Shown: piece after piece, positions 1 to 46,180 of the stretch
Position numbering within the stretch: the stretch's first letter is position 1
Layout of the letters: the number at the start of each line of letters is the position of its first letter
Origin: an uncultured Acidobacteriia bacterium
Lineage (GTDB): Bacteria; Acidobacteriota; Terriglobia; Bryobacterales; Bryobacteraceae
Assembly: GCA_903929755.1 (NCBI GenBank)
Contig: CAIYVZ010000002.1
Span: forward strand, 1 to 46,180
Length of the DNA stretch: 46,180 nucleotides
Direction: 5' to 3'
Position numbers and translations under genes: made by a program
The notes under the pieces: model-generated
Told to the model about the DNA's origin: nothing
What the model saw: the letters and a program-made list of their open reading frames with translations, nothing else
The model's database searches: none

Positions 1-292
1 CCGCTTGTCGAGCTTGTTTGCTCTCAGCGGCACATGCAAAGGCACACCGCATTACCTCAAAACCCAAACGGAAAGGACTTCCCCGCTCCACGCCTCGTCA
101 GCCCCCGCTCAGGCTCATCCTTCGATGAGAATATGCTGCCCGTCCGGACGGCGGCTCAATTGCCAGCGGTGGAGAATCAAGTCAGCTAAGAGAATCAATG
201 CTTTGCCCCGTGGTTCAGCGGGTTCGTGGTGATATCATGGGCATTCAGTTTGAGTCCGCTTTTGCTACGGCGTTCTCGCTGCACTCACATCT
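1..292. other. No gene recognised at left edge
   Basis: I see no convincing coding sequence, RNA gene or terminator here. The short open frames have no recognisable domain. The stretch presumably contains the promoter of the downstream isocitrate dehydrogenase gene, but I could not pick out a clear -35/-10 pair. Confidence 0.4.
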
Positions 293-2512
293 ATGAAGCT
301 CACGTGGACCAAGACCGACGAGGCGCCTGCCCTCGCCTCGTACGCGCTGCTGCCTATCCTGCAAGCATACTTCAAAGGGACGGGGGTGGAGATTGAAACG
401 GCCGATATCTCGCTCGCCGGGCGCATTCTTGCCAACTTCCCGGACCGTCTGCTTGACCACCAGCAGATTCCCGACGAGTTGACCCGCCTCGGCGCCCTCG
501 CCAAGACACCTGGCGCCAATATCGTCAAGCTCCCCAACATCAGCGCCTCGGTTCCACAGCTCCGGGAAGCGATCGCAGAACTACAGGCAAAGGGGTACCT
601 CATCCCCGACTATCCCGAAGCTCCCTCCACCGACGAAGATCGCGGCGTGCAGGCCCGCTTTGCCGTCGTCCTGGGCTCGGCCGTGAACCCCGTCTTACGG
701 GAAGGCAATTCGGACCGCCGCGCTTCGTCGTCCGTGAAAGCCTTCGCGCAGAAGCATCCGCACCGGGGCATGAAGCCCTGGCCAAATTCCGGCTCAGTTA
801 CGCGCGTTGCGCACATGAGTGACAAGGACTTCTACGGCAGCGAGAAATCGGTCACCGTGGACGCCCCAACCCAGGTCCGCATCGAATTCGTTGACCCCTC
901 CGGCGCAGTGAAAGTGCTGAAGCCCAAAGTCGCGCTGCTCGCAGGCGAAGTTATCGACTGCGCCGCGTTGAATGTGGCTGCGTTGCGCAGCTTCTATGCA
1001 GCGCAGATCGCCGCCGCCAAAGCGGACAAGGCGTTGTTGTCGCTCCACCTGAAATGCACCATGATGAAGATCTCTGATCCCATCATGTTCGGGCACTGTG
1101 TCTCTGTTTATTTTGCCCAGGCCCTGGACAAGCATGCCGACGCGATCCAGTCAATCGGTGCCAATATCAACAACGGCCTGGCCGAGGTTCTCCGCAAACT
1201 CGACCAGCTTCCTGCCAGCCAGAAGGCGGAGATCGAGGCCGATTTCGCAGCCTGTTACACCAGTGGTCCCGGCCTGGACATGGTCGATTCCCGGGCCGGT
1301 AAGACCAACCTGCACGTCAACAGTGACGTGATCGTCGATGCCTCCATGCCCAACGTGATTCGCGACGGTGGCAAGATGTGGGACAAGAACGACGCCCTGC
1401 AGGACACGGTCGCCATGATTCCGGACCGCTGCTACGCCACCATCTATCAGGCTGTGATCGAGGATTGCAAAGAACACGGACAGTTCGACCCGGCAACCAT
1501 GGGCAGCGTGTCCAACGTCGGCCTCATGGCCCAGAAGGCCGAAGAGTACGGTTCGCACGACAAAACGTTTACCGCTCCGGCCAATGGCACCATCCGCATT
1601 GTCGATGCCGCCGGTAACACCCTGCTCGAACAGAGCGTCGAACAAGGTGACATCTTCCGCGCCTGCCAGACCAAAGACGAAGCCATCCGCGACTGGGTAA
1701 AACTGGCCGTCACCCGCGCTCGCGCGTCCGGCTCACCCGCCATCTTCTGGCTCGATCCCGAACGCGCCCACGACGCGCAGATCATTCTGAAGGTCAACGC
1801 CTGCCTCCCCGAACACGACCTCTCGGGCCTCGATATCCGCATCATGACGCCCGTGGACGCGATGAAGTTTTCGCTCTCGCGGGTTCGTCTCGGTCAGGAC
1901 ACCATCTCCGTCACCGGGAACGTCCTTCGCGACTATCTCACTGACCTGTTCCCGATTCTCGAACTGGGCACCAGCGCCCGCATGCTCTCCATCGTCCCGC
2001 TGCTCCAGGGCGGCGCCATGCTCGAAACCGGCGCCGGCGGTTCGGCCCCCAAGCACGTCCAGCAGTTCGTCAAGGAAGGCCACCTGCGTTGGGATTCGCT
2101 CGGCGAATACTGCGCGGTTGTTCCCTCACTCGAACTCATGGCAGCCAGGAGCGGTAATTCCAGTGCCGCCCTCTTGTCGAACACTCTCGACCAGGCCATC
2201 GGCCAGTACCTCGAAGACTCCCGCTCCCCCTCGGCGAAGGTGAACGAGATCGACAACCGCGGGTCTACATACTACCTCGCCATGGCCTGGGCAAAGGCCC
2301 TCGCAGCCCAGAATCAGGACGCGGACTTGAAGCAACGCTTCACCCCCGTAGCCGCCGCGCTGGCCGGATCCGAAGCCACCATCATCCAGGAACTCCTGGC
2401 CGCCCAAGGCAAGCCAGTCGACATCGGGGGCTACTATTTCCCCGACGAAGCGAAGTGCGCTGCAGCGATGCGGCCCAGCGCGACGCTGAACGCGATCATC
2501 GATCGCGCTTAA
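293..2512 (+). CDS. icd: Monomeric NADP-dependent isocitrate dehydrogenase
   Basis: Oxidatively decarboxylates isocitrate to 2-oxoglutarate with NADP in the TCA cycle (cytoplasm). The 739 residues match the roughly 740-residue monomeric IDH family and not the 400-residue dimeric type. The substrate-binding stretch [12 protein letters not shown] lies at about residues 138-149, and the family block [15 protein letters not shown], with a metal-ligand aspartate, at about 345-360. The C-terminal [15 protein letters not shown] block is also typical. The ATG at 293 gives the family N-terminus, but no good Shine-Dalgarno precedes it. The gene stands alone, 262 bp before purE; nothing diagnostic was seen in that gap. 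Confidence 0.96.
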
Positions 2513-2774
2513 TTGAGAGCCTGACGGTTCGCGCATTTGTGAACGGCATGAAAGCCACAGCAGCTTATGCCGTCGCCCCGTGCAACCCGCTGACAATGGT
2601 TGTTTCGGGGGCTAAGCTGGCGGATCCGCGTTCACTCATCGCAATCATCTCCGAATAAAAACGTCACGTCGCTGATATCATAAAGCTTCATCGCCCACGA
2701 CAATAATCAGTAAAATACCACCATAGTCGCCCACAACGACGGCATCGTGAAGACGGAAAACCTCAGGATCTTTG

Positions 2775-3337
<563 letters not shown>

Positions 3338-3341
<4 letters not shown>

Positions 3342-4468
3342 AGCCCCTACTTCCCGGTTCCACCATCGGTGTCCTCGGCAGCGGTCAACTGGGGCGCATG
3401 TTTGCCATCGCCGCCCGCCGCCTCGGCTACCGCGTCCATACCTACTCGCCTGATCGCGACACCCCCACCGGGCAAATCGCCGATATTGAAATCGACGCGC
3501 CCTACGAAGATCTAGACCGCGTCCGAGCCTTCGCCGCCGCCGTCGACGTCGTCACCTTCGAGTTCGAGAACGTCCCGGCCCCCACCGCCGATGCCGCAGC
3601 TTCAGCCGCGCCCGTCCGCCCCGCGGGCCTGGTGCTCCACACCACCCAGCACCGCCTCCGCGAAAAAACCTTCCTCGAAACCCACGGCTTCCCCGTTACA
3701 AAGTTCGCCGCCATTCGCCAGCCCGGAGACCTCGCCACAGCCTGGCCCGGTTTCGGCTCCGCCATCCTGAAAACGGCCGGTTTCGGCTATGACGGCAAGG
3801 GCCAATACCGAGTCACCACCCTCGAAGAAGCCGAAGCCGCCTGGACCGCCATGAACCGGCAGGAAGCGGTGCTCGAAGCTCTGGTCGATTTCGAAGCCGA
3901 GCTTTCCGTGGTCGCCGTCCGCTCCGAAGACGGCAGTTGTGCCCTTTACGCGCCCAGCGCCAACTCTCACGTCGCCGGTATCCTCGATATTTCGGTCGCG
4001 CCCGGCCCCTTTCCGGAGCACATCGCCGCCCAGGCCCAGGAAATTGCGCGCGGCCTTCTCGAACAGCTGAACGTCACCGGAGTCCTTTGCGTCGAGTTCT
4101 TCCTCACCAAAGACCACCGCCTGCTCATCAACGAACTGGCCCCCAGACCCCACAATTCCGGCCACCTCACCATCGACGCCTGCATCACCAGTCAGTTCGA
4201 GCAGCAACTCCGCGCGGTCTGTAATCTGCCCCTCGGCAGCACCGAAATGTTCCGGCCCGCCGCCATGGCGAACCTCCTGGGTGACATATGGGGTAACGGA
4301 GAACCAAACTGGGCCGCAGCTCTTGCCATGCCCGAAGTGAAGCTTCACCTTTACGGCAAGCTGGCAGCGCGTCCCGGCCGCAAAATGGGCCACCTGACCG
4401 CCACCGCTGCCACCCCGGCTCAGGCCGAACGTTTAGTTCGCGAAGCCCGCGCCCGCCTCGCTTCCTGA
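3338..4468 (+). CDS. purK: N5-carboxyaminoimidazole ribonucleotide synthase
   Basis: ATP-grasp enzyme making N5-CAIR from AIR, bicarbonate and ATP, the substrate for PurE encoded just upstream. The N-terminal Rossmann-like segment contains [20 protein letters not shown]. The central ATP-grasp fold contains [15 protein letters not shown], and the C-terminal part has [12 protein letters not shown], a PurK signature. Its 376 residues are normal for the family. The GTG start at 3338 overlaps the purE stop by 4 bp (GTGA), typical of translational coupling. A convergent metallo-beta-lactamase-fold gene ends 91 bp downstream; no strong terminator is visible between them. Confidence 0.95.
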
Positions 4469-4559
4469 GCGCGTTCTGCCAGACGCAGATGGGGCCACGA
4501 ACACTATTCCCGCTGTTTTGACGGTAAATCCCGCACGCGCCGGGTATCTCCTCCGGCCT

Positions 4560-5405
4560 CTACTTTTTGGGCGACCCAGGGCTCTTCTTTTGCCGGTCCC
4601 ATTCCGTCAAAAACTCCTGTTCCTTCGTTGCCACCCAGGTCTTGAATCCGTTCGGATCCACGAAAGCGTTCGCATTCCCCGCCTTCAGCCTGGCGTACTT
4701 ATCTTTCAGGCCGAAGTACTCGCCGTGTGCTCCCAGAAAAATATCGCAAGGTAGCGTTTTCAGGATTGAAAACGTCTTCAAATAGTCCGGGGCGATTGTC
4801 GGGTACCGTTTGTTATTCACCAGCAGGGTTCCCGCCTCCACCGTCGCCCCACCCACAATCACCACGTTCATCACGGTGTTGTTTTCAAGGACGCGCAATG
4901 TCCAGGTCGTGCACCCCTTCGTATGCCCCGGCGTATGATGGGCGATTAGTTTTACCCCTGCCAGTTCCACTGTATAGCCATCCCGAAGCACTCGGTCCAC
5001 ATGAATTCCCGGCCGCCCCGGCGCAATGCTCTCCACGTCGGAAGCATCGTCCTGCATCACCATAACGGTGGCCCCGGTCTCTTTCTTAATTTCGCGGAGG
5101 GCACTGTCGTGTTCGGAGTGTGCGTGGCTTGTCAAAAGGTACGTGATATCGCTGTACTTCAGCCCCACTTGCTGCATGCTCTTCTTCAGCGCAGGCGCAT
5201 CTTCCGGAGAATTCGTGTTAATCAGAATATCCCCCTGCAATGTATGTATTACAAAGATAGCGAGGTCCGCGGTGCCGACGTAGTACAGGTTTCCGGCAAT
5301 TCGGAAGGCAGGGAAGGCCTTGTGCCAGTCAGGATTCTGGGCCTGCGCGTTCAACAGCACGGGGCTCAGCAGGGCAGCGAAAGTCCGGAGGGTGCGTCGC
5401 AGCAT
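4560..5405 (-). CDS. Exported subclass B3-like metallo-beta-lactamase fold protein
   Basis: The first residues from the ATG at 5405 (MLRRTLRTFAALLSPVLLNAQA) form a signal peptide, so the product is predicted to be periplasmic. A start at 5459 would add 18 residues. B3 landmarks are present: YYVGTADLAIFVI, the HAHSEHD metal motif, HHTPGHTKGCTTW and GAHGEYFGLKDKYARL (third zinc His at residue 227). The key oddity is Glu at residue 98, where the family has the metal-binding Asp120 (HxHxDH). This may alter metal binding or activity. Whether it hydrolyses beta-lactams is unknown; a related hydrolase role is equally possible. Confidence 0.85.
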   Translation of the reverse strand: MLRRTLRTFAALLSPVLLNAQAQNPDWHKAFPAFRIAGNLYYVGTADLAIFVIHTLQGDILINTNSPEDAPALKKSMQQVGLKYSDITYLLTSHAHSEHDSALREIKKETGATVMVMQDDASDVESIAPGRPGIHVDRVLRDGYTVELAGVKLIAHHTPGHTKGCTTWTLRVLENNTVMNVVIVGGATVEAGTLLVNNKRYPTIAPDYLKTFSILKTLPCDIFLGAHGEYFGLKDKYARLKAGNANAFVDPNGFKTWVATKEQEFLTEWDRQKKSPGSPKK

Positions 5406-5540
5406 GTCTGTTTTAGGCTTGCGTAAGTGAAACCTCAAGCGTGTCAGTGTCCCCATCATACCGCCCGGAATCGCCCGATTCGTCGCTGGAACTGGTGCCC
5501 CCCCATCACGAATACGAATGCACGCCCGAAAGATTCCGCG

Positions 5541-6092
5541 CTATTTGCTGTTCATCTGGTAAACGTAGACCATGTGCGGTCTGCTGTCCACCATCACCCG
5601 CTCGGTCGCCACCGGCTTCCAGTCCCGAATCTCGAAGTCATGCGATACCACGCGAGCCCCCGGCTTCAGCCTCCCTAACACCGGCTTCAGCCGTTCATTG
5701 GAGCTCGTTAGCAGATACAGCGTCACCACGTCGGCCTGGCTCAAATCCGTCTTCAGCGCATTCCCGTGGACAATCTGGACCGTATCACTCAACCCCAGTG
5801 ACCGTACTCGTCCCAGCGTACTCTCGAAGATATCCCGACGGATCTCTACGCCCACCGCCTTCGCCTTAAACTTCTGCGCGGCCGTAATCACAATCCGCCC
5901 ATCGCCGCAGCCTAAGTCATAAAGCGTTTCCCCCGGCTTCAGGCCAGCCAGTTCCAGCATCTTGTCCACCACCACTTGCGGCGTGGGGAACGCCGGAGCC
6001 AGGGTGTCCGGGTCCGTATACCGCTGCGCGGGCAGCAGGCCGATAGCCCCAAAAAGGAGCACGGGAAGAAAAATTCTGAAGCTTAGTCGCAT
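5541..6092 (-). CDS. FAM173-like class I SAM methyltransferase with signal peptide or anchor
   Basis: Residues 1-23 (MRLSFRIFLPVLLFGAIGLL then PAQ) look like a signal peptide or membrane anchor. The rest is a small Rossmann methyltransferase: PTPQVVVDKMLELAGL, the SAM motif YDLGCGDGRIVITAA, GVEIRRDI, and VVTLYLLTSSNERLKPVL. This pattern resembles the FAM173 (ATP synthase c-subunit lysine methyltransferase) family, whose eukaryotic members are membrane-associated. Substrate unknown. The gene starts 3 bp after the stop of the upstream secreted-protein gene and probably shares its transcript. Export of a SAM-dependent enzyme would be odd, because SAM is cytoplasmic. Confidence 0.85.
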   Translation of the reverse strand: MRLSFRIFLPVLLFGAIGLLPAQRYTDPDTLAPAFPTPQVVVDKMLELAGLKPGETLYDLGCGDGRIVITAAQKFKAKAVGVEIRRDIFESTLGRVRSLGLSDTVQIVHGNALKTDLSQADVVTLYLLTSSNERLKPVLGRLKPGARVVSHDFEIRDWKPVATERVMVDSRPHMVYVYQMNSK

Positions 6093-6095
6093 TGC

Positions 6096-7418
6096 CTACT
6101 TTTTAGACGCCGCCGCAGTAGTAACCAGTTTCGTTTTTGCGATGCGTCCCATAATATCTGCCCACGCGTTCCACAGGTCCCGTGGCCGGCTGATCGTGTA
6201 TTCCTGACCCTTCAACTTCTTCACCACGGTCCCAATTGAATCGCGCCACGGCGTCTGCTGTGGCGTCAGAATGTAGTTCATGTAGAAGACAGGAAAGGAG
6301 ATATCGGAAATTTCCTGGAAGTTTTCCGCCGGTATCGGGTGGTCCAGCATCACCTTCGGCCCGGCAAATATCACGGCGTCCGTCGAATTGTGCCCCAGTT
6401 CGTCCTGAATCAGCTTCGCCAGAAAATCTGTCTCACTCTTCTTATCGGCCAGCTTTTTATAGTCCACCATACCCAGTTTGATCCCGGCCAGCGCTTTTCC
6501 TAACTCCGGGAAGTTGATCTGGTCCGTGTTCTCCTTGCGGTAAACCACCCTCTGGTCCGTCATGTTAAACGCCACCAGCGAAAATTTGTAGATCTTCGGC
6601 TCACGCGAGATGTTGCGCAGAATCGACACCAGCGCACTCGTATCCACTGGCGCCATCGACGCCGAACTCGCCTTCTGCGGGGCGAAATTGATCAGCACCT
6701 TCACATGCAGCGTCTCAGGCCCCGCGATCCGCGTTACAGGCGGTTCGTCTTTGAAAAACTCCAGATCCGACGGCTCAACCGCGTGCGCCGCGATTGGCAG
6801 TTTCATTGCCTGGTCCTTCGCCGGCAGCGTAGCCGACACATCCCATGCCGACGAGCATACCCGCTCCTGCTTGTCCCGCATCATCCACATCACGTGGTAA
6901 TCGCCTTCCCCCAGATCAAAACTTCCCTGCAGGTAGGCGTCCCCTCTGGCGTCTTCGTCAATCTCCGGCACCGTATAACGCTGTGAAAAATAGATCGGCG
7001 AGTCTTTTGCGTTATCCGGTGCCACTTTAAGGACGATCGTCAGGTTGCCGCCCTCACCCGACAGTTCCCGAAGCGGCATCGTAATGTCATACCCGCTGTG
7101 GAAGCGTAAATCAAAGCCAAGCACCGGTTTTACCGACGTAACCGTGCAGGGCAGGTCCTTCTTAATGTCCTCAATCTCCAGGATCGCCGCGTCGCTGCTC
7201 AGCAGTCTTGTCCCCCCGCCACTGGAACTGGAGCTCATCATGTTTTGTGGAAACGCCGCCTGCGGTGCCACCGTCAACAAAAACAGGCTGAAACCAAACA
7301 GGGGCAGAACGGAGATTTCGCGGAACGGGCGAACGCCGAACTGCGGGGCTAAGCAGCCCGCAGTGGCCGTGGTATTTTTCGAGCGCAAACTCTCAGATCC
7401 CGGACTCATGGCAACCAT
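6096..7418 (-). CDS. Secreted protein of unknown function
   Basis: I do not recognise the family. The ATG at 7418 follows GAGGGAGAA very closely, and the ATG at 7409 is an alternative 11 bases from that purine run. A hydrophobic segment about 35 residues in (VLPLFGFSLFLLTVAP) followed by PQAAFPQ suggests a signal peptide with a long n-region. A Ser/Gly-rich linker (SSSSSGGG) follows. The N-terminal half looks like beta-sandwich modules, and the C-terminal third has a mixed alpha/beta pattern recalling VWFA-related acidobacterial proteins. It is co-directional with the exported methyltransferase, 3 bp apart, implying a joint envelope role. Confidence 0.75.
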   Translation of the reverse strand: MVAMSPGSESLRSKNTTATAGCLAPQFGVRPFREISVLPLFGFSLFLLTVAPQAAFPQNMMSSSSSGGGTRLLSSDAAILEIEDIKKDLPCTVTSVKPVLGFDLRFHSGYDITMPLRELSGEGGNLTIVLKVAPDNAKDSPIYFSQRYTVPEIDEDARGDAYLQGSFDLGEGDYHVMWMMRDKQERVCSSAWDVSATLPAKDQAMKLPIAAHAVEPSDLEFFKDEPPVTRIAGPETLHVKVLINFAPQKASSASMAPVDTSALVSILRNISREPKIYKFSLVAFNMTDQRVVYRKENTDQINFPELGKALAGIKLGMVDYKKLADKKSETDFLAKLIQDELGHNSTDAVIFAGPKVMLDHPIPAENFQEISDISFPVFYMNYILTPQQTPWRDSIGTVVKKLKGQEYTISRPRDLWNAWADIMGRIAKTKLVTTAAASKK

Positions 7419-7594
7419 TTCTCCCTCACGGAGGCTGGACACTATGCTACACCCGCAGCCCGTGGCCGCACAAAAAAAACTTCTTATTCCCCTCATCCGA
7501 AAAGCCGGCATCTGTCAGGGGTAAGACTGCCCCCGGCCCCTCACCGGAACGCCTTTCGTGGGCGCGCATATTCGATAATGTAATTGCTACCCCG

Positions 7595-8275
7595 ATGAGC
7601 TTGTTTATGGACAGAGAATCCTTTATGGACAGAGAAATGGACCAGCCCGACGCCATCCTCACCCCGGCCGATGCTCCGGCCGATGCCATCATTAGCTCAG
7701 ACATGTTTCGGGGGCAGCGCATCCCGCCCGGCCAGTCCCGCACAAAAAAGTGGCCTGTCCTCGACGCTTCCGGACCTCCCCCCATTACCCTCGAAACCTG
7801 GCGCTTCCGCATCTTCGGTCTTGTCCGCCAGCCCCTCGAACTCACCTGGTCTGAATTCCAGGCCCTGCCCCGAGTAAAAGTGTTCTCCGACTTTCACTGC
7901 GTCACCCGCTGGAGCCGTCTCGGCAATCTCTGGGAAGGTGTCTCCTCCCGGCATCTCATTCAGCTCGCCGGCGGCCCTGCCGAGGGTGCGAAATACGCGC
8001 TGGCTCACGGGTACGACCACGGTTTTACCACCAATCTGCCGCTCACAGACCTTCTATCGGAAGATTCGCTCGTGGCCATTACCCACGACGGCGAATCTTT
8101 ATCGCTCCCTCACGGTGGCCCCGCCCGCCTCATCGTGCCCCTCCTCTACGCCTGGAAGAGCGCCAAGTGGATCTCCGGCCTCGAACTCCTGCCCCATGAC
8201 CAGCCAGGCTTCTGGGAAAGCAACGGCTACCACATGCGTGGAGACCCGTGGACAGAAGAGCGTCATAATTGGTAA
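7595..8275 (+). CDS. Sulfite-oxidase-like molybdopterin oxidoreductase
   Basis: Belongs to the small sulfite-oxidase-fold molybdoenzymes. It has WRFRIFGLVRQPLELTW, then SDFHCVTRWS whose Cys102 should ligate molybdenum, and HGGPARLIVPLLYAWKSAKW. No heme or dimerisation domain and no obvious signal peptide were seen, so it is probably cytoplasmic; substrate unknown. The start is uncertain: ATGs at 7595, 7607 and 7625 are all in frame. A near-perfect 18-bp tandem duplication (7604-7621 and 7622-7639) duplicates the MDRE codons there. GATAAT at 7573-7578 may be the -10 element, implying a very short leader. The stop overlaps no partner; the next gene starts 14 bp on. Confidence 0.88.
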   Translation: MSLFMDRESFMDREMDQPDAILTPADAPADAIISSDMFRGQRIPPGQSRTKKWPVLDASGPPPITLETWRFRIFGLVRQPLELTWSEFQALPRVKVFSDFHCVTRWSRLGNLWEGVSSRHLIQLAGGPAEGAKYALAHGYDHGFTTNLPLTDLLSEDSLVAITHDGESLSLPHGGPARLIVPLLYAWKSAKWISGLELLPHDQPGFWESNGYHMRGDPWTEERHNW

Positions 8276-8289
8276 CGCCACCCCTGAAC

Positions 8290-9417
8290 ATGACCCGCCG
8301 AGAAATCCTGCGCACCACCCTTGGGACCAGCCTGCTCGCCGCCGGTTGCAGTCGCCCTCTCGCAACCCGCTATTTCGGCTGGCTGCTCGTCGCCAGCGCC
8401 ACAGAAAAGGGTATCGCCGTCGCCGATCTTTCCCAATTCCGGCACATCAATACCATTCCGCTCAGCGAAACGCCCGGCCAGATTCTGCGCGTCGGTGACA
8501 AAGTCTTCGCCACCTGCCCCGAGGCCCGTCAGTTGGTGGAAATCGATACGGGCCGTTTTCAGCCCGGAGCACGTCTGCAGATGCCGGGCCGAATTGTCAG
8601 TGCCGCAACCGTCCCCGCCGCAGGCCTCATCGTTTTAGCGACGGCCCAACCAGCAACCCTGGTCGTCGTGGAAGCGAAAACGGCGCGCATCCTGAGGCGC
8701 ATCGCGCTCCCGTCCGATCCTGCCGCCCTCGACGTCTCCGGCCTCCAGGCCGCAGTCGCCAGCCACACTACAGACACTATTACCCGTATCTCCCTGAAAG
8801 ACGGCACCATCTCCGGTCAGTCCGGCTCTGGCCAGGCAAAGCTCGGTGAAGTCTGTGGTTCCATGCGGTTCCGTAACGACGGGAAGGTGATCCTCGTCGG
8901 CCTGCCTCGCTCCCGCCAAATCGTCACCCTGAACGCCGAAAACGGAGCCCTCCTCGCTCGGCTCCCCCTGCGTTTCGCGCCGGGCCGTTTCTGCTTCAAC
9001 GCCGATGGCGGTCAAATGTTCGTCACCGCCACCGGCGAAGATGCCATCGCCATCGTTAGCCCCTACCAAAGCCAGATCGACCAGACTATCGTCGCTGGCC
9101 GCACGCCCTGGGGTATGGCCGTCTCCGCCACGCGCAACCTGCTCCTCATCACCAACCCCTCCAGCGGCGACCTCACCATTCTGGATATCGATACCCGCCG
9201 GCTTTCCGCCTCCGTTCACATCGGCGGCGAGCCCGGAGAAGTGCTGCTTACCCCCGACGAAGAGTACGCGCTGGTCATCAGCCGTGACGCGGGCGACGTA
9301 GCTGTAATCCGGATGAAGACGGTTCTCGACCGCACCGTAAAAACGAAGCCCCTTCTCACCATGTTCCCCATGGGCGGCGCCCCGCAATCCACGCTCATCA
9401 TCCCGAAAGAAGCGTAG
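8290..9417 (+). CDS. Lipoprotein beta-propeller (YVTN/YncE-like)
   Basis: The ATG at 8290 gives a Tat-type lipoprotein signal: TRREILRTTLG, then a lipobox LAAGC with Cys at residue 20. An upstream TTG at 8269 is less likely. The mature part carries repeated blade units such as FATCPEARQLVEIDTG, MFVTATGEDAIAIV and LLITNPSSGDLTILDID, typical of seven-bladed YVTN-like propellers. It is probably envelope-anchored and binds a partner or substrate. It follows the molybdoenzyme gene by 14 bp in the same direction, so the two are likely co-transcribed. No catalytic residues could be assigned. Confidence 0.82.
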   Translation: MTRREILRTTLGTSLLAAGCSRPLATRYFGWLLVASATEKGIAVADLSQFRHINTIPLSETPGQILRVGDKVFATCPEARQLVEIDTGRFQPGARLQMPGRIVSAATVPAAGLIVLATAQPATLVVVEAKTARILRRIALPSDPAALDVSGLQAAVASHTTDTITRISLKDGTISGQSGSGQAKLGEVCGSMRFRNDGKVILVGLPRSRQIVTLNAENGALLARLPLRFAPGRFCFNADGGQMFVTATGEDAIAIVSPYQSQIDQTIVAGRTPWGMAVSATRNLLLITNPSSGDLTILDIDTRRLSASVHIGGEPGEVLLTPDEEYALVISRDAGDVAVIRMKTVLDRTVKTKPLLTMFPMGGAPQSTLIIPKEA

Positions 9418-9422
9418 CTCGC

Positions 9423-10505
9423 CTACGCCAGCGTCAGGTTTGGTTCCGCCGAAGCGCTCAAATCCGCAAACTCGCCCCGCCGGAACTTCGGAAACGCGGC
9501 AGCCGCAATCATCACAGCATTGTCCGTGGATAACCCCGGGGAAGGGAAGTGGACCGGCAGGCCCATAGATTTCTCCGTCACCGCCGCCCGCAGGCCGGAA
9601 TTGCAAGCCACGCCCCCGCTCACCACAATCGACCGCACACCCTCAACCTGCTCCGTCGCCGCTTCCGCATGGCGCAGTAATTCCTCCACCACAGTTCGCT
9701 GAAAGCTCGCTACCAGGTCCAGCGTCGCTTTCGGCGTCACTTCCAGCCACTGCTTCAAAGATGGCTGCGGCGCTTCCCGAAGCAGAGCCTTGCGCACGGC
9801 AATTTCCGCCGTCATGTCGTGGCTCTCCACCCACCGAAGCACGGCCGATTTTAAGCCACTGAAGCTGAAATCGAGCCGGTTCCCCTTCATCTTTGCCATG
9901 GTGAAGCGAATCTCGCGGGGGTTGCCATACGGCGCCAGCATATCGATCACTGGCCCCCCCGGATACCCAAAACCGATCAGCTTGGCCACTTTATCGAAGG
10001 CCTCACCCGCCGCGTCGTCTCGCGTCCGCCCCAACAGCACATACCCTGCCGCCCGCGCCTCGAACATATGCGTATGGCCTCCGCTCACGATTATCGCCAG
10101 AGCCGGTAACTCCACTGGCGTACCCTTTTGAGCCGCTTCCATGATCACCGCGTGGATGTGGCCTTCAATGTGGTTCACCGTAATTAGAGGTTTCCCCGCC
10201 GCAAATGAAATCGCCTTGGCGTAGGTCAGGCCTACCAGCAGCGCACCCGCCAGACCCGGCCCGTGTGTCGCCGCCACAGCGTCCAGATCCTGAAACCCCA
10301 CGCCCGCCATTTCCATTGCCTCCCGAACGACCGGGACAATGGACCGCAGGTGTTCCCGTGAAGCCAGCTCCGGCACCACGCCCCCGTACTTCGCGTGGAC
10401 AGCCAACTGACTGGATACTACCGACGAAAGGACGCGGGTCTCATCTTCAATCACCGCCGCCGCTGTCTCGTCGCACGAGCTTTCAATTGCAAGAATTCGG
10501 GCCAA
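9423..10505 (-). CDS. tsaD: tRNA N6-adenosine threonylcarbamoyltransferase
   Basis: TsaD transfers the threonylcarbamoyl group from TC-AMP to A37 of ANN-decoding tRNAs, acting with TsaB/TsaE, which are not in this window. The ASKHA-fold signature [16 protein letters not shown] starts the protein. The metal motif [10 protein letters not shown] holds two histidines, and [13 protein letters not shown] and [13 protein letters not shown] follow. Its length of 360 residues is slightly above the usual 340. It lies downstream of clpX on the same strand with a 156-bp gap and is convergent with the propeller gene, 5 bp apart. Confidence 0.96.
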
Positions 10506-10631
10506 TCTCTACTGTAGCTACCCCGACTTCTCTGTCACTCAAGACCCGCCACAAGAAAACGCCCGTGTGTGTTTTGCCGGCACCAGTAGCCCGGGTACCA
10601 CCTGCCCCCGCAATATGCCAGGCTTGACCAG

Positions 10632-10652
10632 TTGGTGGTTTTTGGCCACCAA
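10632..10652. repeat. Inverted repeat between clpX and tsaD
   Basis: Perfect 7-bp arms TTGGTGG and CCACCAA are separated by 7 bases, 9 bp beyond the clpX stop. It may be a weak terminator or a processing hairpin for the clpX transcript. It lacks a T tract on the minus strand, so termination is not established. Confidence 0.4.
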
Positions 10653-10661
10653 TACCCCAGT

Positions 10662-11939
10662 CTAACCAGCTTTTTCGAGCAGGTTCACCGAGATCTTCTG
10701 GGCGATGACCATGTCGCGCGTCACCTGGAATTCCCGTACCTTCTTATACGACGGCAGGAAATACATCAGGTCCAGCATCAGGTCTTCGATAATCATCCGC
10801 AGACCGCGCGCACCCACCTTGCGTTCCATCGCCAGCGCCGCAATCGCATCCAGCGCATCATCGGTGAACCGCAACCGGACATTCTCGTACTCGAACAGCC
10901 GTTGGTACTGCTTGATGATCGCGTTCCGGGGCCGCGTCAGAATCTGGATCAGCGCTGCTTTATCCAGGTCCTCCAGCGTGGCCACTACCGGCATACGGCC
11001 AATGAATTCCGGAATAAATCCGTACCGGATCAGATCCTGCGGCTGAATCTGCTTAAACAGATCCACATCCCGCCGGTCGCTGATATCAACGGTCTTCTGC
11101 TGTGCTTCAGCTGGCTTTTCTTCCTGCACGAAGCCCATTGACTTCTTGCCGATACGCCGTCCGATCACTTTTTCGAGACCGATAAACGCGCCGCCGCAGA
11201 TGAACAGAATGTTCGTCGTATCCACCGCCGTGAATTCCTGGTGCGGATGCTTGCGCCCGCCCTGCGGCGGTACATTGGCAACCGTGCCTTCCAGAATCTT
11301 CAGCAGCGCCTGCTGCACGCCTTCGCCCGAGACGTCGCGCGTAATCGACGGATTCTCGTCCTTGCGGCAAATTTTATCGATTTCGTCGATGTAGATAATG
11401 CCCTGCTGGCACTTCTGCACATCCCCGTCGGCCGCCTGCAGCAGCTTCAGGATGATGTTTTCCACGTCTTCGCCCACGTACCCGGCTTCCGTCAGCGTGG
11501 TCGCGTCCACAATCGCGAACGGCACATCCAGCACTCGAGCCAGCGTCTGCGCCAGCAAAGTCTTGCCGGTTCCGGTCGGCCCAATCAGCAGAATGTTCGA
11601 TTTCGCCAGTTCCACTTCCGAATTCCGCATCCGGTTCATGTGGATACGCTTCGAGTGGTTATAAACCGCCACCGCCAGCTTGCGCTTCGTGGCTTCCTGC
11701 CCGATCACATACTGATCCAGGAAGTCCTTTATCTCCAGCGGCTTGGGAATCTTGTTCGGCCCGGTCGCAACCGGTTCCGGCCTGTCGTCATCAAGAATTG
11801 AGTTGCATACCGCGATGCACTCGTCGCAAATGTAGGCCCGCGTATACTCGCTCGGGGAGGAAATCAGCTTCCCGACTACATCCTGACTCTTATGACAAAA
11901 GGAACAACGGAGGGTGTCATCTGATCCGGCTCGCTTCAA
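10662..11939 (-). CDS. clpX: ClpXP protease ATPase subunit ClpX
   Basis: Hexameric AAA+ unfoldase feeding substrates to ClpP (cytoplasm). The N-terminal zinc-binding domain has the CSFC and CDEC cysteine pairs in the first 45 residues. Walker A is GPTGTGKT, the pore-loop/sensor segment [12 protein letters not shown] follows, and Walker B is [10 protein letters not shown]. The C-terminal D2 small domain has [18 protein letters not shown]. Its 425 residues are normal. clpP is not adjacent in this window: the upstream neighbour on the same strand is a Tat propeller gene behind a terminator-like hairpin, so clpX probably has its own promoter at 11940-12009. Confidence 0.97.
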
Positions 11940-12009
11940 GCGGTCCTCCTGTTACGACGTAGTATTGTTCCCATTTGGCGGCTTTTCCCATTATCGCCCC
12001 CAAACGAAG

Positions 12010-12029
12010 ACGAAGCAACGCTGCTTCGT
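12010..12029 (-). terminator. Terminator-like hairpin after Tat propeller gene
   Basis: Perfect 8-bp arms ACGAAGCA and TGCTTCGT with a 4-base loop lie 11 bp beyond the stop of the minus-strand propeller gene (12041). On the minus strand the hairpin is followed by CTTCGTTTGG, a poor T tract. It most likely ends or stabilises that transcript and insulates clpX. Confidence 0.6.
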
Positions 12030-12040
12030 GAGAATTTGCG

Positions 12041-12910
12041 TTACAGCTTCAGTTTGCACACCACCCCAACATCGTCGCAGTACCAAAGCCACCCCTCCCG
12101 GATCGTCATTCCATGCGGCAACGGGTCATCGTCGGCCAGTTGAATCCGCTCCACCATCGCCCCCGTTTCCGGGTCATGTTTGAAAAATGCGTTCAGATTG
12201 CTGTCCGTCACCCACAGGTACCGCCCTTCCCAGCCGATCCCGTGCGGCCGATTCGCCGCCGTCCCAAACTTCCGCTGCACCACCCAGGTCTTCGGATCTA
12301 CCTGATAAACCTCCCGCGCGGGCGGCACCGCCATCCACAGAAACCCGTCTCGCCATTCCTGACCGTGCGCCCCCGTCCCCGGAGCTTTGCTGCCCAGCGT
12401 GTCGCCCGCCTGAAACCCGCCAACCACCGCCGGTTTGGCAACCGGAACCACCGGCTTCGCAGCAGCCTTCGCCAAAGGACTCGACCGCCCCGCCGGATCG
12501 CCCTTCATGTTGTAGATCACCCCGGCCCCAGGCGTGAAGTGCCGCGAAATCGTCTTCCCCGTCACCGCATCTACCTGCACAATCTCCCGCGAGTAGGTCG
12601 AGCCAATCCACAACGACTTCCCATCAAACGTAATCCCACTCGGCCTGTCCGATTCCGTATCGAACTCCCGGATCACCTTGCCCGTGTCATAACTGACCAG
12701 CGAAGCCCGCGCCCCGTCACTCTGGTCAATCACCCACAATCCCTCCGCCGTCGCCTGCAACCCATTCGGGTGCGGACTCGGCGATTTGAAAACAATCGCA
12801 GGCTTGCTCACCTTCCGAACCGGCAGCGAAGCCGCCACCACAGGTGCCGCTCCCGCCAAACCACCACCAGCCAAACCCCCAGCCAATTGAAGAAATCCGC
12901 GACGTCGCAT
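12041..12910 (-). CDS. Tat-exported beta-propeller protein
   Basis: The N-terminus MRRRGFLQLAGGLAGGG is a twin-arginine signal followed by an Ala-rich hydrophobic stretch. The mature protein is made of short propeller repeats with GLWVIDQSDGARASLV, SLWIGSTYSREIVQVD, FLWMAVPPAREVYQVD and YLWVTDSNLNAFFKHD. Each repeat has an LW(V/I/M) core, as in SMP-30/NHL-type six-bladed propellers. An Ala/Pro/Val-rich insert (about residues 135-165) interrupts the blades. No catalytic residues are evident. It is divergent from the tannase gene with only 36 bp between the two starts, so the promoters must overlap and regulation may be joint. Confidence 0.8.
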   Translation of the reverse strand: MRRRGFLQLAGGLAGGGLAGAAPVVAASLPVRKVSKPAIVFKSPSPHPNGLQATAEGLWVIDQSDGARASLVSYDTGKVIREFDTESDRPSGITFDGKSLWIGSTYSREIVQVDAVTGKTISRHFTPGAGVIYNMKGDPAGRSSPLAKAAAKPVVPVAKPAVVGGFQAGDTLGSKAPGTGAHGQEWRDGFLWMAVPPAREVYQVDPKTWVVQRKFGTAANRPHGIGWEGRYLWVTDSNLNAFFKHDPETGAMVERIQLADDDPLPHGMTIREGWLWYCDDVGVVCKLKL

Positions 12911-12946
12911 CCCGGAATTCTATCAGGATGTGAGAAAATTCTCCGC

Positions 12947-14524
12947 ATGGCCTCCCGCTGCCTCATCGCCTTCCTCTTCGCCCTGCCTCTTCTCGCTCAA
13001 TCCCGCTGCGAGCAACTCGCCTCGGCGAAACTCTCCGGCGTCACCATCACTGCCGCCAAAGAAATCCCCGCCGGTAAACTCGAAATTCCCGCTGGCCGCG
13101 GCACCACCCACGTCGAGGTCCCGGCCTTCTGTCGAGTCGCCGCCCGCGTCGCCCCGGAAGTCAATTTCGAACTCTGGATGCCCCTCCCTTACGAGAAACA
13201 AGGCGTTACCGCCGGAGCCTGGAACAACAAGCTCATGGCCGTCGGCAACGGAGGCCTCGCCGGCAATATCAATTTCAACTCCATGGTCTATCCCTTACAG
13301 CGGGGCTACGCCACCAGCGGTACCGACACCGGCCACGCCTCCGCTTCCATCAATGACGGCGCCTGGGCCCTCGGCCATTTCGAACGCATCGTTGACTTCG
13401 CCGACCGCGCCGTCCACGTCATGGCCCAGGCCGACCGCACCATTCTCCGCGCCTTCTACGCCGGTGCCCCCACCCACGCCTACTTCAACGGCTGCTCGCA
13501 AGGCGGACACGAAGCCATGATCGAAGCCCAGCGCTATCCCGATGATTTCGACGGCATCATCGCCGGCGACCCCGCCAACAACTGGACCCGCCACTACGCC
13601 GGAGGCCACCTCTGGACCGGCCTCGCCATGGATGGCGACGGCTTCCTTCCCGCCGCAAAAGTGAAGCTTCTCGGCAATGCCGTCAACGAACAGTGCGACG
13701 CTCTCGACGGCGTGAAGGACGGAGTCATCAACGAACCCCGCCGCTGCCACTTCCGCCCCGAAACCCTCCTCTGCGCGGGCTCTGATTCTAATAAGTGCCT
13801 AACCGCCGCCCAGGTCACCGCCGTCAATAAAGTCTGGGGCGGTCTCCGCGACGAACACGGCGACCTCATCTATCCCGGCATCGTTCCCGGCGGGGAAGCC
13901 GGCCCCGGCGGCTGGACCAACTGGGTCACCGGCTCCGCCCCCGGCAAAAGCGCCCACCTGAACCTCGGCATCCCCTTCTTCCGCTACATGGTCTTCGACG
14001 ATCCCACCTGGGACTATCACAACTTCCGCCTCACCGCACAGGACGGCTTCGATTCCGATATCGACTTCACCGACAACAAGCTCGGTGCGCTCTTCAACGC
14101 CACTTCCCCCGATCTCTCCGCCTTCCGCGCCCGCGGCGGCAAGCTCATCCAGTACCACGGCTGGTCCGACCCCGACATCACGCCCCTCAACTCCATCGAC
14201 TTCTACGAATCTGCCGTCCGCCTGAACGCCAAAGGCGGCAACCACGGCCTCCGCGATACCAAAGACTTCTACCGCCTCTTCATGGTCCCCGGCATGCAAC
14301 ACTGCAGCGGAGGCCCCGGAGCCACCCAGTTCGACATGGTGGATTCCCTCGAAGCCTGGGTGGAAAAAGGCCAGGCCCCCGAACGCGTCACCGCCACCAG
14401 AGCCGTAGCCGGCAAGGTCGAATTCACCCGCCCCCTCTGCGCGTATCCTCAGGAAGCCGTCTGGGATGGAAAAGGCTCCAACACCGAAGCCGCCAGCTTC
14501 CGCTGTGAAGTGGCGCTCCGTTGA
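12947..14524 (+). CDS. Secreted tannase / feruloyl esterase family hydrolase
   Basis: Hydrolyses ester bonds of plant phenolics (the family covers tannase, feruloyl esterase and MHETase). The ATG at 12947 starts a signal peptide (MASRCLIAFLFALPLLAQS); the open frame runs much further upstream but overlaps the divergent gene. The family CS-D-HC arrangement is complete: Cys183-Ser184 in NGCSQGGHEA, Asp408 in HGWSDPDITPL, and His452-Cys453 in GMQHCSGG. The paired cysteines are predicted to bridge next to the triad. A DGVKDGVINEP loop (about 254-264) matches the family calcium site. The true substrate cannot be told from sequence. Confidence 0.92.
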   Translation: MASRCLIAFLFALPLLAQSRCEQLASAKLSGVTITAAKEIPAGKLEIPAGRGTTHVEVPAFCRVAARVAPEVNFELWMPLPYEKQGVTAGAWNNKLMAVGNGGLAGNINFNSMVYPLQRGYATSGTDTGHASASINDGAWALGHFERIVDFADRAVHVMAQADRTILRAFYAGAPTHAYFNGCSQGGHEAMIEAQRYPDDFDGIIAGDPANNWTRHYAGGHLWTGLAMDGDGFLPAAKVKLLGNAVNEQCDALDGVKDGVINEPRRCHFRPETLLCAGSDSNKCLTAAQVTAVNKVWGGLRDEHGDLIYPGIVPGGEAGPGGWTNWVTGSAPGKSAHLNLGIPFFRYMVFDDPTWDYHNFRLTAQDGFDSDIDFTDNKLGALFNATSPDLSAFRARGGKLIQYHGWSDPDITPLNSIDFYESAVRLNAKGGNHGLRDTKDFYRLFMVPGMQHCSGGPGATQFDMVDSLEAWVEKGQAPERVTATRAVAGKVEFTRPLCAYPQEAVWDGKGSNTEAASFRCEVALR

Positions 14525-14536
14525 TTTCGTGTCGCC

Positions 14537-15151
14537 TTACAGCACCTGCGTAGCGAACTTGATAAACACCCAGCGTCGGTGAGGCTGTTCCCCCGCCGGT
14601 GCGTAGTAGAACACCAGCGCCCCATCCTGGTTCACCCGGTTGGCATGGCCGCTGCCCGGCTTTTCGCCCGAGTTCATGTGGATATCGTGAATGCCGTCGC
14701 CCTTCGGGTAGGTCACGCCGTACGCAGTCACCAGCGTGGCGGTCCTGGCCCAGTCAAAGATCGCCGTACGCAGCGCACCGTTCGCGATCGGCTTGAAATC
14801 CGCCTGATGCAGCCCCAGGCCCTTGTAAGATACTTTCGCGTTGGAAAACCCAATCTGCGGAATGTCCAACGCCCCAATGGCTTCGTCCTTCACCAAATAC
14901 TGGGCTTCAGCCAGCCCGCTGGTCGATTCCGTATTGAACGCGCATTCGTACTTCCCGGCCACCGGCCCGCTGGCCACTTTTATCCAGATATAAACGTGGT
15001 TGTCGTCCGGCTTGGGCCCGTCATGGGCGGCCAGCGTCAGATGGTCGATTATCCCGACAAGGGCGCCGAAATGGTTTCCCGGGACCCGTCCCGCAGTGGC
15101 GACCGGAGCCGGTCCCAGAGGGTGGTTGTGGTGTTCGTGGTGTTGTGACAT
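14537..15151 (-). CDS. DUF2278 (YukJ-like) family protein
   Basis: The motif GDGIHDIHMNSGEKPGSG and the later NQDGALVFYY match the DUF2278/YukJ family, of unknown function. The ATG at 15151 gives a His-rich start (MSQHHEHHNHPLGP); a GTG at 15187 is an alternative. GAGGAG lies 14 bases before the ATG, which is rather far. The N-terminal half carries HVYIWIKVASGPVAGKYEC, reminiscent of the beta-strand core of the family. It has no signal peptide. It is convergent with the tannase gene (12 bp) and downstream of the O-methyltransferase gene on the same strand. Confidence 0.8.
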   Translation of the reverse strand: MSQHHEHHNHPLGPAPVATAGRVPGNHFGALVGIIDHLTLAAHDGPKPDDNHVYIWIKVASGPVAGKYECAFNTESTSGLAEAQYLVKDEAIGALDIPQIGFSNAKVSYKGLGLHQADFKPIANGALRTAIFDWARTATLVTAYGVTYPKGDGIHDIHMNSGEKPGSGHANRVNQDGALVFYYAPAGEQPHRRWVFIKFATQVL

Positions 15152-15233
15152 CCAGGCTGTTATCGCTCCTCGTGCGGAGAATATCACATCCGGATGTCAG
15201 TCTGATGTCGGAAAAGATCGGCGAAAGCCGCGC

Positions 15234-16274
15234 CTAAATCGCCGCTTCAATCAAACACACCGGCGAATGGCTCGGCGTAATACTCACCATTCTTAACCCG
15301 GCTGCCGCGAACAGTTCCCCAAACTCCGCCGCCGTCCGTTCTTTGCCACCACGCGTGCAAACCAGCATCTCGATGTCCAGCATCTTCGCGGGACCGGGCT
15401 CCGGTGTCTCCGGCACTACCATCTCGCACAGGAACACACGCCCGGTTTCCGGAGCCGTCTTCAGCAATTGCTCCCGCATCAGCCCAAGGATTCGTCGCCC
15501 GCTCTCGTCATCCCAGTCGTGGACGATGTGTTTCATGATGTACGCATCGCACCCGCCCGGCACGTGCTCAAAGAAGCTGCCCAACTCGTAAGTGATTCGC
15601 CCCTCGCAGTGGCGGAAATGCCCGGTCTCCGGAGCTCCTGAAACCACTTCGGGCAGATCGAACAACACGCCCTCCAGTTTCGGATACTTTTCCAGAATCT
15701 TCCCCAGGAACATCCCATGTCCCCCGCCGCAATCGGCCAGCCGTGTGAAGCGCGAAAAATCTGCCACCGCCAGCACCGCCAAACCCGCGCCCGTCGAGAA
15801 GTTCGTCATCGCCCGATTGAAATCAGCGCCCTGCTCCGGGTGCTTATGCAGATAATCGAACGCGTGTTCGCCGAAAGCCAGCGTCGGCCCGTCCGCGCCC
15901 GTTCGGATCGACTCGGGCATGTGCGCATAAGATGCCAGTTGCCATGGATCGCTAAACATGATCGCCACATCGCGCATCGACCGCGGATGGTCCGTTCGAA
16001 GCACAGCCCCCAGCGGCGTCAGTGCAAAATGTCGCGCCCCGCTTTCCGTAAACAGGCCCATTCCCGCCAGCAACCGCAACACTCGATACAGCGAAGGCGC
16101 ATGCGTGGCACTATCTCTGGCAATGTCCTCCACGTCTCGTGGCGACTCGCTCATGTGGTCGGGGATACCCAGTCTGGCAATAGAGGCGACCGAAAAAAAT
16201 GCCATCTTGCCGAACAGCATCTGCATCATTTGGGCTTCCGGCGGGGCCTGCTGAGCTGGAGTCGAAGTGCTCAT
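15234..16274 (-). CDS. SAM-dependent O-methyltransferase, dimerisation-domain type
   Basis: A plant/fungal-type small-molecule O-methyltransferase. The N-terminal winged-helix dimerisation domain (residues about 15-100) has MLFGKMAFFSVASIARLGI and SLYRVLRLLAGMGLF. The C-terminal Rossmann domain has LADCGGGHGMFLGKILEKYP for SAM binding, FDLPEVV, and the catalytic-region MKHIVHDWDDESGRRIL. The substrate is unknown: natural-product phenols or hydroxyindoles are methylated by relatives. Its 346 residues are normal. It lies 40 bp downstream of bshC on the same strand, so co-transcription is plausible but a functional link is not implied. Confidence 0.9.
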   Translation of the reverse strand: MSTSTPAQQAPPEAQMMQMLFGKMAFFSVASIARLGIPDHMSESPRDVEDIARDSATHAPSLYRVLRLLAGMGLFTESGARHFALTPLGAVLRTDHPRSMRDVAIMFSDPWQLASYAHMPESIRTGADGPTLAFGEHAFDYLHKHPEQGADFNRAMTNFSTGAGLAVLAVADFSRFTRLADCGGGHGMFLGKILEKYPKLEGVLFDLPEVVSGAPETGHFRHCEGRITYELGSFFEHVPGGCDAYIMKHIVHDWDDESGRRILGLMREQLLKTAPETGRVFLCEMVVPETPEPGPAKMLDIEMLVCTRGGKERTAAEFGELFAAAGLRMVSITPSHSPVCLIEAAI

Positions 16275-16314
16275 TCTCGTAAAAGTATACGACTTCCACC
16301 TGGCAACCGCTCAA

Positions 16315-17892
16315 TTAGGCAATTGCAAACTGGTGGTCCGGACACTCCACTCGAACCTGCTCGTGGATGTCCTTCACAAAACCCATGCCATATTGCGCAA
16401 TGAACGGAAGTACCGAATACACCCGCTCCTGCAGGTGTCCGTCCGGAAATGCCAGCCCCGTCAGCGACGCCGTATCTTTCGCCGATTCCTGGTCTTTCGC
16501 CAGAATCTGCATCGAGATTTTCCGTGTCGTTTTCGCCATCTGGTATTCAATCTTCCGGCGACTGGTAGCCAGTGCTTTCGATTGAGACACATCAAACAGC
16601 AGCAGGTCTTTATCCAGAGCGTTCAGCGCGGCCCCAACTGCACCCTGCGTCGTTTCAAGCCTCTGCCGCAACGCCGCCGGCACCAAACGCGAAGCCAAAG
16701 TTTCCTGCAGTTCCCGCTCCGGCCGGAATAACTCCGTCGGCGTCAGGTGGTACTTCTCCATGCGCTTCTCCGCCCGTGCGTCCATTACCGTGAACCCCGC
16801 ACGCGGAAAAGCTACCGGTTGCCGGCCCAGCAAACTCTCGTACAACACCGCCGACTGTGCCAGATACGCCAGTTCGGCCGCGCCGCCCACGTATGCCGCC
16901 GTCGGGAACATGTAATCCTGCGCCACTGGCCGCAGCAGGGCGTTCGGGGAAAGTCGTTCCGGATGTGCCGCCAGTTCCGCAATTGTCCACTTCTGCCCTC
17001 CGCCGCTGAACCCCTCGGCAGTGCGGTGCAGGACAATTCGCTCTCCATCCCGTAGTGCAAACACCAGCGACGTATGGTTGTCCACCAGAACCTGCGCATG
17101 GTACCCGCGCTTCACCAGTTCGGCGCTGCGCTCCATTATGCCGTGAATCAGCTCCGGCATCTTTTCCACGGCGCTTCGGATGAACGGCCCGGCCAGTTCG
17201 CGCATTGCCGGCTGCATCGGATCAATCAGCAGCAGCCCGTAGCCGGCAAACAACTCCCGCAGCATGGTTGCGAAGGCTGTGCCCAGTGTCTGCCCTGGAG
17301 CGTAAGCTCTTTCCGCCAGCGCCACTGCTTCCTCAGCGAATGGCAAATTACCCAGCGCTGCGCGAAGCTCTTCAATCGGAGCCCGCAGAATCGTTCTGTT
17401 CCCCACTGGCCGCGGAGCCTCGCCGCCATCCGCTTCCAGCTTTAGCTTCACCGGATGATGCTCGGGCCCGAATACGAACGCGTGGTCAACTTCCGCAAAA
17501 TCGTGGTCTTCCGTCGCCAGCCAGAACATCGGTACTGCCGGAACCCCTGAAGCGTTTAATTCTTCCGCGATCCGGATCGCCGTCAGTGCCTTATAAATCG
17601 TGTAAACCGGGCCCGAAAACAGGCCAACCTGCTGGCCCGTAATAATGGCCACGGTCCCCGGTTGCGCCAGTTTCGCCAGCGAGGGGTTTCCCTCGTTCAA
17701 GGGCCGCAACGCTGCCACTGCCGCCGCACGCCGCTCAGCCGGAAATTCAAAAGCCGCCGCGCGCTGAATCGCCGCTAAGTCATTAGTTGGATAAGGGTAC
17801 AGGTCCGCAACCCTGTCGAAGTGCACAGTCAGGTCGTTGAAGATCCGGGATGTATTCGGCAGATCCGCATGGCGGACACACGTACAGTGCAT
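16315..17892 (-). CDS. bshC: Bacillithiol biosynthesis cysteine-adding enzyme BshC
   Basis: BshC joins cysteine to GlcN-malate in the last step of bacillithiol synthesis (cytoplasm). Hallmarks are ITGQQVGLFSGPVYTIYKAL near residue 85, PMFWLATEDHDFAEVDH, FPTAAYVGGAAELAYLAQ, and a long C-terminal coiled-coil region. Its 525 residues match the family. The ATG at 17892 lacks a clear Shine-Dalgarno. bshA and bshB are not in this window, as is common outside Bacillus. rseP ends 69 bp upstream on the same strand. Confidence 0.93.
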   Translation of the reverse strand: MHCTCVRHADLPNTSRIFNDLTVHFDRVADLYPYPTNDLAAIQRAAAFEFPAERRAAAVAALRPLNEGNPSLAKLAQPGTVAIITGQQVGLFSGPVYTIYKALTAIRIAEELNASGVPAVPMFWLATEDHDFAEVDHAFVFGPEHHPVKLKLEADGGEAPRPVGNRTILRAPIEELRAALGNLPFAEEAVALAERAYAPGQTLGTAFATMLRELFAGYGLLLIDPMQPAMRELAGPFIRSAVEKMPELIHGIMERSAELVKRGYHAQVLVDNHTSLVFALRDGERIVLHRTAEGFSGGGQKWTIAELAAHPERLSPNALLRPVAQDYMFPTAAYVGGAAELAYLAQSAVLYESLLGRQPVAFPRAGFTVMDARAEKRMEKYHLTPTELFRPERELQETLASRLVPAALRQRLETTQGAVGAALNALDKDLLLFDVSQSKALATSRRKIEYQMAKTTRKISMQILAKDQESAKDTASLTGLAFPDGHLQERVYSVLPFIAQYGMGFVKDIHEQVRVECPDHQFAIA

Positions 17893-17961
17893 GGAGGTGG
17901 ATTTTAAACCTTGGTTCAGGTTAACAGATGCCGGTGGAACTTATGTGGGTTCCACGTTTTG

Positions 17962-19311
17962 TTACAAATGCAGAAAAAGTCCCGGCGTGATCCGGCGGAC
18001 AATGTCGTTATACAGCACAAACACCATCAGCATCATCAGGAACACAAACCCCACCTTCAGCATCGCTTCTTTCACCGAAAGGCTGATATCCCGCCCCATT
18101 ACCATCTCAATCAGCAGCGTCAGAATCATCGCGCCATCCAGAATCGGTATCGGCAGCAGATTCAGGATCGCCAGATTCAGGCTCACCATGCTCATCAGCG
18201 TCAGGAATGTCGCGGGACCTTCCTGGGCCGCCTGCGTCGCCTGCTGGGCAATCCCAACCGGACCCTGCAGGTTCTTCGCCGGCATACGGCGTTCCACTAT
18301 CCCCTTCAGCAGTTCCACAATCAGCGTGCCGTACCGCCGGTTCACCCGAAGCGATTCACTCAACGCTGCCGGAAACGAGAGCTTCGTCTTCTGGATGTTC
18401 CATTTCACATCCGAAGACACGCCGATCATCCAGCGCGTACTGCCTTCCATGTTTTTGTAAACCGGGTTCACGGCCACCGAATGTATGGCGCCTGCTCGCT
18501 GGTATTCCAGCACCACTGCCTTGCCTTCGCTCTTGCGGATTACTTCCGGCAGCGTATAGCGGGAGTGAATCGGCAAACCATTTACTGTCAACAGCAGATC
18601 GCTCTTGCGGAGCCCGGCCGAAGCTGCCGGCATACCTTCCGTCACGGCTCCCACCTGAATTTGATTCTGGCCTTCCCAGCCCGCGTCGCCCAGCCCCGAA
18701 CGTTCATCCAGTACCGGCGTCACAGACGTCGCGATGTGGCGCCCCTGGCGTTCATAGGTGATCGTCAAAGGTTGTGCCACCGCCTGAATCTCGGTGGTAA
18801 TAATGTCTTCCCAGTCGGGGTTTTCCTTGCCGTTCAACCGGACAATCTTGTCGCCCGCCTGTATTCCGGCCTTAGCCGCCGGGGAATCCGGCATCACATG
18901 CCCGATCACCGCGCCCTTATCGTCAATGATCTTCTCGAAATGGACCATGAAAAGACCCGTCAGGACCCCCACCGCCAGAACGATGTTCATGAACGGTCCC
19001 GCAAAAGCGATAATCAGCCTCTGCCACCGGGGTTTCGAAAGGAAGCCTCGCGGATCGGTGGAGCCGTCTTCGCTCGGCTGGTCGCCCGCCATCTTCACGT
19101 AACCGCCAAACAGAAAAAGGGAGAATCGATAGTCCGTCTCGCCCCGTTGAAAGCCAAAAAGCCGGGGGCCGAAGCCAAAACTAAAGATGTCCACCTTCAC
19201 GTCGAAAGCCCGCGCCGCCCAGAAATGCCCGAGCTCATGCACCAGGATCATCACGCCAATCAGGACCAGGAGCCACCACGATTGTGTTATCAGCGACAGC
19301 AGACTATTCAT
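17962..19311 (-). CDS. rseP: RIP metalloprotease RseP (site-2 protease family)
   Basis: Intramembrane zinc protease of the inner membrane that cleaves anti-sigma factors or signal-peptide remnants. The first TM helix carries the zinc motif ILVHELGHFWAAR. FGGYVKMAGDQ follows, then a second TM helix. Two PDZ domains occupy about residues 130-300 (repeated GIQAGDKIVRLNGKE and GLRKSDLLLTVNGLP). The C-terminal helix has NLLPIPILDGAMI with the third ligand Asp. Its 449 residues are standard. It starts 27 bp after dxr, the classical dxr-rseP order. Confidence 0.95.
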   Translation of the reverse strand: MNSLLSLITQSWWLLVLIGVMILVHELGHFWAARAFDVKVDIFSFGFGPRLFGFQRGETDYRFSLFLFGGYVKMAGDQPSEDGSTDPRGFLSKPRWQRLIIAFAGPFMNIVLAVGVLTGLFMVHFEKIIDDKGAVIGHVMPDSPAAKAGIQAGDKIVRLNGKENPDWEDIITTEIQAVAQPLTITYERQGRHIATSVTPVLDERSGLGDAGWEGQNQIQVGAVTEGMPAASAGLRKSDLLLTVNGLPIHSRYTLPEVIRKSEGKAVVLEYQRAGAIHSVAVNPVYKNMEGSTRWMIGVSSDVKWNIQKTKLSFPAALSESLRVNRRYGTLIVELLKGIVERRMPAKNLQGPVGIAQQATQAAQEGPATFLTLMSMVSLNLAILNLLPIPILDGAMILTLLIEMVMGRDISLSVKEAMLKVGFVFLMMLMVFVLYNDIVRRITPGLFLHL

Positions 19312-19338
19312 TTGCGATCCTTAGTCTCATTCCCGACT

Positions 19339-20541
19339 CTAGTTTCCCCAACTCGAACTCCCCGCTCCCACCATTACGCGGCTCTTCTCAATGATTTCAC
19401 GCGCTTTATCTCGCGCCGCTAAGTCTACCGCCAATACTTCTGCAATCGATCGGGGCTCGGAATGGGGCATCTGCTCCAGCGTTTCCCGAACCGTCCGTGC
19501 AATGCCCGTGAAACTCAGTCTGGTCCCGAGGAAGGCTTCCACCGCGATTTCATCCGCCGCGTTGAGAATACAGGAAGCCGAGCCCCCCATTCGCAGCGAG
19601 TCGTAGGCCAGCCCCAGCAGTGGAAACTTGTCAAAATCCGGCGCGTGGAAGTCCCAGGCTCGCGCCTGCGTCCAGTCGATCCGCGGTACCGGAGCGGAAG
19701 CTCTGTCCGGCCACGTCAGGGCGTACTGAATTGGCATTCGCATGTCCGTTGCCGATATTTGTGCAATTACACTGCCGTCCTCGTATTCCACCATCGCGTG
19801 GACCGACGACTGGGGGTGCACCACAACCTCTATGTCATCCGGTGAAAACGCGAAAAGCCAATGCGCTTCAATCACTTCGAAGCCTTTGTTCATCAGCGTC
19901 GCAGAATCAATCGTGATCCGGTTTCCCATCTTCCATGTTGGATGCTTCAGCGCATCCGCAGGCGTCACCGTATCCAAATTGGCCTTCGGCGTGTTCCGAA
20001 ATGGACCACCTGAAGCGGTCAGGATCAGCTTTCGCGCTTCACCACGTGACCCGGCGCGCAAACACTGGTGCGCCCCGTTATGCTCCGAGTCCACCGGAAT
20101 CAGTTCCGCATTGTGGCGCGCTACCGCTTCCATCATCAGCTTCCCGGCCGAAACCAGACTCTCTTTGTTAGCCAGCCCGATTCGTTTCCCCAAACACGCG
20201 GCCGCATACGTCGCTTCCAGCCCGGCCACGCCCACAATGGACGACATCACTGTATCCGCTTCCGGCGCTATGGCAATCTGTACCAGCGCTTCAGGCCCCA
20301 CCAGAATCTCAGGAACTTCTGTTTTTGGTAGAAGATGAAGAAGTTCCGCTCGGCCCGCTTCATCCGGCAACACCACTACCCGGGGCCGGAACTCCCGAAT
20401 CTGTTCAGAAAGTAACGCGGTGTTGCGGCCAGCGGCCAGCGCGAAAACCCGATAGGTTCCGCTGTGTTGGCGAACAACGTCAAGTGTGTTAGCCCCAATG
20501 GAGCCGGTGGACCCGAGAACAGTCAGATTGCGGGGTAGCAT
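19339..20541 (-). CDS. dxr: 1-deoxy-D-xylulose 5-phosphate reductoisomerase
   Basis: Second step of the MEP isoprenoid pathway, NADPH- and metal-dependent (cytoplasm). The NADPH-binding GSTGSIGANTLDVV is at residue 10, GLANKESLVSAG in the middle, and the metal/substrate region PVDSEHNGAHQCL at about 150. ASGGPFRNTP, HPTWKMGNRITIDSATLMNK and the C-terminal helical domain complete the family pattern. Its 400 residues are normal. The ATG at 20541 has no clear ribosome site. rseP follows at 27 bp and is probably co-transcribed. Confidence 0.97.
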   Translation of the reverse strand: MLPRNLTVLGSTGSIGANTLDVVRQHSGTYRVFALAAGRNTALLSEQIREFRPRVVVLPDEAGRAELLHLLPKTEVPEILVGPEALVQIAIAPEADTVMSSIVGVAGLEATYAAACLGKRIGLANKESLVSAGKLMMEAVARHNAELIPVDSEHNGAHQCLRAGSRGEARKLILTASGGPFRNTPKANLDTVTPADALKHPTWKMGNRITIDSATLMNKGFEVIEAHWLFAFSPDDIEVVVHPQSSVHAMVEYEDGSVIAQISATDMRMPIQYALTWPDRASAPVPRIDWTQARAWDFHAPDFDKFPLLGLAYDSLRMGGSASCILNAADEIAVEAFLGTRLSFTGIARTVRETLEQMPHSEPRSIAEVLAVDLAARDKAREIIEKSRVMVGAGSSSWGN

Positions 20542-20639
20542 GCGTCTGGCGATATAAGCTTGGAAAAACTAGCCTACACGAAGGATAACACGCTGGTATA
20601 CAAGGGGTTTTACTGCTGAGAGGGATGTTGCTTGTTTGC

Positions 20640-20690
20640 GAAAGACCCAAACCCTTACGGGCGCCGGGGAGGTTGCTTCAGGGGTCTTTC
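20640..20690. repeat. Long-loop inverted repeat upstream of dxr
   Basis: Perfect 9-bp arms GAAAGACCC (20640-20648) and GGGTCTTTC (20682-20690) enclose a 33-base GC-rich loop. It lies in the 290-bp gap between dxr and the dehydrogenase gene, about 100 bp upstream of the dxr start. It could form a leader structure on the minus strand or part of a small RNA. No function can be assigned. Confidence 0.45.
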
Positions 20691-20812
20691 AGTTTAGAGG
20701 TTAGTCTCGCTTTGGTGGGAGTAATTGTCCTCCCCGGCTTGATTCCAATAATAGAATACCCAGAAACGGAATGCAATAGAAAAATGGATATTATTTTTGG
20801 TAGGACGGGAAA

Positions 20813-20828
20813 GGGGGCTTTCGCCCCC
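20813..20828 (-). terminator. Terminator hairpin after dehydrogenase gene
   Basis: On the minus strand, directly after the stop codon (20832), GGGGGC-GAAA-GCCCCC forms a stem closed by a GNRA tetraloop and followed by TTTCCC. This is a compact, plausible intrinsic terminator with a short T tract. Confidence 0.65.
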
Positions 20829-20831
20829 CCT

Positions 20832-21722
20832 CTAGCTCTTTACCTCGACGCCGGTCAGACCTTCCAGTACCTTAATCGTGGAGCAGATATCTTCTTCCCC
20901 GTGCCCGGTTGCAATCGCCGCCTGGAACATTTGGCGCGTCAGCGCCGTCAGCGGGGTCGGCACATTCAGTTCCGCGGCAGACTCCAGCATTAGCCCGATA
21001 TCCTTATGCATCCACTTCACCGAGAAGTTCGTCGTGAAGTCGCGCCGGAAGATAAACGGAGCCTTGTACTCGATCAGCCCCGACTTCGCCGCCGAGTTCG
21101 ACAGGATATCCAGCATCAGCGCCGGCGGCACTCCAGCCTTCGTGCTCAGCACAATGCCTTCGTTAAACGCTTGCAGAATATTCGCCAGCACCAGGTTCTG
21201 TGTCAGTTTCGCGTGCAGTCCGGTTCCCGGTCCACCACAGTAATAAAGCTTCTTGCCCATGGCTTCCAGGAATGGCTTCGCTTTTTCAAAGACTTCTTCC
21301 TTGCCGCCCACCATAAACGTCAGCGTGCCATTGGTCGCTCCCGGCGTAGATCCGGTACAGGGCGCACCCAGGAATTCGATCCCCTTCTCAGCCAGCGAAT
21401 TCCCGATCCTCACACTCGATGAAGGTCCAATTGTCGAGGCGTCCACCACAATCATCCCCGCCTTGCCACCCGTCTTCAGGCTGTTCTCGCCCGTAATCAC
21501 GGCTTCCGCCATCTCGGTGTTGCCCACGCAGACAAACACTACGTCGGCGTTCGCCGCCACTTCCGCCGGAGTTGAGCAGGCCACAGCGCCCGCTTCCGCC
21601 GCCAGTTGCGTCGCTTTTGAGCCTGTATTTGACCAGACCGCCACTTCGTGTCCGGCCTTCAAAAGGTTGCGCGCCATGGGGTAGCCCATCAGGCCTAATC
21701 CGAGAAATCCAAGTTTTGCCAT
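20832..21722 (-). CDS. NAD(P)-dependent beta-hydroxyacid dehydrogenase
   Basis: 3-hydroxyisobutyrate dehydrogenase/tartronate-semialdehyde reductase superfamily. The ATG at 21722 puts the dinucleotide-binding motif GFLGLGLMGYPMARNLLKAG at residue 5. The substrate signature FLGAPCTGSTPGATNGTL and the catalytic Lys segment GLHAKLTQNLVLANI follow, then an all-helical C-terminal domain. An in-frame upstream start at 21821 would add 33 unrelated residues and is rejected. The substrate (small beta-hydroxyacid or succinic semialdehyde) cannot be fixed from sequence. It is monocistronic, with a terminator directly downstream and a divergent secreted-protein gene 89 bp upstream. Confidence 0.9.
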   Translation of the reverse strand: MAKLGFLGLGLMGYPMARNLLKAGHEVAVWSNTGSKATQLAAEAGAVACSTPAEVAANADVVFVCVGNTEMAEAVITGENSLKTGGKAGMIVVDASTIGPSSSVRIGNSLAEKGIEFLGAPCTGSTPGATNGTLTFMVGGKEEVFEKAKPFLEAMGKKLYYCGGPGTGLHAKLTQNLVLANILQAFNEGIVLSTKAGVPPALMLDILSNSAAKSGLIEYKAPFIFRRDFTTNFSVKWMHKDIGLMLESAAELNVPTPLTALTRQMFQAAIATGHGEEDICSTIKVLEGLTGVEVKS

Positions 21723-21811
21723 AAGTGGAAATTGTACCCGACTGCCGTCCTCATTTTCCTGGCGGACATTTCGCAGCCTCACCGCTACTGGTTTCGAGGA
21801 CGGTGCACGCC

Positions 21812-22387
21812 ATGAAAACAAGAACTTTCGCCAATACTCTTTTGCTCCTGGCCGCGGCCGCCACCGCCCAGGGACGCGGGTTCGCTCCCGTTGCCCCCGC
21901 GTCCACGGTCGCTGTCTGCATCGAATACGATCAGCAGGCTCGCCTCGTCCAAACCGCCCAGCCCGTTGCCACCCGGCTTCTGGCTGCGGCCGACGTCACT
22001 CTCCGCTGGCACACCGGCTTCAAACACTGCCCGGAAAACGCCCTCCGTATCGCCCTGCAGGAGCATTCTTCCCCGTCCGAACATCCCGGGGCTTTCGGCT
22101 ATGCCCAGCCCTACGAAAAAGCCACCATCCGCGTCTTCCTGGATCGCGTTCTGGCCAGCCAGCCCGGCGGCGCCGATTCCGCCAATGCTCTTCCCGCGCT
22201 CCTCGGCCACGTTCTGGCCCACGAGATCGCTCACCTCCTCCAGGGCATCATTCGCCACTCCCACACCGGCCTGATGCGCGCTCACTGGACCGTTGAAGAC
22301 AATAAGCGCATGCGCACCACTCCGCTCTCCTGGGATCCTGACGATATCGAGTTGATTCGCCTCGGTCTCGCCGCCCGCCTCCTTTAA
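21812..22387 (+). CDS. Small secreted metzincin-like zinc-metalloprotease-fold protein
   Basis: The ATG at 21812 gives a signal peptide (MKTRTFANTLLLLAAAATAQ). The 191-residue protein has the zinc motif AHEIAHLLQGIIRHSHTG with His137, Glu138 and His141, then His149 and His151, and a Met155 in TGLMRAHW resembling a metzincin Met-turn. The third-ligand spacing is longer than the canonical HExxHxxGxxH, and no separate protease domain or propeptide is evident. Small proteins of this type occur in acidobacteria; activity is unproven. It is divergent from the dehydrogenase gene and 156 bp before the ANTAR gene. Confidence 0.78.
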   Translation: MKTRTFANTLLLLAAAATAQGRGFAPVAPASTVAVCIEYDQQARLVQTAQPVATRLLAAADVTLRWHTGFKHCPENALRIALQEHSSPSEHPGAFGYAQPYEKATIRVFLDRVLASQPGGADSANALPALLGHVLAHEIAHLLQGIIRHSHTGLMRAHWTVEDNKRMRTTPLSWDPDDIELIRLGLAARLL

Positions 22388-22449
22388 TTCCCCGCCAGTG
22401 TTACAAAATCAAAACAGATTGACGGGCCGGTTATTCCACATCCTGCCTA

Positions 22450-22536
22450 TCCAAATTTTGAATTGGACGCCCCGTATTTACGTCCCTAAACTCAAATTTA
22501 GGCCACCCTGATTTCCGCAAACGAAGGGGGTGGTCC
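22450..22536 (+). promoter_or_regulatory. Structured leader of the GAF-ANTAR gene
   Basis: Three consecutive foldable elements precede the start codon. TCCAA/TTGGA spans 22450-22467. CCTAAA/TTTAGG with a 6-base loop spans 22485-22502. GGCCACCC at 22501-22508 pairs with GGGTGGTCC at 22528-22536, leaving one bulged T. The last stem covers most of the purine-rich ribosome-binding region (GGGGG at 22526-22530), 13 bases before the ATG. The second and third stems share the GG at 22501-22502, so they compete there. Translational control is inferred, not shown. Confidence 0.45.
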
Positions 22537-22543
22537 CAAAGCG

Positions 22544-23833
22544 ATGACACCTACAATGGCAACCACCAGTAGTCCCGCAGGCGGCCACATAGCCCTCCTG
22601 CACCGAATTAGCAGCATGGTCAGTTCAGACCAGGATCTGGAAACGATCCTCCGCGAACTGGTCGCACTTGCTGCCAGCGTTACGAAATCCGATTCCTGTC
22701 TCGTCTATCTCATTGATCGTTCCACCGACGAGATTGTCCTCCGCGCCTCGCAGCTGGAACACTCCGCTGAAATCGGCAACGTTCGCCTCAAGGTCGGCGA
22801 GGGTGTTACCGGTTGGGTTGCCGCCAACCACGCGGTGGTCGCCCTCCCCCGCAAGGCCTCTCAGGACTCGCGCTTTAAGTCTTTCTCCACCCTTCCCGAA
22901 GATACCTTCGAAGCCTTTCTTTCTGTCCCCCTCGTTGACGGCGGAACTCTCATTGGCGTCATCAACGTGCAGCACGTCGATGTTCACGAACACACTACCG
23001 ACGAAGTTGCTCTCATGACCTTCATCGGGGAGCAGATGGGGGGCCTCATCGGGCGCTCCCGCCTGGAGGAAAAGTCCCTCACTGCCAGCCGCCGTCTCGA
23101 AACCCTCGCTGCCGTCGCGCAGACCATCGGCGCCGAAAGCTACCTCGACCGCATCCTGCAGGCCATTTCCGAGATGGTGGCCGAGACCCTCGATTGCGCC
23201 ATCTGCTCCATCCTGCTCATTGACGAAGAAACCAAAGAACTCACCGTCAGCGCCGCCCGCTGCTCCTCGCCCGATTACATGCACCGCATGCCCATCCGCA
23301 TGGATGGCTCGCTTATTGAGCAGGTTCTTCGTGACGGCCAGGCTGTCGCGGTCGACCGCATGCAGGACGACAAGAAATACCGCTACCCGGAACTCGCCCG
23401 CCGTACCGGCCTCACCTCTGCCCTTTCCGCCCCCCTCTTCTCTCAGGGCAAGGTGATCGGGTCTATCAACATCTATACCCGCCTGCAGAGGTCGTTCCAG
23501 GATGAGGAAATCGGCTTCCTGAAGGCCGTCGCCGGTCAGGCCGGTATTGCTATCCAAAACGCTCGCCTCATGTCGGAAACCCTGGAAATGAAGCGCGCCC
23601 TCGAAACCAGAAAGCTGGTCGAACGCGCCAAAGGCATTCTCCAGTCCCGCCACGGCCTCAGCGAAGAGGAAGCCTACCTCCGTCTTCGCAATGAGAGCCG
23701 CCGTCTCCGCCGCTCCATGCGGGATCTGGCCGAAGCCGTCATCCTGGCCGACGATCTCAACAAGAAGGATAAGGAAGGTACCTCCGTTCCCGGCCGTCCG
23801 CCAGCCCTTCGCGAAGACTACGAGGTCATGTAA
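22544..23833 (+). CDS. GAF-GAF-ANTAR RNA-binding sensor protein
   Basis: Two GAF domains (about residues 12-175 and 190-345) are followed by an ANTAR domain. The first GAF has DSCLVYLIDRSTDEIVLRAS, GEGVTGWVA and SVPLVDGGTLIGVINVQ; the second has ICSILLIDEETKELTVSAA and SAPLFSQGKVIGSINIY. The ANTAR domain (about 355-405) has LVERAKGILQSRHGLSEEEA and SMRDLAEAVILA. ANTAR proteins bind paired RNA hairpins and prevent transcription termination, so a small-molecule or redox signal at the GAF domains would be relayed to RNA. No partner histidine kinase lies nearby. The start is the ATG at 22544; one at 22556 is possible. Confidence 0.9.
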   Translation: MTPTMATTSSPAGGHIALLHRISSMVSSDQDLETILRELVALAASVTKSDSCLVYLIDRSTDEIVLRASQLEHSAEIGNVRLKVGEGVTGWVAANHAVVALPRKASQDSRFKSFSTLPEDTFEAFLSVPLVDGGTLIGVINVQHVDVHEHTTDEVALMTFIGEQMGGLIGRSRLEEKSLTASRRLETLAAVAQTIGAESYLDRILQAISEMVAETLDCAICSILLIDEETKELTVSAARCSSPDYMHRMPIRMDGSLIEQVLRDGQAVAVDRMQDDKKYRYPELARRTGLTSALSAPLFSQGKVIGSINIYTRLQRSFQDEEIGFLKAVAGQAGIAIQNARLMSETLEMKRALETRKLVERAKGILQSRHGLSEEEAYLRLRNESRRLRRSMRDLAEAVILADDLNKKDKEGTSVPGRPPALREDYEVM

Positions 23834-23861
23834 GCCAGCCTCTCTGAGAGAATAGGGCTTC

Positions 23862-24830
23862 ATGCGGCCATTTGAGCCCCTTTTCCGCAACCCCCATGTC
23901 GCAACTGTCGTGGCCAACTTCTGGCCCCGCAAATACGACTATTCCGCGTACCCCATGCAGTCCCGGCTGGTGCAAACCGACCCCGACACGCAGGTTCTCG
24001 TTCAAACCCAGTTCCCCATAGGGAAACCCGTCGGCGAAGTCGTCCTCCTTCACGGTTTGGAAGGAGGCGGCAACGCCGGTTACTGCATCAGCAATGCCTG
24101 GCATGCTCTCGAACGTGGTTTTGTTGTGCACCGCTTCCACATGCGGACCTGTGGCGGCACCGAACACCTCTGCAAGACCCTCTATCACGCCGGGCTAACC
24201 AGCGATCTCCGCGAATTCCTCCTCCAGAACGCAGCGGAGGGCAGGGAACTCCCCGTCATCCTGATCGGCTACTCCCTCGGCGGCAACGTCGGCCTCAAAC
24301 TGGCAGGTGAGCTCGGCCACACCAACCTGATTGCCGGTGTCTGTGCCATCTCCACTCCCATCGACCTCGGTGCCTGCGCTCATCGCATGCGCGACGCCGA
24401 TAACCTCATCTATGAGCGCCGCTTCGTGAAACGCATGAAAATGCGGGTCTTAGCCACCGGTCGGGTCCCCGCCGAAACCCTCCTGCCGCTCCAGTCCATC
24501 TTCGACATCGACGAGTACGTCACCGCGCCGTCCTTCGGCTTCCGCGACGCTGAGCACTACTACCAGACCCAGTCCGCCAAAGTCTTCCTGTCACAGATCC
24601 GCGTCCCCGCCATGATCGTCCAGTCCAAAGACGACACATTTATCCCCTTCCGGATCTTCAGCAACCCCGCCATCGCTGCCAACCCCGCCATCCGCCTGGT
24701 TGTAACCGACCACGGTGGTCACCTCGGCTTCCTCGCCCGCAAAGGTCAACGCTTCTGGATGGTGGATTTCGCCATGGACTTCGCTGAGCAGGTTGTCCGC
24801 TCCGGCATTAGTGCGTCATCGAGTAAATAA
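23862..24830 (+). CDS. YheT-type alpha/beta hydrolase
   Basis: Member of the YheT/ABHD1-3 family of alpha/beta hydrolases (UPF0017). The oxyanion region is VVLLHGLEGGG. HRFHMRTCGGTEHLC is a YheT hallmark, the nucleophile elbow is LIGYSLGGNVGLK, and the acid and base are in QSKDDTFIPF and DHGGHLGFL. Its 322 residues are normal. Bacterial members are poorly characterised esterases. It starts 28 bp after the ANTAR gene on the same strand and probably shares its transcript. Its 3' end overlaps the convergent DUF4159 gene by 23 bp. Confidence 0.92.
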   Translation: MRPFEPLFRNPHVATVVANFWPRKYDYSAYPMQSRLVQTDPDTQVLVQTQFPIGKPVGEVVLLHGLEGGGNAGYCISNAWHALERGFVVHRFHMRTCGGTEHLCKTLYHAGLTSDLREFLLQNAAEGRELPVILIGYSLGGNVGLKLAGELGHTNLIAGVCAISTPIDLGACAHRMRDADNLIYERRFVKRMKMRVLATGRVPAETLLPLQSIFDIDEYVTAPSFGFRDAEHYYQTQSAKVFLSQIRVPAMIVQSKDDTFIPFRIFSNPAIAANPAIRLVVTDHGGHLGFLARKGQRFWMVDFAMDFAEQVVRSGISASSSK

Positions 24831-25686
24831 CATAGTTCGTTGCGATCCGAAACGCCATCGCCGAGAACTTTTCGTCGTACTTCGGATCGTCCGCCCATTC
24901 CCACGAGTCGCCCAGATCCATGTTGTGGCAAATCGCCACCATCAGACGGCCCTTTTCGTCGTAAATCCCGCGCCACCGAGCTTCGTACCCGTCCTGCTCG
25001 TACGTCACGCCCGACCGTAAATACTGCGCGCCGGGCACCTGATACCGATCATTCAAATCGAAAACGGTGTGGAAAATCGCATCCGAATTCGGAATGTCCA
25101 CCACAGGCCTGTCCGGAAACACCTTCTGCATGCTGACCATGAAGTTGGCCCACTCATACGTCCCGTGGAAGTCGTCCACCATAAGAAATCCGCCGCGATC
25201 CAGGTATTCGCGCAGCTTCGTCGCCTGTTGATCGGTCAGCGACCACTGCCCCACTTCCACCGCGTACATCCAGGGGTAGTTGAACACGTCGTCATCATCT
25301 TCCAGATTTACCGGTTGCTCCACCGACCGCACATGTACCCTGGTCAGCCGCCGAATCGCGGGCGAAACGTGCCGGTCCGCTCTCGGATAGTCTGTGGTCC
25401 AACTGCCGCCGCCCTCGCGCCAGTCGGAATTGCCGCGAAATCCGCCGAAGCCGCCAAAACCGCCGCCCCCGCGCCGTCCACCGCCGCCACGTCGTCCATT
25501 AGAGGGATACATCAGGCGCGCAAACTGCCACTCGGTCTTTTCCGCGTAGTCGGTGGGGAGGGGGTAATCGCCGTACTCTCGTCCCTGGTACTGGCGAAAC
25601 GCCTTCGGTTTTGATTCGAAGGCGTACGCAATCCCAATCAGGATCGTCAAACTCATACTTGCCGCGACCACCGTTCCAAGCCTCAT
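24808..25686 (-). CDS. Exported DUF4159 domain protein
   Basis: The N-terminus (MRLGTVVAASMSLTILIGIA) is a signal peptide or anchor. A Gly/Arg-rich low-complexity segment (about residues 66-88, RRGGGG and GGFGGF units) precedes the DUF4159 domain. The latter has FNYPWMYAVEVGQWSLTDQQ and GGFLMVDDFHGTYEW, and resembles a class I glutamine-amidotransferase-like fold without an obvious catalytic Cys. Function unknown. The first codons lie in the left copy of the direct repeat (25670-25757) that also occurs beside the ZIP gene 12 kb away, so its original upstream neighbour was probably that ZIP gene. Confidence 0.85.
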   Translation of the reverse strand: MRLGTVVAASMSLTILIGIAYAFESKPKAFRQYQGREYGDYPLPTDYAEKTEWQFARLMYPSNGRRGGGGRRGGGGFGGFGGFRGNSDWREGGGSWTTDYPRADRHVSPAIRRLTRVHVRSVEQPVNLEDDDDVFNYPWMYAVEVGQWSLTDQQATKLREYLDRGGFLMVDDFHGTYEWANFMVSMQKVFPDRPVVDIPNSDAIFHTVFDLNDRYQVPGAQYLRSGVTYEQDGYEARWRGIYDEKGRLMVAICHNMDLGDSWEWADDPKYDEKFSAMAFRIATNYVIYSMTH

Positions 25687-25757
25687 AGCATTCCGGTGGA
25701 CTCAGCGTATCACGGTATCCGGCTACCCGATTGTAAATTCGTTCGAATCCACCAGCC
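25670..25757. repeat. Direct repeat, left copy (ZIP-DUF4159 junction)
   Basis: About 88 bp matching 37766-37854 in the same orientation with roughly nine differences by eye, including a perfect run of more than 30 bases that ends at the right edge. It contains the DUF4159 start codon with its first 17 bases and the last codons of a ZIP gene. Together with the right copy it brackets the whole tad block. Confidence 0.85.
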
Positions 25758-25794
25758 CCGCGAAAAGGATCGCTCGTGAAGGTCGTCATCTCGC
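25710..25794 (-). pseudogene. Remnant of a ZIP transporter gene
   Basis: On the minus strand this stretch encodes WWIRTNLQSGSRIP and a stop, matching the end of the intact ZIP gene at 37807-38511 (WWIRTNLQSGSRLP). Just upstream, 25759-25794 matches 37984-38019 with three differences, encoding ARxRPSRAILFA where x is a TGA stop instead of TTA. About 130 bp between the two blocks is missing, which also breaks the frame. The rest of the gene is absent: the DUF362 gene ends 27 bp away. Confidence 0.85.
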
Positions 25795-25820
25795 TGGCCG
25801 TCAACGTCCCCGGCTCTCAG

Positions 25821-26801
25821 TTACGAGATGCGGAGCGATTCGAATTCCGGGATTACGGCAAACCGAGTGGCCACCGAGTGAATGGTTCCGCCGATTTGCT
25901 TCACGTTCTCTTCCTTCGTCTGCCCGTTCGTGGCGGTCAGGGCGATATAGGAAAGCTTCGCCGGGTCCAGGCCCATCACGCGACAGGCCGTGGCGTCCAC
26001 CGCTACCGGGTCTCTTCCCGCGATTAGAACTCCTGCGAGTTTGCGCGTCCCCTGAATCGGGCCATTCCCTTCCATTCCCACGATTCCATCCACCAGACAA
26101 AACTGCCGCGGAAACGCGGTATGAAGAGCCGCGATGCATTCGGGAATGCCGGACCAGTGGAGCAGGTTCTTCGGCCAGCCATAAACTCCACCGGGCACCA
26201 GACCAAACAGATTCTTCATGGCCAGGGTCGCGCCCGCCCAGTGGTGCGTTTTCATTTTCGGCAGCGAAACCAGCAGGTCGCACCGCAGCGCGCTGTTGGG
26301 TAGGTACAGAGACTCCAGATCGTTCGCCGGGCGTGCCAGCCGCACCTTGGTTACCTCGTCGAAGTTCAGATCCGTAAACAGCTTCTCGAAACCGGGTATT
26401 TCATCCGGATACCCCGCGGCTTCCGCCATATCGAGAGACCCTCGGCGATGGCCCGAGCCCTCACCGATGCGAACCTCCGCTGCTCCCAGCGAGCGAAATG
26501 CCTCCAGCGCGGCGTGAACCACCAAGGGGTGCGTATGAATCGGCACCTCGGCGTTGAACTCCACCAGATTGGGTTTCAGCAGGATGGACTTTCCTTTTAC
26601 TGCGATCCCATGCTCGGTCACGATGCGCCGAACTTCGTCGAACAACCCTTGTCCGTAGTCGGCAACGGGAGTGATCGATACGTGCGGCGCTGCTCCTGTC
26701 CGCTCCGGCCTCCGCACGGCCCGGTGCCCGCACGCCGGCAGTGAGGCCGCGCCGATGGCGGCTAACGCAGATCTTCTGCTGACGATGCCCGGGAAGTTCA
26801 T
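25821..26801 (-). CDS. Tat/lipoprotein-type DUF362 protein
   Basis: The ATG at 26801 gives MNFPGIVSRRSALAAIGAAS followed by LPACG, a twin-arginine signal with a lipobox-like Cys at residue 24. A longer frame reaching 26963 is read through the neighbour and is rejected. The DUF362 core has ILLKPNLVEFN, VRIGEGSGH, LVSLPKMKTHHWAGATLAMK then NLFGLVPGG, and VDGIVGMEGNGPIQG. No 4Fe-4S cysteine clusters are seen. DUF362 function is unknown. ATGA overlaps the stop of the alpha/alpha repeat gene, so the two are translationally coupled; it is the last gene of the tad transcript. Confidence 0.88.
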   Translation of the reverse strand: MNFPGIVSRRSALAAIGAASLPACGHRAVRRPERTGAAPHVSITPVADYGQGLFDEVRRIVTEHGIAVKGKSILLKPNLVEFNAEVPIHTHPLVVHAALEAFRSLGAAEVRIGEGSGHRRGSLDMAEAAGYPDEIPGFEKLFTDLNFDEVTKVRLARPANDLESLYLPNSALRCDLLVSLPKMKTHHWAGATLAMKNLFGLVPGGVYGWPKNLLHWSGIPECIAALHTAFPRQFCLVDGIVGMEGNGPIQGTRKLAGVLIAGRDPVAVDATACRVMGLDPAKLSYIALTATNGQTKEENVKQIGGTIHSVATRFAVIPEFESLRIS

Positions 26802-27697
26802 GGGGTAAACACATTCCTCCCCTGCGTGGCCGCGCTGGCGAGAACTTCGAGCGCAGTGTCGGTAATATCTCGGCTCGCCGCTTCCTTCTCGCCGGACGGA
26901 ACGGGTTGCCCGTACGCCACAAGCGCCAGTCGCAACCAAGCCCGCCCCTGGGCGGAACGGCACTCCGAATATTCCACGGCGGCGCGCTGCAGGGACCGTT
27001 CCAGGCCCTTACGTGGTACGCCGGTCAGGCCCAACAGGGCCACGCCGGTGGTCTCGGGATAAGACCCGGCCTCGTGACCCAACGCACGCGACGCTCCATG
27101 GTTCCAGCCTCCGTCCAGACATCGTCTGGCCACCAGAAAATCGCGGCCCAGCTGAATTCGTTCACCAACGCGCTGTCCCACATCGGCAGCCTGCAAAGCC
27201 AGGGTCTTTTCCAGCGCGCAAATCGCGATGCCCGTTGGCGCTACCCAAGCGGCCGTACCGGGGTACCAGGGCCAACCTTCAAAACCTTCGCGATCCCCAT
27301 TTCCCCCGCCCCAGAGCCATCGCTGGACCCGAAACCACACACCAGACTCCTTGCCGGACGTATCAAGCAGCCAGCGCACGCTAGGGGTTGACGGTTCTCC
27401 GGTGGCCTGCGTGAGCGCCAGCAACGCCAGCGCCGTGGCCCACGTCACGCTTTGGTCCACACGCGGGTTGGGTGGCCAGCCCCCATCGGGCCGCCGCGCG
27501 CGGCGCAACCACTCCACGCCGGCACGCACCGATAGCGCGTTCTCTTCCGGCCTGGTACTCACAGCCAGAAGCGCGAGCGCGGTGGGTTCGGTCCATGACG
27601 CAAGGCCATAGCCCCAGCCCCCGTCGGCCTGCTGCCGCGCGGCGATCGATGCAGCTCCCTGCCGGGCTTCCGGTATTCCCGATCCTCTCAAAAACAT
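26798..27697 (-). CDS. Squalene-cyclase/prenyltransferase-like alpha/alpha repeat protein
   Basis: About 299 residues built of helical-pair repeats with QW-like motifs: ARQQADGGWGYGLASW, RRARRPDGGWPPNPRVDQSV, RRCLDGGWNHGASRA. These repeats form alpha/alpha toroids, as in terpene cyclases, prenyltransferase beta subunits and complement-like proteins. The DXDD cyclase motif is not seen, so it is unlikely to be a cyclase. It has no signal peptide. The ATG at 27697 follows AAGGCGG at 7 bases; a GTG at 27715 is the alternative. It starts 28 bp after the small membrane protein gene and overlaps DUF362 by 4 bp, suggesting a shared task with the pilus or its neighbours. Confidence 0.82.
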   Translation of the reverse strand: MFLRGSGIPEARQGAASIAARQQADGGWGYGLASWTEPTALALLAVSTRPEENALSVRAGVEWLRRARRPDGGWPPNPRVDQSVTWATALALLALTQATGEPSTPSVRWLLDTSGKESGVWFRVQRWLWGGGNGDREGFEGWPWYPGTAAWVAPTGIAICALEKTLALQAADVGQRVGERIQLGRDFLVARRCLDGGWNHGASRALGHEAGSYPETTGVALLGLTGVPRKGLERSLQRAAVEYSECRSAQGRAWLRLALVAYGQPVPSGEKEAASRDITDTALEVLASAATQGRNVFTP

Positions 27698-27725
27698 TCG
27701 GTTTCCGCCTTGCACGTCTGCCGGA

Positions 27726-27833
27726 CTATAGCTTATTTCGCTTATTCCTGCGGGCCAGATAGGCTACCAAAAGCACGCCCGCAATCGCCCAAAGCATGAT
27801 CAGTGTGTTCGAACTCATCGTAAAATTACTCAT
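27726..27833 (-). CDS. Small single-pass membrane protein (35 aa)
   Basis: Too short for ordinary gene callers. The ATG at 27833 is preceded by GGAG at 6 bases, a good ribosome site; an ATG at 27845 would add four residues. The protein is MSNFTMSSN, then the hydrophobic helix TLIMLWAIAGVLLVAYLA, then a basic tail RRNKRNKL. This predicts an N-out, C-in single-span inner-membrane peptide. It lies 21 bp after tadC and 28 bp before the alpha/alpha repeat gene on the same strand. No homologue is recognised. It could be a Tad accessory factor or a membrane anchor for the downstream proteins. Confidence 0.6.
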   Translation of the reverse strand: MSNFTMSSNTLIMLWAIAGVLLVAYLARRNKRNKL

Positions 27834-27854
27834 TTGGAACTCCATTTCCGCCAC

Positions 27855-28778
27855 CTATTTAGCATTCTGCAGAGTCGGCAGCAGCACTCTTACAACCTGA
27901 ATCAATCCCGGACCGGCTACTACCAGAGCCATCGACGGAAGGATTAAAAAGCAAATCGGAAAAACCAGCTTCACTCCCAGCTTTCCGGCGCGCTCTTCAG
28001 CAGCCAGCCTGCGGGTCACGCGCATGAAATCGGCATGCGTACGCAACGCGTCCCCGATACTGGTTCCAAAGCGGTCCGTCTGAGCCAGCACGGCCACCAG
28101 TTTTCTCACTTCCGGCTCACCTGTTCGTTCCGCAAGATGATGCAGCGCTTCAATGCGGGGCTTCCCGGCACGCATCTCCAGCGAGACCAGGGAGAATTCA
28201 TCGGTTACATCTTTGTGTGCGCTGCGAAGTTCCCTGGTCACGCTGACAAACGCCTGATCCAGCCCCACACCGGATTCAACCGCGATCACCATCAGATCCA
28301 GGGCGTCGGGCAACCCGATTCTCAGCCTTCGCCGCCTGGTTGAGACCATGTGCTCGAGGACGAGATGGGGCCCGCCGTACCCCACCACTCCGGCTGCAAC
28401 GTAAAGCACAATTCTGACAGTAGTTTGCGCACTTATAAGTGGAACCACGAAGAGCGCGGCAACCAGCGCCACCGCGCATACCATCACTTTGATTCCGTAG
28501 TAAAAAGTTACGGCTTTCTCCGACCGGAATCCAACAGTTGTGAGGTAGCGGCGAGCGAGCGTCGCGGCCTCCTTCGAGACAGGCACCGCCCCGCCAATCC
28601 GTTCGATAACGCGGGCGGCAACCCGGGTCCGGCCCGATGCCGCGTCGGGCGGGCGCGAAGCGCTCTCCGCGCTGAGTTGCTCAAAGAACCGTGCGGGACG
28701 GACATATGCTCGGTAACCGTAAAGTACGATGACCGTGCCGAGAATGAAGAACAGCACAATGGAAATTAGCGCAGCCAT
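27855..28778 (-). CDS. tadC: Tad pilus inner-membrane platform protein TadC
   Basis: Type II secretion F-domain protein. TM segments lie at the N-terminus, near residues 95-135 and at the C-terminus. The cytoplasmic F domain has LPDALDLMVIAVESGVGLDQ, LVSLEMRAGKPRIEALHHLA and LVAVLAQTDRFGTSIGDALR, the TadC-type signature. With TadB it forms the platform that couples the TadA ATPase to pilus assembly. Its 307 residues are normal. It starts 4 bp after the tadB stop. Confidence 0.93.
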   Translation of the reverse strand: MAALISIVLFFILGTVIVLYGYRAYVRPARFFEQLSAESASRPPDAASGRTRVAARVIERIGGAVPVSKEAATLARRYLTTVGFRSEKAVTFYYGIKVMVCAVALVAALFVVPLISAQTTVRIVLYVAAGVVGYGGPHLVLEHMVSTRRRRLRIGLPDALDLMVIAVESGVGLDQAFVSVTRELRSAHKDVTDEFSLVSLEMRAGKPRIEALHHLAERTGEPEVRKLVAVLAQTDRFGTSIGDALRTHADFMRVTRRLAAEERAGKLGVKLVFPICFLILPSMALVVAGPGLIQVVRVLLPTLQNAK

Positions 28779-28782
28779 GGCC

Positions 28783-29745
28783 TTATACCTCGAAATCCAC
28801 GATCCGCCGTATCACGAAATAACCAATGATTTGACCCGCTGCCGCCCCCATGATCAGGTACTTGCCGAGGGGGTCTCTCTGCAGTATCTGTAAATACTGC
28901 GGTGATGTCACCATCAGAAACATGGTGACGCCTGCGGGCATGGCCATCAGTACAACTGAAGTCATCCGCCCGTGAGCGCTGGTGGCTCGTATTTTGCCGC
29001 GCAGAGCGAAGCGCTCGCGAATAACACCGGCCAGCTTGAGTAGTACTTCGCTGAGATCTCCGCCGGTCTGCCGCTGCAGTGTCACTGCGGCGGCGAAGAA
29101 CTGCAGGTCCACCAGCGGCACGCGCGCGATAAGTGCCTCCAGCACACCCGGCAAAGGAGCCCCCAGGCTGTGTTCCATACAAAGTGTCCTGAACTCCTGA
29201 CCCAGCGGGTCCGGCGATTCATCCGCCATAATTCTCAGGCTGATGGTGAAAGCGTGACCGGCGCGCATGGCGCGGGCCAGGAAATCCAGCGCGTCGGGCA
29301 GTTGCTGCTCAAAGTCGCGCAGCCGCTTGCGGCGTTTCGAGACAATAACAACAAGTGGCACCAGCCCTGCGGCCAGAGCCAGCGCTGCGCTGCTGGACGC
29401 CGTGAAAAACAATACATGAAGGCGCGTCCCCAGAACCGCACCGCACACCGCGCAGATCCCCATGGCCAAAAGCACAGCCTTTGGGCTCCACGTGAGCCCC
29501 GCCTGCCGGATCCGCAGTTGCAGCGTTCGGTTGAAATTGAAGCGCTCCAGAATTCCCTCCAGCGGATGTCTCCCCGGTGCCAGGAGAATGGGAGTCAGTG
29601 GCCGGACAGCGGGCGAGTTGACCTCCCGAAGCGCCTCCTTCATGGCAGCCTTCCGCCGGGCCGACAGATAACGATTCATCAGCAGCAGAGAGGTAAGCAC
29701 CAGCCCGAATACGGGAACGAAGGTGAGAAAAAAGATGGATGGCAT
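28783..29745 (-). CDS. tadB: Tad pilus inner-membrane platform protein TadB
   Basis: Type II secretion F-domain protein paired with TadC. An N-terminal TM (IFFLTFVPVFGLVLTSLLLM) and a central hydrophobic pair precede the F domain, which has QQLPDALDFLARAMRAGHAF, LVDLQFFAAAVTLQRQTGGD and LSEVLLKLAGVIRERFALRG. Two C-terminal TM helices follow. Its 320 residues are typical. It lies 10 bp downstream of the tadA ATPase gene and 4 bp upstream of tadC, all translationally close. Confidence 0.93.
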   Translation of the reverse strand: MPSIFFLTFVPVFGLVLTSLLLMNRYLSARRKAAMKEALREVNSPAVRPLTPILLAPGRHPLEGILERFNFNRTLQLRIRQAGLTWSPKAVLLAMGICAVCGAVLGTRLHVLFFTASSSAALALAAGLVPLVVIVSKRRKRLRDFEQQLPDALDFLARAMRAGHAFTISLRIMADESPDPLGQEFRTLCMEHSLGAPLPGVLEALIARVPLVDLQFFAAAVTLQRQTGGDLSEVLLKLAGVIRERFALRGKIRATSAHGRMTSVVLMAMPAGVTMFLMVTSPQYLQILQRDPLGKYLIMGAAAGQIIGYFVIRRIVDFEV

Positions 29746-29755
29746 AGTTCTCTCC

Positions 29756-31111
29756 CTAGGAAATGTCCACCGTAGTCTCGAATGTGGACGCCGGTAAACT
29801 CAGCCCCGCCGCAGTAATTCGCTCGTAAAACAGAGGCCTGATTCCGCAGGGCGAAAAACGCCCTTTTACTTTCCCTGTGGAGGTCAGCCCGGTTCGCTCA
29901 AACTTAAAAATGTCCTGCGTCGTGACCGTGTCTCCTTCAACGCCCACGCATTCCGTAATTCGTGTCACGCGACGCGAACCGTCACTCAGCCTGGCCACGT
30001 GGACGAAGAGATTTACAGCCGAGGCAATCTGCTGGCGAATGGCGCGGAAGCCGATGTTTGAGTTCGCCATGCCGACCATTACCTCCAGCCGCCCAATGGC
30101 GTCCCTCGGGCTGTTCGCGTGAATCGTGGTCAGCGATCCGTCATGGCCCGTATTCATGGCCTGCAGCATGTCGATGGCTTCCTCGCCGCGCACCTCACCC
30201 ACCACGATCCGGTCGGGTCTCATACGCAGCGCATTAATCACCAGTTGGCGGATTCCCACCCCGCCCTTGCCTTCGATGTTTGGCATGCGCGCTTCCATCC
30301 GGGCCACGTGTACCTGACGAAGCCGAAGTTCGGCGGTGTCTTCGATGGTGACGATTCGCTCCGTCTCCGGAATGAATTCGCTCAGGACATTGAGAAGCGT
30401 CGTTTTCCCAGCTCCCGTACCGCCGGAAATAAGGATATTCAGCCGTGCCAGTACCGCAGCCTCCAGAAGATCAAACATCTCTTTGGTCATCGTGAAATTC
30501 TGAATCAGATCAACGGGTTTGAGCGGACTCAGGCCGAAGCGGCGAATGGAAAGCAGCGGCCCGTCCACCGCCACCGGCGGGATCACTGCGTTCAGTCTGG
30601 AGCCGTCGGGCAATCGCGCATCTACCATCGGCGACGATTCATCGATGCGGCGCCCCACCCGCGAGACCATTTTTTCAATGATGCGAAGTAAGTGCGCATC
30701 GTCCCGGAACTGCACCGGAGCCGCGGTCAGTTTACCCGCCCGTTCCACGTACACCAGCCGCGGTGTGGTTACCAGAATGTCGCTGATGGTGGCATCCTGG
30801 AGGAGTGCCTCGAGCGGGCCAAGGCCGAAGACCTCGGCCATTACCTCTTCCACCATTCGGCTTTTTTCCGTAGCGGTCAGGGGTTGCCGTTCTTCGTCGA
30901 TCAACCGCAGGATCGCATCGCGAATTTCGGCCTGCTCCCGGTCCGGTGCCAGGGAAGAGAGGGCTTCCAGATTCACCCTCTCGATCAGCCGCCGGTGCAG
31001 GGTGAATTTGAGATCCTGATACTCCTCGCTTTCCAGTCGCGGCGTAAAGAGCCGACTAATCCAGCCTTCGTCCCGGGCTGCGTCGGGGTTTGATTTCAGT
31101 GCAGGAAACAT
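29756..31111 (-). CDS. tadA: Tad pilus assembly ATPase (TadA/CpaF)
   Basis: Type IV secretion/pilus motor ATPase of the VirB11/CpaF family. The N-terminal domain has [19 protein letters not shown] and [19 protein letters not shown]. Walker A is [19 protein letters not shown], with the Asp box [14 protein letters not shown], Walker B-like [20 protein letters not shown] and the His box [13 protein letters not shown]. Its 451 residues are normal. It acts at the cytoplasmic face, powering Flp polymerisation with TadB/TadC. Its ATG overlaps the tadZ stop by one base (TAATG). Confidence 0.96.
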
Positions 31112-32265
31112 TATGCCCTCGCAAACAATCTGAATTTCCTGTGTTCTTTCTCCGGCTGGCCCGTTAACCGGGAGGCGACCGCCGCAATCTGCTCGCCCAG
31201 CAGCGTCCCCGGTGAAACCAAACCGTTCTGGCAGTAAGCGTCCGAAATTCCCTCCGCGTCCTGCGGAATAGTGGCAAAGATCGGGAATTCGATCATGGTT
31301 TCCAGTTCCGAAACACTCACCTCCGGATGTCTGGGCATGAAGTTTACGATGAGCCTCAGGCGCTCGGCTGCGCAGCCGCCATTCAGTAAAGTCCGTATCG
31401 TCTGCCGCGCACGGTGCAGCGCCGGGATCTCCAGGGTGGTGACAAGGCAGGTCTCATCGATATCGGACATGGCGCCAAGGTTGAACCGCGTTACGCCCCG
31501 GCCAAGGTCCACCACCGTAAAGTCGTACTCCGAGCGCACGAAGTGGAAGAACTTCCCCGATTGACGAGGGTCCATCTCTGGCAGGAAGGGTTTTTCGGGC
31601 GCATTCAGAACGCTGATGCCGCTTGGCCCGGATGCGGCAAACGCCTGCCACATGCTGTGGTCCAGACGCTCCGCGTTCTGCAGCGCATCCACCACGCTGT
31701 ATTGCGAGGCCGCCTTGAGAAGGAAAGCGATAATACCCAGATCCGGATCGAAATCCGCCAGCAGCACCGATTTCTCGTACGAACGCCGCAATTCCGCCGC
31801 GACGTGGCACGCGATGGTGGTTGCGCCGCAGCCACCCTTCACCGAGAGAAAGCCCAGCGTTTTCCCCGCTGGCTCCGAATGGCTTCCGTTGGGGTCCTGC
31901 AGCAAACGTTTCAGCGATTTTCCGGTAGTGGCGTCGAACGGAGGATAGATGAATTCCGCAGCCCCCGCGCGCATGGCTCCCAGAATCGCTTCCGGGTCCG
32001 GATTGGCATGAATCACCACCACGGTGGGTGTGCCCGGAGCCGCACGCAGGGATTCGATAACCCGGGGTGGCGAGCCCCACATCCTGGGGATTTCGACAAA
32101 TACCATTTCCGGGCGCAGCCGCCCCATCTGTTCCACAAACGCATGCGCATCGCTGCCCGGCGACTGTTCGAAGACGATTTCGAGGCCCTGGTCCTGTGCC
32201 GCATGCCGAATTGCATTTCCCGCGTCTTCCGTATCCACGGCAATAGCTATGTTGGTTTTTCCCAT
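31111..32265 (-). CDS. tadZ: Tad polar-localisation ATPase-like protein (TadZ/CpaE)
   Basis: An N-terminal degenerate receiver domain (about residues 1-120, including MVFVEIPRMWG, AAPGTPTVVVIHANPDPEAI and GAAEFIYPPF) is followed by a ParA/MinD-like domain. The deviant Walker A is SVKGGCGATTIACHVA at about residue 140, then VLLADFDPDLGIIAFLL and YDFTVVDLGRGVTRFN. TadZ/CpaE positions the Tad machine at the cell pole or other focus. The receiver phospho-Asp position is not clearly conserved. Its 384 residues are normal. It is 12 bp downstream of cpaC and overlaps tadA by one base. Confidence 0.92.
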   Translation of the reverse strand: MGKTNIAIAVDTEDAGNAIRHAAQDQGLEIVFEQSPGSDAHAFVEQMGRLRPEMVFVEIPRMWGSPPRVIESLRAAPGTPTVVVIHANPDPEAILGAMRAGAAEFIYPPFDATTGKSLKRLLQDPNGSHSEPAGKTLGFLSVKGGCGATTIACHVAAELRRSYEKSVLLADFDPDLGIIAFLLKAASQYSVVDALQNAERLDHSMWQAFAASGPSGISVLNAPEKPFLPEMDPRQSGKFFHFVRSEYDFTVVDLGRGVTRFNLGAMSDIDETCLVTTLEIPALHRARQTIRTLLNGGCAAERLRLIVNFMPRHPEVSVSELETMIEFPIFATIPQDAEGISDAYCQNGLVSPGTLLGEQIAAVASRLTGQPEKEHRKFRLFARA

Positions 32266-32277
32266 GGTTGCCCGTCT

Positions 32278-33867
32278 CTATCTCGCGCCCGGATCGCCGC
32301 TACCCGCCGTGGGGGGAGCAGGCTGAGCGCCTCCAGTGGAAGCCGGCGCACTGATAGGCGTCGGCCGAAATTCCATCAGCGGAGCGGCTTGCGCAGCGGG
32401 CCGCGCAGTCTCTCGCTCTCTTCTCTGTATTTCGATCAACTGCTCCACCGGAATCGGCGCCAGCCGCACACCTGTTCCCGGGCCCGTGATGGCCACACCA
32501 GGAGTACGCGGGGCCGCTGACGACGTGTCCTTCAGGAACTCTTTTGGCATGTTTACACCGGGCAAGGGCGTACCCGCCGGAATCGGTTGCACAATCTCCG
32601 GTGTCACCAGCACAATCAACTCCGTATTGTTCTTACTGGTACTCCGCGACTGGAATATCTTTCCCAGCCACGGAATGTCTGCCAGCCCGGGTATCTTCGT
32701 CATAATCTCCGTCAGTCGGTTATCCAGCAGACCGCCGATGGCGAAGCTCTGGCCAGCTTCCAGTTCGATCTCACTCTGCACGCGTCTGGTGGTGAGACCG
32801 GGAATCGTGAACCCCTGGAACGTCAGGCCATTGGCATAGTCCAGAGCACTTACTTCCGGCGTAACCTGTAGCCGAATGGTGCCGCGCGGCGTCAGCAGAG
32901 GGCGAAATCCCAGCCGAATGCCAAACTCGCGGAACTGGATGGTAACGGACCCCAGGCCCGCGCCTCCGCCCTGCAGCGTTGGATAGGGAAACTCTCCGCC
33001 AGCCAGAAAACTGGCGCTTTTTCCGTTGATCGCCAGAACATTTGGCTCCGCAAGAACCTGCACCAGGTTACGCGACTGCAAATCCCGAATCGTGGCGCCG
33101 ATGTTCAGGTCGGGCCGAAATACAAAGATGTTCAGGGCGTCCTGCAACGTAAAGGTATTCTGCCCCGGGCTGCCCGAAGGCGCGTTGATGGTCCCGGGAT
33201 TCGGCTGCCCAAACTGTTGAGTGGAGATGCGGCCCGGAGTATTACCCGCCCCTGTACTCAGGAAGTTCACGCCAAACTGAGTGCTCACCGAGCGATCAAC
33301 CGTGGCGAACTTGACGCGCAACAGAATCTGCGGCTCCATGTCCGGTACTTCCACGCGCAATAAATTCACGGGCTTACCAAGTACGGAGGCAATCGCGGCT
33401 GCCCGGTCGGCACTCGCCAGGTTCTTTGCCACGCCCCGAAGAAACGGGACGCCGTTTTCCATCTCGATCTGAATGTTCTGGCCAGCCAGTTCGTCGCTCA
33501 ATTCCCGCTGTACACCCAGGTAGCCAGTGTCGTCCGGGCGCACGTGCAGCAGGTACATGGTCCGCCTCCCGCCTTGTTGCCACACAATCAGACTCGTGTT
33601 CCCCGGGGCCTTCCCGTTTACGACAATCTCCAGAGGGCTGATCACCACCGCATCCGCCACCTTCCCGTTCGCCACCGACACGCGGTCAATCGGCGTCTGG
33701 CTTTCAATCACCGCCGACCTGTCCACCGTTACATTGACATCCTCTGCGGATGCCGCCTGAACCTGCGGAGACGCCTGAACCTGCGGAGACGCCTGCGTTT
33801 GTCCGGTCAACGGAGAACCGAGACAGGTAATGAACACGATGACCGTGAAAATTAAAGGGGATGACAT
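32278..33867 (-). CDS. cpaC: Tad outer-membrane secretin (CpaC/RcpA)
   Basis: Outer-membrane channel for the Flp pilus. A signal peptide (SPLIFTVIVFITCLGSPLTG) is followed by a Gln/Pro repeat segment (two ASPQVQ units). The pilus-secretin N-terminal domain has VSVANGKVADAVVISPLEIV and NTSLIVWQQGG. The secretin domain has VLAEPNVLAINGKSASFLAG, FREFGIRLGFRPLLTPRGTI and SFAIGGLLDNRLTEIMTKIP, ending in the conserved VLVTPEIV. A Pro/Ala-rich C-terminal tail follows. Its 529 residues are typical. The ATG overlaps the cpaB stop by one base. Confidence 0.95.
   Translation of the reverse strand: MSSPLIFTVIVFITCLGSPLTGQTQASPQVQASPQVQAASAEDVNVTVDRSAVIESQTPIDRVSVANGKVADAVVISPLEIVVNGKAPGNTSLIVWQQGGRRTMYLLHVRPDDTGYLGVQRELSDELAGQNIQIEMENGVPFLRGVAKNLASADRAAAIASVLGKPVNLLRVEVPDMEPQILLRVKFATVDRSVSTQFGVNFLSTGAGNTPGRISTQQFGQPNPGTINAPSGSPGQNTFTLQDALNIFVFRPDLNIGATIRDLQSRNLVQVLAEPNVLAINGKSASFLAGGEFPYPTLQGGGAGLGSVTIQFREFGIRLGFRPLLTPRGTIRLQVTPEVSALDYANGLTFQGFTIPGLTTRRVQSEIELEAGQSFAIGGLLDNRLTEIMTKIPGLADIPWLGKIFQSRSTSKNNTELIVLVTPEIVQPIPAGTPLPGVNMPKEFLKDTSSAAPRTPGVAITGPGTGVRLAPIPVEQLIEIQRRERETARPAAQAAPLMEFRPTPISAPASTGGAQPAPPTAGSGDPGAR
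33755..33790. repeat. 18-bp tandem repeat inside cpaC
   Basis: Two perfect copies of an 18-bp unit (33755-33772 and 33773-33790) encode the doubled ASPQVQ hexapeptide just after the secretin signal peptide. The unit is a multiple of three, so copy changes keep the frame and only alter linker length. Confidence 0.85.
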
Positions 33868-34784
33868 TATTTCCTCTCCAGTGGTTCACTGAAGCGCGCC
33901 TGCGTGCGGTCATTACCATGGAGAACTTCCACCACACGGGAGCGTTCAACGAGCGGCTGTGCCACGGGGACAGGCGGCGCGGCTGCGGCTGTGGCGGCCC
34001 GAGGCTTTGGCTTCGGTGCCGGCGGGAGGTTCTGCGCGGGGGGGGGAGCTACAGGTGGCGCGCTCCGCCCGTCTGAGAAAAGGGCTTCCAGCGCAACGCC
34101 TCTGGTGGCGGTCTTTGTTACATCAAGCGGGTTGCGCAGTACCAGCTGAATTTTGGCCTCACTGGAGGCAAGACTGAGCAACTCAGCCTGTTCCGGCGTC
34201 ACCAGGAGGTTAATCACCGGCACAATTACGGGCTTTCCCTCCGAGTCCCTCTGCATGTTCTGCCCGGCCGACAGCACCGCAATATTTTGAAGGACTGTCC
34301 TCGAAACTTTGGTGGATACCGCGGCCCCGTTCATGGACGGCGGTGTGCCCGACGCCAGAACATCAACCTTCATCCCGGGAACCACAAAACCGGACACACC
34401 CGCTATGTCGTCAACGCGTACCGCGGCGGCGCGCATGCCGTGTGGAATGGTGGCCGCCAGGCCTCCTCCGGCCCCACGCGGGGCAAGGCGAGTCTCCACC
34501 ATCGGGTCGCCCTCGTATACCTCCTGAAGGACACCACGACCCACTACCTGATCCGCGCTTCGCAAAGCGCGCTTAGGCGTATACCCCCGCCATTCCACAC
34601 TCTTGATATCCGATGCCGAGAGGAGCGTTCCTACCGGAAGATCCCTGCTCGCCACCAGAAGCTGCGACGAACCGGACTGAGGGCCAACACCCAGCTTCGC
34701 CGAGATAATTCGGTAGACGACCGTACTGGCCAGGACCGAAACAATCAGTGCGAAGATGATAACAATTCCCAGCCGTCTGTTCAT
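33867..34784 (-). CDS. cpaB: Flp pilus assembly protein CpaB/RcpC
   Basis: One N-terminal TM (LGIVIIFALIVSVLASTVVY) is followed by a SAF-like domain with LLVASRDLPVGTLLSASDIK and VVGRGVLQEVYEGDPMVETR. The RcpC/CpaB domain follows, with GFVVPGMKVDVLASG and LLVTPEQAELLSLASSEAKI. The C-terminal tail (about residues 245-290) is Pro/Ala-rich. It is thought to work with the secretin in the periplasm. Its 305 residues are normal. It is the first assembly gene after the two pilin genes, separated from them by 139 bp that contain a strong hairpin. Confidence 0.93.
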   Translation of the reverse strand: MNRRLGIVIIFALIVSVLASTVVYRIISAKLGVGPQSGSSQLLVASRDLPVGTLLSASDIKSVEWRGYTPKRALRSADQVVGRGVLQEVYEGDPMVETRLAPRGAGGGLAATIPHGMRAAAVRVDDIAGVSGFVVPGMKVDVLASGTPPSMNGAAVSTKVSRTVLQNIAVLSAGQNMQRDSEGKPVIVPVINLLVTPEQAELLSLASSEAKIQLVLRNPLDVTKTATRGVALEALFSDGRSAPPVAPPPAQNLPPAPKPKPRAATAAAAPPVPVAQPLVERSRVVEVLHGNDRTQARFSEPLERK

Positions 34785-34864
34785 GGTTTTTCCCGGATGT
34801 AATCCGGCCTCTTATCCGCACTTCTTCAGAAACATCCGCCCGCGGGCAAAAGGAGTTTGCTACG

Positions 34865-34906
34865 ACCAGGACGGGTTGCTCTGACCCGAAGAGCACCCGC
34901 CCTGGT
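34865..34906 (-). promoter_or_regulatory. Strong hairpin between flp genes and cpaB
   Basis: In the minus-strand transcript ACCAGGGCGGGTGCTCT pairs with AGAGCAACCCGTCCTGGT: about 17 pairs with one G-U and one bulged A, closed by a 7-base loop. The wobble pair works only in minus-strand RNA, which fits the operon direction. It starts 17 bp past the last flp stop and has no T tract. The likely role is to protect the 3' end of an abundant pilin mRNA, or to attenuate transcription, so that pilins exceed assembly proteins. Confidence 0.65.
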
Positions 34907-34923
34907 CTCCGGGCGCGGTATCG

Positions 34924-35094
34924 TCAGCTTCCCGACAGCTGCGTGTTGGTGTTGGTCCAGACGGTTGTTATGGAGCCAGCCAGAGTGCCCAGCGTGGCCA
35001 CGGCCGCAACCGCGAGAATAGAAAGCAGCAGAGCGTATTCAACAAGGTCCTGCCCCCCGTCATCTCTCCAGAATCGCGTGAGGTTTTTGTTCAT
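34924..35094 (-). CDS. flp: Flp-type pilin, copy 1 (56 aa)
   Basis: Major pilin subunit of the Tad pilus. The short basic leader MNKNLTRFWRDDGG ends at the prepilin-peptidase site before QDLVEYALL, with Glu at +5 and Tyr at +6 as in Flp pilins. A hydrophobic helix (ALLLSILAVAAVATLGTLA) and a short polar tail follow. The ribosome site GGGAG is 5 bases before the ATG at 35094. The first 25 mature residues are identical to those of the neighbouring copy. It lies 59 bp downstream of that copy. Confidence 0.93.
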   Translation of the reverse strand: MNKNLTRFWRDDGGQDLVEYALLLSILAVAAVATLGTLAGSITTVWTNTNTQLSGS

Positions 35095-35153
35095 GAAATC
35101 TCCCTTCGTATCGCTTTTCGGAATAATTGCCCATGCCCGTGTGGCAGCGCAAT

Positions 35154-35324
35154 CTAGCTGGGTGCGATCAAATTGTTGACGGCCGTAAACCGGCCCGAGA
35201 TCGTGGTCGCGAGCGTTCCCAGCGTTGCCACGGCAGCAACCGCCAGGATACTCAGCAGCAGCGCGTATTCGACCAGATCCTGGCCAGATTCGTCTTTAAC
35301 AAAGGTCACAAAAAAGCGTTTCAT
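35154..35324 (-). CDS. flp: Flp-type pilin, copy 2 (56 aa)
   Basis: Second Flp pilin, promoter-proximal. The leader MKRFFVTFVKDESG ends at the predicted cleavage site before QDLVEYALL. AAAGGAG lies 7 bases before the ATG at 35324, the strongest ribosome site in the locus, fitting a highly expressed structural subunit. The mature N-terminal helix is identical to copy 1 over 25 residues, although 14 of those codons differ synonymously. The tails differ (TTISGRFTAVNNLIAPS here). Its promoter must lie in the long gap upstream (35325-35918). Confidence 0.93.
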   Translation of the reverse strand: MKRFFVTFVKDESGQDLVEYALLLSILAVAAVATLGTLATTISGRFTAVNNLIAPS

Positions 35325-35918
35325 GGTATTTCTCCTTTAAATTTTGCGGCTTCATTATCCTGCGGTCAGGTGAAGGACGCGGATGTAACTCCAGGTAACA
35401 GTGCAAGCGAACCATAGATTTGATTCCCCGGAGCGCTCTGTCCATTTGTGCTCATCCTGGTATAATCAACTGCACGATTGTGGCCATTCTCACGTTTCGT
35501 CATGCCAGCCAAACAGCCCCGGGGGCTTTTCGCTCTTATTTACCTCCTTGCGTTTCGCCGGAAAGTGCTCGATCGGGCAATGAATCGGCGAAATTTGGTG
35601 AATATTGCGGCTGAAGTGAAGGAAACAGGGAGACCGGGGGCTCGCGAGAAATGTGGGGTTATGCGTTGCGTAGTTGCCCAACGGAGAGCGCTCATACCGT
35701 TGTGCGCATGCTCAGGATGACCACTTGAAATCACGTGACCAAATACCGACACCGCCACCCAGTGCCGATTCGCGCCCGAATAGCTGCGTCATATAGCGGA
35801 AGCGCCAAACCACGACGACACGACAGGGAAGGGAAATAAGGAAAAGCAGGGAAATAAGGGAAAGCAGGGAAAGCAGGGAAAGCAGGGGAAGCCCCCCGCG
35901 ATCAAGGGCTGATTCTTG
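35325..35918. other. 594-bp gap between tadG and the flp genes
   Basis: I find no convincing gene. The flp promoter (minus strand) is presumably here, but no clear -35/-10 or -24/-12 pair stands out. A small GC hairpin with arms AGCCC and GGGCT lies at 35515-35527 followed by TTT on the plus strand. A purine-rich tandem repeat occupies 35825-35892 next to the tadG stop. Open frames at 35540-35758 (minus) and 35478-35720 (plus) show no domain or good start. Confidence 0.5.
35825..35892. repeat. Purine-rich short tandem repeat
   Basis: Three to four copies of a 9-bp unit AGGGAAAGC preceded by two related AGGGAAATAAGG blocks. The plus strand is almost pure purine; the minus-strand RNA is therefore a C/U-rich, G-poor run starting 27 bp after the tadG stop. 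Such a run resembles a rut site, so a Rho-dependent terminator is plausible. Confidence 0.75.
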
Positions 35919-36473
35919 CTACTGCACCAGGGCAACGGTTGTGGTCGGCGATCCCACAACATCCACGATGGCGGCCACGCTGCGCACCCTCACAGTTATC
36001 AATTGACTGCTTAGTATGCCGCCGAATATTTGTGGGATTTGGTCCGAGACTTCGGCCATCACCCAGTACTTTGTGGCCACTCCCGGTGCGAATAGCGACC
36101 CGTTGATACCCGAAGTGATGTTTACCACCTGATTGCCGCCGGTGGAAAACCCATTCTGCGCGGCGTAAAGACATGCGCTGTCCATGCTGGTGGGTGGGCT
36201 CGAGGGGCCCCTGCCCGTTGGGCAGCTTTCCGTCCCCGTCCGGCAAACTCCGCCCGTGGTGCACAAATTGTAATCGAGGCCGGGTTTGAGAAATCTAAAG
36301 GCCCTGGCAGCGCCGCCGAGTGCCGCCACGTCCGCCGCCGCCTGCGCCGATTCGCGAATAATATAGGCCAGACTAAGGTCTACCGCGAGCGCCATAAAAC
36401 TGAACACCACAAAAATTGCCAAAGCCACAAACACCAGGGCTTGTCCGCTGCGTCGGTTCCTTAGTCGTGGCAT
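35919..36473 (-). CDS. tadG: TadG-like pilus-assembly protein, short form
   Basis: The N-terminus RRSGQALVFVALAIFVVFSF is a prepilin-like Tad_N segment with a TM helix, followed by the typical SLAYIIRESAQAAADVAALG. Unlike the TadE proteins it has Phe, not Glu, at +5 of the putative cleavage site. The body contains a CTTGGVCRTGTESC cysteine region. At 184 residues it is much shorter than typical TadG proteins (commonly 400 or more), ending at TTTVALVQ before a low-complexity repeat, so it may be C-terminally truncated. It starts 4 bp after the upstream tadE. Confidence 0.85.
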   Translation of the reverse strand: MPRLRNRRSGQALVFVALAIFVVFSFMALAVDLSLAYIIRESAQAAADVAALGGAARAFRFLKPGLDYNLCTTGGVCRTGTESCPTGRGPSSPPTSMDSACLYAAQNGFSTGGNQVVNITSGINGSLFAPGVATKYWVMAEVSDQIPQIFGGILSSQLITVRVRSVAAIVDVVGSPTTTVALVQ

Positions 36474-36477
36474 AAGC

Positions 36478-36936
36478 TCAGAACTGAATCCTCTGCTGCG
36501 ACGAGGCGCGAAGCGTGATCGGCGGCAAAGTTGACGAACTCCCGGAACCCGGGAAGAAGATCCCTATCGGCGATTCAAACGGGTAAGTGGCGGTGAGACT
36601 GATATTCGTGCCCCGGGGCAATGCCGGCCACGCGCTGCCGCTGCCGAGGCAGGACGACAATGGACTACAGGACATCGTTCCGGTTACATTGATCTGATCC
36701 GACCGCAGGCCCTGGCTCGAATCGGCGATTCGCTGCGCGATGGCACCCACTGTACCTGGATTATTTTCTCCGTGAACAATGGCCATGCGGGTACCCTCTT
36801 TCACCGCATACGCCAAGGTATTGTACGTCCACATGCATCGCGAGATCTCGATGACCGATATAACGGTGAGGAGAATCGGAATGCCGGCGAGCACGAATTC
36901 AACCAGCACACTGCCACGCCGCGCCTGTCCCCTCAT
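36478..36936 (-). CDS. tadE: TadE-like pseudopilin (second copy)
   Basis: Prepilin-like minor subunit. MRGQARRG precedes SVLVEFVLAGIPILLTVISV, with Glu at +5 after the Gly, so it should be processed by the Tad prepilin peptidase. The globular part has MWTYNTLAYAVKEGTRMAIV, typical of TadE. Two cysteines (CSPLSSC) may bridge. Its 152 residues are normal. The start directly abuts the stop of the upstream tadE (no gap), and tadG follows 4 bp downstream. Confidence 0.9.
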   Translation of the reverse strand: MRGQARRGSVLVEFVLAGIPILLTVISVIEISRCMWTYNTLAYAVKEGTRMAIVHGENNPGTVGAIAQRIADSSQGLRSDQINVTGTMSCSPLSSCLGSGSAWPALPRGTNISLTATYPFESPIGIFFPGSGSSSTLPPITLRASSQQRIQF

Positions 36937-37416
36937 TTAGTCCGCCCTCAAAGGCATTTGCACGGATTTCACCAGTGTGACCGTGCCCGAAAAAAGGAGC
37001 GGAACCGGAACCAGGGGGATCGTTTGGTACGTTACCGTCACCAGTGCCGCCGGGCTGCCATCGATTCCCGCGTCCAGCTTCTGCGTTGTCACCTGGAGGG
37101 GCAGCCCCGCACATCCCGTGCTGGAACCGATGTTTGGCAGCGACTGCAGTTCCTGCCTGACTACCGCGCAGGCATCCGCTGCGTCGATCGCCGCCGCCGA
37201 GCTGGCAGACGCATTCAGCGCTGCGGCCCGCGCGGCATTCTGGACCCCGATGGCAGCCACGGTACAAAAGCCTGTATCCGCTATCGCGATGAACAGAAAA
37301 AAGATCCACGGTGCCACGATGACCAGTTCCACAAGGGCCTGGCCCTTCCTGCGTTGCGTATTCTGTGGCGATGCCTTCAAGCAGTTCTCATCCCTTTGTC
37401 GAGAGCAACAGGCCAT
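36937..37416 (-). CDS. tadE: TadE-like pseudopilin (first copy)
   Basis: Prepilin-like minor subunit at the head of the minus-strand tad block. The ATG at 37416 is chosen; a GTG at 37434 would add six residues. A long leader (MACCSRQRDENCLKASPQNT then QRRKG) precedes QALVELVIVAPWIFFLFIAI, with Glu at +5. GVQNAARAAALNASASSAAA is the usual helical segment after the TM. Cysteines at about 90-110 may form a disulfide. No gene lies upstream until the ZIP gene, so a promoter is expected in 37417-37765. Confidence 0.88.
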   Translation of the reverse strand: MACCSRQRDENCLKASPQNTQRRKGQALVELVIVAPWIFFLFIAIADTGFCTVAAIGVQNAARAAALNASASSAAAIDAADACAVVRQELQSLPNIGSSTGCAGLPLQVTTQKLDAGIDGSPAALVTVTYQTIPLVPVPLLFSGTVTLVKSVQMPLRAD

Positions 37417-37765
37417 TTCCCGGCTCAGTCGCACGGTCCTGAATCATCGGACAAGCTGCAACCAGAGGGCCATATCCTGTTATTGACCCGGGCGGCAGAT
37501 CTCGCGCCAGGTCAGCAGCCACGGTTCAGGTTCTATGTAATCAGGGATGAAGAAGGTGGCGAGGGCGGATTATGACAGCGTAATTTCTGCGCAATCCCGC
37601 GCTTCTGCGCTAATATGCGCATGGAATCCGGACCCGTGGGGTGCCAGAATTCGTCAAAACCCGCAGGCCTTTTTGATGCTGCGAGCGTTAGCTCGGGGGA
37701 GCCAGCGGCGCTTTCGTTTCCGCATTGCTGGTCTTACTGGTGAAGGTCTTACTGGTGAAGGTCTT
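37417..37765. other. Gap upstream of the tad block
   Basis: No gene recognised. It holds a small hairpin CGAGC-GTTA-GCTCG at 37682-37695 and a 15-bp tandem repeat (GGTCTTACTGGTGAA at 37730-37744 and 37745-37759, with a partial third unit) directly next to the right direct repeat. The tad promoter on the minus strand should lie here. A plus-strand open frame through the repeats looks like noise. Confidence 0.5.
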
Positions 37766-37769
37766 ACCG
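37730..37769. repeat. 15-bp tandem repeat
   Basis: Two perfect copies of GGTCTTACTGGTGAA followed by a partial third copy (GGTCTTAC) that runs into the direct repeat at 37766. It marks the junction where similarity to the DUF4159 start region ends, and may reflect slippage at a recombination joint. Confidence 0.8.
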
Positions 37770-37854
37770 TTCGAAGCCTCATGGCATTCCGGTGGCCTCA
37801 CCCTATTTACGGTAAGCGGCTACCCGATTGTAAATTCGTTCGAATCCACCAGCC
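37766..37854. repeat. Direct repeat, right copy (ZIP-DUF4159 junction)
   Basis: Matches 25670-25757 in the same orientation. It includes the 3' end of the intact ZIP gene, the intergenic bases, and an ATGAGGCTT start plus 8 bases of a DUF4159-like gene on the minus strand, after which similarity stops abruptly. Confidence 0.85.
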
Positions 37855-38511
37855 CTCCACCGCGTGCACGCCGAAAAACAGGAACGTGCCCGCCGCCACC
37901 GCCAAAATGTACGTCATCCACGAACCTGGCGCCGCGTGCAGACCTACAAAACCGCCCGCCACCGTCGGTGCCTCCGCCGCTACCGCGAACAGGATCGCTC
38001 GCGAAGGTCGTAATCTCGCCCCCCGCAGCAGGCCCCCCAGTGCGAACCCCTCCGGGATCTTGTGAAACAGAATCGCCCCGCCGATTGCCAGGGGCGCAAT
38101 GTGGCCCGCCGAAACTGCCGACATCCCCCACCCATCCACAAACGCATGAAGCCCCGTAGCCATAATGAACGCTTCGGCGAACGCTTCACCGTGTGAACAC
38201 GAAGGGCAGACCGGATATCCCAACTTGTCCAGCAGCGTCAGCGTCAGATAAGCTGCGGCGATTAAAGCCAATGGAATCAAGTATCCAGCCGCATGGACCA
38301 GCTCCGGCACCAGCTCGAACAACGTGACGCCCACCAGGACCACGCCGCTCACCGGAACCAGCAAACGCGCCCGGTGGCTGGCAATCACGATGCCTGCTAT
38401 GGCGCAAAGTATTGCGATTCCAGTAGCCACCACAGGGCCGAAAATGCCAGAGAGGGTCAAACCTCTACTGTAACCGCCCGGCGAATCCAGGCCAGCCCAT
38501 CCCCAATTCAT
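37807..38511 (-). CDS. ZIP family metal transporter
   Basis: Inner-membrane divalent-metal (zinc/iron) permease. About seven hydrophobic helices are visible: VVATGIAILCAIAGIVIA, LLVPVSGVVLVGVTLFELVP, YLIPLALIAAAYLTLTLL and later segments. The ZIP metal-site motifs are TGLHAFVDGWGMSA and LFHKIPEGFALGGLL. A CPSCSHGEAF loop between helices 3 and 4 may bind metal. Its 234 residues are short but complete for the GufA/ZIP type. The ATG at 38511 is preferred to a TTG two codons earlier. Its last codons lie in the right direct repeat, and a decayed copy of its 3' part lies at 25710-25794. Confidence 0.9.
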   Translation of the reverse strand: MNWGWAGLDSPGGYSRGLTLSGIFGPVVATGIAILCAIAGIVIASHRARLLVPVSGVVLVGVTLFELVPELVHAAGYLIPLALIAAAYLTLTLLDKLGYPVCPSCSHGEAFAEAFIMATGLHAFVDGWGMSAVSAGHIAPLAIGGAILFHKIPEGFALGGLLRGARLRPSRAILFAVAAEAPTVAGGFVGLHAAPGSWMTYILAVAAGTFLFFGVHAVEGWWIRTNLQSGSRLP

Positions 38512-38841
38512 GCGCAAATAGCGAATCTCATTCCGAGGCCTGTCACCCCCCTCAATGTGGGAATTCCAGCCAGAAAGACGCAGCCGGTCCTCTGAAGACT
38601 CCCTCTCCCCTCACTCGCCTGTCCCCCGGCCACGCCTGTCTCCCCCGGGCGCAGGCGCAGCTATTCGGGTCCCGGCTTCCTGCCAGAGTAGTATCATAGT
38701 CAGACGTGGGGCTTTGTTCCCCGGCATTGTCTTGCCGGGTGCCGTCGGTCACTCCGACGAAACGACTCCGCCCTTCGTACGTCGTTATGTAATGCAGCAA
38801 AGCATCATGCACCAAGGCACCATCCGGCTAACTACACAACT
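38512..38841. other. 330-bp gap upstream of the ABC operon
   Basis: No gene recognised. It contains a C-rich, G-poor stretch (about 38600-38660), a hairpin with perfect arms CCCGGCA and TGCCGGG at 38720-38739, and then about 100 bases of leader before the ATG at 38842, which lacks a Shine-Dalgarno. TAGTATCAT at about 38691-38699 could be a -10 region. The hairpin would then lie in the 5' untranslated leader of the ABC operon. Confidence 0.45.
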
Positions 38842-39816
38842 ATGATCAAAGTCGAAGGTCTGACGAAACGATACGCGCGTAATGTCGCGGTCAATAATAT
38901 TTCCTTCGAGGTTGGCAAGGGCGAGATCGTGGGCTTCCTCGGCAAGAACGGCGCCGGGAAAACCACCACCATGCGCGTTCTCACCTGTTTCCTGCCACCT
39001 ACCGAAGGCAAGGCCAGCGTGGCCGGGTTCGATGTCCTCGAACAACCCATGGACGTCAAAAGGAACATCGGCTACCTCCCCGAAACGCCCCCCCTCTATC
39101 CGGAAATGGAGGTTGCCGACTACCTCTCCTTTGTCGCTCGCCTCAAAGGCATCGCCGGCACCGATATCGCGAAGCGCGTCGCCGAAGTCTGTGACCGTAC
39201 CGCCATCGGCGACGTCCGGAACAAGATCATCGGTAAGCTCTCCAAGGGCTACCGCCAGCGCGTCGGTATCGCGCAGGCCATCATCCACAATCCCCCGGTC
39301 CTCATCCTCGATGAACCCACCTCAGGCCTCGACCCCGAACAGCAGCTCCACGTTCGCCAGCTCGTAGCCAGTCTCTCCGGTGACCACACCATCATTCTCA
39401 GTACCCACATCCTCTCGGAAGTGGAACAGTCCTGCAGCAAGGTCATCATCATTAATGAAGGCCGCATCGTGGCCGTCGATTCCGTCGCCGCGCTCCATAT
39501 GCGTGGCCGCGCCACCGAGATCGTCGCCGTCGAAGTCACCGGTGCCGATTCCTTTACCGTAAAACAGAAGCTGGAAGAAGTCTCCGGTGTCGCCCGCGTC
39601 GTCTCCCGCGACTCCAAATCCGGCAATGTGGCTTTCGAAGTCGAGGGCCTCGAAGGGTCCTTTATCCGCCCCGACCTCGCCCGCACCATCGTCCACGCCG
39701 GTTGGCACCTCACCGAACTCAGAACCGTCGGCGAGTCGCTCGAAGATATCTTCCTCGACCTGACTCGCGCCGAAAAGACCGACACCACAAAGGTAGAAGA
39801 GGGTTCCGCTCAATGA
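38842..39816 (+). CDS. ABC transporter ATP-binding protein, GldA-like
   Basis: ATPase of an ABC-2 type exporter. Walker A is FLGKNGAGKTTTMRVLTCF, the signature is LSKGYRQRVGIAQA, Walker B is VLILDEPTSGLDPEQ, and the H-loop is STHILSEVEQ. The C-terminal extension (about residues 225-310) is the usual domain of GldA/CcmA-type ATPases. Its 324 residues are typical. Its stop overlaps the permease start (ATGA). The GldA-F-G order matches the Bacteroidetes gliding-associated transporter, but the rest of the gliding machinery is not present here, so the substrate is unknown. Confidence 0.93.
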   Translation: MIKVEGLTKRYARNVAVNNISFEVGKGEIVGFLGKNGAGKTTTMRVLTCFLPPTEGKASVAGFDVLEQPMDVKRNIGYLPETPPLYPEMEVADYLSFVARLKGIAGTDIAKRVAEVCDRTAIGDVRNKIIGKLSKGYRQRVGIAQAIIHNPPVLILDEPTSGLDPEQQLHVRQLVASLSGDHTIILSTHILSEVEQSCSKVIIINEGRIVAVDSVAALHMRGRATEIVAVEVTGADSFTVKQKLEEVSGVARVVSRDSKSGNVAFEVEGLEGSFIRPDLARTIVHAGWHLTELRTVGESLEDIFLDLTRAEKTDTTKVEEGSAQ

Positions 39817-40580
39817 GAAACGTCCTCACCATTTGTTCCAAAGAAATCAAAAGCTACTTCGTTTCCCCCATCGCCTATCTGCTCCTCGGCCTCTTTGGCC
39901 TCATTTCCGGCTACTTCTTCTACAGCGCCACCGCCTTCTTCGTCATGAGCGGCATGCGCCAGCAGATGATGGGCAGCCAGCAGGCCATGAGCGTCAATGA
40001 ATACGTGATCGCCCCCCTGCTCGGCAACTCCAGCGTCGTCGGTCTCTTCCTCATCCCCCTCATCTCCATGCGGCTCTTCGCCGAAGAGATGCGGTCGGGA
40101 ACCATCGAACTCCTCCTCACCTCTCCCGTCCGCGACTGGGAAATCGTTCTCGGCAAGTGGGCCGGCGCCATGGCCATGTACCTCTGTGTCCTCGGCATTT
40201 CCGTCCTCAACATCGCCACCCTCTCCATCTGGGGTTCCCCCGATTGGCGCCCGATTCTCACCGGAATTCTCGGGCTCACCCTCCAGGGCGGCTGCCTCCT
40301 CGCCATCGGAACGTTTATCTCCACCACCACCCGCAACCAGATCATCGCCGGCGGCGCCACCTTCGCCGTCTCCCTCCTGCTCTGGGTTCTCAGCTGGGTC
40401 ACTTCTTATAACGAAGCCCCCTGGGCACAAGTTATCGCGTACCTCGCCATCCCCACCCACTACGAGCCCTTTGCTAAGGGTGTTCTCGATACGAAAGATC
40501 TCATCTACTACCTCTCTGTGATTTTCTTTGGATTATTCATGACGAAACGGTCACTCGAATCTCTCAGGTGGAGGTCCTAA
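39813..40580 (+). CDS. ABC-2 permease, GldF-like
   Basis: Membrane subunit of the ABC system. The ATG at 39813 overlaps the ATPase stop by 4 bp. The first helix is FVSPIAYLLLGLFGLISGYF, then a Met/Gln-rich periplasmic loop (MRQQMMGSQQAM), then the ABC-2 hallmark LISMRLFAEEMRSGTIELLL. Four further helices follow and the protein ends with a basic tail. Its 255 residues are normal for GldF/NosY-type permeases. TAATG couples it to the following gene. Confidence 0.9.
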   Translation: MRNVLTICSKEIKSYFVSPIAYLLLGLFGLISGYFFYSATAFFVMSGMRQQMMGSQQAMSVNEYVIAPLLGNSSVVGLFLIPLISMRLFAEEMRSGTIELLLTSPVRDWEIVLGKWAGAMAMYLCVLGISVLNIATLSIWGSPDWRPILTGILGLTLQGGCLLAIGTFISTTTRNQIIAGGATFAVSLLLWVLSWVTSYNEAPWAQVIAYLAIPTHYEPFAKGVLDTKDLIYYLSVIFFGLFMTKRSLESLRWRS

Positions 40581-41920
40581 TGGCATCCCGTCAGGCAAAA
40601 CAAGGCGCCCAGGCAGGCGTTTACGTCATCGTCGTCATCGGCATCCTCGGTGTCGGCAACTGGCTCGCGAAAGACTACAACAAGACTCTCGACGTCACCG
40701 CCAACAAACGTTTCACTCTTTCTGATCAGACGAAGAAGGTTGTCGGCGATCTCAAGAAGGAAGTCAACGTCTACTACTTCGAGAAATCGGACCATTACGA
40801 CCAGGCCCGCGACCTCTTCGACCGCTATCACAACCTCAGCTCGAATTTCAAAGTAAACTACGTCGATCCCGACAAGAAGCCCGACGTCGCTCGCATCGAA
40901 GGCATGCGCAACTTCGGCGAAATCATTATCGATAGCGGCGTGAAGAAGGAAACCGCCAAGGCCCTCACCGAAGAGGAACTCACCGGCGCGCTCATCCGGT
41001 CTCTGAAAACCGGCACCCGCACCGTCTGCTTCGTGGAAGGCTCCGGCGAACATCGCGTCAGCGATACCACCCGCGAAGGCTATTCCACCTTCAAGGAAGC
41101 TCTCGAAAAGAATAATTACAAGACCCAGGTCATCTCGCTCATCGAAAAACCCGATGTCCCGAAGGAATGCAACATCGTCATCGTCGGCGGTCCCAAGCGC
41201 GATTATCTGCAGCCCGCTGCCGACGCTCTCAAGACCTACGTCGCCGGCGGCGGTAATGCCGTCGTCAACTTCGACGCTGTTCTCGACTTGCCTGACCAGA
41301 AGATGGGCGATACGCCCAACCTCAGCGCGCTCGTCGCCGGCTGGGGCGTCACCATGAAGGGCGATGTCCTCATCGACCTCGGGTCCGCCAGCCGCCTCTT
41401 CGGCCAGTTGTCGCCCGTCGTCGGTTCCTACGAATCGCACCCCATCACCCGCGTTATGGGCGATAACGCCAGCGTCTTCCCCCTCGCTCGCGGCCTCGAA
41501 GCAAAGTCGCCCGCCGAAAAGCTCTTCTCCACCTCGGACGGCAGCTTCTCGCTTACCAATCCCAAGCTCCCCATGAAGGAAGCCGATCTGGATAAGGGTG
41601 CCAAAGGCCCGTTCGCTGTCGGAGCCGCCGCCAAAATCGGTACCGGCAACACCGCTGGTCGCGTCGTCGTCCTCGGCAGTTCCAACTGGATCGCCAACTT
41701 CATCATGTCCGCGCCCATCGCCAACCGCGACCTGTCGCTTAACGTGATGAATTGGCTCACCTCCGATGAGGAGCTGATCTCCATTCGTCCCAAAGAACCC
41801 GAAGATCGCCGCCTTTCCGTCACTGCCGGTGGTCTCCGCGGCCTCTTCTTCTTCAGCCTCATCGGTCTGCCGTTGTTCGTCATCCTCACCGGCGTCTCCG
41901 TTTGGTGGAGGCGCAGGTAG
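40580..41920 (+). CDS. GldG-like ABC auxiliary component
   Basis: GldG family protein with an N-terminal TM (AGVYVIVVIGILGVGNWLA), a large extracytoplasmic ABC_transp_aux-type domain, and a C-terminal TM (GLFFFSLIGLPLFVILTGVS) ending in WWRRR. The domain has NKRFTLSDQTKKVVGDLKKE, NFGEIIIDSG and the typical VCFVEGSGEHRVSD. The start at 40580 has GGTGGAGG 5 bases upstream and overlaps the permease stop by one base. It probably forms the periplasmic part of the ABC complex. Its 446 residues are normal. Confidence 0.9.
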   Translation: MASRQAKQGAQAGVYVIVVIGILGVGNWLAKDYNKTLDVTANKRFTLSDQTKKVVGDLKKEVNVYYFEKSDHYDQARDLFDRYHNLSSNFKVNYVDPDKKPDVARIEGMRNFGEIIIDSGVKKETAKALTEEELTGALIRSLKTGTRTVCFVEGSGEHRVSDTTREGYSTFKEALEKNNYKTQVISLIEKPDVPKECNIVIVGGPKRDYLQPAADALKTYVAGGGNAVVNFDAVLDLPDQKMGDTPNLSALVAGWGVTMKGDVLIDLGSASRLFGQLSPVVGSYESHPITRVMGDNASVFPLARGLEAKSPAEKLFSTSDGSFSLTNPKLPMKEADLDKGAKGPFAVGAAAKIGTGNTAGRVVVLGSSNWIANFIMSAPIANRDLSLNVMNWLTSDEELISIRPKEPEDRRLSVTAGGLRGLFFFSLIGLPLFVILTGVSVWWRRR

Positions 41921-41922
41921 TA

Positions 41923-43260
41923 ATGAAACCAACCGGACTTCTGGTCGCCTGCGGAGTGCTCTCAGTCCTCGGCGGCCTCGTGTGGTGGACAAAGGAGCAT
42001 CCGAAAAAAACGGAATCCACCACCCCGGACGCCCCGAAGGTACTGGCTCTCGGCGAGGACCAGATCGAAGAGATCACCCTCTCCAACCCCGGTGCCGCGC
42101 CCATCACTCTGAAAAAAATCGGCGGCAAATGGCAGATTACCGCCCCTCAGCCGCTGTCGGCCGATCAGGAAACCGTGAAGGGCCTCGTCGCTGCCTTGGC
42201 CAACATCCAGTCCGATCGTCTGATTGACCTGAAGCCTGAAAATCTGGCAGCTTTTGGTCTCACCGAACCGAAGGCCGAGATGGAAGTCAAGGTCGCCGGC
42301 GGCACCGTCAGTAAGGTTCTGCTGGGCGGGGAAAACCCCTCCGGCAACGCCACCTACGCCAAGCTCGCCGCAAACCCTGCCGTCTACACCATTCTGAGCG
42401 CCACCCGTACCAATCTCGAAAAATCCATTACGGATCTTCGCGATAAGCGCATGTTTACCTTTGACCGTGACAAGGTGTCGGCCATCACCGTTACCCCCAC
42501 CAAAGGTGCAGCCTTCGAATTCAGTCGCACGCCCCCCAGCGAGTGGCAGGTCACCAAACCTCGCACTCTCCGTGCCGATACCGGGCAGGTGGACGATCTC
42601 CTCCGCCGTCTCGTCGATACGAAAATGGATCTCTCCGGCGAACAGGACGAAATTAAGAATGCCGCCGAATTCGCCGCGGGTACCCAACTCGCCACCGTTA
42701 CTGTGCGCGACGCCTCCGGTACCCAGGCCATCACGGTTCACAAGACCAAAGACAATGCTTACTACGGTCGCAGTTCAGCCGTGGAAGGCACCTACAAGCT
42801 AACCGCCGACCTTGCCGATGGTCTGAAAGACAAAGAACTCGACAACTTCCGCAACAAGAAGGTCTTCGAGTTCGGCTTCAATGACCCCACAAAGGTTGAA
42901 TTGAACGGTGGTGCCTACCAGAAGTCTGCCGACAAGTGGACCGGCCCCATCGGCCAAACCGATCCCGCCAGCGTCCAGGCTGTCATCGACAAACTGCGCG
43001 ACCTTTCAGCCACCAAATTTGCCGACAAGGCTGCCCCCGGCGTGCCAGCCCTCACCCTCGCCATCACCTCCGGCGACAAAAACAAGCTCGAAAAAGTGAC
43101 CCTCGTCAAGACCGGTGACTCTTTTACAGCGCAACGCGAAGGGGACGCCGAAGGCTATATCCTCGATTCCAAAACCGTTGAAGATCTGCAGAAGACCATC
43201 GCGGGTATCAAGCCTTTCGTTGCCCCAAAAACACCCGCCCCGACCCCAGAAAAGAAATAG
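41923..43260 (+). CDS. DUF4340 domain protein, membrane-anchored
   Basis: One N-terminal TM (LLVACGVLSVLGGLVWW) anchors a large extracytoplasmic region of repeated DUF4340 modules. These have EITLSNPGAAPITLKKIGGK, ITAPQPLSADQETVKGLVAA and FGLTEPKAEMEVKVAGGTVS, with a similar repeat in the second half (EWQVTKPRTLRADTGQVDDL). It ends in a Pro/Thr/Lys tail. DUF4340 genes habitually follow gldG-like genes, so it is likely the fourth part of the ABC complex. The ATG at 41923 is 2 bp after the gldG stop. Function unknown. Confidence 0.88.
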   Translation: MKPTGLLVACGVLSVLGGLVWWTKEHPKKTESTTPDAPKVLALGEDQIEEITLSNPGAAPITLKKIGGKWQITAPQPLSADQETVKGLVAALANIQSDRLIDLKPENLAAFGLTEPKAEMEVKVAGGTVSKVLLGGENPSGNATYAKLAANPAVYTILSATRTNLEKSITDLRDKRMFTFDRDKVSAITVTPTKGAAFEFSRTPPSEWQVTKPRTLRADTGQVDDLLRRLVDTKMDLSGEQDEIKNAAEFAAGTQLATVTVRDASGTQAITVHKTKDNAYYGRSSAVEGTYKLTADLADGLKDKELDNFRNKKVFEFGFNDPTKVELNGGAYQKSADKWTGPIGQTDPASVQAVIDKLRDLSATKFADKAAPGVPALTLAITSGDKNKLEKVTLVKTGDSFTAQREGDAEGYILDSKTVEDLQKTIAGIKPFVAPKTPAPTPEKK

Positions 43261-43262
43261 TT

Positions 43263-44570
43263 TTGAACGGCCTTTTAACCGATCTATACGAACTCACCAT
43301 GGCGGCGGGGTACTTCGCCGCCGGGAAACAGAACGACACCGGAACTTTTGAGTTCACCGTCCGCCGGTTGCCCCGCAATCGCGACTTTGTCGTGGTCGCG
43401 GGGCTTCACCGCGCTATCGATTACCTCCTCAACCTCAGCTTCACCGCCCCGGAAATCGCGTATCTCCGCCAACTGCCCAACTTCCGCAACGCCCCGGCAG
43501 CCTTCTGGGACTATCTCGCCGATTTCCGCTTCACCGGCAATCTCTTCGCCGTCCCGGAAGGCAGCGTTCTCTATGAAGGTCAGCCCGTTCTCAACATCCA
43601 GGCCCCTCTCATCGAAGGCCAACTGCCTGAGACTTACCTTCTCTCCGCCATCACCTTCGAAACCCTCGTCGCCTCCAAAGCTGCCCGCATCGCCCACGCC
43701 GCCCAGGGGCGCAACGTAGTCGAGTTCGGGACCCGCCGTGCCCATACCCCCGAAGCCGGCGTCCTTGGCGCTCGCGCCTCCTACATCGGAGGCTGTGCCG
43801 GCACCAGCAACACCCTCGCCGGTTTCCGTTACGGCATCCCCGTTATGGGCACGGCCGCCCATTCCTGGGTCATGGCTTTTTCTTCCGAAACCGAAGCCTT
43901 CCGTCAGCTCCAGCTTCTTCTGGCCGATCGCACCGTGCACCTGCTCGATACCTACGACGCCCTCGAAGGTGCCCGCAAAGCCGCCGCCCTCGGAGGCCCC
44001 CTCTGGGGTGTCCGCATCGATAGCGGCAACTTCCTCGAACTCTCGCACCATGTCCGCCGCATCCTCGACCAGGCCGGCCTCACCGAAGCCAAAATCATGG
44101 CCAGCGGAGACCTCGACGAAACCCGTATCGCCGACCTGATCGCCCAAGGTGCCCCCATCGACGCCTTCGGAGTTGGAACCGAACTCGCCGTCTCCGGCGA
44201 CGCGCCCTCCATGGGCTCCATCTACAAGCTCGTCGAAATCGAATCCGCCGGTATAGTCCGCCGCACCGCCAAGCACAGCCCGGAAAAGCGCACCCTCTGC
44301 GGCGCCAAACAGCTCTTCCGCCACCCCGACCACGACATCCTCACCCTCCACGATGAATGCGTCTCCGGTGCCGAAGCCATGCTCCAGCCCTACATCATCG
44401 GGGGCCGCCTCGTCCAAACCCTGCCCTCCGTGGAAAAGATCCGCGCCCGCGCCGCCTCTGCCATGACCCCCTGGCCCTCACCCGGCCGCCGCACCGAACT
44501 CTCCGCACGGCTCGAAGCCGTCAATCTCAACCCCAACCAGTCTTTCCCGCCCGATGCCGACTGTCTCTAA
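43263..44570 (+). CDS. pncB: Nicotinate phosphoribosyltransferase
   Basis: Makes nicotinate mononucleotide from nicotinate and PRPP in NAD salvage (cytoplasm). The N-terminus LLTDLYELTMAAGYF is the family signature, with RNVVEFGTRRAH and GTAAHSWVMAF containing catalytic or ligand residues. WGVRIDSGNFLELS and IMASGDLDETRIADLIAQG with DAFGVGTELAVSGDAPSMGS form the PRPP/phosphate side. Its 435 residues are normal. The start is a TTG at 43263, 2 bp after the DUF4340 stop; no ATG is near. The 3' end overlaps pncA by 17 bp. Confidence 0.94.
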   Translation: MNGLLTDLYELTMAAGYFAAGKQNDTGTFEFTVRRLPRNRDFVVVAGLHRAIDYLLNLSFTAPEIAYLRQLPNFRNAPAAFWDYLADFRFTGNLFAVPEGSVLYEGQPVLNIQAPLIEGQLPETYLLSAITFETLVASKAARIAHAAQGRNVVEFGTRRAHTPEAGVLGARASYIGGCAGTSNTLAGFRYGIPVMGTAAHSWVMAFSSETEAFRQLQLLLADRTVHLLDTYDALEGARKAAALGGPLWGVRIDSGNFLELSHHVRRILDQAGLTEAKIMASGDLDETRIADLIAQGAPIDAFGVGTELAVSGDAPSMGSIYKLVEIESAGIVRRTAKHSPEKRTLCGAKQLFRHPDHDILTLHDECVSGAEAMLQPYIIGGRLVQTLPSVEKIRARAASAMTPWPSPGRRTELSARLEAVNLNPNQSFPPDADCL

Positions 44571-45147
44571 CCCTTGCTACTTCGACATTGACACCCAGGT
44601 CGATTTCCTCTTCCCCGCCGGAGCCCTCTACGCCCCGGGTGCCGAACGTCTCATCCCGACCCTGGCCGCTCTCAACCACCACGCCGCCGCCCACGGCTAC
44701 CGCCTCATCTCCACCACCTGCGCCCACCCCGAAACAGCGGAAGAATTCAAAGTCTGGCCCCCCCACTGCATCGTCGGCACCGTCGGACAAACCAAGCCAG
44801 CCGCCACTCTCCTCCACTCCCGCCTCACCATCCCCTGCACGCCCATCCCCCTGCCCGAAATCACCGCGCAACAAATCATCCTCGAAAAAAACGAACTCGA
44901 CCTCTTCACCAACCCCAACCTCCTCCCCCTCCTCAACAAACTGGACATCACCGACTGCACCGTCTACGGAGTCCTCACCGAATACTGCGTGAAGCACGCC
45001 GCCATGGGCCTCTTAGCGACCGGACGCCGCGTCCGCCTCGTCACCGACGCCATCCACCACCTCAACTCGCAGGCTGCCGAAGCAATGCTGGCCGCGTTCA
45101 AGGCTCAGGGCGGGGAACTAATTTCCGCCGCAATCGCGTTAGACTAA
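44554..45147 (+). CDS. pncA: Nicotinamidase (isochorismatase-like cysteine hydrolase)
   Basis: Predicted to hydrolyse nicotinamide to nicotinate, feeding PncB. The catalytic triad is in place: Asp13 in FDIDTQVDFLF, Lys112 in ILEKNELDLF and Cys145 in YGVLTEYCVKHAA, which matches nicotinamidase TEYCVK. KVWPPHCIVGTVGQ with His71 is also nicotinamidase-like. The metal-binding segment, normally D-x-H-P, reads TCAHPE here, so the Asp ligand is Cys56. Its 197 residues are normal. The 17-bp overlap with pncB supports a joint salvage role. Confidence 0.85.
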   Translation: MPTVSNPCYFDIDTQVDFLFPAGALYAPGAERLIPTLAALNHHAAAHGYRLISTTCAHPETAEEFKVWPPHCIVGTVGQTKPAATLLHSRLTIPCTPIPLPEITAQQIILEKNELDLFTNPNLLPLLNKLDITDCTVYGVLTEYCVKHAAMGLLATGRRVRLVTDAIHHLNSQAAEAMLAAFKAQGGELISAAIALD

Positions 45148-45151
45148 AGCC

Positions 45152-45208
45152 ATGGCATTCCTGATTGACGCGGCCTACCTGCCGGCAACGCTCACGGTCC
45201 CCCTATGA
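45152..45208 (+). other. Out-of-frame N-terminal segment of the Uma2 gene
   Basis: An ATG at 45152 starts MAFLIDAAYLPATLTVPL and then meets a stop that overlaps the ATG of the Uma2 frame at 45205. The segment resembles the leader seen on related Uma2 proteins (LPATLTVPPMTDEQF type). One extra C in the run of five at 45199-45203 would restore a single continuous frame. It is either a frameshift, a sequencing error or a switchable start. Confidence 0.55.
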
Positions 45209-45762
45209 CCGATCAGCAGTTCGCCGACTTCTGCGCCGAACACCCGGATCTCTTTTTCGAGATGACCTCCGAGGGAGAACTGATCGTCATGCCGCCCAAC
45301 TTTTCCGTCACCAGCCTCCAAAACCATGAAATCCTGGGCCAGTTGGGCCGTTGGGCTTCTCAAGATGGTCGGGGCTTCGTCATCGAGTCCTCCGGGGGGT
45401 ATGTTCTTCCCAGTGGCGCCAGACGGTCGCCTGACGCGTCGTGGACACCGAAGCATCTAGTACGCGCGCTTCCGCCCGAGAGTCGTGAAGGCTATTGGCA
45501 CCTTTGCCCCGCCTTTGTGATCGAATTGAGGTCTAAGTCCGACAGGCTTCCCGTCCTCCGGGAAAAAATGCGCGAGTACCTGGCCAACGGCGCTCAGCTG
45601 GGCTGGCTGATTGACCCACAGACGCGCACCGTTGAGGTCTACAGACCCGGCCATGATCCAGAATTTCTGAGCGAAATCGAAACCCTCGCCGGAGATGCTC
45701 CGGTTACAGGCTTTACCCTCGACCTCCGACGAGTCTGGGACCCTTTTACTACCCAGGCCTGA
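45205..45762 (+). CDS. Uma2 family (DUF820) putative endonuclease
   Basis: PD-(D/E)XK-like fold of the widespread Uma2 family. It has CAEHPDLFFEMTSEGELIVM, then a PDASW segment (RRSPDASWTPKH) and FVIELRSKSDRLPVLREKMR, where Asp, Glu and Lys form the nuclease-like core. ANGAQLGWLIDPQTRTVEVY is a typical later motif. Its 185 residues are near the usual 190. Biological role unresolved. The start at 45205 has no good ribosome site; a longer N-terminus is visible in another frame just upstream. Confidence 0.88.
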   Translation: MTDQQFADFCAEHPDLFFEMTSEGELIVMPPNFSVTSLQNHEILGQLGRWASQDGRGFVIESSGGYVLPSGARRSPDASWTPKHLVRALPPESREGYWHLCPAFVIELRSKSDRLPVLREKMREYLANGAQLGWLIDPQTRTVEVYRPGHDPEFLSEIETLAGDAPVTGFTLDLRRVWDPFTTQA

Positions 45763-46137
45763 GCAGCCCGACTCCGGTTCGAATGTGCCGCGCCATACAC
45801 GGCGGCAGCCACCCGTCACGCGCTTTTCACCGCTTGCCCGCAAACAACACTCCCATTATCGTCGGCGAGATACTTCAGGGTGCGGGCCCATCGCCCCCGC
45901 CCACGCATCCCTGCAACTCGATGAAAAAATCACCGGATGGTCATGGCTTCACAGCGAAATCATCAAAGTTGGACCGGCTTTGAAGTATTTCGTGTCCTGA
46001 TTTACTTTCATTTTTCGCTGGTGTAGTATGTAGGCAATTCTAGGAGCCTGTCGGAGATAGATTAGGTGGTTGGCGGTGAGCGGAAATATTTCTGAACTTT
46101 CCTGGACCCTGGAGGCTAAGTCCTTTATCCTGGGTCT
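45763..46137. other. Gap before the right-edge transposase
   Basis: No gene recognised. Open frames here lack recognisable domains. From about 46041 (TAGGAGCCTGTCGGAGA) the sequence may belong to the left end of the insertion sequence whose transposase starts at 46138, but the partner inverted repeat lies outside the window, so the boundary is unproven. Confidence 0.4.
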
Positions 46138-46180
46138 GTGAGCAAGAACTTCCGAACGTGCGATCTGGATCAGCCGTTTC
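46138..46180 (+). CDS. Partial transposase, IS1182-like N-terminus
   Basis: A GTG at 46138 opens a frame reading MSKNFRTCDLDQPF to the window edge. This resembles the start of IS1182-family DDE transposases (a K-x-F-R-x-x-x-x-D-Q pattern before LLPPS). Only 14 residues are visible, so the family call is tentative. If correct, an insertion sequence begins shortly upstream. Confidence 0.5.
   Translation, partial: MSKNFRTCDLDQPF

Follow-up and report, generated by a model that had tools for sequence, protein, structure and literature searches.

A Tad/Flp pilus locus is recognised by the TadA ATPase, the TadB and TadC platform, a secretin, CpaB/RcpC, CpaE/TadZ and TadE/TadG. Frequent transfer has been described for Tad systems, and laterally moved Tad/Flp (type IVc) pilus loci, as that comparison presents them, resemble the locus reported here, in which a single-locus tad set includes a xenologous TadA (PMC6668835). 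Here, by contrast, the landing is visible, with both junctions and a 254-bp duplication, while no integrase, tRNA or transposase was seen.

Described routes of DNA entry match this locus in part. In the Campbell-type single crossovers of E. coli conjugation experiments, the insert likewise lies between direct repeats, there of 109-950 bp of chromosomal sequence; however, the plasmid was built with homology to the host, and no such source is known here (PMC3240628). During interchromatid integration in pneumococcal transformation, as described, incoming DNA pairs with two chromatids and host DNA is duplicated at the junction, but these duplications span approximately 100-900 kb and arise via chromosomal repeats, whereas the one reported here is 254 bp long (PMC3784515). 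Finally, homology-facilitated illegitimate recombination also captures foreign linear DNA through an illegitimate junction; according to the account given, it generally deletes host DNA, whereas here host DNA is duplicated (PMC3240628).

A tad block between direct repeats

The window, i.e. the whole stretch of 46,180 nucleotides analysed from an uncultured Acidobacteriia bacterium (G000), contains a tad block between a gene for a ZIP metal transporter and a gene for a DUF4159 protein (Table 1). Between the repeats, all of the identified tad, squalene-hopene cyclase C-like (SQHC-like) and DUF362 genes lie on the minus strand, as an earlier note on this DNA had read them. The block has Pfam matches for all of the components listed above; the genes that we take to be tadC and tadB were named by position. 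A prepilin peptidase (TadV/CpaA) was not detected among the scanned ORFs of the block. The G+C content is equal in the block (0.597) and its flanks (0.598), and base composition gives no hint of a foreign origin. Cassettes composed of tad, SQHC and DUF362 genes are common in the family.

Table 1. Features of the tad block and of the interrupted gene pair (window positions)
Feature	Position	Strand	Remarks
DUF4159 gene, second of split pair	24808..25686	-	intact ORF, 292 aa; PF13709; 88% identical in G003
Left repeat copy	25670..25794		first 17 nt of DUF4159, 23-nt leader, ZIP 3' end, second ZIP piece (25758-25794); in-frame TGA
Inserted block, about 12.0 kb	25795..37765		absent between ZIP and DUF4159 in G003, G008, G016
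DUF362 gene	25821..26963	-	PF04015; 76% identical in G256; stop codon 26 nt from left junction
Alpha/alpha repeat (SQHC-like) gene	26798..27715	-	PF13243
tadC	27855..28778	-	PF00482
tadB	28783..29745	-	PF00482
tadA/cpaF ATPase	29756..31111	-	PF00437; 87% in G256
cpaE/tadZ	31111..32265	-	PF13614
cpaC secretin	32278..33867	-	PF00263, PF13629
cpaB/rcpC	33867..34784	-	PF16976
Flp pilin-like ORF 1, 56 aa	34924..35094	-	resembles ORF 2; no Pfam match
Flp pilin-like ORF 2, 56 aa	35154..35324	-	PF04964 (Flp_Fap), E=5.8e-7, 29.7 bits, under curated cut-off of 32.2
TadG-like	35919..36473	-	PF13400
TadE-like 1	36478..36936	-	PF07811
TadE-like 2	36937..37434	-	PF07811
Junction filler	37730..37765	-	15-bp unit x2.4; 12/14 match to ZIP piece at left junction
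Right repeat copy	37766..38019		254 bp: 17 nt of DUF4159, decayed leader, ZIP 3' part
ZIP metal transporter gene, first of split pair	37807..38517	-	intact ORF, 236 aa; PF02535; 80% in G008, 76% in G003, 66% in G016

Positions 25670-25758 are repeated directly at 37766-37855 with 8 substitutions over 89 compared columns and one indel, in line with the same-orientation repeat of about 88 bp and roughly nine differences noted earlier. The sub-repeats 25670-25710/37766-37806 and 25712-25758/37809-37855 are 88% and 96% identical, respectively, the longest identical run common to both copies is 39 nt, and the spacing between the copies is 12,096-12,097. Past a gap, homology resumes with 34/37 nt identical between 25758-25794 and 37983-38019; the right copy extends over 254 bp, while the left copy corresponds to it except for approximately 128 bp, which are missing between the two pieces of its ZIP scrap. 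The ORFs confirm that the right side holds an intact ZIP gene and 17 nt from the DUF4159 ATG, and that the left side holds an intact DUF4159 gene and a ZIP scrap, as the earlier note had stated; the 37-nt second piece of the scrap had been missed. In three comparisons, no extra DUF4159 or ZIP fragments were detected past both junctions (best E at least 0.49). Using the 125-nt left copy against the genome's own 6.86-Mb assembly, we obtained three matches at E≤0.001, all at the ZIP/DUF4159/tad locus, and no copies elsewhere in this assembly; thus, the repeat is not a dispersed element. A crossover simulated in the repeats restored a 236-aa ZIP and a 292-aa DUF4159 separated by the 23-nt spacer of the relatives, so that the claim that recombination would restore the pair holds, and excision of the block by this route is predicted from the sequence.

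Among the 43 window ORFs scanned, no mobility gene families (integrase, transposase, recombinase) were found, and the window contains no tRNA. A site-specific integrative element was rejected on these two grounds. A transposon or IS-borne unit was also rejected, given the lack of a transposase in the scanned ORFs, the lack of inverted repeats at both junctions (the single inverted pair of at least 30 nt in 20000-46180 is not at both junctions), and the 254-bp length of the duplication. The Campbell-type hallmark, i.e. direct repeats that bracket an insert and a crossover that restores the target, is present.

Empty sites in relatives and a foreign cassette

ZIP lies directly before DUF4159 without tad genes in three of the 18 other genomes of the genus (G003, G008, G016), and tad is, therefore, not always found between these genes, a check on which the earlier note had made its reading depend. 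The three relatives have the 23-nt spacer in common, and G016 is syntenic with the genome studied here on both flanks, in the same order, with no tad at the site. No congener with tad at the ZIP-DUF4159 site was seen, and the adjacent pair was absent among the listed matches in 15/18; in 12 congeners, ZIP lies away from every DUF4159 match among those listed, although a further match may adjoin it. Counting the genome studied here, 3 of the genus's 19 genomes have no ZIP match (G005, G009, G014). Nine stretches that carry other tad loci, taken from eight congeners, were screened for direct repeats of at least 30 nt; several were listed, none of them flanking a tad cassette as here, and some of the stretches end near the cassette.

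TadA is 87% identical to that of G256, which belongs to another genus. The next-best identity among 399 class and 237 family genomes (overlapping sets, strict E cut-offs) is 72-74%; congeners reach 67-68% over near full length, with a partial G012 match of 72% over 304-305 residues. A first TadA tree of 16 rows, which omitted the G005, G009 and G012 congener rows and second copies without a locus, paired G000 with G256 at 100/100, apart from the other congener rows. In a second tree, with the partial G012 row added and six distant rows dropped, this pair was again recovered at 100/100, and G012 grouped with G003 and G016. By contrast, the flank proteins dxr, ABC ATPase and NAPRTase-like are only 65%, 68% and 62% identical to those of G256 while being 81-93% identical in congeners where found. 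This difference between TadA and the flank proteins argues for lateral acquisition. A close relative of the block was found only for its left half (25822-32057), and cpaC did not exceed 57% identity in any of G256, G003, G008 and G016, the four genomes searched. In total, these comparisons support well that a foreign cassette was inserted at ZIP-DUF4159.

Probable host origin of the repeats and possible routes of entry

Based on few sites, both repeat copies look host-derived and appear to have decayed after the insertion. The inner ZIP piece is identical at 34/37 positions between the copies vs 15-23/37 to the relatives, and two sites are common to both copies against all three relatives. Of the 8 substitutions in the rest of the repeat, six are specific to the right copy, one is specific to the left copy and one is unclear. 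Moreover, the right copy breaks the 23-nt leader, which the left copy shares unchanged with G003 and G016 and which has one change in G008, and a TGA in the left ZIP scrap stands opposite a TTA in the right copy. Counting against host origin, the left copy is slightly nearer to G003 (83/89) than to the right copy (81/89), and the value that parts both copies from the relatives in a small tree is only 64. The 12/14 match of the junction filler was equalled in 5/3000 random 40-nt draws, in a test that was devised after the match was seen, covers 14 nt only, and skipped filler-overlapping draws yet counted them in the 3000.

The evidence supports well that, in this genome's lineage once it had diverged from G003, G008 and G016, a tad-SQHC-DUF362 cassette, its left half nearest to that of another genus, entered between ZIP and DUF4159, that 254 bp comprising the end of ZIP, the leader and the start of DUF4159 were left on both sides, and that the redundant pieces then decayed while one whole ZIP and one whole DUF4159 were kept. 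The duplicated bases would be the host's own, and insertion may have occurred in one step without a dedicated recombinase; possibly, incoming linear DNA was captured between two staggered ends, e.g. on sister chromatids or through template switching. Such an insertion would produce an extended duplication of the target together with templated filler at one of the junctions. The insertion was found in no second genome that could have ordered these steps. As a whole, this account, from post-split insertion through host-derived duplication to recombinase-free entry in one step, lies in our judgement just on the probable side.

The earlier note had proposed that a circle carrying tad integrated by homologous recombination. 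Its reading is supported in part, by a ZIP-DUF4159 pair without tad, a non-dispersed repeat, a TadA xenologue and a crossover that would restore the pair; the single crossover itself is one possible route, and to call the locus the exact product expected was too strong because other routes yield the same anatomy. We consider it unlikely, though a serious contender, that a circle bearing tad together with a piece of ZIP-DUF4159 entered through a single homologous crossover of the Campbell type, with excision as the reverse. The anatomy fits, the crossover product restores the pair, the 39-nt run could mark the crossover, single crossovers between the E. coli chromosome and a conjugated plasmid with host homology gave partial duplications of 109-950 bp in the clones that were sequenced (PMC3240628), and Tad systems were the most often plasmid-borne among the filament systems compared in one survey (PMC6668835). 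However, the circle must already have held approximately 254 bp of ZIP-DUF4159 from this very lineage, and the differences between the copies resemble decay rather than donor divergence. Moreover, the only close relative of the cassette, on an 18-kb contig of G256, has no ZIP or DUF4159 match there, the ZIP match of G256 being 42% identical and on another contig, and the best 5000 of at least 5000 matching plasmid records all had TadA identities below 60%. With its resemblance to the ZIP edge, the right-junction filler fits illegitimate insertion at least as well as a circle. We slightly prefer illegitimate insertion in one step, accompanied by duplication of a long target.

The same filler, read as the remnant of a DUF4159-ZIP tandem junction, would suit a short tandem duplication of ZIP end and DUF4159 start followed by landing of the cassette at the novel junction; this is distinctly improbable, as it requires two events and the tandem is absent in all three relatives with the pair. 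An assembly or binning artefact that joined tad to the locus via the shared 39-nt run is very unlikely: the assembly is a draft of 212 contigs, and such a misjoin could arise if a genuine excised circle coexisted with an empty site, but the copies differ by approximately 9% with distinct decay, truncated gene pieces lie at both junctions, and block and flanks are equal in G+C. Least credible is an ancestral tad block that G003, G008 and G016 have lost from this site, with repeats that are due to chance or gene-internal. Such cassettes are indeed common in the family; however, the three relatives keep the pair with the same spacer, TadA groups with another genus, and the repeats are duplicated gene pieces; the 254-bp duplication largely contradicts this idea.

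Consequences for the locus

This locus for a surface machine combines both edges of the transferred DNA, a congener's empty site with its two flanks, and a foreign relative for one half of the cassette, and an entry route without visible mobility genes, thus, becomes testable. Homologous recombination across the 39-nt run could cleanly delete the cassette. Going further, and quite speculatively, the cassette might be a self-contained unit that moves between genera of this family as circles or fragments via host recombination alone and can still exit through the 39-nt repeat, which would switch pilus carriage as well as the co-transcription of ZIP and DUF4159. At both junctions, scans for consensus promoters and terminators gave results at chance level only, and we found no literature on DUF4159 in Acidobacteria. 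The locus is a clear yet fairly ordinary trace of gene acquisition, in which a gene pair is broken and one partner now sits behind a foreign operon: DUF4159, formerly 23 nt behind ZIP, is now 134 nt behind DUF362, and the tad operon may drive its reading.

Repeat anatomy and the ancestral gene pair

As the earlier note had claimed, the tad block that splits the ZIP-DUF4159 gene pair is bracketed by direct repeats: over their first piece of homology, the two copies have the same orientation and differ by 8 substitutions in 89 compared columns and one indel. Because homology resumes in a second piece (34/37 identical), the right copy forms one stretch of 254 bp, from which ~128 bp within the ZIP part are missing in the left copy (125 nt). 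The longest identical run between the copies is 39 nt. With the left copy as query against its own assembly (212 contigs, 6.86 Mb), the three hits with E<=0.001 all fell on this locus; thus, the repeat is not dispersed, the alternative against which the note had asked its reading to be checked.

Coordinates of the features (window positions unless another contig or stretch is named)
Feature	Position	Remark
Left copy	25670-25794	
Right copy	37766-38019	
First piece of homology	25670-25758 and 37766-37855	
Second piece of homology	25758-25794 and 37983-38019	
23-nt leader, left copy	25687-25709	ZIP stop to DUF4159 start
Block	25795-37765	~12.0 kb, identified genes on minus strand
SQHC-like and DUF362 matches	25821-27715	
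DNA similarity to G256	25822 to 32057	DUF362 stop to inside cpaE
Flp-like ORFs	34924-35094 and 35154-35324	56 aa each
Filler	37730-37765	15-bp unit x 2.4, adjoins right junction
Further tadA-like frame	G000:C97:42224-43534	same genome, contains one TAA
IS66-type transposase remnant	L127:13047-13685	G256, beside break in cassette copy

Of 19 genomes in the genus, counting the window's own, 16 gave a ZIP match. Three congeners (G003, G008 and G016) have ZIP immediately ahead of DUF4159, bearing out the proposed ancestral pair; in the remaining 12 congeners that have ZIP, no adjacent DUF4159 was found among the matches listed. G016 has both flanks in the window's order, one consisting of three ABC-transporter genes and the other of an alpha/beta hydrolase, GAF-ANTAR, a dehydrogenase and dxr; G003 keeps the DUF4159-side flank in part. 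G008 keeps the pair, its DUF4159 having an internal gap (residues 62-147 unmatched); neither flank was seen within the fetched stretch, and the ABC orthologue is on another contig. A simulated crossover within the 39-nt run removed 12,097 bases and restored the pair, as anticipated: ZIP of 236 aa and DUF4159 of 292 aa, separated by 23 nt, the same spacing as in all three congeners. DUF4159 is multi-copy, with 6 matches in the window's genome and 3 to 12 in congeners among the matches listed.

Content and relationships of the cassette

Every identified gene of the block is on the minus strand. The block comprises two TadE-like genes, one TadG-like gene, two Flp-like ORFs, CpaB, secretin, CpaE, TadA, TadB, TadC, an SQHC-like alpha/alpha repeat protein and DUF362. 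The Flp-like ORFs, very similar and in tandem, have cpaB on one side and the TadG-like gene on the other. At 12 of the 18 tad loci fetched (9/12 in one fetched set and 3/6 in the other), the tad genes are joined by SQHC-like and DUF362 matches, which therefore form a recurring neighbourhood; at two loci (L083 and L132) they lie some kilobases from tadA. The same genome also contains a further tadA-like frame.

The nearest TadA match in two overlapping sets of genomes (399 of the class, 237 of the family) is in G256, a genome of another genus (87% identical), followed by matches at 72-74%. Congeners have 67-68% near full length, and the partial match in the congener G012 has 72% over 304-305 residues. 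In TadA trees the window's genome and G256 form a pair with 100/100 support and a long branch; this holds for a first tree, with warnings on long branches elsewhere, and for a second, from which the rows concerned were dropped and to which G012 was added. DNA similarity to G256 (75%) ends inside cpaE, where the G256 copy breaks off; cpaC is at most 57% identical in G256, G003, G008 and G016. As yardsticks, dxr, the ABC ATPase and an NAPRTase-like protein are 65%, 68% and 62% identical to G256, respectively, and 81-93% to congeners where found (the ABC ATPase search gave no match in G003). Lateral transfer, direction and route aside, is well supported.

Origin of the repeat copies and route of insertion

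With G003, G008 and G016 as outgroups, six of the eight repeat substitutions were assigned to the right copy alone, one to the left alone and one was unclear. Four of the six right-copy changes fall within the 23-nt leader, for which the left copy, G003 and G016 agree throughout and G008 differs at one position; this holds although both proteins differ by ~10-34%. Another change, together with the inserted base, is at the ZIP stop codon, which is still a stop, and the sixth falls within the final ZIP codons. Moreover, a TTA of the right copy corresponds to TGA in the left ZIP scrap, and two states common to both copies are absent from the three outgroups. The pattern looks like that of a duplicate of host origin that has decayed since the insertion. 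Counter to a host origin, the left copy is identical to G003 at 83/89 positions and to the right copy at 81/89, the sites are few and the split is supported at 64. The copies diverge at 11/126 positions (about 9%), and uncorrected fourfold-site divergence is 0.59-0.66 from G003 (three genes) and 0.47 and 0.53 from G016 (two genes). The copies have thus diverged far less than the fourfold sites, which makes the event look much more recent than the splits from G003 and G016.

We rank first a one-step illegitimate insertion, by which the cassette would have entered the pair. No integrase, transposase or relaxase family matched among the 43 window ORFs scanned, three of which had no family match at all, and the window has no tRNA. 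The filler and the ZIP edge of the left copy agree at 12/14 positions, equalled by 5/3000 random 40-nt draws and 1/600 draws of 125 nt in a test run only after the match had been noticed; a 21-nt pattern from it recurs nowhere else in the assembly when up to 3 mismatches are allowed. The filler suggests template switching during insertion. A possible route, ranked second, is the one in the earlier note, i.e. that a circle carrying tad entered the junction by a single crossover. There is precedent in the E. coli experiments excerpted from PMC3240628, in which single crossovers of a plasmid with host homology gave partial duplications of 109-950 bp; however, the circle must already have held this lineage's ZIP-DUF4159 bases, and none was found. 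The note's anatomical reading and its ancestral pair stand; its claim that a circle is the exact explanation is too strong. Duplication of the site with later insertion of the cassette ranks third.

Consequence for DUF4159

Here, DUF4159 starts 134 nt past the DUF362 stop and, in relatives, closely behind ZIP. Consensus scans between DUF362 and DUF4159 found no terminator or promoter beyond chance, and read-through into DUF4159 from the tad operon is possible. The kind of event is already known; the acquisition is real and lineage-specific, with unusually clear edges.
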